Shown here in pieces: positions 1 to 45,827 of a stretch of DNA of 45,827 nt (its first letter is position 1; each line of letters starts with the position of its first letter). The notes under the pieces were generated by a model, which made no database searches, had not been told where the DNA came from, and was given only the letters and a program-made list of their open reading frames with translations. The stretch lies in the NCBI GenBank assembly GCA_017537045.1, contig JAFYLN010000193.1, positions 1 to 45,827 of the forward strand, written 5' to 3'. The DNA comes from Oscillospiraceae bacterium (GTDB taxonomy: Bacteria > Bacillota_A > Clostridia > Oscillospirales > Oscillospiraceae). The position numbers and the translations under genes were made by a program.

Positions 1-90
1 CATATGAGAGAACTCTGGGCGGCAGAATGCGAGGCTGAATCGGGTACGTACAGAGAGGCTGCGTTTACTCAGGGTACTGAAGAATGTTAA
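1..90 (+). CDS. C-terminal end of an unidentified gene (cut by window edge)
   Basis: Frame 1 is open from the first base to a TAA at 88-90 and gives the last 29 residues of a protein, rich in Glu and Ala and ending GTEEC. The stop overlaps the start of the next gene (ATG at 84), a 7-nt overlap that suggests translational coupling with the DMT permease downstream. The fragment is too short to assign to a family. It is weakly supported because no upstream sequence is available. Confidence 0.45.
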   Translation, partial: HMRELWAAECEAESGTYREAAFTQGTEEC

Positions 91-935
91 ATTATTTTTT
101 AGTAATTTGTGCAACTATTCTTTTTTCACTTCAGTTTCTGTTTAACCAGCAGTTCCAGAAAGAAAACGGAGAAGATTTAAAAAGCACACTTGTATTTTCT
201 TTGTATCAGAGCATAGTTGTTGCAATTATAATGCTATTTATAGGCAAGTTCCACGTTGAGTTTACTCTTTATAGCCTTGCTATGGCTGCGCTATATGCTG
301 TTGTGTGTATATCAATGACGTACTTTAGTCTAAAGGCATTTGCGGTGACGAATTTATCTGTGTATTCGGTATTTTCAATGCTCGGCGGTATGCTTTTACC
401 GTTTCTGCTGGGGGTAGCATTCTACGATGAAGGCTTATCGCCCTCAAAGGTTATTTGCTGCTTATTAATCATTCTTTCGGTAATGCTGAATATGAAAAAA
501 GAAAAGGGTAGTATGGTAGCGTTTTTCTACTATATGGCGGTATTCGTTCTTAACGGTATGGCAGGCGTACTTTCCAAAATTCATCAGTCATCAACCTTGC
601 CCCACGTGGACAGCACGAGTTATATGATACTAATGAGCACTGTATCTGTTGTTATATGTCTTGTGTGGCTTATTTTGAAATACAGGTGTGTTCCTCTTAT
701 AAAAGGGAAGAGCCTTGTATACGTTTCGGGGTACGGAATTTTCAACGGAGTCGGCAATCTTTTCTTGCTTATAGCACTGTCAACGCTTCCCGCTTCCGTT
801 CAGTATCCCCTTGTAACAGGCGGTGTAATGGTATTCTCGACTCTTATCAGTATGATAAGAAAAGAAGACCTTACACTTAAAGATTATATATCCACGTTAG
901 TTGCATTTGCAGCATCGGTTCTTATTGTATTTTAA
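84..935 (+). CDS. EamA/DMT-superfamily permease
   Basis: This 283-residue protein is almost entirely hydrophobic, with about ten predicted membrane helices in the two-times-five layout of EamA-type drug/metabolite transporters. The substrate cannot be told; the family exports or imports amino acids, sugars and other small metabolites across the cytoplasmic membrane. The start overlaps the stop of the preceding partial gene, and no strong GGAGG precedes it, which fits coupled translation. Codon use is AT-rich (AGA, ATA, TTA and CTT are frequent), unlike the genes beyond about 1650. It converges on xylA, with a bidirectional terminator between them. Confidence 0.85.
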   Translation: MLNYFLVICATILFSLQFLFNQQFQKENGEDLKSTLVFSLYQSIVVAIIMLFIGKFHVEFTLYSLAMAALYAVVCISMTYFSLKAFAVTNLSVYSVFSMLGGMLLPFLLGVAFYDEGLSPSKVICCLLIILSVMLNMKKEKGSMVAFFYYMAVFVLNGMAGVLSKIHQSSTLPHVDSTSYMILMSTVSVVICLVWLILKYRCVPLIKGKSLVYVSGYGIFNGVGNLFLLIALSTLPASVQYPLVTGGVMVFSTLISMIRKEDLTLKDYISTLVAFAASVLIVF

Positions 936-948
936 AAACATAAAAAAT

Positions 949-995
949 ATAACCGCAAACTCTTAAATTTAGAAGAGTTGCGGTTATATTTTTAT
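949..995. terminator. Bidirectional terminator between DMT permease and xylA
   Basis: Arms at 949-964 and 973-987 pair over 15 bp with one bulged A around an 8-nt loop. A T-rich run follows on the plus strand (988-993), and an A-run at 942-947 serves as the T-run on the minus strand. It can therefore end both convergent transcripts. Confidence 0.85.
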
Positions 996-1024
996 GTTGT
1001 TGGAGGGTAATATGTTTTATAAAA

Positions 1025-2338
1025 TCAGCCGAATAATACTGAATTCACAATGCTATTCAGATATTCCTGTCTTCCGCTCGCAGGCTCGTTTGTTGAACCG
1101 AGTTTTTCTGCATAGTCTGCAAGTTCTGCAAGAGTTGCGCTTCCAGAAAGTATTTTCTTTCCGATTTGCGTGTTTCTGAAACTTGCATACTTGTCGGCAA
1201 CAAATGCGTCTATTCTTCCGTCTTCGATAATTTTTGCGGCATTGATAAGACCGAGTGCAAAGGTATCCATACCGAGGATAAATGCGTGGAACATATCTTC
1301 GGGAGTATTGCTGGGACGGCGGTTTTTAGCGTCAAAGTTAAATCCTCCCGTAAGTCCGCCTGCCTTTATAACTTCATACATACACATTGTTGCGCTGTAT
1401 ACGTCGCAGGGAAATTCGTCTGTATCCCAACCGAGGAGATAGTCTCCCTGGTTAGCGTCAATAGAACCGAGCATTCCGTTTATTGCGGAAATTCTGAGTT
1501 CGTGCTCGAATGTGTGACCCGCAAGTGTTGCGTGGTTTGCTTCGATATTCATCTTGAAGTCTTTGTCAAGTCCGTACTGTCTTAAAAATCCGATAGCAGT
1601 AGCGGCATCGAAATCGTACTGATGCTTCATGGGTTCCTTGGGCTTGGGTTCGATGTAGAAATCACCCTTGAAGCCGATGGAGCGGCCATACTTCACAGCC
1701 ATCTTCATCAGGGCCGCAATGTTTTCCTGCTCGAACTTCACGTCGGTGTTCAGCAGGGTCTCGTAGCCTTCACGGCCGCCCCAGAACACGTAACCCTTAC
1801 CGCCCAGTTTCACGGTAATATCCAGCGCCTTCTTGACCTGAGCGGCTGCGAAGCAGAAAACATCGGCAGAGTTTGAAGAACCTGCGCCGTTCATGAAGCG
1901 GGGATTGCCGAACATATTGGCAGTACCCCACAGGCACTTGATGCCGGTTTCCTTCATCTTCTCCAGGATGTAGTCGGAGATCTCGTCCAGACGGCGGTTG
2001 GTTTCCTTGATGTCATCGGCCTCCGGAACGATATCCACATCGTGGAAGCAGAAATACTCGATGCCCAGCTTCTGCATGAACTCGAAGCCTGCGTCCACCT
2101 TGGCCTTGGCGTGCTCCATGGTACCGGGGACAGCACCGAAGGACTTATCGGCAGTCTCGCGGCCGAACATATCAGTACCGCCGGCGCAGAGGTTGTGCCA
2201 CCAGGCCATAGCGAAGGGCAAATGTTCCTTCATGGGCTTGCCCATCACGGTCTTATCTGCGTCATAGAACTTAAATGCCAGAGGATTGGTAGACTGGGGG
2301 CCTTCATAAGGAATCACAGGAATGTTGGGAAAATACAT
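1025..2338 (-). CDS. xylA: Xylose isomerase
   Basis: This cytoplasmic enzyme interconverts D-xylose and D-xylulose. The length of 437 residues fits the long class II isomerases. The catalytic His and Asp of FHDVDI sit near residues 99-102, and the metal ligands lie in the [26 protein letters not shown] and WDTDEFP blocks. I chose the ATG at 2336-2338 because GGAGG (2347-2351) lies 8 nt upstream; the upstream ATG at 2344 is only 2 nt from it. It follows xylB directly and is probably the last gene of the GH94-GH1-xylB-xylA operon. The C-terminal 40-45% (1025 to about 1620) uses AGA, GGA, ATA and TTA codons, while the N-terminal part uses CGC, GGC and CTG. The gene is therefore a composition mosaic, although the frame and all motifs are intact. 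Confidence 0.95.
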
Positions 2339-2353
2339 AATCATTACCTCCAA

Positions 2354-3832
2354 TTATTGAATTTCGGGGAACAATGCCTTGATGGCAGGATAGATTTTTT
2401 TAAACTGCTGGTATCTTGCTTCATATTTGGCTACCAGTTCCGGTTCGGGCTTTACAGTGGATGCAGTCGCACACAGCTTGCCGCAGCAGTCCTTGACGGT
2501 TTCATATTCACCGCAGGCTACCATGGCCAACATGGCACCGCCCATACCGGGTCCCTGCTCAGAAACAGGAATTTCCAGCTCGCAATTCAGGACATTGGCA
2601 AAAATCCGCTTCCACAAAGGCGATTTTGCGCCGCCGCCGCAGATTTTGGAGCTATTGATGGTGATACCAAGGCTCCTCGCAACCTCCACGCTGTCGCGGA
2701 TGGCGAAGGCCACACCTTCCAGAACTGCCTGCACCATGTCGGCGCGGGTAGTATCCATCGTCATGCCGATGAAGGCACCACGGGCATTGGTGTCGTTGAT
2801 GGGGCTGCGCTCGCCCATGAGATAGGGCAGGAAGAACACATGGTTTTCACCCAGTTTTTCGTCAGTAATAGGTGCTTGCTCTACAGCATGGTCGCTTGTT
2901 CCCAAGATATCTTCCAGCAGCCACTTGTTGCAGCTTGCTGCTGAGAGCATGCAACCCATCAGATGCCAGCCGCCATCGGCATGGGCGAAGGCATGGAGCG
3001 CATTGTTGGGATCCACGCCAAACTGCTCGGAAGAGATGAACACCGTGCCGGAGGTTCCCAAACTGATATTGCAGCCGCCCTCGCCGACCACGCCGGTACC
3101 CACCGCAGCAGCCGCATTGTCACCTGCACCGGCGCAGACCTTAACGCTTTCCGGCAGTCCCAGCGCAGCCGCCACATCGGGTTTGACCATGCCGATGGGT
3201 GCAAAGCTTTCAAACAGCTCCGGCATCTGGGTTTCGGAAATACCGCAGATTTCCAGCATCTCTTTCGACCAGCACTTGTGCGCTACATCCAGCAGCAGCA
3301 TTCCGGAGGCATCGGAATAATCGCAGGCATGAACACCAGTCAGAACATAATTGATATAGTCCTTGGGGAGCATAATCTTGGCAATCTTGTCAAAATTCTC
3401 CGGTTCATTCTCTTTCATCCAGAGGATCTTGGGGGCTGTGAAGCCTGCAAAGGCGATGTTTGCGGTCAGCTCGGAGAGTTTCTCCTTACCGATGACACCA
3501 TTGAGGTAATCCACCTGTTTCGCGGTTCTGCCGTCGTTCCAAAGGATGGCCGGGCGGATCACATTGTCGTCCTTGTCCAGCACCACCAGACCGTGCATCT
3601 GGCCGCCGGTGCCGATACCCGCCACTTTGTCTGCATCAAACCCTCTCAGCAGCGCGGGTACACCCTCATAGAGTGCCTTGCGCCAATCCTCCGGTTTTTG
3701 CTGGCTCCAGCCTGCCCGGGGGAATTCCAGAGGGTACTCCTTTGATACCACATTTTTGATTTGACCCTGTCCGTCCATCAGCAGCAGCTTCATGGCAGAA
3801 GTACCAAGGTCAATGCCGATATACAGCTTCAT
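2354..3832 (-). CDS. xylB: Xylulokinase (FGGY family)
   Basis: This kinase phosphorylates D-xylulose with ATP to xylulose 5-phosphate, the entry to the pentose phosphate pathway. It has the FGGY N-terminal fold starting YIGIDLGTSAMK, a substrate region with WNDGRT and GGQMHG, and the C-terminal ATP-binding block GGGAKSPLWKR. At 492 residues it has the usual family length. The ATG at 3830-3832 is preferred over the 3-residue longer form because GGGAG (3841-3845) lies 8 nt upstream. The stop lies 2 bases before the xylA Shine-Dalgarno sequence, so the two genes are tightly coupled. The neighbour makes D-xylulose a better call than other FGGY substrates. Confidence 0.95.
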   Translation of the reverse strand: MKLYIGIDLGTSAMKLLLMDGQGQIKNVVSKEYPLEFPRAGWSQQKPEDWRKALYEGVPALLRGFDADKVAGIGTGGQMHGLVVLDKDDNVIRPAILWNDGRTAKQVDYLNGVIGKEKLSELTANIAFAGFTAPKILWMKENEPENFDKIAKIMLPKDYINYVLTGVHACDYSDASGMLLLDVAHKCWSKEMLEICGISETQMPELFESFAPIGMVKPDVAAALGLPESVKVCAGAGDNAAAAVGTGVVGEGGCNISLGTSGTVFISSEQFGVDPNNALHAFAHADGGWHLMGCMLSAASCNKWLLEDILGTSDHAVEQAPITDEKLGENHVFFLPYLMGERSPINDTNARGAFIGMTMDTTRADMVQAVLEGVAFAIRDSVEVARSLGITINSSKICGGGAKSPLWKRIFANVLNCELEIPVSEQGPGMGGAMLAMVACGEYETVKDCCGKLCATASTVKPEPELVAKYEARYQQFKKIYPAIKALFPEIQ

Positions 3833-3873
3833 GATAATCACTCCCTTTAACCACGGTTTGACCTTTCACAGGT

Positions 3874-5229
3874 TTATTCTTGCGGGAAAGCGACCTCTCC
3901 CGTGCGTATGACTTCTTTGTACCACCGGAAGGAATCCTTGGGGATCCGCCGGAGGTTGGGATAATCCATGTAAACAAGGCCGAACCGGTCACCGTAACCG
4001 CTGTGCCACTCGAAATTATCTGTCAGCGACCAGTGGAAGTAGCCCTGAATGTCTGCTCCCAGTTCAATTGCGTGGTGCAGACAGTTTAAATAGCGGGTCA
4101 GAAAATCGATCCTGTCCGGATCGTGGACTTTACCGTCCAGATAGATCCGGTCGTTGCAGCTAAGGCCGTTTTCGGTAATGTACATGGGCAGGCTGTAGCG
4201 TTCATGGAGGAATTTCATGCCCCAGCCCAAAACTTCCGGCGTAACAGGCCATTTCAGCGCTGTGCGGGGGAAGCCCGCATATTTGGGGACATATTCAAAG
4301 CCGGCATCTGCAGTCCGCACCTCATGGCCGTTGTAGACATTGAAGCCCAGCATGTCGGGCACCGTGTGAATGAGCTCCAACTGCTGCGGTGTCACCGCCT
4401 GCACCAGCGGCTCCAGTGCAGTCCCTGCACAATCGGGGAATCTGCCCAGACAGATGGGATCCAGCAGCCAGTGGTGGGTGAATACCCAAAACGCTTCCGC
4501 CGTGGCAAAGGTGGCTGCCCGGGCAGCTGCAATATCCGCTTCCGTTTCAGGGTAGCACAGATTACCGGTGGAGGCAATCCCCACCATGGCAGCGGGGTTC
4601 GTTTCCTTGATAGCACGCTGGGCAAGGCCGTGGGCAATCATCTGATTGACATGGACATGGAACTGTCCTTTCAGGCTTAGCTTCAATCCCGGTGCATGGA
4701 GTCCCTGTGCATAACCCAGAGATGTGGTGCACTGGGGTTCATTGAGTGTAAAATAGTTTTTGACACGGCCTTTAAAATGCTTTGCCATCATACCGGCGAA
4801 CCGTGCAAAGGCATGGGCTGTTTCTTCGACCCGCCAGCCGCCCCGGTCTTCCGCTGCCTGGGGCAGTTCCCAGTGATAGAGGGTCATATAAGGCTCGATC
4901 CCCGCTGCAAGGCAGCCGTCCACGATTCTTTCGTAATAGGCAAGTCCTGCTGCATTCCAGTTTCCGTCGGCATTGGGATCAATTCGCGCCCAGCTGGTAG
5001 AAAAACGGTAGGCTTTGATGCCCAGTTCCTTCATCAGCGCAATGTCTTCTTCATAGCGGTGGTAGGCATCACAGGCCACATCGCCATGATCGTCATAGGC
5101 AATTTTTCCCGGTGTGTGGCTGAATGTATCCCAGATCGATGCTCCACCGCCGTCTGCGGTGGAAAAGCCCTCGATCTGATAGGCGCTGGATGCCGCACCC
5201 CAGAGGAAGCCCTTGGGAAATTTGCTCAT
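3874..5229 (-). CDS. GH1 beta-glucosidase
   Basis: This 451-residue retaining glycosidase has no signal peptide and so acts in the cytoplasm on imported beta-linked disaccharides. It starts with the GH1 signature FPKGFLWGAASSAYQIEG. The acid/base Glu is near residue 164 in TLNEPQ and the nucleophile Glu near residue 352 in YITENGLS. It overlaps the upstream GH94 gene by 4 nt (ATGA), so translation is coupled. The context with XylAB and a cellobiose phosphorylase suggests cello-oligosaccharides, mixed glucosides or aryl glucosides. GH1 members also cut beta-xylosides, beta-galactosides or 6-phospho-sugars, and no PTS is nearby to argue for the last. Confidence 0.93.
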   Translation of the reverse strand: MSKFPKGFLWGAASSAYQIEGFSTADGGGASIWDTFSHTPGKIAYDDHGDVACDAYHRYEEDIALMKELGIKAYRFSTSWARIDPNADGNWNAAGLAYYERIVDGCLAAGIEPYMTLYHWELPQAAEDRGGWRVEETAHAFARFAGMMAKHFKGRVKNYFTLNEPQCTTSLGYAQGLHAPGLKLSLKGQFHVHVNQMIAHGLAQRAIKETNPAAMVGIASTGNLCYPETEADIAAARAATFATAEAFWVFTHHWLLDPICLGRFPDCAGTALEPLVQAVTPQQLELIHTVPDMLGFNVYNGHEVRTADAGFEYVPKYAGFPRTALKWPVTPEVLGWGMKFLHERYSLPMYITENGLSCNDRIYLDGKVHDPDRIDFLTRYLNCLHHAIELGADIQGYFHWSLTDNFEWHSGYGDRFGLVYMDYPNLRRIPKDSFRWYKEVIRTGEVAFPQE

Positions 5230-7640
5230 AGTGTCACCTCCACCGTAACAGTGCTCCGCTCAGACAGGGGAACCACGTTACCATGAATGACAGCACCATC
5301 CATGCACATGCTCTTTTCGCCGGTGCGCTTGACATGAACGGTATATTCCGTGCCGCGGAAACGGCGGATCACCGTAAATTCATTCCAGTCATCCGGTACG
5401 CAGGGTGCAATACGCAGGCCGTCATATTCAGGATAGATACCCAGAATCGCCTGCGAAATACTCAGGAACGTCCAGCTTGCGGTTCCGGTGAGCCAGCTGT
5501 TTTTTGCATGACCCGGATTGCCGGAGGCCCGACCCGTAACCATCTGGGAATAGCAGTAGGGTTCTGTTTCGTGGATTTCGCTCTTGTCCTCCAGATAGGC
5601 AGGGCAGATGCGGCGGTAAATATCAAAGGCTTCGTTGCCCCGGCCCAGCGCGGCTTCCGCGCAGACGATCCAGGGATTATTATGGCAGAAAACAGAGCCG
5701 TTCTCCTTAAATCCGGGCGGATAGGAAGAAATCTCGCCCAGTTCCAGATGGTATTTCGTATAGCAGGGGTGCAGCAGCTCCACACCGTATTCCCCAAGCA
5801 GGTATTTCCGGGTGGAATCCATGGCCTTCAGGCCGTACTCCTTGCCGCCGACACCTGCCAAAGTGCAGAAGCCCTGCGGTTCAATAAAAATCTGCCCCTC
5901 TTCGCATTCGGAAGCGCCGACCTTATTGCCATAGGCATCATAGGCGCGGAGGAACCATTGGCCGTCCCAGCCATGTTTCAGAATGGCTTTCTCCATTTCT
6001 GCCACTGCCGCAAGGATGGCCTGCGCCTCTTCTTTCAGGCCGATACGCTGGCACAGCGCCGCATATTCCCTGCCATAATTGACGAACATGCCGCCGATGA
6101 ATACAGATTCTGCCACAGGGCCTTCACTGGGGCCAAAGGTCTGGAAGGATTCGCCCGGTTCTTCCGAGAAACAGTTCAGGTTCAGGCAGTCATTCCAGTC
6201 GGCACGGCCGATGAGTGGCAGACCGTGGGGGCCACGGTTGTTAATGGTAAAATTCACACTGCGGCGCACATGCTCCAGAAGCGGAACTTCGGAGCCGGGC
6301 ACATTGTCAAAGGGGGTCGGATGATCCAGAATGGTGAAATCGCCTGTCTCCTTGATATAGGCGCAGACTGCACCCACCAGCCACAGGGGATCATCGTTAA
6401 AGCCGCCGCCAATGTCGTTGTTGCCCCGCTTGGTCAGGGGCTGGTACTGGTGATAGGTAGAGCCATCGGCAAACTGGATGGAAGCAATGTCGATGATACG
6501 CTCCCTCGCCCGATCCGGCACAATATGCATGAAGCCATAAAGATCCTGACAGGAATCCCGGAAACCCATACCACGGCCGGTACCGGTTTCATAATAGGAA
6601 GCGGAACGGCTCAGATTAAAGGTGACCATGCACTGGTACTGGTGCCAGATGTTGACCATACGGCTGAGTTTTTCATCCTGAATACGCAGCTGATAGTTGC
6701 CCAGCAGCTTATCCCAGTAGGCAGCCAGCTCTGCCAGCGCCGCATCCACGGCAGCGGGCTCGGCAAATTTGCCGCAGACTGCCTTGGCCGTATCCTTACG
6801 AATAATGCCGGGCGCAAGGAATTTCTGATCACGCGGATTTTTTCCGTAGCCCAGCGTAAAGATCACGCGGCGGCTTTCGCCGGGCGCAAGCTCCAGTTCC
6901 AGATGGTGGCAGCCAATGGGATACCAGCCGGTGATTCTGGAAAAAGCGCTGCGTTCTTCCCGCACCAGCTGCGCATCGCGCCAGTCACCCATATGGCCGA
7001 GGAAGGTGTTACGATCCGTGTCCCAGCCGGCTGCAGGGACATTGACACCATAAAATGCATAGTGATCCCTGCGCTCCCGGTACTCGGTTTTATGGTAAAT
7101 AATGCCGTCTTCCACTTCGGATTCGGCAATATTGAGATTTCTCTGATAATTATTGGCATCATCCACGGCGTTCCACAGGCACCACTCCATAACGCCCCAG
7201 ATGTGAACTGGTTTTGCTTCGGTACTTTCGTTGGTCAGCACCAGATCGTGAACTTCACAGTTTTCGCCTACGGGGACAAAGAATGTCATCTTCGCCCGTA
7301 AACCATCTCTGGCACTGTCAAAGGTGGTATATCCCATACCATGACGGCACTCATAATGATCCAGCTTCGTTCTGGTAGGCAAAAAGCCGGGATTCCATGG
7401 TTCCTTGCCGGATTCTTTGATATAGTAGAACCGGCCGCCGTTATCGCCGGGGACAGAATTATAGCGGTAGCGCAGCAGGCGCTGGAGCTTTGCATCCCGA
7501 TAGAAGCAGTAGCCGCCACCGGTATTGGAGATCATGCCGAGAAAATCCTCACTGCCCAAATAGTTGATCCAAGGCAGGGGCGTTGCGGGTGTTGTGATCA
7601 CATATTCCCGCCGGGCATCATCAAAATATCCGTATTGCAT
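5226..7640 (-). CDS. Cellobiose phosphorylase (GH94)
   Basis: The 804-residue protein should cleave cellobiose with phosphate to glucose 1-phosphate and glucose, saving one ATP over hydrolysis. Its start (YGYFDDARREYVITTP, then PWINYLGSEDFLG and GGYCFYRDA) matches the N-terminal beta-sandwich of cellobiose phosphorylases. The catalytic Asp lies in RADWNDCLN near residue 481 of the (alpha/alpha)6 barrel. The later HPCYTKYHLELGEIS and ENGSVFCHNNPW stretches are also typical of the family. There is no signal peptide. It is the first gene of the GH94-GH1-xylB-xylA operon, with the ribosome-binding site GAGGTG ahead of its ATG. Related specificities such as laminaribiose or cellobionate phosphorylase are less likely by sequence pattern but not excluded. 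Confidence 0.92.
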   Translation of the reverse strand: MQYGYFDDARREYVITTPATPLPWINYLGSEDFLGMISNTGGGYCFYRDAKLQRLLRYRYNSVPGDNGGRFYYIKESGKEPWNPGFLPTRTKLDHYECRHGMGYTTFDSARDGLRAKMTFFVPVGENCEVHDLVLTNESTEAKPVHIWGVMEWCLWNAVDDANNYQRNLNIAESEVEDGIIYHKTEYRERRDHYAFYGVNVPAAGWDTDRNTFLGHMGDWRDAQLVREERSAFSRITGWYPIGCHHLELELAPGESRRVIFTLGYGKNPRDQKFLAPGIIRKDTAKAVCGKFAEPAAVDAALAELAAYWDKLLGNYQLRIQDEKLSRMVNIWHQYQCMVTFNLSRSASYYETGTGRGMGFRDSCQDLYGFMHIVPDRARERIIDIASIQFADGSTYHQYQPLTKRGNNDIGGGFNDDPLWLVGAVCAYIKETGDFTILDHPTPFDNVPGSEVPLLEHVRRSVNFTINNRGPHGLPLIGRADWNDCLNLNCFSEEPGESFQTFGPSEGPVAESVFIGGMFVNYGREYAALCQRIGLKEEAQAILAAVAEMEKAILKHGWDGQWFLRAYDAYGNKVGASECEEGQIFIEPQGFCTLAGVGGKEYGLKAMDSTRKYLLGEYGVELLHPCYTKYHLELGEISSYPPGFKENGSVFCHNNPWIVCAEAALGRGNEAFDIYRRICPAYLEDKSEIHETEPYCYSQMVTGRASGNPGHAKNSWLTGTASWTFLSISQAILGIYPEYDGLRIAPCVPDDWNEFTVIRRFRGTEYTVHVKRTGEKSMCMDGAVIHGNVVPLSERSTVTVEVTL

Positions 7641-7652
7641 TACTTACACCTC

Positions 7653-7682
7653 TTGAAATCAGGTTTGTGAACGTGCTATACT
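7653..7682 (+). promoter_or_regulatory. Promoter of the small membrane-anchored protein gene
   Basis: A -35 TTGAAA (7653-7658) and a -10 TATACT (7677-7682) are separated by 18 bp. The gene start lies 28 bp downstream with GGGAG 6 nt before the ATG. Confidence 0.6.
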
Positions 7683-7685
7683 TGT

Positions 7686-7699
7686 GTCAATTCATTGAC
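7686..7699. promoter_or_regulatory. Inverted repeat over a likely transcription start (operator candidate)
   Basis: GTCAAT and ATTGAC form perfect 6-bp arms around a 2-bp centre. The repeat sits directly after the -10 box of the plus-strand promoter, a position where a repressor would block initiation. The regulator is unknown. Confidence 0.35.
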
Positions 7700-7710
7700 G
7701 GGAGCAAACT

Positions 7711-8211
7711 ATGGATAAGAGAAAAAAGCTGCAAAATTTCTGGTTTTACTCTAAGAAGCATCTTCTGACCGGTCTTGCCGTAGTGATGGTGCTTGCATAT
7801 CTTGGGATTCAGAAAATCACCACAGTAAAGCCGGATTACCACATCGGTCTGGTTCGTGCCAATGCCTGCACAGACGGGATGCTTCAGGAACTGGAAGATC
7901 TATTCACTTCCGCAGGCACCGATGTAAATGGTGACGGGCAGGTACTGGTTCAGATCCACACCTACTACGTTGATCTTGCAGATCAGGATGAAAACGCGGG
8001 TGTCAGCAATGCAGAGGTGGTTCAGGCTCTGGATGCCGACCTGATCGGCGGCATGAGCGGCATCTTCCTGCTGGAGGATGTGGAAACCTTCCGCCGTGTT
8101 ACCGGTGATATTCTTTCCGGCTCCGTCATAGCGGTGGATAACGGCCTGTATCTGACGATCCGCAGGGATGCCGCAGCTGCATACACCACACTGGCTGAAA
8201 AGATACCGTAA
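7711..8211 (+). CDS. Small membrane-anchored protein of unknown function
   Basis: This 166-residue protein has a basic N-terminus, one hydrophobic helix at about residues 19-36 (LTGLAVVMVLAYLGI) and then a soluble acidic domain that should lie outside the membrane. There is no lipobox Cys and no cleavage site I trust. I do not recognise the family. It has its own promoter, ribosome-binding site (GGGAG 7700-7704) and terminator, and lies alone on the plus strand between two minus-strand sugar operons. The GH3 gene from the other side ends inside its terminator T-run, so read-through from that operon would make antisense RNA to this gene. Confidence 0.8.
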   Translation: MDKRKKLQNFWFYSKKHLLTGLAVVMVLAYLGIQKITTVKPDYHIGLVRANACTDGMLQELEDLFTSAGTDVNGDGQVLVQIHTYYVDLADQDENAGVSNAEVVQALDADLIGGMSGIFLLEDVETFRRVTGDILSGSVIAVDNGLYLTIRRDAAAAYTTLAEKIP

Positions 8212-8219
8212 TTCTCCCT

Positions 8220-8245
8220 CCGCCCCATAACGGGGCGGATTTTTT
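8220..8245 (+). terminator. Rho-independent terminator of the 7711-8211 gene
   Basis: CCGCCCC (8220-8226) pairs with GGGGCGG (8232-8238) around a 5-nt loop and is followed by six T residues (8240-8245). The minus strand has no T-run here, so it works only for the plus strand. It overlaps the last bases of the GH3 gene. Confidence 0.9.
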
Positions 8246-10331
8246 ATGTCAGGCTGATGTGAACGGCTTTCTTGCCCGTCAGCGCTTCCGTGCGTGCATC
8301 CGGCTGGCCGAGACCTGCGTACAGCGTCCATTTTCCACTGCCGGGAATACGCTCACCTGCTTCATTGACAACGGTCAATGCGTCTGCATCAATGGGAATC
8401 ATAAGCTGTCTGGTTTCCCCTGCTTCCAAGCTCACCCGCAGGAAGCCGCAGAGGATGGGATTTTCCGGTGCATCAGCAGATTCTTCATCCCGAATATAAA
8501 GCTGAACCACTTCCTCCGTGGCACGGCTACGATTCTCAACCGTCACATAGGCACATTCCCGGTCGGCTGAGAGGCTGGTAACCTCCACGTCACCGTAAGT
8601 CAGTCCGTAACCAAAGGGATAAAGCGGCTCTCCTGTGTAATACCGGTATGTGCGGTTTTTCATGGAATAGTCGGTAAAACCGGGCATTTCAGACAGCGCT
8701 TCATTATGATAGAAGGTTACCGGCAGTTTACCGGAGGGGGATACCTTGCCGAAGAGCAGGTCTGCCACGGCTTTACCGCCGCCGGCACCGGGGTACCAGG
8801 TCAAGAGTATGGCATTGGCCTTTTCCTGCGCCTGCGTGATATCGATGGCGCTGCCTGCCATTAAAAGCACCACGGTGGGCTTGCCCACTTCCATCACGTT
8901 ATGCAGAAGCTTACGCTGAGGCGCAGGCAGCAGCAGATCCAGCTTGTCGCCGGATGCAGCAGCATTGCCGGTGTCACCCTCTTCGCCTTCCAGCGTTTCA
9001 TCCAGACCCAGTGCCAGAATTACCACATTGCTCCGTTTTGCAACGGTCAAGGCTTCTGCCAGGCGGTCGCCGTCCCATGCAAGGGGTTCTGTTTTCTCCT
9101 TAAAGAGGTGGCAGCCTTCACTGTAGAGTACCCTTCCCCTGCCTTCCATGGCATCCTGGATGCCCTCCAGAACGGTAGTATAGCGGGAGGCGGTGCCGTG
9201 GTAATTACCGGTCAGGGCAATGCGGCTGTTTGTATTGGGGCCGATAACACCGATGGTACCAACGGTATCAGGATCAAGGGGCAATAGGCCGTCATTTTTC
9301 AGCAGCACGCAGCTTTTCCGCGCAGCCTCCTGTGCCAGCGCCAGATGGGCAGGACATTCTACTGCTTCATATGGAATGTTATCAAATTCACTGCCCCCGC
9401 CCATGATGCCCAGCAGGAATCTTGTGGTAAAGAGCCGCTCTGCCGCGCGGGTGATCTGCTCTTCCGTCACCAATCCCTGCTCGTAAGCGCTCATGAGATG
9501 GATATAGGTATTGCCGCAGTTCAGGTCGCAGCCCATTTCCATAGCCAACGCCGCAGACTGGGCAGGTGTCTGGGTGACCATATGACCCTCATGGAAATCG
9601 CGGATCGCCCAGCAGTCGGAAACGATATGCCCCTCAAAGCCCCACTTACCGCGGACTGTATCGACCAGAAGCGTTTTGCTGCCGCAGCAGGGCTCGCCGT
9701 TGGTGCGGTTGTAGGCACCCATGACTGCTTCGACACCGGCATCCCGGATGCAGGCTTCAAAGGCATGGAGATAGGTTTCCTCCATATCCTTGGGCGTTGC
9801 CTCCGCATTGAACCGGTGGCGCAAAGCCTCAGGACCACTATGCACTGCCAGATGCTTGGCGCAGGCGGCCGCTTTCAGGGTTTCTCCGCAGCCTTGCAAG
9901 CCGCGGACATAAGCCTTACCCAGACGGGCTGTCAGATAGGGGTCCTCGCCGTAGGTTTCGTGGCCGCGACCCCAACGGGGATCCCGGAAAATATTGATAT
10001 TGGGTGACCAGAAGGTCAGACCCTTGTAAATGTCCCGGTCATTTTCAGCGGACTGGGCATTGAATTTGGCGCGGCCTTCCGTCGCCGCCACATCGCCCAG
10101 TCGCTCCAGAAGCGCATCATCGAACATGGCAGCCATGCCAATGGCCTGCGGAAAGCTGGTGGCTGTACCGGCACGCGCCACGCCGTGGAGTGCCTCATTC
10201 CACCAGTTGTAGGCAGGAATTCCCAAACGCGGGATTGCAGGCGCATCATAACGCAGCTGGCTGGCTTTTTCTGTAACACTCATTTGTGCAACCAGCGCCT
10301 GTGCCTTCTGGCGAGCCGTTGTACGATCCAT
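8244..10331 (-). CDS. GH3 glycosidase, probably beta-xylosidase or beta-glucosidase
   Basis: This 695-residue cytoplasmic enzyme (no signal peptide) releases terminal beta-linked sugars from imported oligosaccharides. The N-terminal barrel carries YNWWNEALHGVAR, the substrate-binding KHLAVHSGPE and the nucleophile Asp in SDCWAI near residue 239. The alpha/beta sandwich and C-terminal fibronectin-like domain follow (GYGLTYG, then VVQLYIRD). The YNWWNEALHGVA and SDCWAI pattern is typical of the beta-xylosidase branch of GH3, and xylAB lie in the next operon, so xylo-oligosaccharides are my first guess. It is the last gene behind an ABC importer and DUF624. The 83-bp gap to DUF624 holds only the ribosome-binding site GGAGTG. 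Confidence 0.92.
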   Translation of the reverse strand: MDRTTARQKAQALVAQMSVTEKASQLRYDAPAIPRLGIPAYNWWNEALHGVARAGTATSFPQAIGMAAMFDDALLERLGDVAATEGRAKFNAQSAENDRDIYKGLTFWSPNINIFRDPRWGRGHETYGEDPYLTARLGKAYVRGLQGCGETLKAAACAKHLAVHSGPEALRHRFNAEATPKDMEETYLHAFEACIRDAGVEAVMGAYNRTNGEPCCGSKTLLVDTVRGKWGFEGHIVSDCWAIRDFHEGHMVTQTPAQSAALAMEMGCDLNCGNTYIHLMSAYEQGLVTEEQITRAAERLFTTRFLLGIMGGGSEFDNIPYEAVECPAHLALAQEAARKSCVLLKNDGLLPLDPDTVGTIGVIGPNTNSRIALTGNYHGTASRYTTVLEGIQDAMEGRGRVLYSEGCHLFKEKTEPLAWDGDRLAEALTVAKRSNVVILALGLDETLEGEEGDTGNAAASGDKLDLLLPAPQRKLLHNVMEVGKPTVVLLMAGSAIDITQAQEKANAILLTWYPGAGGGKAVADLLFGKVSPSGKLPVTFYHNEALSEMPGFTDYSMKNRTYRYYTGEPLYPFGYGLTYGDVEVTSLSADRECAYVTVENRSRATEEVVQLYIRDEESADAPENPILCGFLRVSLEAGETRQLMIPIDADALTVVNEAGERIPGSGKWTLYAGLGQPDARTEALTGKKAVHISLT

Positions 10332-10414
10332 AAAAACACTCCTTTGATTTCAAAATGAGGGAACCTCGCCCTTTTCTCTGACGTGATTCCCCCACTGATA
10401 ACAAATGTTGTATT

Positions 10415-11077
10415 TTACTTTTCTGTGGTGGGCGACGCATCTGCAACGGGTGCGCCGTTGACACGGTCGAAAATATTGCGAAGAATGCGGCTTGCGCCGT
10501 AGGCTGGGCCGGAAAAGCCCACGACCAGATACAGAAACCCCAGCATTTCAATAGCCACCGGCGGCAACACCAGTGCTGCGATCACCGGGATCAGCAGGAT
10601 CAGCCAGAGGATAACCGTCTTTCCCGGGGCAACCGCCGCCAGCTTGAAAGCATTGAGTATCTGAATTTTCAAAGGATTCTCGAACATGGCCTGCAATGCA
10701 AAGGTGAAGCTGATAAAGATCAGCCAGATCACACCGGTCATCACAGCGACCACAAGATAGACATTGCGCAAAGCGCCTGTCCGCTGCAGAGCGAAGAAAG
10801 CATCGCCTGCCACGATCACCGGCAGGAGCAGGGCGATTAGCCCCAGCAGCAGGCCGGATTTAAAATTGCGTTTGAAGCCAAGGAAAAAATCCTTTACTGG
10901 ATTAACCGCTTCCTCCCGTGCCAGCTTCAACGTCACCGTATACATGCCGCAAACTGCAGGACCTATGGTAATAACGGGCAGGCAGCACAGCAGCCACAGC
11001 ATGTTCACCACCATCAGATCAAACAGATTGTGGAAAAAGGTTAGCAGTGAATCCTTCAGATTATTCTGCCGCTCCAT
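10415..11077 (-). CDS. DUF624 (YesL-like) membrane protein
   Basis: The 220-residue protein has about five or six predicted membrane helices and the typical DUF624 opening, with LFDLMVVNMLWLLCCLPVITIGPA and then a basic loop (FFLGFKRNFKSG). This family accompanies CUT1 oligosaccharide ABC importers in Firmicutes, and its molecular role is not established. It starts 3 bp after the upstream MalG-like permease stop, so it is very likely co-translated with the importer. It precedes the GH3 gene. Confidence 0.88.
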   Translation of the reverse strand: MERQNNLKDSLLTFFHNLFDLMVVNMLWLLCCLPVITIGPAVCGMYTVTLKLAREEAVNPVKDFFLGFKRNFKSGLLLGLIALLLPVIVAGDAFFALQRTGALRNVYLVVAVMTGVIWLIFISFTFALQAMFENPLKIQILNAFKLAAVAPGKTVILWLILLIPVIAALVLPPVAIEMLGFLYLVVGFSGPAYGASRILRNIFDRVNGAPVADASPTTEK

Positions 11078-11080
11078 ACA

Positions 11081-11929
11081 TTATCCCTTCACGCCGCCCA
11101 GAGCCACACCGGCGATGATGTACTTGCTCAGGCAGAAATAGACGATGAACAGGGGCAGCACGGACAGGGTCAGACCTAAATAAATTGCACCGTGCTCGAC
11201 CTTGTAAATATCGCCGCGCAGCAGGGAAACCATGATGGGCATGGTGTACTTATCATTATCGGTCAGCAGGATTGCAGGCATAAACAGCTCATTCCACTTG
11301 TTTACGAAGGTGAAGATCGCCTGGGTCGCCATGGCGGGCTTCATGATGGGCAGGGCAATGGTATTGAAGGTATGGAACTCACCGGAGCCATCGATACGGG
11401 CAGAGTCCAGCAGTTCCAGCGGCAGGGAGGCCAGCATGAACTGGCGCATGAAGAACACCGTTGCAGGCGCCGCAATGCCCGGGACGATCAGGGGCAGGAA
11501 GTTGTTTGTCCAGCCGACCTTGTACATGAACTGGTAGAAACCGATGCTGGTGACCTGGGAGGGGATCATCATGACGCACAGGATCATGGTAAAGAACGCG
11601 CCGCGGAGCTTCCAGCGGTAGGCAACCAGTGCATAGGCGGTCAGCGAGGAGAAATAAACCACAAGCGCGGTGGTGGAGGAAGCAATGATGAGGGAGTTGA
11701 CGAAGCCCTTCCATGCATCAAAGGTCTTACCGTCGTAGACCTTAAAGTTACTCATCAGATATTTGGAAGGGATCAGGGAAATTGCATGCTGCTGGATCTC
11801 GTAGGTGCTGCGGGTGGAGTTGATGACCATGATAACAAAGGGCATCAGGCTGAGAATGGATAGAATGATGCAGACGGTATAAGCAATAACCTTAAATGGG
11901 CGGTTGCCGGAACGCAGTGTCTTTTTCAT
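11081..11929 (-). CDS. ABC sugar permease, MalG type
   Basis: This 282-residue inner-membrane permease subunit of a CUT1 oligosaccharide importer has six predicted helices. The cytoplasmic EAA loop is present as LLDSARIDGSGEFHTFNTIALP, the coupling site for the ATPase. It ends with the common GGVKG tail. It lies 6 bp after the MalF-like partner. No ATPase gene is in this operon; one of the two MsmX-type ATPases near 30-32 kb, or one elsewhere, would have to serve it. Confidence 0.93.
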   Translation of the reverse strand: MKKTLRSGNRPFKVIAYTVCIILSILSLMPFVIMVINSTRSTYEIQQHAISLIPSKYLMSNFKVYDGKTFDAWKGFVNSLIIASSTTALVVYFSSLTAYALVAYRWKLRGAFFTMILCVMMIPSQVTSIGFYQFMYKVGWTNNFLPLIVPGIAAPATVFFMRQFMLASLPLELLDSARIDGSGEFHTFNTIALPIMKPAMATQAIFTFVNKWNELFMPAILLTDNDKYTMPIMVSLLRGDIYKVEHGAIYLGLTLSVLPLFIVYFCLSKYIIAGVALGGVKG

Positions 11930-11935
11930 ATCCGC

Positions 11936-12853
11936 TTACCTCCTGTCACCTTTCTTGTCCCGCATAAGGAAGAATACCACTGCGGAGCAGGCTGCAACGA
12001 CGATAAAGATCAGCAGGCTGGCGGCTGCCGCACGGTTGTACATGTAGCTGCCCTTGAACGCCTGATTGTGGATGAACATGGTGGCGGTCAGGGTTGCATT
12101 GGCTGGCTTGCCATCGTTGAACAGTCTGGGAATATCGTACATGGTCAGGCCGCCGATCAGGCTGGTGATCAGGGTATAGAGCAGAATGGTTTTCAGGTTG
12201 GGGATGGTCACCTGGAAGAACATCTGTATATCGTTGGCACCGTCGATCTCGGCGGCTTCGTAAATTTCGGGATTGATGCCCAGAACACCGGAAATCAGAA
12301 TGATCATGGTATAGCCGTACCATTGCCAGAACTGAATGAAGGCAACGATGCACTGGGTCGTAAACTTGTCGACCATAAAATCAACAGGTCCGTCTTTGAT
12401 GCCGGTAGCAACCAGAAAATCATTCATAGGACCCATGGGATAGCCGAACAAAGCGTTGAACAGGATTGCGACGGAGGCGGCCGTGATGATGTTCGGCATG
12501 TAGAACACGACCTTGAAGAAGCCCTGACCCTTCAGGACGTTACGGCGGCTGGTGAACCATGCGGTCAGCAGCAGCGCCAGCGTAATCTGGGGAATGAAGT
12601 TCATAATCCAGATCTTGAAGGTGTTCTTGACAGAAGTGATAAATGAAGGATTCTTGAGAATCTGCTCAAAATTTTTGAAGGGTTCCTCGGTCAGGAAGTT
12701 CCAGTCGGTGTTACCGAGACCTTTGCAGTCCGTAAAACCCAGAACGGCGGTATAAACGGTAGGATACAGGTTGAAGATACAGAATACGACAATAAACGGG
12801 ATGCTGAACAGGTAACCGTACTTGGCATAGCTGAAGGTACGCTGCTGCTTCAT
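11936..12853 (-). CDS. ABC sugar permease, MalF type
   Basis: The 305-residue permease subunit has six predicted helices and the EAA loop EIYEAAEIDGANDIQMF with an LPxx-like end (TIPNLK). It pairs with the MalG-type subunit to form the pore for the 12972-14405 binding protein. A short N-terminal cytoplasmic stretch precedes helix 1. A GC-rich hairpin (12901-12930) separates it from the binding-protein gene upstream. Its ribosome-binding site is GGAGTG. Confidence 0.93.
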   Translation of the reverse strand: MKQQRTFSYAKYGYLFSIPFIVVFCIFNLYPTVYTAVLGFTDCKGLGNTDWNFLTEEPFKNFEQILKNPSFITSVKNTFKIWIMNFIPQITLALLLTAWFTSRRNVLKGQGFFKVVFYMPNIITAASVAILFNALFGYPMGPMNDFLVATGIKDGPVDFMVDKFTTQCIVAFIQFWQWYGYTMIILISGVLGINPEIYEAAEIDGANDIQMFFQVTIPNLKTILLYTLITSLIGGLTMYDIPRLFNDGKPANATLTATMFIHNQAFKGSYMYNRAAAASLLIFIVVAACSAVVFFLMRDKKGDRR

Positions 12854-12900
12854 CTCGATTCACTCCTTACCTATGGATTTTCGCGGGAAACTGAAACAAA

Positions 12901-12930
12901 GGGGAGGGATAGCGGATGCTACCCCTCCCC
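12901..12930 (-). terminator. Stem-loop between binding-protein and permease genes (attenuator candidate)
   Basis: A 13-bp GC-rich stem (12901-12913 with 12918-12930, one G-U pair) closes a 4-nt loop. On the minus strand it is followed only by TTTGTTT, a weak U-run. It may partly terminate the transcript or protect the 3' end of the binding-protein message, giving more binding protein than permease. Confidence 0.6.
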
Positions 12931-12971
12931 CGCCGTTAAGCTATATCGGGAATACCAAGTATGCCAAATGT

Positions 12972-14405
12972 TTAGAACTCAACTTCAACGTCCAGATTGT
13001 CGGCAACCTGCTGCTTGAAGAAGGAGATTGCCTCGTCGCGGGACAGCTCGCCAGCGGTGTACTGACGGACAGCATCACGCCAGTAGGAGTTGATGGTCTC
13101 GTCGTACTGGGTCAGGCACTTGCCGTTTGCGTACTCGTTAGCGGGAACGAATGCGTCGAACATGTTCTGGCCGGCCAGGATCTCCAGATCGCCGGTGGAG
13201 ATTTCCATAACGGTGCCGGAAGCGACGGAGTCCTTAGCAGTGGGAGTGGAAGGATCGTTGTCCCAGTCAACAGTGCCGTTTGCCCATGCGTACTGCAGGC
13301 CGTCTTCGGTGCAGTTCAGAGTGATCCAGTGGATGATCTCGCCGATTGCTTCCTTGTTAGCGGAATCCTTGTTGGCCAGCAGCCAGGTGCCGCCCCAGAA
13401 GAAGCCAACGGGAGGTGCACAGACTGCCCAGTCACCGTAGGTGCCTTCAGCGCCGCCGCAGTTGGGGTTGATGGTGTAGTTGATCAGCCATGCGGGGCCG
13501 AAGAAGCCAAGGATGCCCTTTTCGCCGGTGCCCTTCATGTCAGCATACCATGCGTCGGTCCAGTCCTGCGTATCGTTGTGATAGCCGTTGTCCTTCAGCT
13601 GCTTGGACAGATCCAGGAATGCTTCACGCTTGGGATCGATGGTCAGCTTGCCGTCCACGATCCAGCCGGCATCAGAGGAGTTCTCAACAGCGTGCCACAG
13701 GTCGCCGTCACCGGAGATGATGCCGTAGCCCTTGCCCTTCAGCTCTTCGGCTGCTGCATAGAACTGATCCCAGCCGCCGGAGCCTGCGCCGATCTTTTCA
13801 GCGACAACTGCGGGATCATCGGTGCCCCAGACATCCTTGGCAATGGAGCGGCGGTAAATGAATGCACCGCCGGTTGCCTGATAGCCCAGAGCAACGACCT
13901 TGCCGTCAGCAGGACGGGTGCCGATATCAACGGAGTACTGGGCGATGGCAGCCTTCTCAATGTCGGCGGCTACATCGATGCCCAGTTCTTCATAAGTAGC
14001 TGCATACTTTGCTGCGTCACCCTGTGCGTACTTCAGGATGAATGCAGCTTCTGCGGTGTACAGGTCGGGAGCGTCAGCGCCGCCTGCCGCCAGAGCCTGG
14101 TCCAGAGCGGGCTGGTACAGGCCGTCAGTGGTAGCAATGATGGTGGTCTTGACTTCATACTTTGCAGCGAAGTCGGGATTCAGTTCCAGATACTTGTCGA
14201 TCATCTTGGGAACTTCATCGGTGAAGGACCAGATATTCAGAACAGTCTTTCCGGGGTCAGCGGGAGCGGGGTCAGGGTTTGCAGGAGCGGGATCTGGGGT
14301 GTCAACCTTGACCGGATCAGTGGGGTCAGGTGCGGTGGCACCTCCACATGCTGCCAGGCCGAGAACCATAACCAGAGCCATTAACAATGCGATCAGTTTC
14401 TTCAT
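12972..14405 (-). CDS. Sugar-binding lipoprotein of a CUT1 ABC importer (SBP family 1)
   Basis: The 477-residue protein has a lipoprotein signal peptide ending in LAAC with the lipidated Cys near residue 20. A Pro/Asp/Ala-rich linker of about 30 residues follows, then an extracellular solute-binding fold (LNIWSFTDEVPKM, GTWLLANKD). It would capture oligosaccharides at the cell surface and hand them to the permeases encoded next. The GH3, GH94, GH1 and XylAB neighbours suggest xylo- or cello-oligosaccharides. Its ribosome-binding site is AAGGAGG. It is the first gene of the operon, transcribed from the promoter at 14491-14520. Confidence 0.93.
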   Translation of the reverse strand: MKKLIALLMALVMVLGLAACGGATAPDPTDPVKVDTPDPAPANPDPAPADPGKTVLNIWSFTDEVPKMIDKYLELNPDFAAKYEVKTTIIATTDGLYQPALDQALAAGGADAPDLYTAEAAFILKYAQGDAAKYAATYEELGIDVAADIEKAAIAQYSVDIGTRPADGKVVALGYQATGGAFIYRRSIAKDVWGTDDPAVVAEKIGAGSGGWDQFYAAAEELKGKGYGIISGDGDLWHAVENSSDAGWIVDGKLTIDPKREAFLDLSKQLKDNGYHNDTQDWTDAWYADMKGTGEKGILGFFGPAWLINYTINPNCGGAEGTYGDWAVCAPPVGFFWGGTWLLANKDSANKEAIGEIIHWITLNCTEDGLQYAWANGTVDWDNDPSTPTAKDSVASGTVMEISTGDLEILAGQNMFDAFVPANEYANGKCLTQYDETINSYWRDAVRQYTAGELSRDEAISFFKQQVADNLDVEVEF

Positions 14406-14434
14406 GTTTTTTCCTCCTTATCAAAATTTCCTGG

Positions 14435-14454
14435 TTGAGTAACGTTGTTATCAA
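14435..14454. promoter_or_regulatory. Possible operator in the leader of the importer operon
   Basis: An imperfect inverted repeat, TTGA and TCAA outside and TAAC and GTTA inside, lies in the untranslated leader between the minus-strand promoter and the binding-protein start. It could bind a repressor, but symmetry is incomplete. Confidence 0.25.
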
Positions 14455-14490
14455 ATCCGAATTGATTTATAATCACGTCCTCTTGTTAAT

Positions 14491-14520
14491 ATAATACCCC
14501 CCCATTGGGCAGATTGTCAA
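14491..14520 (-). promoter_or_regulatory. Promoter of the SBP-MalF-MalG-DUF624-GH3 operon
   Basis: On the minus strand a perfect -35 TTGACA (14515-14520) and a -10 TATTAT (14491-14496) are 18 bp apart. It lies 86 bp upstream of the binding-protein ATG inside the AT-rich divergent region 14406-14706. The rest of that region holds the opposing promoter and the palindromes listed separately; I see no gene in it. Confidence 0.75.
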
Positions 14521-14619
14521 TGTTAACTTTGGTGTTTCTTGTAATTTTATGCAACATGCATATTATCAGCACCCCCACTTGTAGGATTTCACAATTCCTT
14601 AATATTTTTAACAATTGAG

Positions 14620-14635
14620 TTAAGAAACTTCTTAA
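14620..14635. promoter_or_regulatory. Palindromic operator candidate upstream of the desulfurase-ROK-MATE promoter
   Basis: TTAAGAA and TTCTTAA are perfect 7-bp arms around a 2-bp centre, ending 9 bp before the -35 box of the plus-strand promoter. The ROK protein encoded downstream is a natural candidate to bind it, which is an inference from position only. Confidence 0.45.
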
Positions 14636-14644
14636 TCTATCTTC

Positions 14645-14673
14645 TTGATTTTTCAGGGATGCTATATTATAAT
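14645..14673 (+). promoter_or_regulatory. Promoter of the desulfurase-ROK-MATE operon
   Basis: A -35 TTGATT (14645-14650) and a perfect -10 TATAAT (14668-14673) have the ideal 17-bp spacing. The ribosome-binding site GGAGG (14696-14700) and the ATG at 14707 follow closely. Confidence 0.8.
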
Positions 14674-14706
14674 ATTATCAAACTCCCCTTTTTATGGAGG
14701 TTTTAT

Positions 14707-15825
14707 ATGATCTACCTTGACTATGCTGCCTCTTCTCCGCCTTTTCCGCAAGTAGTCGAAGAATGTAAAAATATAGCCGGACTTCACTTTGGCAACCCCG
14801 GTGCCCTGCATGCGGCAGGTGCATCCGCGCGGCAGATTCTGCAAAAAAGCCGTTCCATCCTCGCTCAATCGACAAATGTTCGCCCTGAAGAGATTTTTTT
14901 CACCTCCGGCGGAACAGAATCCAACAACTGGGCTGTGGCCTGCGGCTGCGCCATCCATCCGGAAAAACGGCACATCGTCTGCGGTGCTGCGGAACACAGT
15001 TCTGTGCTCTCAGCCGCCCGCCGGATGGCGCGGATAGGCTATGAGGTTACCTATCTGAACCCTTCCCCGGACGGCCGCATCCTGCCGGAGACGGTTGCAG
15101 CTGCCCTGCGGCCGGATACCGCGCTGCTGTGCGTGCAGGCCGTCAACAACGAAACCGGCGTTATACAGGATGTGGATGCCCTTTCCGGCATCGCCCGCCG
15201 CTGCGGTGTGCGCTATTTCTGCGATGGTGTGCAAAGCTTTGGGCATATTTCCCAGAATCTGTATAAGGCTGACCTGATCTCCCTTTCCGCCCACAAGCTG
15301 GGCGGTCCCCGGGGCGTTGGCTGCCTGATCATTCGCCAGCCCCATGTGATCGATCCGCTGATCCTCGGCGGCGGGCAGGAATTTGGCTGCCGCTCCGGGA
15401 CGGAGAATCTGCCCGGTATCGCAGGCTTCGCCCTTGCCGCTGCTTTGAGTGCGCAGCAGCTTCCGCAGGAGCAGTCCCGTCTTGCTGCACTGACGGAGTT
15501 TTTTGAATCGCAGCTTCGCTGTGCTGTGCCGCAGATGGTAATTGCCGGAGCCGGCGCGCCGCGCAGCAACATCCTCTGCTGCGCCTTCCCCGGAATTTCC
15601 GGCGAGGAGCTGGTCATGCGGCTGGATTTAAAGGGCATCTGCACCTCCCCAGGTGCGGCCTGCGCAGCCAGAAGCAGCCACCCCTCCCACGTCTTGCTTT
15701 CCATGGGCTATTCCCCCGAGGAAGCCGCCCGATTTGTCCGTCTCTCCCCCGGACGATATACTTCCCGTGATGAGATCGTCCAGACCGTTGCTGCCATTGC
15801 AGACATTATGAAGAAAAGGAACTGA
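14707..15825 (+). CDS. Cysteine desulfurase-like PLP enzyme (class V aminotransferase, NifS type)
   Basis: The 373-residue enzyme has the class V fold: IYLDYAASSPP start, FFTSGGTESNNWAV, the ring-stacking His in AAEHSSVL and the PLP Lys in SLSAHKLGGPRGVG. The mobile-loop Cys lies in GAACAARSSHPSHVLLSMG. Such enzymes take sulfur from cysteine for Fe-S clusters, thio-modified tRNA or other uses. I chose the ATG at 14707 because GGAGG lies 6 nt upstream; the longer frame begins before the transcription start. It is the first gene of an operon with a ROK regulator and a MATE transporter, with no iscU, thiI or nifU neighbour, so the sulfur acceptor is unknown. Confidence 0.88.
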   Translation: MIYLDYAASSPPFPQVVEECKNIAGLHFGNPGALHAAGASARQILQKSRSILAQSTNVRPEEIFFTSGGTESNNWAVACGCAIHPEKRHIVCGAAEHSSVLSAARRMARIGYEVTYLNPSPDGRILPETVAAALRPDTALLCVQAVNNETGVIQDVDALSGIARRCGVRYFCDGVQSFGHISQNLYKADLISLSAHKLGGPRGVGCLIIRQPHVIDPLILGGGQEFGCRSGTENLPGIAGFALAAALSAQQLPQEQSRLAALTEFFESQLRCAVPQMVIAGAGAPRSNILCCAFPGISGEELVMRLDLKGICTSPGAACAARSSHPSHVLLSMGYSPEEAARFVRLSPGRYTSRDEIVQTVAAIADIMKKRN

Positions 15826-15830
15826 GTATT

Positions 15831-17078
15831 ATGCCGAATAACGAAGCCATTCTGCCTGCCGTTCCATCGGTACTGAAATACCGCAACCGTGAGTTGGTTC
15901 TCAATTGCTTCCGCGACCATCAGGAGCACAGTGTTGCCGATATCGTTGCCCGCACCGGCATCAGCAAGCTGACCGTCATGCGCGCCATCCAGTTTTTCTG
16001 CTCAAAAAATATTCTCGCCAGCTCCGGCAAGGGCGAATCCACCGAGCTGGGCGGCAAGCGGCCAGAATATTTCCGTTTTGCATGTAAAAAGTACCTGCTG
16101 ACCATTATGCTCTGGCCGGAAACACTTGGTCTGACCCTGTTCGACATGAATCTGCATGAGATCCGCCGCAGCTCTTTCGCATGGATCATTCCCGCAACAC
16201 CGGAGCTGGCCTTTGCCTTTGTGCGGGAGCAGGCCATGGCGCTTCTGAACCAGGCGGGCATCCGCTGTGATGACCTGTATGGTGTCAGTCTTTCCACCTC
16301 CGGCATCGTGGACTACGATGCACTGGTTCTCAAGTACAGCGTCCATTCTCCCGAGTGGGGCAGCGACATTCCTGTTGGCCACTACCTCAAGAATATATTC
16401 GGCGATGCACCCTATTATTTCGTCGAAAACGCAGGTAAGTGCATCAGCCGCGCCATTTTAAACGAGCAGGAGGATCCGGCCAAGCGTATTCTGGTTCTGT
16501 TCACTGCGTGGGGTCTTTCCGGCGCACTGATCCAGGATGGAAAAATCCTGAGCGGACGGGATTCTCTGATCGGCGAAGTCGGACACATGATCCTTGATCC
16601 AGCGGACACGGAACGTTGCTCCTGCGGAAGCTGCGGCTGCCTGGAGCGGCTGGTTTCCATCGCGCGGCTGCGCAAGCGCATTGCCATGGATCCTCCGCCT
16701 GCCACCTCTCCCCTGTCCAAGGTTGCACCGGAGGCTGTGGGACTGAATCATCTGTTCTTTGCCTCCCGGCAGGAGGACGCCTACGCCAGAACCTATGTAA
16801 CCTATCTGGCTGACTGCTTTTCTGCGCTGCTGCGCAATGTTTCACTGGTATTCAATCCGGAAACAGTTGTTTTTGTCGGTGATTTTTCTATCGCAGACGA
16901 CTACTTTGACCACCGTATGCGGCAGCAGTTTCATCAGTTCCATTATCTGGCTTCCAGCAGTCCCATTGATGTACGCTATGATACCCGCCTGCTGCCGGAG
17001 CTGGATGCAAGAGGCGGTGCCGTAGCACTGCTTGATCACTTCTTCTCCGATCAGAAGTTGTATGAGGACATTGAATAG
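15831..17078 (+). CDS. ROK-family transcriptional regulator
   Basis: This 415-residue protein has an N-terminal winged helix-turn-helix (HSVADIVARTGISKLTVMRA, about residues 30-50) followed by a sugar-kinase-like ROK domain. The ROK zinc site is present as CSCGSCGCLE after GEVGHM. Repressors of this type release DNA on binding a sugar, as XylR does for xylose in Bacillus. It lies 5 bp after the desulfurase gene, and its operon faces the sugar importer operon across 14406-14706. It may control both. The ligand is unknown; xylose or a beta-glucoside is reasonable from the neighbours. Confidence 0.9.
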   Translation: MPNNEAILPAVPSVLKYRNRELVLNCFRDHQEHSVADIVARTGISKLTVMRAIQFFCSKNILASSGKGESTELGGKRPEYFRFACKKYLLTIMLWPETLGLTLFDMNLHEIRRSSFAWIIPATPELAFAFVREQAMALLNQAGIRCDDLYGVSLSTSGIVDYDALVLKYSVHSPEWGSDIPVGHYLKNIFGDAPYYFVENAGKCISRAILNEQEDPAKRILVLFTAWGLSGALIQDGKILSGRDSLIGEVGHMILDPADTERCSCGSCGCLERLVSIARLRKRIAMDPPPATSPLSKVAPEAVGLNHLFFASRQEDAYARTYVTYLADCFSALLRNVSLVFNPETVVFVGDFSIADDYFDHRMRQQFHQFHYLASSSPIDVRYDTRLLPELDARGGAVALLDHFFSDQKLYEDIE

Positions 17079-17086
17079 GAGGCACC

Positions 17087-18421
17087 ATGTTCATGAAAAC
17101 CGGAAAAGGAAGGCAGATCCTGCAGCTTGCGCTGCCTCTGATTCTTCAGCAGCTCAGCCTGCAGCTGCAAATCTGGATCGACCGCGCCATGTTGGGACAT
17201 ATCAACGCAGAATTTTTCTCCGCCATCGGCAATACCACCGTTCCCTACTACATGGTCACCTCCATCATTACTGCCATTTGCGGCGGCACTGCCATTCTGA
17301 CAGCGCAGGGTGTGGGCGCAGGTGATCACCGGCAAGTCCGGAAGATGGCCGAGTCCTCTTTTCTCGGCAGTTCCATTCTTTCCACCGTTGCCTTTTTGTT
17401 CTTTTTCTTCTGTTCCGGCAGCCTGTTCCGGCTGATGGGCATTCAGCCACCCATTCTGGAATACTGCATCAGCTATATCCGTGTTCTGTCTCTTTCCCTG
17501 CTCTTCCTAGGGTCTGCCTCCTCTGCCACTGCTATTTTACAGGGCTTCGGCCTGACAAAGATCATTATGGCTGCAGGCATTACCGGAAATCTGCTGAACA
17601 TTCTGCTGGACTGGGTTTTGATCTTCGGTCATCTGGGATTCCCCGCGCTGGAGATCGAGGGCGCGGCATGGGCAACCGTCATTGCCAATCTGGTCAGCGC
17701 GATACTTTCCATTCTGTTCGTCTTTTTCAGTCCCCAAATGCCCGTCAAGCTCCGTCTGTCCCGCTCCCTGCTTGAAAATCTGTCCCATTACCGCGCCGTT
17801 TTGCGTCTCGGCATTCCCTCAGGTCTGGAATACGCCCTGTGGAATCTGGGAAATATGGTTCTGGTATCTTACTTGAACCGGCTGAATTCCATGTATGCAG
17901 GCATTTACACGCTGGTTTTCTCCGTTGAATCCGTACCGCTTCTGATCTATATGGGGCTTGCCAACGCTGGTTTGACGCTGGTTGGGCAGCAAACCGGTGC
18001 AAAGTCCAACCGTCAGGTACGGCAGACTGGCCTGACCTGCCTGTATTTTGCGCTGGCGATCTGTCTTGTTACCGCCGGTATTTTCTATTCGTTCCCGAAA
18101 GAGCTTTTAAGCCTGTTCACCAACGACGGCAGCATTCTGACTACCTCGGCTCCGTATCTGCAATATGTATCATGGATTCTGTTCCCGAAGGCAGTCAACA
18201 ATGTCATTGGCCTTTGCATCCGCGGTACCGGCGACACCAGATGGATGCTGTGGACACAGATTTTCGGCACCCTGTTCATGATCGGCGGCGGCTACTATTT
18301 CATCATCGTGTCCGGTGCCGGACTTGCAGGCATTTTTACCACACTGCTTCTGGACGAGCTGCTGCGCAGCATCGCAAATCTTGCCCGCTTCTGCCTGCCC
18401 GTCCGGCCGAAAACCCGCTGA
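17087..18421 (+). CDS. MATE-family multidrug/toxin exporter
   Basis: The 444-residue membrane protein has about twelve predicted helices in two similar halves and the typical opening RQILQLALPLILQQLSLQLQ followed by IDRAMLGHI. MATE proteins export cationic or other small compounds using Na+ or H+ gradients. AGGAGG precedes the start, with a second ATG two codons later. It is the last gene of the operon, 8 bp after the ROK stop, and is closed by a terminator. Its substrate cannot be told. Confidence 0.9.
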   Translation: MFMKTGKGRQILQLALPLILQQLSLQLQIWIDRAMLGHINAEFFSAIGNTTVPYYMVTSIITAICGGTAILTAQGVGAGDHRQVRKMAESSFLGSSILSTVAFLFFFFCSGSLFRLMGIQPPILEYCISYIRVLSLSLLFLGSASSATAILQGFGLTKIIMAAGITGNLLNILLDWVLIFGHLGFPALEIEGAAWATVIANLVSAILSILFVFFSPQMPVKLRLSRSLLENLSHYRAVLRLGIPSGLEYALWNLGNMVLVSYLNRLNSMYAGIYTLVFSVESVPLLIYMGLANAGLTLVGQQTGAKSNRQVRQTGLTCLYFALAICLVTAGIFYSFPKELLSLFTNDGSILTTSAPYLQYVSWILFPKAVNNVIGLCIRGTGDTRWMLWTQIFGTLFMIGGGYYFIIVSGAGLAGIFTTLLLDELLRSIANLARFCLPVRPKTR

Positions 18422-18445
18422 TTTTCAATTCCTGTCATAACGCAA

Positions 18446-18482
18446 CAAGGCCACCAGCTTTCGCTGGTGGCCTTGCAATTTT
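18446..18482 (+). terminator. Terminator after the MATE gene, possibly bidirectional
   Basis: A perfect 13-bp stem (18446-18458 with 18463-18475) closes a TTTC loop and is followed on the plus strand by GCAATTTTC. On the minus strand the following sequence (TTGCG) has almost no T-run, so its strength for the converging transketolase transcript is less sure. Confidence 0.8.
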
Positions 18483-18486
18483 CATA

Positions 18487-19422
18487 TCAGAGCATGCCTT
18501 TGGCAACTTTGACGAGGTTCTCCGCGCTGAGGCCGAACTGCTTCAGCAGGGGTGCAAAGGGACCGGAGTGGCCGAACTCGTCGTTGACACCCACGCGCTT
18601 GACGGGAGTAGGCAGCTTCTCAGCCAGAACAGCAGCCACTGCTTCGCCCAGACCGCCGATGATGGAATGTTCTTCAGCGGTGATCACCTTGCCGCACTTG
18701 CGGGCAGCTTCCAGCACCAGCTCCTCGTCCAGAGGCTTGATGGTGCCCATATTGACAACCATGGTATTGATACCGTCGTTTGCCAGTTCTTCCGCTGCGG
18801 CCAGTGCCTCTGCAACCATCAGGCCGTTGGCAATGATGGCAATATCGGAACCGTCACGGAGGACTTCGCCTTTGCCGATCTGGAATGTAAAACTGTCATC
18901 ATGGATGACCGGCACGGGTGCGCGGCCGAAGCGCATATAGACGGGACCCACATGCTCATAGGCAGCTCTGACCATAGCCTGTGCTTCCACATCATCGGCA
19001 GGGCTCATGACCACCATGCCGGGGATGGAGCGCATCAGCGCAAAGTCTTCGCAGCACTGGTGGGAAGCACCATCCTCACCGACGGAAATGCCGCCGTGGG
19101 TCGCACCAATCTTGACGTTCAGATGGGGGTAGCCGATGGAGTTGCGAACCTGCTCAAATGCACGGCCTGCTGCAAACATGGCGAAGGAGGATGCAAAGGG
19201 CACAAGGCCGGTGGTAGACATGCCGGCTGCCATGCAGATCATGTTTGCTTCTGCAATGCCGCAGTCAAAATGACGCTCAGGAAATGCCTTCTGGAAGGTA
19301 GCGGTCTTGGTTGCACCGGCAAGGTCGGCATCCAGAACCACCAGATTTTCATACTCTGCGCCCAGCGCGGCCAGAGCCTTACCGTAACTGTCACGGGTTG
19401 CGACTTTCTTTACATCTGCCAT
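18487..19422 (-). CDS. Transketolase, C-terminal subunit
   Basis: This 311-residue half-transketolase carries the pyrimidine-binding domain, with VLDADLAGATKT, the FDCGIAEANMICMAAGM stretch holding the catalytic Glu, THGGISVGEDGASHQ and a C-terminal TPP_C domain (VVNMGTIKPLD). It pairs with the product of 19424-20269 to move two-carbon units between sugar phosphates in the cytoplasm. The gene starts 1 bp after the N-subunit stop, so expression is coupled. With XylAB nearby it would process xylulose 5-phosphate. Confidence 0.95.
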   Translation of the reverse strand: MADVKKVATRDSYGKALAALGAEYENLVVLDADLAGATKTATFQKAFPERHFDCGIAEANMICMAAGMSTTGLVPFASSFAMFAAGRAFEQVRNSIGYPHLNVKIGATHGGISVGEDGASHQCCEDFALMRSIPGMVVMSPADDVEAQAMVRAAYEHVGPVYMRFGRAPVPVIHDDSFTFQIGKGEVLRDGSDIAIIANGLMVAEALAAAEELANDGINTMVVNMGTIKPLDEELVLEAARKCGKVITAEEHSIIGGLGEAVAAVLAEKLPTPVKRVGVNDEFGHSGPFAPLLKQFGLSAENLVKVAKGML

Positions 19423-19423
19423 T

Positions 19424-20269
19424 TTACTTGCCCTCCAGTTCGCTCAGAATTGCCTTCAGTTCGGTCATTGCCTGCTCATACTCGGCATCATTGGGAGCCT
19501 TGCCATGCCAGCCGGCGTTATTTTCCATGTAGGAAACATCCTTGCCCTTGGTAGTCTTCATGACGATGGCGGTGGGCTTGCCCTTGGTTGCCTTTGCTGC
19601 TTCAAAGGCTGCTTCGATCTGCTCGAAGCTGTGGCCATCGATGGCAATGGTGTTGAAGCCGAAAGCTTCCAGCTTGCCGACAATGGGATAGGGGCTCATG
19701 ACCTTATCGATCGCACCGTCGATCTGCAGGCCGTTGTTGTCAACGATGACGACCATATTGTCCAGCTTGTAATGGGCTGCTGCCATGCATGCTTCCCAGA
19801 CCTGGCCTTCCTGGATCTCGCCGTCGCCCAGCAGGGTATAAACGCGGGCCGTGCTGCCCTGATGCTTCAGACCCAGTGCCATGCCAACGGCGCAGGAAAT
19901 TCCCTGACCCAAGCTGCCGGTGGACATATCCACACCGGGAACAGAATTCATGTTGGGATGACCCTGCAGGTAGGAATCAATATGGCGCAGGGTGGGCAGA
20001 TCTTCCACAGGGAAGAAGCCCTTCTGTGCAAGCACGGAGTACAGGCCGGGTGCAGTGTGACCCTTACTCAGAACAAAACGGTCGCGGCCTTCCCATTTGG
20101 GATTGGCAACATCCACATTCAGTTCCTTGAAGTACAGATAGGTGAACATGTCCGCAGAGGACAGGCTGCCACCCGGATGGCCTGCCTTTGCACCATGTGT
20201 AGCGGTAACAATGCCCATACGCACCTTACAGGCAGTGATCTGCAGTTGCTTTTTTTCCAGTTCAGTCAT
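19424..20269 (-). CDS. Transketolase, N-terminal subunit
   Basis: The 281-residue subunit carries the thiamine diphosphate pyrophosphate-binding domain. It shows HGAKAGHPGGSLS, SKGHTAPGLYSVLAQ, GSLGQGISCAVGMALG and the metal/TPP motif GDGEIQEGQVWEA ending in DNN. Split transketolases are common in Clostridia and archaea. It is the first gene of a two-gene operon with the promoter at 20340-20367 and a GGAGAATTCGAATT spacing to the ATG. Confidence 0.95.
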   Translation of the reverse strand: MTELEKKQLQITACKVRMGIVTATHGAKAGHPGGSLSSADMFTYLYFKELNVDVANPKWEGRDRFVLSKGHTAPGLYSVLAQKGFFPVEDLPTLRHIDSYLQGHPNMNSVPGVDMSTGSLGQGISCAVGMALGLKHQGSTARVYTLLGDGEIQEGQVWEACMAAAHYKLDNMVVIVDNNGLQIDGAIDKVMSPYPIVGKLEAFGFNTIAIDGHSFEQIEAAFEAAKATKGKPTAIVMKTTKGKDVSYMENNAGWHGKAPNDAEYEQAMTELKAILSELEGK

Positions 20270-20339
20270 AATTCGAATTCTCCTTTAAGCCTGACCGTAA
20301 GTCCGACAGTTCTTATTTGGCTTTTTTGCTCATGTATTC

Positions 20340-20367
20340 ATTATACCAACGCATGCCGGTTTGTCAA
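20340..20367 (-). promoter_or_regulatory. Promoter of the transketolase operon
   Basis: On the minus strand a perfect -35 TTGACA (20362-20367) and a perfect -10 TATAAT (20340-20345) are 16 bp apart, about 70 bp before the start codon. A 14-bp palindrome (20367-20380) touches the -35 box. Confidence 0.85.
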
Positions 20368-20380
20368 TGAATATATTCAT
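20367..20380. promoter_or_regulatory. 14-bp perfect palindrome next to the -35 box (operator candidate)
   Basis: ATGAATATATTCAT reads the same on both strands and abuts the transketolase -35 box. It may bind a dimeric regulator; AT-rich palindromes also arise by chance. Confidence 0.35.
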
Positions 20381-20417
20381 TTCCAACAAGATCCCGGTTC
20401 TGTCCGGCACTTCTTTT

Positions 20418-20437
20418 ATATTTGTTGCAACAAATAT
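20418..20437. promoter_or_regulatory. 20-bp perfect palindrome upstream of the transketolase promoter
   Basis: ATATTTGTTGCAACAAATAT is a perfect palindrome of 20 bp, 50 bp upstream of the -35 box and directly beside the terminator of the MATE gene. A perfect match of this length is unlikely by chance and is the form expected for a dimeric regulator site. It could also be read as an extension of the terminator region, but it lies outside the stem. Confidence 0.5.
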
Positions 20438-20470
20438 GATCCCCCCTTGCAGGTTTTGCAAAGGGGGATC
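20438..20470 (-). terminator. Terminator at the end of the pectin gene block
   Basis: A 14-bp stem (20438-20451 with 20457-20470, one G-U pair) closes a 5-nt loop, 12 bp after the minus-strand MATE stop. The following minus-strand bases ATATTTGTT form only a modest U-run. Confidence 0.65.
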
Positions 20471-20481
20471 AGAATCCGGTA

Positions 20482-21882
20482 TTATTGCACCGGTTCCTCC
20501 GTGCGGATCAGTTTTTTGATGTGCAGCACCACAGGAATCGCGACAATAATTGCAGTCAGGCCGGTGCAGATATTACTGATCATCATGGTCATGCCCACAG
20601 CTTCGGGACCAACGGTCGTAAACTGCTGGAACGCCCACAGCACCGGGACACGGAAAACAAACACACGTGCCACATTCAGCAGCATGGTCAGTTTGGTATA
20701 GCCGTAACCCAGCAGCAGCGCCATAGTTGCGGAATTGATGCCCAGTGTCACATAGCCCAGCATTTCCCAGCGGTGGATCTCTACGATCATCGCGCAGAAA
20801 TCCTGATCGAAGTTATTTTTTGACCGGGCGAAGATTTCTGCCAGCCAGGGCAGCGTGTTGGACACCAGCGCCAAACCAATGGCACCCACCGCCACATCCA
20901 GAAAGAGCAGACAGTAAAAAAGCTTCAACGTTCGCCGGTATTTCCCGGCGCCGCGGTTCTGGCTGATCAGCGGTGCCGCGCCATCGGTCAGGCCAATCTG
21001 CCAGGAGGTGGTCAGGCCACCGATATTATTGGAAATACCCAGCGCGCCAACCGTCAGGCCGCCGTAAAGTCCGGACATGGAGTTGACGATAACCTTTCCC
21101 GCGGCAAACAGTACCTTTTCTGCCGTTACCGGATAGGAAAGGTTCAGAATCGGGGCAATGGTCTCTTTCTTCCAGCGGATATTCCGGAAGGAGAAACGGA
21201 ATGCGCCGTCATCATGGCTCATGGAAAACAACGCATAGCCCAGCAGCAGTACCTGGCCGATCAGTGTTGCAATGGCGATCAGCACCAGGCCGCCCTCCAG
21301 TACATAGACAAAGAATGCCGACAGCGCCAGCTTCACCAGCACGATGACCAGATTCAGCTTCAAAATCTTTTTCGCATGACCGCGGCTGCGCTCAATGGCT
21401 ATGTAGACAGTATTGAAGAAGTTGATCACCAGTGTCAGTATTTCAATACGGAAATATCCGACACCGGTGGTGATGAGATTTTCCGGTGTTCGCAGCAGTC
21501 TCAGAAACTGGGGTGCAAAGGGAATCAGCACCACTGCGACAACAATGCTCACCACGGTTGCCATGGCGTACACCGTTGCCACGCGGGTACGGACTGCTTC
21601 ATAGTCGCCCTGTCCGTATGCCATGGAGATCTTGATGCAGCCGCCCACCGCAAGGCCTGCGCCCAGCGCCGTGATCATCAGCGTGATCTGGCTGAGCGCC
21701 GCCACAGCAGATACCTCATCGGCACCGATATGGGAAGCCATTAGCGTATCCAGCGTTTTGAAGATCGACTGAAGTGCCTGAAACAATGCCAGCGGCAGGC
21801 AGGTGCTTACCAGCACCTTCATCGGCGCACCATTCAACGCAAAATCGCGGAATTGTTCATCTTTTTTGGAAACGGTCGCCAT
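20482..21882 (-). CDS. MATE-family exporter, last gene of the pectin block
   Basis: The 466-residue protein has about twelve predicted helices and MATE features: PMKVLVSTCLPLALFQAL, then DTLMASHIGADEVSAVA. It starts 2 bp after the acetylesterase stop, and its ribosome-binding site lies inside that gene. It differs clearly from the MATE at 17087-18421, so the two are not a recent duplication. A role in exporting something released during pectin breakdown, or an aromatic compound, is possible but only inferred from position. Confidence 0.9.
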   Translation of the reverse strand: MATVSKKDEQFRDFALNGAPMKVLVSTCLPLALFQALQSIFKTLDTLMASHIGADEVSAVAALSQITLMITALGAGLAVGGCIKISMAYGQGDYEAVRTRVATVYAMATVVSIVVAVVLIPFAPQFLRLLRTPENLITTGVGYFRIEILTLVINFFNTVYIAIERSRGHAKKILKLNLVIVLVKLALSAFFVYVLEGGLVLIAIATLIGQVLLLGYALFSMSHDDGAFRFSFRNIRWKKETIAPILNLSYPVTAEKVLFAAGKVIVNSMSGLYGGLTVGALGISNNIGGLTTSWQIGLTDGAAPLISQNRGAGKYRRTLKLFYCLLFLDVAVGAIGLALVSNTLPWLAEIFARSKNNFDQDFCAMIVEIHRWEMLGYVTLGINSATMALLLGYGYTKLTMLLNVARVFVFRVPVLWAFQQFTTVGPEAVGMTMMISNICTGLTAIIVAIPVVLHIKKLIRTEEPVQ

Positions 21883-21884
21883 AG

Positions 21885-22538
21885 TTATCCTTTCTCCGGC
21901 ACATAGAGCAGTTCCCGGCAGGGGCTGCCAAACCGGTGCAGCTCCTGCGCCAGAAGCCGAACCATCTGAAATGCGCCATCGTACTTCAGATGGGTATTAT
22001 CCACAGGCCAGACGAAGAGTGGCCTGGAAGCCTCATCACCCAGCTCTGCCAGATAATTTTCCGTCAGCATAGTCAGGTCTGCTACAGGAACAGACAGTTC
22101 CCGCCCCAACTGCCGCATGGCTTCGGGATATTCCCCGTGACTGCCGGGCAGGAAATTTCCTGCATCGTCAAAAAGCCGGCGGGCAATGGGTGTGACCAGC
22201 ACAGGATAAGCACCGCGCATGCGTGCCTCATGAACAAAGAAGCGAAGATTCTCCTGATAGCTTCCATAGGGATCCGTATGGCGCAGCGGGTCAGCTTTTT
22301 CATCATTATGGCCAAACTGGATCAGCAGAAAATCCCCCTGTTCCATCTGCTCCTGAACAGGAACAAACAGGCCTTCATCCAGAAAAGATTTCGTGCTTCG
22401 TCCGTTTTTGCCGTGGGGCATCACCCGAACACCGGGCATCAAAAACAGCTCCAGTACCTGTGCCATACCGGTCTGGGGATAGGTGTCAAATTTGTTAAGC
22501 TGAACCGTGCTGTCGCCAATGTAAAAAATACGGTTCAT
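21885..22538 (-). CDS. Rhamnogalacturonan acetylesterase (SGNH/GDSL hydrolase, CE12-like)
   Basis: This 217-residue SGNH hydrolase has block I IFYIGDSTVQ (nucleophile Ser), block II Gly in GKNGRSTKSF, block III FGHNDEK and block V DNTHLKYDGA (Asp and His). These are the features of the RhgT/YesT type, which removes acetyl groups from rhamnogalacturonan. It lacks a signal peptide and so would work on imported fragments. Its ATG overlaps the uxaA stop by one base (TAATG), and the MATE gene follows after 2 bp. Confidence 0.88.
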   Translation of the reverse strand: MNRIFYIGDSTVQLNKFDTYPQTGMAQVLELFLMPGVRVMPHGKNGRSTKSFLDEGLFVPVQEQMEQGDFLLIQFGHNDEKADPLRHTDPYGSYQENLRFFVHEARMRGAYPVLVTPIARRLFDDAGNFLPGSHGEYPEAMRQLGRELSVPVADLTMLTENYLAELGDEASRPLFVWPVDNTHLKYDGAFQMVRLLAQELHRFGSPCRELLYVPEKG

Positions 22539-24010
22539 TACAGCACCACGCCGTCCTTGAAAATGGAGATTTCGCGGAAGCCCTTTTCCTCGGTGCGGGT
22601 CTTTTTGCCGGATGCAACCTCCAGCACCAGCTCCAACAGGTCAGCACCGGCTTCGTCCAGATTGCGGGTACCATCGGCAACCACACCTGCATTGAAGTCG
22701 ATCCAGCCAGCCTTCTTGGTGGCAAGCGGGGTATTGGTGGCAATCTTCATGGTGGGTGCGGGTGCACCAAAGGGCGTGCCGCGGCCGGTGGTAAAGAGCA
22801 CCATGTGCGCACCGGCGGCAGTCAGAGCGGTAGCAGAGACCAGATCGTTACCGGGACCATAGAGCATATTCAGACCCTTGGTGGTAACAGCGTCACCATA
22901 ACCGATGACATCCATGATGGGGGCAGAGCCGCCCTTCTGGACACAACCGCAGGACTTATCCTCCAGTGTGGTGATGCCGCCAGCCTTGTTGCCGGGGCTG
23001 GGATTCTCGTAAACCACTTCGTTGTGGCGGATGAAGTAATTCTTGAAGCCGTTGATCATGTCCACAGCCTTGTGGAACACCTCTTCATTGACACAGCGAT
23101 CCATCAGGAAGCCTTCGGCGCCGAACATTTCGGGCACTTCAGTCAGCACCGTGGAGCCGCCCATTGCAACCAGCATATCGGAGAAACGTCCAACGGTGGG
23201 GTTGGCGGTAATGCCGGACAGGCCGTCAGAGCCGCCGCACTTCATGCCGATGACCAGCTCGGAAGCGGAGATTTCCTCCCGGTTAAAGGAGCCTGCAAAA
23301 GCAGCCAGCTCTTCCAGAATGGATCGTGCAGCTTCAAATTCATCGGCCACTGCCTGACAGGTCAGGAATTTGACACGGTTGGGGTCGTACTCACCCAGCT
23401 CTGCCACGAATTGCTCGTGGGTCAGGTTTTCACAACCAAGCTGGAGTACCAGCACCGCAGCCGCGTTGGGATGGCGGGTCAGCGCTGCCAACAGCTTGCG
23501 GGTCTGGGCATGGTCAGCGCCGGTCTGGGAGCAGCCAAACGGATGGGTGAAGGTGTACAGGCCATCGATGGTTCCAGTGACCAGATCCTGATTCTGGGCA
23601 ACCAAAGCCTTGGCTACATCATTGACGCAGCCAACAGTGGGAATGATCCAGATCTCATTACGGATGCCCACCTTGCCGTCGTGGCGGCGGAAGCCCATGA
23701 AGGTCTTGGGTTCTTTCTTTTCGGGGAAGCGCAGATCGGGGTTATAGGTATATTCGATCTCGCCAGAGAGATTGGTTTTCATATTGTGCGTGTGCACCCA
23801 TTCGCCGGGAGCAACGGGAGTAGTTGCATGGCCGATGGAGAAGCCGTACTTGATGACCTGATCGCCTTCTGCCATAGGTTTCAGAGCCATTTTATGACCC
23901 TGCGGAATTTCAGCCGCGGCAGTAACACCTGCAAAGGCGGTGCCTGCGGGAATGGCTTTCAGTGCTACTGCTACATTATCATTGGGGTGGATATGGATAA
24001 AATCAGGCAT
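22538..24010 (-). CDS. uxaA: Altronate dehydratase
   Basis: The enzyme removes water from D-altronate to give 2-keto-3-deoxygluconate in the galacturonate pathway. It has an N-terminal SAF domain (about residues 1-95) fused to the large C-terminal domain with HPFGCSQTGAD, LQLGCEN, GMKCGGSDGLSGITANP and SCGCVQKGG. These Cys- and Gly-rich blocks are typical of UxaA/GarD enzymes, which need iron. At 490 residues it has the normal length. I start it at 24010, where AAGGAGGG lies about 6 nt upstream. The frame stays open to 24148 only because it runs through a palindromic repeat (24041-24147). Confidence 0.95.
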   Translation of the reverse strand: MPDFIHIHPNDNVAVALKAIPAGTAFAGVTAAAEIPQGHKMALKPMAEGDQVIKYGFSIGHATTPVAPGEWVHTHNMKTNLSGEIEYTYNPDLRFPEKKEPKTFMGFRRHDGKVGIRNEIWIIPTVGCVNDVAKALVAQNQDLVTGTIDGLYTFTHPFGCSQTGADHAQTRKLLAALTRHPNAAAVLVLQLGCENLTHEQFVAELGEYDPNRVKFLTCQAVADEFEAARSILEELAAFAGSFNREEISASELVIGMKCGGSDGLSGITANPTVGRFSDMLVAMGGSTVLTEVPEMFGAEGFLMDRCVNEEVFHKAVDMINGFKNYFIRHNEVVYENPSPGNKAGGITTLEDKSCGCVQKGGSAPIMDVIGYGDAVTTKGLNMLYGPGNDLVSATALTAAGAHMVLFTTGRGTPFGAPAPTMKIATNTPLATKKAGWIDFNAGVVADGTRNLDEAGADLLELVLEVASGKKTRTEEKGFREISIFKDGVVL

Positions 24011-24040
24011 TGATTTACCCTCCTTGGTATAAATGTATAT

Positions 24041-24147
24041 TGTCATTGCGAGCCAGTGCGCGCACTGGCGTGGCAATCCCCGTAAGTTTCCGGAATCTGT
24101 GAGGAGATTGCCACACCAGTGGCATCGGTCACTGGTTCGCAATGACA
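24041..24147. repeat. 107-bp palindromic intergenic repeat (REP/MITE-like)
   Basis: The ends are inverted: TGTCATTGCG (24041-24050) and CGCAATGACA (24138-24147). Inside, CCAGTG pairs with CACTGG and GTGGCAATC pairs with GATTGCCAC, so the unit can fold into a long hairpin. The TGTCATTGCGAG...GGCAATC pattern resembles intergenic palindromes I know from many bacterial genomes. It carries no gene and fills most of the uxaB-uxaA gap. Confidence 0.8.
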
Positions 24148-24154
24148 TGAGATA

Positions 24155-25657
24155 TTACAGACAGCTTGCGTAGGCAGCCAGAGCGCCCTGCTCCCGGATC
24201 AGCTTCAGATTTGCAACGGTAGCAGTCTCAAAGCCGGGGATTTCGGTCAGATCCTGACCCCACATCTGCTGATTTGTCATGACGGCATGAACCAGATCCT
24301 CCACGCAGTCATCCTTGTGGGCATAGTAGAATTCCAGTGCCCAGCGGTCGTCGGAGCAGACATAGGTGTTGCCTGCGCTTCTGCGGCAGACCAGCCCCTG
24401 CTCGTTCAGCTCCTGAATATCATTGGAGAAGAATGCGATGTAGGCAGCAAAGCTCATGGTCAGGCAGGTGGGCAGAGTGCCCTTTGCCCCGATGTACTCC
24501 AGGAAAGAGGGCATATTTCTTGCTCTCCACTTGGCGGTGGAGTTAAGGCTAATACTCATCAGCTCATGGTTAACAAAGGGATTGTTAAAGCGATCCTGCA
24601 CAGCGGCAGCAAAGTTCTTGCAGTCCTCCTGATCCAGCGGCAGGATAGGCACGATTTCATCCAGCAGCATCTTGTTCATAAAGCCCAGAACGGTTTTATC
24701 TTCCATGCACTTGCGGACGATATCGTGGCCGCCCAGGTATGCGCCCAGAACAAAGCCGGTGTGTGCACCGTTCAGGATGCGAACCTTGCGTTTCTTGTAG
24801 GGAGTCATGTCGGGAGCCACGAACACATTGGCATCCAGCCCTGCTTTATGGAAGGGCAGTGCCTCGTTCAGCTTTTCGGGATCACCCTCGATGACCCACA
24901 GGCCGAAGACTTCACCCACATCCAGCAAGGGGTCAGCATAGCCATGCTTCTCTTCCAGTGCGGCAACTTCCGCTGCATCGCGGATGCGGCCGGGCACGAT
25001 GCGGTCAACCAGACTGCCGCAGAAGGTGCAGCTTTCATTGACGTACTTGCGGAAGTCCTCTTCCAGACCCCACTGGTCAATGTACTGGTTGACGCACTTC
25101 AGCAGTTCCTTGCCGTTGTTGTCGATCAGCTCGCAGGCCAGCATGATGATGCCGGGCTTGCCTGCCTTGAAACGCTCATACAGAACCTGAGTCAGCTTGC
25201 CGGGGAAGGAGGCACAGGGCTTATCAGAAAGCTGGCAGGCAGGATCGTAAACGATGCCGGCCTCGGTGGTATTGGAAACAATGATCTCCAGATCATCGGA
25301 CACAGCCAGCTTCATCATTTCTGTAAAGCCCTCGTCCTCATAGGGATTCAGGCAGCGGGAAACAGAGGAAATAACACGCTTATCGTCGACCTTGCGACCC
25401 TTTTCGCTGCCGCGCAGATACAGGGTGTACAGACCCTCCTGCTCGTTGATCATCTTTGCAAGACCGGGTGCGATGGGCTGTACCAGGCAGCACTTACCGT
25501 TCCAGCCGGCCTTTTCGTTGGCCAGATCGAACCAGTAGTTGACAAATGCACGCAGGAAATTACCTTCACCGAACTGCATAACCTTTTCCGGTGCATTTTC
25601 CAGAATGTAGCCGGTATAACCGGTCTCTTTCAGAACCTTATAATTCAGCTTCTCCAT
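24155..25657 (-). CDS. uxaB: Tagaturonate reductase (altronate oxidoreductase)
   Basis: This 500-residue member of the mannitol dehydrogenase family reduces D-tagaturonate to D-altronate with NADH. It shows VMQFGEGNFLRAFVNYW as nucleotide-binding start, IVSNTTEAGI, RILNGAHTGFVLGAYLGG in the catalytic part and the C-terminal mannitol dehydrogenase domain. Its N-terminus and Asn-Thr-Thr-Glu block point to UxaB rather than UxuB or mannitol dehydrogenase. GGGGAGG lies about 10 nt before the ATG. It precedes uxaA in transcription order, the order of the pathway. Confidence 0.95.
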   Translation of the reverse strand: MEKLNYKVLKETGYTGYILENAPEKVMQFGEGNFLRAFVNYWFDLANEKAGWNGKCCLVQPIAPGLAKMINEQEGLYTLYLRGSEKGRKVDDKRVISSVSRCLNPYEDEGFTEMMKLAVSDDLEIIVSNTTEAGIVYDPACQLSDKPCASFPGKLTQVLYERFKAGKPGIIMLACELIDNNGKELLKCVNQYIDQWGLEEDFRKYVNESCTFCGSLVDRIVPGRIRDAAEVAALEEKHGYADPLLDVGEVFGLWVIEGDPEKLNEALPFHKAGLDANVFVAPDMTPYKKRKVRILNGAHTGFVLGAYLGGHDIVRKCMEDKTVLGFMNKMLLDEIVPILPLDQEDCKNFAAAVQDRFNNPFVNHELMSISLNSTAKWRARNMPSFLEYIGAKGTLPTCLTMSFAAYIAFFSNDIQELNEQGLVCRRSAGNTYVCSDDRWALEFYYAHKDDCVEDLVHAVMTNQQMWGQDLTEIPGFETATVANLKLIREQGALAAYASCL

Positions 25658-25679
25658 AATGGTTTAACCCTCCCCATAA

Positions 25680-26471
25680 TTAAGGCTGCTTACCGATGTA
25701 AGCCAGAATGCCGCCATCGACGTACAGAATGTGACCGTTGACAAAATTGGATGCATCGGAAGCGAGGAATACAGCAGGGCCTGCCAGATCTTCTGCCTCG
25801 CCCCAGCGGCCGGCAGGAGTCTTGCCGATGATGAACTGGTCGAAGGGATGGCGGCTGCCGTCAGCCTGGCGTTCCCGCAGAGGAGCAGTCTGCTGGGTGG
25901 CAATGTAACCGGGGCCGATGCCGTTGCACTGGATGTTGGCACCACCGAACTCGGAGCAGATGTTCTTTGTCAGCATCTTCAGGCCGCCCTTGGCTGCTGC
26001 GTAACCGGCAACGGTCTCTCGACCCAGCTCGCTCATCATGGAGCAGACGTTAATAATCTTACCGTGACCCTTTTCCAGCATGCCGGGAAGGCAGGCCTTT
26101 GCGCAGATAAAAGGCGCAACCAGATCCACGTCCACGACCTCTTCGAAATCAGCCAGGCTCATCTCCAGCATGGGAATGCGCTTGATGATGCCGGCGTTGT
26201 TGACCAGAATGTCGATGATGCCGTGCTCCTCGCGGATCTTTGCCACCAGAGCATTCATTTCTTCCTCGCTGGTAACGTTGGCAACATAGCCGTAGGCGGT
26301 GATACCCTCTGCGGCGTAGTTTGCAATGCCGCGCGCACGGCTGCCTTCGCTGGTGCAGTTGAAGCAGACGGTAGCGCCGGCCTGTGCCAGACCCCTACCG
26401 ATGGCAAAGCCGATAGAATGGGCACCGCCGGTGACGAGGGCGATCTTACCGGTCAGATCAAACATGTTCAT
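25680..26471 (-). CDS. Short-chain dehydrogenase, KduD/gluconate 5-dehydrogenase type
   Basis: The 263-residue SDR has a nucleotide-binding TGGAHSIGFAIG, the NNAG motif, a catalytic Ser in NVCSM and Tyr-Lys in YAAAKGG. The RHPFDQFIIGKTPAGRWGE stretch is typical of the KduD/IdnO group, which oxidises or reduces C5 of keto-deoxy-gluconate or gluconate. In this place it probably handles the keto-sugar left when GH105 removes an unsaturated galacturonyl unit, feeding KDG. No KduI gene is seen in the window, so the exact substrate remains uncertain. GGAGG lies 9 nt before the ATG. Confidence 0.85.
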   Translation of the reverse strand: MNMFDLTGKIALVTGGAHSIGFAIGRGLAQAGATVCFNCTSEGSRARGIANYAAEGITAYGYVANVTSEEEMNALVAKIREEHGIIDILVNNAGIIKRIPMLEMSLADFEEVVDVDLVAPFICAKACLPGMLEKGHGKIINVCSMMSELGRETVAGYAAAKGGLKMLTKNICSEFGGANIQCNGIGPGYIATQQTAPLRERQADGSRHPFDQFIIGKTPAGRWGEAEDLAGPAVFLASDASNFVNGHILYVDGGILAYIGKQP

Positions 26472-26472
26472 G

Positions 26473-27606
26473 TTAATTTTCCTCCTTATTGGATAACAGT
26501 AATTCTGTATAAGCCATCAGGAACGGTGCCAGACCCTTGGCATCGTTTTCGACGATGGGTTCGCTGATGTAGTATTCATAGCTGCCGTCGCGGCGGCGGT
26601 TGTTCTCAGGACCAAGGCCTGCCACCAGACAGATACCGCCCAGATTCAGCTTGCCGTCGGTATCAGTCAGATAGCGGCCGCAGATGGCGTTGAAGATCTT
26701 TTCGCCCACAGCAGCATAGGAAGCATCCAGAATGTCCAGTCTTGCGCCCTTCAGGTAGAAATAAGCCACCATGGCGGAACCGGAGGTTTCAGGATAGTTA
26801 CCCTCCCGTCCGATCTGGTTGGGCACCTGCCAGAGCATGCCCGTCTCTTCGTCGATGTAGGGAAGCAGGTTTTCTGCCAGTTCTGCTGCAATAGATGTCA
26901 TTTCTGCACGGAATGCAGCATCATCCACATTATCGGTCACATCGATCAGGGCTGCGCTGAACCAGCCAAGGCTTCTCAACCAGGGATTGCGGGAGCAGCC
27001 GTTCTCCAGACACCAGAAAGCAGTCTTACTGGCATCGTAACCATGGCGGTACAGGCCGGTTTCCGGATCGAACATCTTTGCACGAACCGTGCGGAACTGG
27101 TTCAGGATATCCTCGTAATGGGCACCGTTTTCAAACTCAGCGGTATACTTGCTGTAAAACACCTGTGCCATGTACAGGCCGTCCAGCCACACCTGATTGG
27201 GATAAATGGCCTTATGCCAGAAGTTGCCTTCGTGCGTTCTGGGCTGGCGCCGGATCTGGCCGTACAGGGTCTCAATGGCCTTACGGTACTTTTCTTTACC
27301 GCTCATGCGGTAAACATCAAACAGCACGCGGCCTTCGCAGATGTTATCCAGATTATAGTCGGCCTCTTTGAAGCCCCGAAGCGAACCGTCCTCAAAGACA
27401 TAATAATCCAGAAAATTCTCAGCAAATTCATAGTAACGGGACTGACCCGTAATTTTGTGCATGTTCAGCAGGGCGATCATCATGCAGCCGTCGATATAAT
27501 TCCAGCCGTTGATCTTACCCTGGTGGATCTTTTCGATGTTCCACAGGGGCTTATCCGGCGTAGACTCCGCCATAATCCGCTCTACATAGCGTTCGATCTG
27601 ATTCAT
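26473..27606 (-). CDS. Unsaturated rhamnogalacturonyl/galacturonyl hydrolase (GH105)
   Basis: The 377-residue cytoplasmic enzyme hydrates and releases the 4,5-unsaturated galacturonyl end left by pectate or rhamnogalacturonan lyases. It has the (alpha/alpha)6-barrel family signature, with WNYIDGCMMIALL, the catalytic Asp in QVWLDGLYMAQVFY, YRHGYDASKTAFW and PWLRSLGWF. There is no signal peptide. It overlaps GH28 by 4 nt (ATGA), so both should be made together. Its presence implies that lyase products made outside the cell are imported, although no lyase gene is in the window. Confidence 0.92.
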   Translation of the reverse strand: MNQIERYVERIMAESTPDKPLWNIEKIHQGKINGWNYIDGCMMIALLNMHKITGQSRYYEFAENFLDYYVFEDGSLRGFKEADYNLDNICEGRVLFDVYRMSGKEKYRKAIETLYGQIRRQPRTHEGNFWHKAIYPNQVWLDGLYMAQVFYSKYTAEFENGAHYEDILNQFRTVRAKMFDPETGLYRHGYDASKTAFWCLENGCSRNPWLRSLGWFSAALIDVTDNVDDAAFRAEMTSIAAELAENLLPYIDEETGMLWQVPNQIGREGNYPETSGSAMVAYFYLKGARLDILDASYAAVGEKIFNAICGRYLTDTDGKLNLGGICLVAGLGPENNRRRDGSYEYYISEPIVENDAKGLAPFLMAYTELLLSNKEEN

Positions 27607-29144
27607 TCGTCGACCACCTCATCTACATTTACTGTGATCAGCCGGTCACCATCCTGACCGGACATCGTAACGTTTTTCAGGTGCACCTTTTTTACACCGT
27701 TGAAGTACAAGCCGCGCTTGCACTCATCATCGATGTAGTCCATCATAGCAGGGCGGCCGGGACGTGCATCCTCCTTAAAGGTAAAGCTGACATTCTCGAT
27801 GGTGACGCTGCCGATGGGCTGCTCCGTCAAGCCGTAGAAATATCCTGCTGCCCATTCGCAGTCGGCACATTCCATATCGCGGAATGTAAAGCTGCCAAGG
27901 TAGGGTGTGGTATCGTCCACGGGATGAGGCTGCTTGTCCCAGACAAGCTTTTCATGACCATCCGGATCGCAGAAATAGTACATATTCATAACCAGCGGTG
28001 CCATGACATTGTCCATCCGGATGTTGGAGAATTCCACACCATCGATCACGGCGTACTTGCCGCGGCCGCGGCGGGTCTTGATGCGAAGACCCCGGTCGGT
28101 ATGGTTGAAATAGCACTGGCTGACCGTCAGATCCTTAACGCCGCCGGACATTTCACTGCCCAGCACCATGGCACCGTGGGCGTACTCCATCAGGCAGTTG
28201 CGCACCACATGGCGGGTAGCGGGTGTCTGGTATTTCATTCCCATGTACATCTTGCCCGCCTTGATGGCAATAGCATCATCGCCCACGGAGTAGCGGACAC
28301 CGATGAAGCGCACATCATCACAGGATTCGGGGTCGGTGCCGTCCGTATTGGGACTGTTGGAGGGAGCCTCCACAGCGATGTTATAAAAGCCTACATTCTT
28401 GCAGAAGAAGGGGTGGAAATTCCAGGAAGCAGAGTTGCGGCCGGTAATGCCATGGAAGGTAATCCCCTCGCAGTGGTTGAAAAACACCAGTCTGGGACGG
28501 GCGATTTTGCGGGTCTTGACATTCTGCCACCATGTGGCGTTCTGGGCATTACCGTCGATGATACCCTGACCAACGATGGCAATATCCTCCGCATAATGGG
28601 CGCTGATAAAGCTCTGGCGCCCTGGGAACGGATTGCCCTCCCAGGATGTGACCTGTAACTCGGTGCCGGTGTGGGCATCACGGATCTCTCCGGGAAGCAG
28701 GGGGTAGTGATCCTCGCAGGTATCACCCAGCAGATGGGCGCCGGCTTTCAGTTCCAGCGTCAGATGGGATTTCATCACCAGCGGGCGCACATAGTAGGTG
28801 CCCTCCGGAACCGTCACACGGCCATAGGGAGGACAATAGTTGATGGCGCTCTGGATTGCATTGGTGTCGTCATTGACACCATCACCTGCCGCGCCAAAAT
28901 CCTTGACGCTGATACAGGCTGATTCTTTCTTTGTAGTAACGGTTACTTCGTTACCGCCGATGGCAATGGTGTATTCCGTTTCCGGCTGCAGATCGAACAA
29001 AGAAAAAACATTGGTGCGCACGCCCTGAAGGGCGGGCGCACCATTTACAGACACGTCAAAGGCGTTTTCTGCATAATACGGAGTTGAATTTTCAAGTTCA
29101 AAGCAAGCAGAAACAGAGGATACATAGAGGGCATGAAATTCCAC
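27603..29144 (-). CDS. Polygalacturonase / exo-galacturonidase (GH28)
   Basis: This 513-residue protein has an N-terminal fibronectin-like domain (to about residue 75), then the right-handed beta-helix with AAGDGVNDDTNAIQSAI. The catalytic signatures are NTDGTDPESC, VGDDAIAIK and, later, RIKTRRGRG. The usual GHG His block appears as YAHGAMVLGSEMSGG. There is no signal peptide, so it cuts imported oligogalacturonides, more likely exo than endo. The start is a GTG at 29142-29144 with GAGG 8 nt upstream; no ATG lies near. Confidence 0.92.
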   Translation of the reverse strand: MEFHALYVSSVSACFELENSTPYYAENAFDVSVNGAPALQGVRTNVFSLFDLQPETEYTIAIGGNEVTVTTKKESACISVKDFGAAGDGVNDDTNAIQSAINYCPPYGRVTVPEGTYYVRPLVMKSHLTLELKAGAHLLGDTCEDHYPLLPGEIRDAHTGTELQVTSWEGNPFPGRQSFISAHYAEDIAIVGQGIIDGNAQNATWWQNVKTRKIARPRLVFFNHCEGITFHGITGRNSASWNFHPFFCKNVGFYNIAVEAPSNSPNTDGTDPESCDDVRFIGVRYSVGDDAIAIKAGKMYMGMKYQTPATRHVVRNCLMEYAHGAMVLGSEMSGGVKDLTVSQCYFNHTDRGLRIKTRRGRGKYAVIDGVEFSNIRMDNVMAPLVMNMYYFCDPDGHEKLVWDKQPHPVDDTTPYLGSFTFRDMECADCEWAAGYFYGLTEQPIGSVTIENVSFTFKEDARPGRPAMMDYIDDECKRGLYFNGVKKVHLKNVTMSGQDGDRLITVNVDEVVDE

Positions 29145-29184
29145 AGCCTTATCCTCACAATCTTATGTATTTCGTAACAGGATT

Positions 29185-30264
29185 TCAGCGGATAACCATC
29201 TCGGTCTCAGCATCAAACAGGTAGGTGCTTGTAACGGGGATGGAGAAGGTAATCTCAGTGTCCAGCTCGGGGGTATCGTGGGGATTGACCTTCAGAATTG
29301 CGTTGGTTTCGCCGATATTGACGTAGACGTTGGTATTGTCGCCCAGCATTTCGGTCAGCTCTACAACTGCATTCAGGACATAGGCATCTTCCTGACCACC
29401 CAGAACGATGGCCTCGGGACGGAAACCGAAGTAGATCTCCCTGCCCTCGTATGCTGCCTTATGCTCGCCCAGATTCTTGGATATATCCAGCTTGATACCG
29501 CCGACCTCCACGCAGCCGCCGTGAACCGTACAGCGGACAAAGTTCATGGGAGGCTCACCGATGAAGCCTGCAACAAACAGATTCACAGGTTCGTAGTACA
29601 GCTCATAGGGCGTACCGACCTGCTGGATATAGCCATGCTTCATGATAACGATACGGTCAGCCAAAGTCATAGCCTCGATCTGGTCATGGGTAACGTAGAT
29701 GGTAGTCGCACCGGTCTCGCGGTGGATCTGGGCGATCTCAGCACGCATGGTAACGCGCTGCTTGGCATCCAGGTTGGACAGGGGCTCGTCCATCAGGAAG
29801 ATGCCGACCTTGCGGATGATGGCGCGGCCGACCGCAACTCTCTGGCGCTGACCGCCGGACAGTGCGCGGGGCATACGATCCAGATAATCCGTCAGACCCA
29901 GAATCTTGGCAACATGGGTAACCTTCTGCTCAATGACATCTTCATCAACGCCCTGCAGGCTCAGGCCGAATGCCAGATTGTCATAAACAGTCATCTGGGG
30001 ATACAGTGCATAGCTCTGGAAAACCATGGCGATTTCTCTTTCGCGGGGACCCTTGTCATTGGCATATTCCCCGTTGATCAGCAGTTCGCCGCTGCTGATA
30101 TTCTCAAGGCCTGCGATCATGCGCAGTGTGGTGGATTTGCCGCAGCCGGAAGAACCGACGAACACGATAAATTCACCTTTTTCGATTTCAAGGTTGAAAT
30201 CATGAACCGCATGGAAGCCGTTGGGGTAGATTTTATTGATACCTTTCAGCGTCAGGTAAGCCAT
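29185..30264 (-). CDS. ABC sugar importer ATPase (MsmX/UgpC type), copy 1
   Basis: This 359-residue ATPase powers CUT1 importers from the cytoplasmic side. Walker A is GSSGCGKST, the Q-loop lies in MVFQSYALYP, the signature is LSGGQRQR, Walker B is IFLMDEPLSNLD and the H-loop is YVTHDQ. A C-terminal TOBE regulatory domain follows EPPMNFV. I prefer the ATG at 30264 to a GTG four codons earlier, because GGAG abuts the GTG but lies 11 nt from the ATG. It shares the block with a second, diverged ATPase (31531-32610). Such ATPases often serve several importers, so it may also energise the 11-14 kb importer. Confidence 0.95.
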   Translation of the reverse strand: MAYLTLKGINKIYPNGFHAVHDFNLEIEKGEFIVFVGSSGCGKSTTLRMIAGLENISSGELLINGEYANDKGPREREIAMVFQSYALYPQMTVYDNLAFGLSLQGVDEDVIEQKVTHVAKILGLTDYLDRMPRALSGGQRQRVAVGRAIIRKVGIFLMDEPLSNLDAKQRVTMRAEIAQIHRETGATTIYVTHDQIEAMTLADRIVIMKHGYIQQVGTPYELYYEPVNLFVAGFIGEPPMNFVRCTVHGGCVEVGGIKLDISKNLGEHKAAYEGREIYFGFRPEAIVLGGQEDAYVLNAVVELTEMLGDNTNVYVNIGETNAILKVNPHDTPELDTEITFSIPVTSTYLFDAETEMVIR

Positions 30265-30324
30265 ATATTCCGACACTCCTTTAACAAAGTCGATTCACTA
30301 CTGGTATATCCGTCAGGCAGTCAT

Positions 30325-30930
30325 TCAGACGGCTCTGACTTTGCGGATGAGTTCTGCAAGTGCACGCTTGATCCATATAAACAGCATATCAAATCCCATG
30401 CAGAATGTACCGAACAGGATGGGCTCCACGCCCAGATAGACAACATCCGTTGTCCCAAGGAGCAAAGAAAGTACACCGTTGATGGCATTGTAGGTCATGT
30501 AGATGCACACAACAATCACGCAGCCATACACAATATTTCCGAAAAAGCTGCCCATTCCCTTTTTGGGGAAGAACATCCACGGATCATTTTCACCGGGAAT
30601 CTTTTCCATAAACCGGATGATGCTGTTTTCCAACACATCCATGACCATACCCAGAACAACGCCCAGAACGAAGAGCATGTCCAGCATACTGCCAACATAA
30701 AGTCCCAGACCCCACAGGATGAAGAAACACACAGAACCTGCAAACCATGCTTTCACCAGCAGAAGCTTTACCCAGTCTGCTATATGAAATCCTTTTTTGG
30801 TGCGGTAGCGGTTCAGTTCCTCCTGAGAATACTGCGGTGCTTCCTCCCTGTCAGCATTGGCCAGTGTTTCCACAGCATCGCTTTTCAGGTTGTAATTGAC
30901 GTTTTCTTTGGAATCTTTCTGGTCTTTCAT
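30325..30930 (-). CDS. Unknown multi-pass membrane protein A
   Basis: This protein of about 201 residues has a charged cytoplasmic N-terminus of some 55 residues. Four or five predicted helices follow, two close together from residue 58 on (VCFFILWGLGLYVG, MLFVLGVVLGMVMDVL), then FGNIVYGCVIVVCIYMTY and PILFGTFCMGFDMLFIWI. It ends in a basic tail. I do not recognise the family. I start at 30930, where AAGGA is 5 nt upstream; the ATG two codons earlier touches it. It lies between the two ABC ATPases, so a role in or near the importer is likely but unproven. Confidence 0.82.
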   Translation of the reverse strand: MKDQKDSKENVNYNLKSDAVETLANADREEAPQYSQEELNRYRTKKGFHIADWVKLLLVKAWFAGSVCFFILWGLGLYVGSMLDMLFVLGVVLGMVMDVLENSIIRFMEKIPGENDPWMFFPKKGMGSFFGNIVYGCVIVVCIYMTYNAINGVLSLLLGTTDVVYLGVEPILFGTFCMGFDMLFIWIKRALAELIRKVRAV

Positions 30931-30967
30931 ATGCATCCTTGCCTGTCAGATAGTTTTGTGCCAGGGA

Positions 30968-31528
30968 TCAGTCGTTCAGCTCGATGGCTGCCATGGAATC
31001 ATTGCCTTCAACTTCCACGGCGGTGTTGATCTTCCGCAGGAGTTTGCTGTAAACAGGCAGCAGCACCACCAGAACAGCAGAAGCAATCATCATACCCACA
31101 TGGGTATTGAGCATATTGAAGGCATCTGCGATATACTGCGTTTCCTTACTCAGGACGATGGGGTTTTCGGGGCGGCTCAACGCAGCCATGACCGCATTCG
31201 TGTAGTGGATATCGCAGTAAATGATGACCGCAAACATGACGAACATGACCACAATCATAGGAATATTGGGCTTCTTCCGGCGGGGGAAAGCGTTGAGCAT
31301 ACAAACCAGGCTCAGCAGGCTGAACAGCATAATGCAGAACTGGCTCAGACCCATACCCATGCCCTGAATCTTAGCCGTGGTGTCGGACATATTTGTCAGA
31401 TTCAGAGAATAATACAAAAATGCGATGAACAGCATTACCAGAGGAATCATGGAAGGATTACGCTTCAGAGAAACGATGAACTTACGGATCGCTTCCTTGA
31501 AGCCGCCGGTTTTCTTCATCTTAGCCAT
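30968..31528 (-). CDS. Unknown multi-pass membrane protein B
   Basis: The 186-residue protein has a basic N-terminus and four predicted helices: MIPLVMLFIAFLYYSL, FCIMLFSLLSLVCML, IPMIVVMFVMFAVIIYC and MMIASAVLVVLLPVY. A polar loop separates the last two. No family is recognised. I chose the ATG at 31526-31528, 7 nt from GGAGG (31536-31540); a GTG two codons before it is too close. The gene follows ATPase copy 2 with almost no gap, so they are translationally linked. Confidence 0.82.
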   Translation of the reverse strand: MAKMKKTGGFKEAIRKFIVSLKRNPSMIPLVMLFIAFLYYSLNLTNMSDTTAKIQGMGMGLSQFCIMLFSLLSLVCMLNAFPRRKKPNIPMIVVMFVMFAVIIYCDIHYTNAVMAALSRPENPIVLSKETQYIADAFNMLNTHVGMMIASAVLVVLLPVYSKLLRKINTAVEVEGNDSMAAIELND

Positions 31529-31530
31529 GA

Positions 31531-32610
31531 TCACACCTCCACTTTGATGGCATTGGTGGTTTCCTTATCGAAGAACCGCTTACGGGTGATAGAAATACCA
31601 ACAACATCATTTGCCTTGTAGTTGCACCAGCCGTTCAGCTTACAGGTGATGCGCTCACCCTTGCCGTCTTCGCCGATGTGGCCATGAACCAGCGTATTCA
31701 TGCCCAGATTCTCATTGGACAGAACCTTCATCTTAAAGTCGCTGCCCACGCAGGTATTCTCAGGACGGAAGCCCAGAACGATGGTCTTGCCTTCATAACC
31801 GGCCAGTGCCTTCTTTTCAGCATCATCCATGGAAACCGTAAATTTCTTGGTGACCAGTTCGCCCTGCTGCACGGTTGCATCCACAAAGTTCATAGGAGGC
31901 AGGCCGATAAAGCTTGCAACGAACAGGTTTGCGGGATTATCGTACAGCTCCAGAGGCGTACCGATCTGCTGAACGTGACCCATGGACATACACACGATGC
32001 GGTCAGCCAGCGTCAGCGCTTCGGTCTGATCGTGGGTAACGTAGAGCATGGTGGCGTTCAGGCGCTTGTGCAGCAGCAGAATCTCGCGGCGGGTTGCGCT
32101 GCGCAGCTTTGCGTCCAGATTGGACAGAGGTTCGTCAAACAGGAACAACTGGGGATTACGAACAATGGAACGACCCATTGCAACTCTCTGGCGCTGACCG
32201 CCGGAAAGCTGGGCAGGCTTCTTGTTCAGCTGCTCGGTCAGACCCAGAATTTCGGCTGCTGCCAGAACCTTCTTGTGGATAACATTGGGATCCTCCTTGC
32301 GCAGGGTCAGGGAGAATGCCATGTTTTCATAAATGGTCATGTGGCCGTACAGTGCATAGTTCTGGAAAACCATGGCAATGTCACGATCCTTTGCGGGGGC
32401 ATCGGTAACATCCTTGCCATTGAGCAGCATCTTACCGCGGGTAATGTCTTCCAGACCGGCGACCATTCTCAGGGTAGTGGACTTGCCGCATCCGGAGGGG
32501 CCGACCAGAACGATCAACTCACCATCTTTAACATCGAGGTTGAAGTCGAATACGGCCTGAACGTTATTGTCATAGACTTTTTCTAAATGCTGTAAACTCA
32601 GTTCTGCCAT
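31531..32610 (-). CDS. ABC sugar importer ATPase (MsmX/UgpC type), copy 2
   Basis: The 359-residue ATPase has Walker A GPSGCGKST, Q-loop MVFQNYALYG, signature LSGGQRQR, Walker B LFLFDEPLSNLD and H-loop YVTHDQ, with a C-terminal TOBE domain starting near LPPMNFVDATV. It clearly differs from copy 1 over its length, so the pair is an old duplication or two acquisitions. Two such ATPases in one block with one pair of permeases is more than one importer needs. The gene lies between unknown membrane-protein pairs. Confidence 0.95.
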   Translation of the reverse strand: MAELSLQHLEKVYDNNVQAVFDFNLDVKDGELIVLVGPSGCGKSTTLRMVAGLEDITRGKMLLNGKDVTDAPAKDRDIAMVFQNYALYGHMTIYENMAFSLTLRKEDPNVIHKKVLAAAEILGLTEQLNKKPAQLSGGQRQRVAMGRSIVRNPQLFLFDEPLSNLDAKLRSATRREILLLHKRLNATMLYVTHDQTEALTLADRIVCMSMGHVQQIGTPLELYDNPANLFVASFIGLPPMNFVDATVQQGELVTKKFTVSMDDAEKKALAGYEGKTIVLGFRPENTCVGSDFKMKVLSNENLGMNTLVHGHIGEDGKGERITCKLNGWCNYKANDVVGISITRKRFFDKETTNAIKVEV

Positions 32611-32623
32611 AACAATCTCCCTC

Positions 32624-33115
32624 TCATGCGGTCTTGTTTTCGATGGTCTGCATATGTGCAGCCAGCTTCTTATTGTTATTGCTGCTGTTCACCGCAGCAA
32701 AGATGCAGCATACTGCGGACAGTGCCAGACAGATCACGGTGTAGAAATATTGTCCGTTGCCCATAACCGTCTGCTCTGCACCTGCGATCACAACGGTTGC
32801 GGCATGCGCCTTGGCGGGCAGGTAGAAAATACGGATAATCTGGAACAAACCCAGTGCGATCAGCGGCACGGTAAAACCGGTCTTACGGCTCTTAACGCCT
32901 TCGGATGCCAGAAATGCAATCAGAAGGAACAGCAGATTGCAAATGATGGAAGCACCGATCACCCAGTTATAGTACCAGGTAGAAACGTCGGACTGGTAGA
33001 TGCTGACAAAATACAGGCAGTCCAGCACGATGGCAGCAATGACTGCATTGGCAGACAGGGTGTCTTTGGTAAAGCGCATCCGGTCTCTGGAAATGGTGAT
33101 TTCTTCCTGTGTCAT
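32624..33115 (-). CDS. Unknown multi-pass membrane protein C
   Basis: The 163-residue protein has four predicted helices: ANAVIAAIVLDCLYFVSIY, VIGASIICNLLFLLIAFL, VPLIALGLFQIIRIFYL and FYTVICLALSAVCCIFAAV. The Asn/Lys-rich C-terminus is cytoplasmic by prediction. No family is recognised. It overlaps the upstream gene by 4 nt (ATGA) and ends 13 bp before ATPase copy 2. The tight packing says it is made together with the transporter genes. Confidence 0.8.
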   Translation of the reverse strand: MTQEEITISRDRMRFTKDTLSANAVIAAIVLDCLYFVSIYQSDVSTWYYNWVIGASIICNLLFLLIAFLASEGVKSRKTGFTVPLIALGLFQIIRIFYLPAKAHAATVVIAGAEQTVMGNGQYFYTVICLALSAVCCIFAAVNSSNNNKKLAAHMQTIENKTA

Positions 33116-33705
33116 ACAGCAATCTCCTCTCCGGCCTTGATCAGAGCATCTTCTTCACGCATCATTCTGATCTTCCAAATCATGTTATACACCAGACCTG
33201 CAACGCACAGCAGCATAAAGCCACCGACAACATAGTGCAGATCCAGCATCAGGGTAGACTTAATAAAAGGTTTATTCTTCATCTCACAAAGCTCTTTCAG
33301 CGCCTCGAAATCAACAGTAGTCAGGTACTGGAAGCGGAAGGCGGTGATCTGGATGTGAGACCAAACAACACAGGCAACACTTGCCACGGAGTAAAGACCG
33401 ATGGACACATAATTGCCGATGTAATATTTTCTGCGGATATTGGTGTTCATCAGGAACAGGAATGCGCCGAGTAGAATCAGCACAATGCTGAACTTGACAA
33501 ACTGCTGGTTAAATGTCTGCATCTGATAATAAATGGTAGAGCCAGCCACCCGGCCGTCATCGGTGGGCTTCTTAGGATCGGTGGCAAGATACAGACCGTC
33601 GTAAATATCAGTCAAAATACCAAGGGAATATACAAAGGTAACGGCCGCTGCGATCAGGCACAGCATGCAGATGATCTTCTGGAAACGTAGCTGTTTCTTG
33701 TACAT
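33112..33705 (-). CDS. Unknown multi-pass membrane protein D
   Basis: The 197-residue protein has four predicted helices: IICMLCLIAAAVTFVYSLGI, FSIVLILLGAFLFLM, YVSIGLYSVASVACVVWS and VVGGFMLLCVAGLVYNMIW. A loop of about 40 residues follows helix 1 and another precedes helix 4. Both could lie outside the cell, near the binding protein. No family is recognised. GGGGAGG lies before the ATG. It is the first of the membrane-protein/ATPase group and follows the binding-protein gene after a hairpin-bearing gap. Confidence 0.82.
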   Translation of the reverse strand: MYKKQLRFQKIICMLCLIAAAVTFVYSLGILTDIYDGLYLATDPKKPTDDGRVAGSTIYYQMQTFNQQFVKFSIVLILLGAFLFLMNTNIRRKYYIGNYVSIGLYSVASVACVVWSHIQITAFRFQYLTTVDFEALKELCEMKNKPFIKSTLMLDLHYVVGGFMLLCVAGLVYNMIWKIRMMREEDALIKAGEEIAV

Positions 33706-33796
33706 AATGACCTCCCCGTTGAAGGCAGGTCGCGCTCCGGCATTGCACCGAAGTCCTGATCCTGCGGATCAACAATCTTGGATGTGCTTTTGTCTG

Positions 33797-33821
33797 CCGG
33801 GGCAGGCAGTGCCTGCCCCGG
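33797..33821 (-). terminator. GC-rich stem-loop after the large binding-protein gene
   Basis: A perfect 11-bp stem (33797-33807 with 33811-33821) closes a 3-nt loop. A smaller hairpin with 6-bp arms lies at 33757-33771. Neither has a U-run, so I read them as mRNA-stabilising or partly attenuating structures in the 137-bp gap rather than a full terminator. Confidence 0.55.
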
Positions 33822-33842
33822 TGCGAAAGGAACAATTGAAAA

Positions 33843-35978
33843 TTAACCGATGGTTGCGTAGTAAGCCAGCAGACGGTCGTAAGCAGCCTGCTTATCGTAC
33901 AGGTACAGCTTGCCGTTCATAGTGTTGACTGCGTAATCAGCAGCCTCTTCAGCGGAGCCCATGCCGTCATGGACATAGCCGCCGGCGATCTGGTCGACGA
34001 AGTAGTTGACCTGATCATCGCCCTTGGAGGAGGAGTAGCTGTTCTTCAGCTCGGTCAGGCCGGCGATCTCGTCGTTTTCAGCCTGAGTAGTGGGCAGGAC
34101 GGTGGGAACGGAGATGTACCAGGGGTTCTCGGTGATTGCCAGCTCGGGATGCTTGATGGTGCCCAGAGCGATAGCAGTGGAGATGTAGCCTGCGCCTTCC
34201 TTACCGACCTCGTGGGTGCACTGGTACTCGAATGCCTGGCTCTTGACGAAGGACAGGGTGGAGCCCAGATAGTAACGTGCGTAGTTGGTGTAGTTGCCGG
34301 AAGCCTTCTCCCACAGCTCAGCGTAGGTAGCATCGGCGATAACGGGCATTTCCTTGCCGTTGAAGTTGAAGGTCTCGCCTTCCTTGATGAATGCGGAAGG
34401 ACCGTAGGACATCAGGATCTGACCCTCGGGGGAGTATGCATAGTCGATCAGTGCCAGAGCAGCATTCAGCTTGTTCTCATCGCCAGCAACACCGGCAACA
34501 GAGATGCCCCAGCCGTCGGTCTTGACGGAGCGCCAGGACTCGGTGAAACGCATGTACTTCTCTTCGCCGTCGTTCCACTTCGCAACGGGAACCATGACTG
34601 CCATGTACTTCTCGCCTTCCTGCAGCTTGGTCTCGTTCAGGATGGTCTGAGTCTGGTTGTAGTCGTAGCTCATGAAGCCCATGTCGTTCTCCAGCATGGT
34701 GGAGGAGGACTCCTTGGAGCCATCAACGAAGGACTTGGAGATCAGGCCTTCAGCGACCATGTCGTTCATCTTTTCGATGGCTGCATAAGTCTCAGCTTCC
34801 TGACGTGCGTCATGCAGCTTGCCGTCGGTGCCGACGTACAGGTAATCCTGACGGGATTCCAGACCGCGGACGCCGAACAGAACACCAGCGAAGCGGAACA
34901 GGTCAACACGGCGCTGGTTGTTGTTGTCCTCACGGGAGAACAGACCCTGGATGGTATCGGTGCCGTTCAGAGTCTGAGCGTTTGCCACGACGCAGCGCAG
35001 CAGAGCGACCATTTCGTCAGCATCCCATGCAGCGTTCTGACCAACGAACAGGTCGGAACGGGTGGTGCCGTAGTAGCCGTTGTAAGCGGTATCAATGTAG
35101 GTACGCAGCATGTTGACGGCTTCAACACCGCTCATAGCGCCCTTCTCGTTCATCAGAGCAACGATGTTGCCGGCAGCGTCGTAATCCTTGGTGACCTGCT
35201 CGACTGCGGAACCGTCAGCCTTGACAACGTCAACGACGACCTTGCCGGAGGTGGGCATATAGGGCTCGTAAACAGCAGCAGCGGTGGTGCCGCTCTTCTC
35301 AGCGGTGAACTCGCCTTCGCCGTCCAGCAGCTTGACAGCCCAGTCAACACGCATCAGAGGCATACGCTCGATGTCGTTAACACCGTCGAAGTAGGGGGAG
35401 AAGTAGATGGCGCCGTTGTCAACGTTACCGGTGACGGACAGGCGGACGATTGCATTTTCTTCCAGATATGCCTTGAAGTTGGGCATCTTGTCCAGATGCT
35501 CAGCCAGATTGACCAGAGAACCGGCTTCGCCGAACTCGGACAGCTGGGCAGCAGTACCGCTGACCATGTCGACCTCGTTCAGGCGGTCCTGCCAGTACTT
35601 GAACTCGTTGCTGGCGGAGTTGCCCTGATACAGGTTTTCAAACTTCATACCCAGAACGTCCTGAACCTCAACCCAGGTGGGCTTCAGGTCGCCGGTCTGG
35701 TAGGTCTTGCCGTCAGCCAGAGTGATGCCCTCGCCAGCGGTCTCAGCGTCAAAGAACAGGCCGGTCTTTGCGCTGTTGTAGCCGGTAGCCATTCTCAGAA
35801 CAGTGCCGGCCTCGAATGCCAGAGGATCCTTGTTTTCCTCGACGGGGTTGGTTTCCTGCATAACAGGCTCGGTAGCAGGCTGCGTTGCAACTTCCAGCTT
35901 ATTGCCGCCGCAGGCTGCCAGAGCCATGGTCAGGCACAGAACCAGAAGCAGAGAAACCAAACGCTTCATGTTTTTCAT
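33843..35978 (-). CDS. Large solute-binding lipoprotein of the pectin-oligosaccharide importer
   Basis: This 711-residue protein has a lipoprotein signal ending in LAAC (Cys near residue 23) and a short Glu/Thr/Pro-rich linker. A family 1 type solute-binding region follows. It is much longer than usual binding proteins (about 400-550 residues), which suggests a large ligand site or an extra domain. A C-terminal region after about residue 430 resembles the LplA/YtcQ pattern (WGISVAGVAGDENKLNAALAL, YSPEGQILMSYGP). It should catch oligogalacturonides or rhamnogalacturonan fragments for the LplB/LplC-type permeases just upstream. GGAG is 7 nt from the ATG. Confidence 0.9.
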   Translation of the reverse strand: MKNMKRLVSLLLVLCLTMALAACGGNKLEVATQPATEPVMQETNPVEENKDPLAFEAGTVLRMATGYNSAKTGLFFDAETAGEGITLADGKTYQTGDLKPTWVEVQDVLGMKFENLYQGNSASNEFKYWQDRLNEVDMVSGTAAQLSEFGEAGSLVNLAEHLDKMPNFKAYLEENAIVRLSVTGNVDNGAIYFSPYFDGVNDIERMPLMRVDWAVKLLDGEGEFTAEKSGTTAAAVYEPYMPTSGKVVVDVVKADGSAVEQVTKDYDAAGNIVALMNEKGAMSGVEAVNMLRTYIDTAYNGYYGTTRSDLFVGQNAAWDADEMVALLRCVVANAQTLNGTDTIQGLFSREDNNNQRRVDLFRFAGVLFGVRGLESRQDYLYVGTDGKLHDARQEAETYAAIEKMNDMVAEGLISKSFVDGSKESSSTMLENDMGFMSYDYNQTQTILNETKLQEGEKYMAVMVPVAKWNDGEEKYMRFTESWRSVKTDGWGISVAGVAGDENKLNAALALIDYAYSPEGQILMSYGPSAFIKEGETFNFNGKEMPVIADATYAELWEKASGNYTNYARYYLGSTLSFVKSQAFEYQCTHEVGKEGAGYISTAIALGTIKHPELAITENPWYISVPTVLPTTQAENDEIAGLTELKNSYSSSKGDDQVNYFVDQIAGGYVHDGMGSAEEAADYAVNTMNGKLYLYDKQAAYDRLLAYYATIG

Positions 35979-36003
35979 TTTTATTCTCCTTTGCTTGATT
36001 AGT

Positions 36004-36031
36004 TATAACACCGGTTGAGCCGGATATTATA
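36004..36031 (-). promoter_or_regulatory. Hairpin in the permease-binding protein gap
   Basis: An 11-bp stem with one bulged base encloses a 5-nt loop between the LplC-type permease and the binding-protein gene. A TATAAT on the minus strand lies in it but has no acceptable -35 box. It may set the 5' end of a stable binding-protein message. Confidence 0.35.
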
Positions 36032-36037
36032 CAGTGA

Positions 36038-36928
36038 TTATTCCTTCACGCCGCCCACATTGACACCCTTTGCGAAATACTTCTGAATAAAGGGATAAAT
36101 GATCAGGATGGGCACAATGGAACAGACGATCAGTGCATAAATAACAGAATCGGAAGAGTAAACCTCGTTCCAGCCGGCCATCTGCTCGGGGTCCGTGAAC
36201 TGCTCCAGCTTCAAACGGATAAAGACCTGCAGAGGATGCTCGTTGGCATTGGAGATCATCTGGCGAGCCCAGAAGTAGCCGTTCCAGCGGGAGATGGCAA
36301 AGAACAGGGCGACCGTTGCGATGGTGGACTTGCTCATGGGGATATAGACCTTGGACAAAACCTGGAACTCGGTAGCGCCGTCAACGATGGCAGCTTCCTC
36401 AATATCGGAGGGAACACCTTCGAAAGCATTGCGCAGCAAAATGATGTTCATGGCTGCCATACCCATGGCGATAACGACCAGCCACTTATCGTCCATAATG
36501 CCGATGGAGTTGAACACTTCCTTGGTATCCAGATAGTTCAGATACTGGGGGATAATACCGGCAGAGAACCACATGGTGAACACCAGGAAGAAGTTCAGGC
36601 CGCGGCGGAACAGCAGGCGCTTCTTGGACAGTGCATAAGCACCCAGAATCGCCACGAACAGAGACCACACCGTGCCGTAGAACGTCAGGAACAGGGTGTT
36701 GGAATATGCGTTCCAGAACATATTGTCATTGAACATGCGGGAGAATGCCTCAAACTGGATATCCTTGGGGAAGAGGATGATTTCACCGTAATCCACAGCG
36801 CTCTGTCCACTGATAGAGGCAGACAGAACATAGACAAAGGGATACAGGCAGCACAGGGCAAACATGGTCAGCATGGTGTAGCTGACGATCTTAAATACCA
36901 GTTCGGAGAATTCAAGCTTTCTTTTCAT
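36038..36928 (-). CDS. ABC sugar permease, LplC/YtcP type
   Basis: The 296-residue permease has six predicted helices and an EAA loop with DIEEAAIVDGATEFQVLSKV followed by IPMSKS. It ends in KGVNVGGVKE, a tail typical of this subfamily. It forms the pore with the LplB-type partner 15 bp upstream. GGAGG lies before the ATG. Confidence 0.94.
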   Translation of the reverse strand: MKRKLEFSELVFKIVSYTMLTMFALCCLYPFVYVLSASISGQSAVDYGEIILFPKDIQFEAFSRMFNDNMFWNAYSNTLFLTFYGTVWSLFVAILGAYALSKKRLLFRRGLNFFLVFTMWFSAGIIPQYLNYLDTKEVFNSIGIMDDKWLVVIAMGMAAMNIILLRNAFEGVPSDIEEAAIVDGATEFQVLSKVYIPMSKSTIATVALFFAISRWNGYFWARQMISNANEHPLQVFIRLKLEQFTDPEQMAGWNEVYSSDSVIYALIVCSIVPILIIYPFIQKYFAKGVNVGGVKE

Positions 36929-36943
36929 GTGCTTTTCCTCCTC

Positions 36944-38002
36944 TTAATAGAGCGATACATCCGACGCCTTGCGGGCGATGGTGTTAGCGCCGATGACCAG
37001 CAGCATGCCGATGACGTTGCTCATCATTTCTGCAGCAGAAGCAATACCCTGTGTGGAGGCAGCCTCGGTACCCAGACGGTATGCCAGCGTGGAGACCACG
37101 TCAGCGGTGACGAAGGTGTTTGCATTGTACAGCAGCATGACCTTTTCATAGCCGATGGTCAGCAGGGAGCCGATACGGGTGATCAGCATGATGACCAGCG
37201 TGGACAGGATGCTGGGCAGCACAACGTACTTCATCTGAGCCATCTTGTTGGCGCCGTCGATCTGGGCAGCTTCATAGCTGGTCGGAGAAATGGCAATGAT
37301 GGCTGCAAAGAAGACGATGGAGTCATAGCCAGCAGTTTCCCAGATACCGGAGATCTGGTAGATACCACGGAAGAAGCCGGGATTGTTCAGAAGGCCGGCG
37401 TTGGCCACTTCCTCAGAGATCAGACCCAGCGCGCACAGCCCCTGGGACAGGATGCCCATGTTGGTGGTCAGGGAGCCCTGCTTGACCAGCATGGTAACCA
37501 GAGATGTCATAACGACGGTGGAAATGAATTTAGGCAGGTAAGTCAGCACCTGATAAACGCTTCTGAGGATATTGGACTTGATCTCGTTAAAGAACAGCGC
37601 CAGAATGACCGGCACCGGGAAGCCGAAGATCAGACCATAGAAGCTCAGCAGGAACGTGTTGCGCAGTGCCCGCCAGAACTCGGTGGACAATGCATCGCCG
37701 CTGAACAGCAGACGCTTAAAGTAAGAGAAACCGGAGAAGAGCTGTTCTGACACCGGCTTGACCTGATCTGCCACCTTAAAGCAGCGGATCAGCTCGTACA
37801 TGGGAAAATATCTCCAGAACAGGAACACCAGAATCATGGGAATCAGCATGATGTACAAGCGCCAGTCCTTGAGAACCGTAGTTGCCACATTTTTCCAGTA
37901 GTGCTTCTCGACTTCGTCGCGCACCAGCTGCTCCGGGTTCGTACGGTAGGTTTGTGAGGCCTTATCATAAATAAGGAAATCCCCAGCCAAAGTTTTTTTC
38001 AA
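36944..38002 (-). CDS. ABC sugar permease, LplB type
   Basis: The 352-residue permease has a 45-residue charged N-terminal extension, six predicted helices and the EAA loop SYEAAQIDGANKMAQMKYVV. Members of this group import complex polysaccharide fragments in Firmicutes. The start is a TTG (38000-38002): the frame has no ATG before the first helix, GGGGAGGA (38008-38015) lies 5-6 nt away, and the TTG overlaps the stop of the upstream gene as TTGA. This predicts coupled and perhaps limited translation. Confidence 0.92.
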   Translation of the reverse strand: MKKTLAGDFLIYDKASQTYRTNPEQLVRDEVEKHYWKNVATTVLKDWRLYIMLIPMILVFLFWRYFPMYELIRCFKVADQVKPVSEQLFSGFSYFKRLLFSGDALSTEFWRALRNTFLLSFYGLIFGFPVPVILALFFNEIKSNILRSVYQVLTYLPKFISTVVMTSLVTMLVKQGSLTTNMGILSQGLCALGLISEEVANAGLLNNPGFFRGIYQISGIWETAGYDSIVFFAAIIAISPTSYEAAQIDGANKMAQMKYVVLPSILSTLVIMLITRIGSLLTIGYEKVMLLYNANTFVTADVVSTLAYRLGTEAASTQGIASAAEMMSNVIGMLLVIGANTIARKASDVSLY

Positions 38003-38586
38003 AACTGTCCTCCCCTTTCGGCTTTATGCTCACGCTCCATGCGTAGCAAATAGTGTTTTTGGTCTTCGAAAAGACCCTCTACACGACGGATGCTCCATGC
38101 AATGGCCACACAAAACAGTGCCGAGAGCAAATCTGTCGTAATAAAGCGAATACAAACGTCTGCCGGATATCCCAGCAGGGCAGCCATGCCGCTGCGGCCA
38201 AGCTGCATCAGGATCTGCGTCGCAAGCGCAAAGAAAATGGTCATGAGGGCATCTCCGCGAACGCGCTCTTTGCCGAACCATTTCAGCATCAGCAGCGCAC
38301 CCAGAGAAAGCAGGTTGCCAACGCCGTAGATCAGAACGTGCTGCCAGCTGCCTCCGGCGATCAGGGCGTACAGCACACCACCCAGCGCCGCATGGATCGC
38401 AGCCCAGCCGCTCCAGCGCATCATCACCAGCGCCACCACCGCAGCGATGGGCGAGACCACATACAGCTGGTCGGCATACAGAACCGTGGCCGCAAAATGG
38501 ATCACAATCTGCGATACCGCCAATACCACCATCAGGATCGTCAGATCGATGGCACGATACTGACTGAAGGATATTTGACGATTCAT
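37999..38586 (-). CDS. Membrane protein resembling an ECF-transporter S component
   Basis: This 195-residue protein has five or six predicted helices, with LTILMVVLAVSQIVIHFAATVLY, SPIAAVVALVMMRWSGWAAIHAALGGVLYALI and SLGALLMLKWFGK. The layout and the Gly/Ala-rich helix 3 recall S components of energy-coupling-factor vitamin or sugar transporters, but I see no T component or ECF ATPase nearby. The frame stays open to 38961 upstream, yet that part is a shadow of the pectinesterase gene. I use the ATG at 38586 behind AAGG. It overlaps the LplB-type permease start by 4 nt. Confidence 0.82.
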   Translation of the reverse strand: MNRQISFSQYRAIDLTILMVVLAVSQIVIHFAATVLYADQLYVVSPIAAVVALVMMRWSGWAAIHAALGGVLYALIAGGSWQHVLIYGVGNLLSLGALLMLKWFGKERVRGDALMTIFFALATQILMQLGRSGMAALLGYPADVCIRFITTDLLSALFCVAIAWSIRRVEGLFEDQKHYLLRMEREHKAERGGQF

Positions 38587-38590
38587 AATC

Positions 38591-39460
38591 TTACCTTGCT
38601 TCTTTATTCCGGTTTGCCCAGACGACCCGCCCGGCAATTTCCGGTGTTTCATAGAACCGGGCGGTTTTATCCCGGTCTGTATCGTTCCACTTGTCGAACC
38701 CTTCCGGTGCAATATGGGAACCGTAAGTACAGTTTTCAAAGGCTGCAATACCATGATCCCGCCAGGGACGAGCCAGGTATACGCTGCCCGGTACAACCTT
38801 TTCTTCTGCCGTAAAGCAGCAGTTGCGGAAGCAGAAGCCCTCCTGCTGATGCAGGCCATGGGAAGGCGCCGCCACGAAACCGATCCGGCCGTCATCAAAC
38901 ACGGAGCGGATCTCGCAGCTTTCGAATTCCGCCACGCCGGAGCCGAAAATGAAATCAACACTGCCTTCGATCAGGCAGCCGTCGAAGACCTGGTGCAGTT
39001 TTCCACCGCGCCGCAGGGGATCCAGCAGGAAACCCTCATAGCGGCCGATCAGATCCGCCGGCAAGGGGCCTGCGAACAGGGTATCCTGTGTAGAGAACAG
39101 CCTGCAGTTTTCCATTCGGAAATCATCCGCCACCACGCTCAGCGCCACTTCCTGCCCCTTTTCTCGGGGGCAGCCAGCATCGTTGGCAACCGTCAGATTC
39201 CTCATGGTCACGCCATCGGCACAGACAGCCAGCGTGTAGGTTCGAAAGGTGTTATATTCCCAGCCGACCGGATGGGGTTTTCTGGCGTGGTCATCCCAGA
39301 CAATGACCGTTTCCGCAGCGCTGCTGCCTTCCAGTGTCAGACCCGGTGTGCGCAGCATCAGTTTCTGCCGGTAGACACCCGGTTCCAGATGAACTGTTTC
39401 GCCTGCGGGTGCGGCATCGAATACCGCCTGCAGGTTATCTTCAGGGGTTACACAGATCAT
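38591..39460 (-). CDS. Pectin methylesterase (CE8), cytoplasmic
   Basis: The 289-residue enzyme removes methyl esters from galacturonic-acid units, releasing methanol. It has the CE8 beta-helix with GVYRQKLML, the oxyanion/acid block STQDTLF, the nucleophile Asp in SVDFIFGSG and the Arg-bearing YLARPWRDHG. There is no signal peptide, so it acts on imported oligogalacturonides. Its ATG overlaps the stop of the TIM-barrel gene by one base, and the ECF-S-like gene follows after 4 bp. Confidence 0.93.
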   Translation of the reverse strand: MICVTPEDNLQAVFDAAPAGETVHLEPGVYRQKLMLRTPGLTLEGSSAAETVIVWDDHARKPHPVGWEYNTFRTYTLAVCADGVTMRNLTVANDAGCPREKGQEVALSVVADDFRMENCRLFSTQDTLFAGPLPADLIGRYEGFLLDPLRRGGKLHQVFDGCLIEGSVDFIFGSGVAEFESCEIRSVFDDGRIGFVAAPSHGLHQQEGFCFRNCCFTAEEKVVPGSVYLARPWRDHGIAAFENCTYGSHIAPEGFDKWNDTDRDKTARFYETPEIAGRVVWANRNKEAR

Positions 39461-40299
39461 CAGACCCGCTCCCAGATTTCCCTGATCGTCTTTACCGCAT
39501 GGGGGATATCCGCTCCGGTGGTTCCCTCCAGCGTTAGGACGGCATTTTCGTCATACTTCTTGATCCGGCGCAGGATTGCTTCCATGTCCAGATCACCGGT
39601 GCCCAAGGGCACCTGCTTCGGTGCACCGCCGGGAACAAGCAGACAGTCTTTCATATGAAACAGCAGGATTTCTCCTTTGAATAATTCCAGACCCTTATCC
39701 AGAATCTGCAAATAATCCATCTGATTGGATCCATCCAGATAGTTATAGAGGTCGAAGATGACCTTTGTAGGCTTTCCGATCAGCTTTCTGGCTCTTGCCA
39801 GAGTTTCCACGTCAAAGCACACATGCCCGGCTGCGCCTTCTACGGCAACCACGCTTCCATGTGCCTGCGCCACATCGCACAGACGGGAGAAGGTCTCTAC
39901 CACCATCTGCAGACCCTCTTCCGTACGGTTTCTGGGATGGTAGATCCAGGGCTCATCGTTGAACGAGCCGGTCTCGGAGCCGACATACATGCAGCCCATG
40001 CTGCGGCATACCTTTAAGTACTCTGCAAAGATGGACGCGCAACGGGCAGCCTTTTCGCCGTTGGAGTGCACAGGATTGAAATATGCACCCACCAGAGGAA
40101 TGCAGGCACCCTTGTCTGCAAACGCCTGACCGATCGCAGCAGCCTTCTCCTCCGGGATGCCGGCAGGGGCATAAGGAACATCGTCATAGGCCTTATAGCA
40201 GACCATCTGGACACCGTCAATTCCCAGTTCTTCCAGCCGGTTCAGGATGGCTTCCGTGCCTTTTACGCCCAGATCATGGGCGCGGATGCACAACTTCAC
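39460..40299 (-). CDS. Sugar phosphate isomerase/epimerase-like TIM-barrel protein
   Basis: The 279-residue protein has the xylose-isomerase-like TIM barrel of the AP-endonuclease 2 family: LGIDGVQMVCYK, YVGSETGSFNDEPW, VAVEGAAGHVCFD, VIFDLYNYLD and FHMKDC. Glu, Asp and His at strand ends would bind a metal. Related proteins isomerise or epimerise keto-sugars, and the substrate here is not clear; a uronate-pathway isomer is reasonable. It starts with GTG (40297-40299) behind GAGGTG. It is the first gene of the long pectin block, with a -10-like box at 40352-40357. Confidence 0.85.
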   Translation of the reverse strand: MKLCIRAHDLGVKGTEAILNRLEELGIDGVQMVCYKAYDDVPYAPAGIPEEKAAAIGQAFADKGACIPLVGAYFNPVHSNGEKAARCASIFAEYLKVCRSMGCMYVGSETGSFNDEPWIYHPRNRTEEGLQMVVETFSRLCDVAQAHGSVVAVEGAAGHVCFDVETLARARKLIGKPTKVIFDLYNYLDGSNQMDYLQILDKGLELFKGEILLFHMKDCLLVPGGAPKQVPLGTGDLDMEAILRRIKKYDENAVLTLEGTTGADIPHAVKTIREIWERV

Positions 40300-40351
40300 A
40301 GGCGGTCACCTCTTTTTCAGTCAAATTACACAATTCCACTTATATGAACAC

Positions 40352-40357
40352 ATTATA
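40352..40357 (-). promoter_or_regulatory. Candidate -10 box of the pectin gene block
   Basis: A perfect TATAAT on the minus strand lies 52 bp before the first gene of the block. No good -35 box is found 16-18 bp upstream, which would fit a promoter that needs an activator such as the AraC-type protein encoded next door. Confidence 0.4.
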
Positions 40358-40414
40358 CATAAGCACTTTGCTCAACGCCATAACTTTTTCGACACACAAT
40401 ATTCACAAAACGGA

Positions 40415-40449
40415 TATTACCCGCAGGAAACCTTTTCCGGCGGGTAATA
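40415..40449 (-). terminator. Terminator of the esterase-AraC operon
   Basis: Outer arms of 10 bp (40415-40424 with 40440-40449) and inner arms GGAAA/TTTCC form a long hairpin about 100 bp after the AraC stop. A short TTTT follows on the minus strand. Confidence 0.65.
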
Positions 40450-40545
40450 CAATCTATCAATATTAAGTTCACTATTTTTTATAGAAATACACAAATTCCC
40501 TGGAAATGCATTCTTCAAAATTTCATTTTTCCCGGTTCTGGACAT

Positions 40546-41298
40546 TCATTCCGTCCGGCTTCGGGATTTCGCGAATTCAGTTGGAGAACATCCCAAATGC
40601 TTCTTAAATACCCGGGAGAAATACAGCGCATCCTCAAATCCGCACAACTGGCCGATCTCCGCAATGGAGTAATCACTGCCCCACATGGCAGTAAGCATCA
40701 TTTCTGCCTTTTTCATCCGCAGCTGGGTCATGTATTCCAGCGGTGTCATACCCATCTCCTTTTTGAACAGCTTGCGCAGATAGTCATAGTGGAACGGCAT
40801 GTCTCGAATCTGCTCGTCCAGCGCAAAACCGCAGTCGGCATAGTTGTTGATAATCAGGCTTCGGATCCGCTCCACCGGTGCGGAAAACTCGTTATTGCTG
40901 CGAAAAACAATCAGATAGCTGGTGATCAGTTCCCCCAGCGCCGCCAGCACCAGCTCCCGCCGCTGAATATCTGCCAGAAAATAAAATCTCGCCTCCGCAA
41001 AAGCCATTCTCAGGTGGTTCTGGGTATCATCGTCCACACGGAATGCAGACCGGTAAGGAAAGGATGGATCCGCCATGCACATGTAAATATTGGTGAATCC
41101 CTCCAAGCTGCTGTTGGCGTGGCGCTCATTGGGCGGAATAGCTACGACCTGGCCTTCCCTGTAATCGATAGAGCTTCCGTTTTCAAAACGGAACGTTCCT
41201 TTTCCGCTGGTGCAGTATACCAGCTCCCACTGGTCGTGGGTATGCCACATAACATCATAGGTTCTGGAATGTTCTCCCACAAACTGGATTGTATTCAT
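40546..41298 (-). CDS. AraC-family transcriptional regulator
   Basis: The 250-residue protein has an N-terminal cupin sensor (WHTHDQWELVYCTSGKGTF) and two C-terminal helix-turn-helix units (YDYLRKLFKKEMGMTPLEYM and YSIAEIGQLCGFEDALYFSRVFKK). Such proteins usually activate sugar-use genes when bound to a sugar. It overlaps the esterase gene by 4 nt. Its place directly upstream of the 19-gene pectin block and beside the divergent GH4 gene makes it the best candidate activator for both. The ligand is unknown; a galacturonide is a reasonable guess. Confidence 0.92.
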   Translation of the reverse strand: MNTIQFVGEHSRTYDVMWHTHDQWELVYCTSGKGTFRFENGSSIDYREGQVVAIPPNERHANSSLEGFTNIYMCMADPSFPYRSAFRVDDDTQNHLRMAFAEARFYFLADIQRRELVLAALGELITSYLIVFRSNNEFSAPVERIRSLIINNYADCGFALDEQIRDMPFHYDYLRKLFKKEMGMTPLEYMTQLRMKKAEMMLTAMWGSDYSIAEIGQLCGFEDALYFSRVFKKHLGCSPTEFAKSRSRTE

Positions 41299-42149
41299 AC
41301 GATTTTCTCCTCATCAGTGATGCACAAGCCGGTTTCTTTGAAAAACTGGATCATCAGTTCCGGCCAGAATCTGACATCTGCACTGGTATCCGCTACCTTA
41401 TCCACAGGATAAACCATTTCATCGGCTGTGGATAGGCCATGCCTTCCATGGCGGTACAGGTGGAATGCCAGATCGATGCCCTTTTCCTCCAGCGCTTCAG
41501 CCAGAATCAGGGAATTCCGGCAGGGAACCGATGCATCATCCCGGGTGTGCCACAAAAATACCGGCGGCATATCAGAGCGCACCAGCTTTTCCAGGGACAG
41601 CGCCTTCCGAAGCTCAGGATCGCCTCCGGAAATATTCTCGAAAGTCCCCTCGTGGGTCTTTCCCCAGCTGACTGCCACAGGATAGCAAAGTCCCAATGCA
41701 TCGGGACGCAGAAGATCCGCACTGCCAATATCCGCAACTTCGGGCGCATCGTAGCACATCCCCAATGTGCCGCACAGGTGGCCGCCCGCCGAAAAACCGA
41801 CGGCCGCAACCATGCGCGGATTCACTTCATACGCCGCAGCATGCTCACGTATATAGCGCATGGCCAGCGCCGCCTCCCGCAATGCAGACGGAAAGCACAG
41901 CGGCGCACAGGAATAGTCCAATATAAATGCTGCGTAGCCGCAAACTGTAAACCGTAGTGCAACCGGCTCTGCCTCTCTGGGCGACACACGGCTGTAACCG
42001 CCGCCGGGAATTACCAGTACGGCGGGACGTTGTCTGGAATTGCTTACTGCACTGCTGGTTTTGTACATCCAGCAGGTCAATTTTCCTGTTGCCCCCTCTG
42101 GCGCGGTAAATCCGTAATATTCATACAAATCAATAACTTCCGTATGCAT
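41295..42149 (-). CDS. Alpha/beta-hydrolase esterase (BD-FAE/Axe-like)
   Basis: The 284-residue hydrolase has an oxyanion-hole block VIPGGGYSRVSPRE, nucleophile Ser in GFSAGGHL, Asp in FLWHTRDDASV and His in YRHGRHGL. It has no signal peptide. This group removes acetyl or feruloyl groups from plant-polysaccharide fragments. It is the first gene of a two-gene operon with the AraC regulator and has the promoter at 42223-42251. In this setting it probably de-esterifies imported pectin or side-chain oligosaccharides. Confidence 0.88.
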   Translation of the reverse strand: MHTEVIDLYEYYGFTAPEGATGKLTCWMYKTSSAVSNSRQRPAVLVIPGGGYSRVSPREAEPVALRFTVCGYAAFILDYSCAPLCFPSALREAALAMRYIREHAAAYEVNPRMVAAVGFSAGGHLCGTLGMCYDAPEVADIGSADLLRPDALGLCYPVAVSWGKTHEGTFENISGGDPELRKALSLEKLVRSDMPPVFLWHTRDDASVPCRNSLILAEALEEKGIDLAFHLYRHGRHGLSTADEMVYPVDKVADTSADVRFWPELMIQFFKETGLCITDEEKIV

Positions 42150-42222
42150 GCTCTATTTCCTCCCGATCCCACTTGAATCCGTTTTGTCCATGTGCAATTG
42201 CGAATAATCCATTTCCTTTTTC

Positions 42223-42251
42223 ATCATAATCCAAAATAATGTTCTCGTCAA
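42223..42251 (-). promoter_or_regulatory. Promoter of the esterase-AraC operon
   Basis: On the minus strand a -35 TTGACG (42246-42251) and a -10 TATGAT (42223-42228) are 17 bp apart. The 127-bp gap to the divergent GH4 gene holds no equally good plus-strand promoter. Confidence 0.65.
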
Positions 42252-42276
42252 TGTTTTTCTCCAAGGAGGTCTCGAA

Positions 42277-43680
42277 ATGAACAAACATATCAAAATTGCC
42301 TACATCGGCGGCGGCTCCAAACAGTGGGCGCGGGTGTTCATGTCGGATCTGGCATCAACGGAGGATCTTTCCGGCCAGATCGCCCTGTATGACATTGACT
42401 GCGAAGCTGCCGTGCGCAACCGCCTGATCGGCCAGCGGATCAATGCAGATCCCAATACGCGATCCCGGTTCGACTACATCGTCTGCCCCACATTGGAACA
42501 GGCACTGGCCGGTGCAGATTTTGTGATCATCTCCATTCTCCCGGGCACCTTTAAGCAGATGCGTAGTGATGTCCATACACCGGAGCGCTACGGCATCTAT
42601 CAAAGCGTCGGCGATACGGTAGGACCCGGTGGTGTGCTGCGCGCCATGCGCACAGTACCCATCTACGAGGAATTTGCCCGCAAGATCCGTGATATCTGCC
42701 CCGATGCATGGGTCCTGAATCTGACCAACCCCATGAGCATTCTGGTCAAGACCCTTTACGATGTTTTCCCCGGCATCAAAGCGTTCGGCTGCTGTCATGA
42801 AGTATTCCACGCACAGGATTTTCTGACCTGCGTCCTGCGGGAAACGCGGGGTATCGAAGCAACACGCCGGGATATCTACACCGATGCCAGCGGCATCAAC
42901 CACTTTACCTGGATCACAGAAACCAAGTATCAGAACATTGACCTGCTGGCGCTGCTGCCGGAGTTTATGGAGCGTTTCTATGAGGACGGCTACTACGAGG
43001 GTTACGACCGCTTCGCTTTCCGCAATGATCCCTTTGCCTACGGCAACAAGGTCAAGCTGGATCTGTACCGGCGCTACGGCGCGCTGGCTGCCGCCGGTGA
43101 CCGCCATCTGGCGGAATTCGTTCCTGCCGGCTGGTATCTGAAAGACCCTGCAACTGTTAAGGACTGGCAGTTTGGTTTGACGACCGTGGATTTCCGTGAG
43201 AAGCAGCAGGCGGAGCGGATCGAAGAATCCATCGCCATAGCAGCCGGAATACTTCCCTTCCCTGTCAAAAAATCCACGGAGGAAGCTGTAGAGCTGATGA
43301 AAGCCCTCATGGGCTTCGGCACGGTGGTTTCCAATGTCAATCTGCCCAACCGCGGCCAGATGTCCCAGCTTCCGCTGGGTACCATTGTAGAAACCAACTG
43401 CGTTTTTTCCAATGGCCAGCTATGCCCTGTCACCGCCAAGCCCCTTCCCTCCGGTGCCGCAGCACTGGTAAACTGGAACGCAGCTAATATCGATACCTGC
43501 TACGAGGGCATCAAAGAGCGCGATCTGAGCAAGATCTTCCAATCCTTTATCCAGCAGCCCCTGTGCACCGGTCTTGGCATTGAGGAGGCAAAAACGCTCT
43601 TCTGCCAGATGTGCTGCAACACCCGCGCCTATCTGGATCCCTATTACGATCTGGACAGCTATTTTACCGCGCAACGCTGA
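42277..43680 (+). CDS. GH4 glycosidase, probably alpha-galacturonidase (LplD-like)
   Basis: The 467-residue enzyme has the NAD-binding start IAYIGGGSKQWARVF, ADFVIISILPG, NLTNPMSILVKTL and the metal-binding Cys/His of CCHEVFHAQ, followed by ASGINHFTWI. GH4 enzymes use NAD+ and Mn2+ in an oxidation-elimination mechanism. The CHEV form, as I recall for LplD of Bacillus, and the pectin neighbours favour alpha-galacturonidase over alpha-galactosidase or 6-phospho-glucosidase. It would release galacturonate from short oligomers in the cytoplasm. AAGGAGG lies before the ATG. It is divergent from the esterase-AraC operon. Confidence 0.88.
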   Translation: MNKHIKIAYIGGGSKQWARVFMSDLASTEDLSGQIALYDIDCEAAVRNRLIGQRINADPNTRSRFDYIVCPTLEQALAGADFVIISILPGTFKQMRSDVHTPERYGIYQSVGDTVGPGGVLRAMRTVPIYEEFARKIRDICPDAWVLNLTNPMSILVKTLYDVFPGIKAFGCCHEVFHAQDFLTCVLRETRGIEATRRDIYTDASGINHFTWITETKYQNIDLLALLPEFMERFYEDGYYEGYDRFAFRNDPFAYGNKVKLDLYRRYGALAAAGDRHLAEFVPAGWYLKDPATVKDWQFGLTTVDFREKQQAERIEESIAIAAGILPFPVKKSTEEAVELMKALMGFGTVVSNVNLPNRGQMSQLPLGTIVETNCVFSNGQLCPVTAKPLPSGAAALVNWNAANIDTCYEGIKERDLSKIFQSFIQQPLCTGLGIEEAKTLFCQMCCNTRAYLDPYYDLDSYFTAQR

Positions 43681-43763
43681 ATTCTCCGGAATCCAGCACA
43701 TAACAGGCCTGTTTTATGCCTGTCGACCAGTTTTTGCCTGAATAACTGGTATATTTCTCCAAC

Positions 43764-43793
43764 TTGACAAGCATATTGCCGAGCAGGTATAAT
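43764..43793 (+). promoter_or_regulatory. Promoter of pflB
   Basis: A perfect -35 TTGACA (43764-43769) and a perfect -10 TATAAT (43788-43793) are 18 bp apart. Transcription would start near 43800 and leave a leader of about 130 nt before the ATG, which includes a foldable stretch at 43854-43901. Confidence 0.85.
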
Positions 43794-43853
43794 ATTAAAG
43801 CATTCCAGCCCCCGTTTTATGCACTGCATTCTGAATGAAGGCAGAAACTTTTT

Positions 43854-43901
43854 ACAGCGGCCTGTCCGGCTCACATTTACACGGAGCATCAGGCAGGCTG
43901 T
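43854..43901 (+). other. Foldable segment in the pflB leader
   Basis: ACAGC/GCTGT, CCTG/CAGG and TCCG/CGGA nest into one interrupted hairpin ending 28 nt before the start codon. It may affect mRNA life or translation. I do not recognise a known riboswitch. Confidence 0.3.
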
Positions 43902-43929
43902 GCTATCAATACATTAAGGAGCTGTATCT

Positions 43930-45827
<1,898 letters not shown>

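What the first reader, a model, noticed from the sequence alone, without database searches (positions are those of the whole stretch)
30325..33705. Four unknown multi-pass membrane proteins interleaved with two ABC ATPases
Between the large binding protein and the GH28 gene the order is membrane D, membrane C, ATPase, membrane B, membrane A, ATPase. The four proteins (163-201 residues, four or five helices each) match no family I recognise, are packed with overlaps or short gaps, and lie inside a transporter operon that already has its own permease pair. One importer needs one ATPase pair and no such extras. They could be accessory subunits of an importer for large pectin fragments, an undescribed small-subunit transporter, or regulators of the permeases. 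This is the best candidate in the window for an undescribed system.
Basis: partly seen in the sequence, partly recalled or inferred. Interest (0 to 1): 0.72.

Follow-up and report, generated by a model that had tools for sequence, protein, structure and literature searches.

The report
Pectin-uptake operon with unknown membrane proteins
Next to a sugar importer for pectin fragments, this gut-type bacterium carries not four but five small membrane proteins of no known family, and the same genes in the same order recur beside the same importer in other bacteria, which suggests that they are unrecognised working parts of it.

Summary
Four unknown four-helix membrane proteins and two MalK/UgpC-type ATPases lie between the binding protein and GH28. 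A fifth unknown membrane protein, M0 (37999-38586, minus), was missed; it abuts the first permease.

The cassette M0-permB-permC-SBP-M1-M2-N1-M3-M4 is strongly conserved. In 80 loci found through M1, the order M1-M2-N1-M3-M4 is complete in 77, and the other 3 are cut by the locus end. M0 precedes permB in 61 of 61 loci with room. Searches started from M4, M3, M2 or M0 find the same cassette, also in MAGs titled Chloroflexi. N1 and N2 are two separate ATPase clades. A deeply diverged version keeps the order with one ATPase and a uronate-lyase-like gene instead of GH28. The SBP resembles alginate-binding AlgQ.

Best reading: an enlarged type I ABC importer for uronate oligosaccharides with five extra membrane subunits. 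Genetic association is well shown; physical assembly and function are inferred. I found no known family for the five. Novelty: new variant of a known kind.

The parts
37999..38586 (-). M0, unknown membrane protein, 195 aa, about 5-6 hydrophobic segments; overlaps permB start by 4 bases
   Evidence: present in 61 of 61 loci with room upstream of permB; no Pfam/NCBIfam family found, PDB only weak
36944..38002 (-). permB, LplB-type permease with EAA loop
   Evidence: (PF00528)
36038..36928 (-). permC, LplC-type permease with EAA loop
   Evidence: (PF00528)
33843..35978 (-). SBP, 711-aa lipoprotein solute-binding protein; nearest solved structure AlgQ1
   Evidence: (E 2.6e-7; LAAC lipobox)
33112..33705 (-).
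32624..33115 (-).
31531..32610 (-). N1, MalK/UgpC-type ATPase; at 78% identity or more seen only in genomes with M4 in the 197
30968..31534 (-).
30325..30930 (-).
29185..30276 (-). N2, second MalK/UgpC-type ATPase (ATG at 30264 likely start)
27603..29144 (-). GH28, polygalacturonase-like, no signal peptide seen by inspection
26473..27606 (-). GH88/GH105-type uronyl hydrolase, no signal peptide seen by inspection
38591..39460 (-). pectinesterase-like protein, no signal peptide seen by inspection, upstream of M0

Best explanation
M0-M4 are obligate extra membrane subunits (or permanent partners) of a dedicated type I carbohydrate ABC importer for uronate oligosaccharides. Proposed mechanism: a large AlgQ-like lipoprotein binds acidic, probably esterified, oligogalacturonides outside. 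The permB/permC channel, driven by an N1/N2 ATPase pair that is probably a heterodimer, pulls them in. The five extra proteins (about 21-22 further membrane segments) flank the permease, hold the binding protein over it with their conserved outer loops, and couple to the ATPases through conserved cytoplasmic tails and loops. Cytoplasmic GH28, GH88/105 and pectinesterase then cut the fragment. Shown: gene content, order, co-inheritance, separate ATPase clades. Read by eye: absence of signal peptides. Inferred: physical assembly, the heterodimer, the role of each subunit, substrate and its length.
For: Order: M1-M2-N1-M3-M4 complete in 77 of 80 M1-found loci; the other 3 (L015, L034, L040) run off the locus end; none has another order. 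M0 before permB in 61 of 61 loci with at least 900 bases upstream. Not only an artefact of searching with M1: M3-first finds 9 strong genomes of 299, and all 7 new ones have M1-M2-N1-M3-M4, 6 of 7 also permB-permC-SBP on the same contig; M2-first finds 5 of 147 genomes and all 4 new ones have permB to M4 (M0 was not scanned). M0-first in 299 genomes finds the same 9 plus 2 with a diverged version in the same order; in 197 genomes it finds 5 of the 6 genomes with M4. One strong M1 match per genome in 13 of 13. N1 and N2 form separate clades away from 27 general ATPases. The diverged version keeps homologues of M0, M1, M2 and M4 (hhalign 94-98%; off-diagonal pairs 1.2% or less). SBP relatives are AlgQ1/AlgQ2.
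Against: No direct evidence of physical contact; complexes could not be modelled. Distance-matrix comparison did not separate membrane genes from the GH28/GH105 controls. SBP relatives occur apart from the cassette: L144 (16 kb seen) and L143 (a 6.1-kb contig). M3 of the diverged version is only positional (hhalign 5.6%). N2 was not seen in every locus, and G003 has no N2 above 53%. B. subtilis YtcQP-YteP is described, in the passages seen, as SBP, two transmembrane proteins and MsmX, and serves polygalacturonan use (PMC5730181).
Confidence: 0.6

Rival explanations
1. M0-M4 are assembly factors, chaperones or regulators that insert, stabilise or tune this importer, without being part of the working machine (a role that could also be imagined for YesL/DUF624-type neighbours of LplBC permeases; that is recalled, not tested).
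For: Small multi-pass proteins beside LplBC permeases exist elsewhere: a DUF624 gene sits next to the other permease pair of this window (10415-11077), and a similar frame next to the sister operon in L145 (by eye). The same co-inheritance would be seen.
Against: Five separate families kept together in fixed order, some overlapping by 4 bases, are more than one assembly factor would need. M1-M4 show no similarity to the window's DUF624 protein (hhalign at most 0.5%, a weak test against one sequence; M0 not compared).
Confidence: 0.22
2. M1-M4 with N1 form a second, separate ABC-like machine (for example an exporter or a small-subunit importer), and permB/permC use N2 only.
For: N1 sits between M2 and M3 in every complete locus while N2 moves. 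N1 differs from general ATPases in a stretch near the presumed permease contact (YALYGHM against YALYPHM; the contact is recalled).
Against: None of M0-M4 has an EAA coupling loop, while 64 of 64 permB and 67 of 68 permC rows do. The diverged cassette shows a single ATPase, within 20 kb, in the N1 position. In the 80 loci, those without permB or permC begin at or inside the cassette.
Confidence: 0.08
3. The five are membrane enzymes or partner channels that handle a product of pectin breakdown (for example export of methanol, acetate or charge-compensating ions) rather than parts of the importer.
For: The region includes esterase-type genes, and import of polyanions would need charge balance (inference).
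Against: No consistent family match was found (capped lists for M1-M3). The diverged cassette with a lyase-like gene in place of GH28 keeps them.
Confidence: 0.07

Closest known systems
Bacillus subtilis YtcQP-YteP / LplABC-type carbohydrate importers energised by MsmX
   Same: SBP, two transmembrane proteins and a MalK-type ATPase, with a role in polygalacturonan/rhamnogalacturonan use (PMC5730181, passages seen)
   Different: Shared ATPase MsmX and no M0-M4-like partners mentioned in the passages seen; here two system-specific ATPases and five extra membrane proteins. No sequence comparison with the B. subtilis proteins was made
Sphingomonas sp. A1 alginate importer AlgM1M2SS with AlgQ1/AlgQ2
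   Same: SBP is a sequence relative of AlgQ1 (E 2.6e-7), and the SBP of the diverged cassette of AlgQ2 (E 1.3e-28); import of acidic saccharides followed by cytoplasmic breakdown (recalled)
   Different: Gram-negative system with one ATPase type and no extra small membrane subunits (recalled)
DUF624 / YesL family
   Same: Small multi-pass protein encoded next to LplBC permeases; one is in this window at 10415-11077
   Different: No profile similarity of M1-M4 to the window's DUF624 protein; one protein there, five different ones here
ECF vitamin transporters
   Same: Small multi-spanning subunits plus two different ATPases, by analogy only (recalled)
   Different: M0 shows no profile similarity to 30 frames taken as ECF_trnsprt S components from the same genomes (hhalign 0.2%); the ATPases are MalK/UgpC-type with the OB_MalK domain

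Membership tests
Type I carbohydrate ABC importer (MalFGK/LplABC type) | Two PF00528 permeases with EAA loops | tested here: met
   window pair; 64 of 64 permB and 67 of 68 permC rows
Type I carbohydrate ABC importer (MalFGK/LplABC type) | MalK-type ATPase with intact Walker A, signature, Walker B and H-loop | tested here: met
   both N1 and N2, OB_MalK domain in both
Type I carbohydrate ABC importer (MalFGK/LplABC type) | Extracytoplasmic lipoprotein solute-binding protein | tested here: met
   LAAC lipobox by inspection, relative of AlgQ1
Type I carbohydrate ABC importer (MalFGK/LplABC type) | Complete with SBP, two permeases and two ATPases, no further membrane subunits | not testable with these tools
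   searches show M0-M4 encoded with it; whether they are subunits needs an experiment
DUF624/YesL | Profile match to PF04854 | tested here: not met
   Searches (M1-M4 of the window, E up to 1; M0, all 14 families listed, E up to 0.5): none; not among the families shown (25 of 34, 33, 36 for M1-M3; 13 of 13 for M4)
ECF transporter S component | Profile similarity of M0 to ECF_trnsprt (PF12822) | tested here: not met
   no Pfam hit; hhalign 0.2% against 30 frames from the same genomes
Rnf-Nqr (RnfE/NqrD) | Whole-length similarity of M3 to the family | tested here: not met
   local match of 61 columns to RnfE (hhalign 62%), none to RnfA (0.1%); the motif is absent by eye in the diverged M3 of L142
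Tetraspanin/claudin/TARP-like four-helix bundles | Common ancestry of M1 shown by fold beyond the generic bundle | tested here: inconclusive

The most novel reading that the evidence does not exclude
This is a distinct class of enlarged ABC importer. Five otherwise unknown membrane proteins surround an LplBC-type permease and, with a dedicated asymmetric N1/N2 ATPase pair, form a vestibule or processive channel that draws in long uronate chains. The class has spread between Firmicutes and MAGs labelled Chloroflexi and has been re-targeted between polymers (pectin; a second uronate polymer with an epimerase/lyase-like enzyme).
Probability: 0.4. Interest if true: 0.85.

Novelty: new variant of a known kind. 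Interest (0 to 1): 0.7.

Why it matters
Bacterial sugar importers of this type are described as one binding protein, two transmembrane domains and two ATPase domains (start of the abstract of PMC7658222, listing). A cassette that adds five membrane proteins and a second system-specific ATPase would enlarge that picture, give function to five unnamed protein families (451, 2244 and 1380 relatives found for M4, M1 and M0), and offer a testable account of how gut and rumen bacteria take up large acidic pectin fragments for digestion inside the cell.
Full report
Names. I number the membrane proteins in transcription order (minus strand). N1 is the ATPase at 32610-31531 and N2 the ATPase at 30276-29185.

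Conservation from M1. A scan of one genome per species with two peptide patterns of M1 gave 134 stretches, 125 of them relatives, of which the best 80 loci were returned. Loci with a frame whose best window match is the named protein, of 80: M1 80, M2 79, N1 78, M3 78, M4 77, SBP 78, permC 70, permB 66, N2 66 (62 frames above 500 bits), GH28 63, GH88/105 69; some of these are weak or cut frames. Gene order on the locus strand: 62 loci have permB-permC-SBP-M1-M2-N1-M3-M4, 3 more have it with a split permB (2) or SBP (1) frame, and the other 15 are cut by locus ends. M1-M2-N1-M3-M4 is complete and in order in 77, the other 3 end inside it, and no locus has another order. Median gaps are -4 (M1/M2), 13, -4 (N1/M3) and 35 bases (earliest start codons were used, so overlaps may be overstated). 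Of the 77, N2 follows M4 directly in 21, comes after a GH gene in 43, and is not among the next three assigned genes in 13; of these, L026 and L069 have it upstream of permB.

The fifth protein. Reading the loci with N2 upstream showed a further ORF between N2 and permB. Its relatives are present in 62 of 80 loci, and in 61 of the 61 loci with at least 900 bases upstream of permB. The window copy is M0, 195 aa. Scans of 37 members gave 14 Pfam and 10 NCBIfam families, nearly all in a single member, and only a weak PDB hit (E 0.015). A profile search scored 1380 relatives at E<=1, with candidates capped at 7999; the few named among the 120 listed are 'hypothetical protein'.

Searches not starting from M1. 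M4 in 197 genomes of the order of G001: 7 genomes at E<=0.01, 6 of them real by my reading (the seventh, G568, is E 0.005 in a 954-aa frame); M3 lies beside M4 in the five inspected loci L095, L097, L098, L099, L100. M3 in 299 genomes of the family of G005: 14 genomes at E<=0.001, 9 of them at E<=1e-34. Two of the 9 were already known (G004, G005); the 7 new ones were fetched and 7 of 7 carry M1-M2-N1-M3-M4, 6 of 7 with permB-permC-SBP on the same contig (L171 begins inside M1). The other 5 genomes, and a second hit in G866, are RnfE (6 of 6 hits). M2 in 147 genomes of the family of G003: 5 genomes; the 4 new ones all have permB to M4 (M0 not scanned there). G003 is the genome of L011, titled uncultured Chloroflexi; L013 is titled Anaerolineaceae. 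M0 in the 299 genomes: 11, the same 9 plus G794 and G852. M0 in the 197 genomes: 5, all among the 6 with M4; the sixth, G472, has a contig that stops within permB. M1 has one strong match in 13 of 13 genomes checked; G011 has a second, E 0.136, with stops inside. The system is rare overall: only 1 of 398 genomes drawn from the phylum, G001 itself, has M1.

A diverged version. G852 (L250) and G794 (L251) carry M0-permB-permC-SBP-M1-M2-ATPase-M3-M4 in the same order, with one ATPase and no GH28 detected in 20 kb, and a regulator frame upstream that looks IclR-like by eye. Extended profiles match the diverged M0 (98.4%, E 7e-15), M1 (94.5%, 8e-8), M2 (96.0%, 4e-9) and M4 (98.1%, 9e-14); off-diagonal pairs are 1.2% or less. 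M3 is only positional (5.6%, its best in the row). The downstream enzyme of L251 matches dermatan-sulfate epimerase, oligoalginate lyase and a PL35 chondroitinase (best E 2.2e-19), and the SBP of L250 matches AlgQ2 (E 1.3e-28). Intermediate forms exist: L175 (complete, lower scores), and in G524 M3-M4-GH28-SBP on one contig (L142) and N2-M0-permB-permC on another (L252). So the cassette behaves as a transferable unit that has been re-targeted between uronate-type substrates (inference).

The ATPases. Family consensus lines of N1 and N2 keep the ATPase motifs. A tree of every second N1 (of 78) and N2 (of 62), the window pair and 27 general ATPases gives three pure clades of 40, 32 and 27. In a second tree with 18 of each plus diverged forms, N1, N2 and the ATPase of the diverged cassette group together (support 100, midpoint root, only 27 general ATPases as comparison). 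N1 at 78% identity or more was found in 4 of 197 genomes, all with M4; the next best full-length hits are about 53%, partial ones 61%. In five genomes whose fetched cassette region lacks N2, it was found elsewhere at 77-79% identity in 4 (G936, G937, G940, G941) and not in G003, which may be incomplete. Two system-specific ATPases therefore go with the pectin version; that they form a heterodimer is inference.

Substrate and cell biology. GH28 (PF00295; best NCBIfam PglA, below cut-off), the GH88/105-type hydrolase, a pectinesterase-like protein and other esterases in the region show no signal peptide by inspection, while the SBP has a lipobox. Altronate dehydratase, mannitol-dehydrogenase-family and SDR genes follow. 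This fits import of partly esterified oligogalacturonides followed by cytoplasmic breakdown (inference). In B. subtilis, YtcQP-YteP, thought to be energised by MsmX, takes part in polygalacturonan use (PMC5730181, passages).

Results against the reading. No physical contact was shown. Distance-matrix correlation did not distinguish subunits from enzymes. SBP relatives occur apart from the cassette: L144 (1087 aa, 56% identity, 16 kb of a 25-kb contig seen) and L143 (1181 aa, 42%, a 6.1-kb contig). The 80 loci are the best 80 of 125, their titles are MAGs or uncultured bins, and no completeness figures were given. M4's N-tail is much shorter in L142, L175, L250 and L251.

Verdict. Enlarged type I uronate-oligosaccharide importer with five unrecognised membrane partners: genetic association well shown, subunit status likely (about 0.6), mechanism inferred.

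Noticed in passing
window 37999-38586 (-): Fifth unknown membrane protein M0 directly upstream of permB; conserved in 61 of 61 loci with room.
   Followed up: yes
window 10415-14405 (-): A second LplBC-type operon (two permeases, 477-aa lipoprotein frame, DUF624 gene) with no ATPase among the frames scanned, beside GH3, GH94, GH1 and FGGY kinase genes; useful contrast to the pectin operon.
   Followed up: partly
L250:2797-10508 (-), L251:9004-17008 (+): Deeply diverged version of the whole cassette with one ATPase and, in L251, a dermatan-epimerase/oligoalginate-lyase-like gene downstream; a similar frame lies downstream in L250.
   Followed up: partly
window 31290-31400 (-), L158-L163: M3 shares a local TTxxIxGxGMGL-type stretch with RnfE; hhalign 62% over 61 columns, none to RnfA.
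   Followed up: partly
L144:3226-6489 (-), L143:2513-6058 (-): Very long SBP relatives (1087 and 1181 aa) with no cassette gene detected in the stretch seen.
   Followed up: no
   Followed up: partly
window 17087-18421 (+) and 20482-21882 (-): Two MATE-family transporters lie near or within the uronate catabolism region.
   Followed up: no
window 18487-20269 (-): Split transketolase (N and C halves as two genes) beside the uronate catabolism genes.
   Followed up: no
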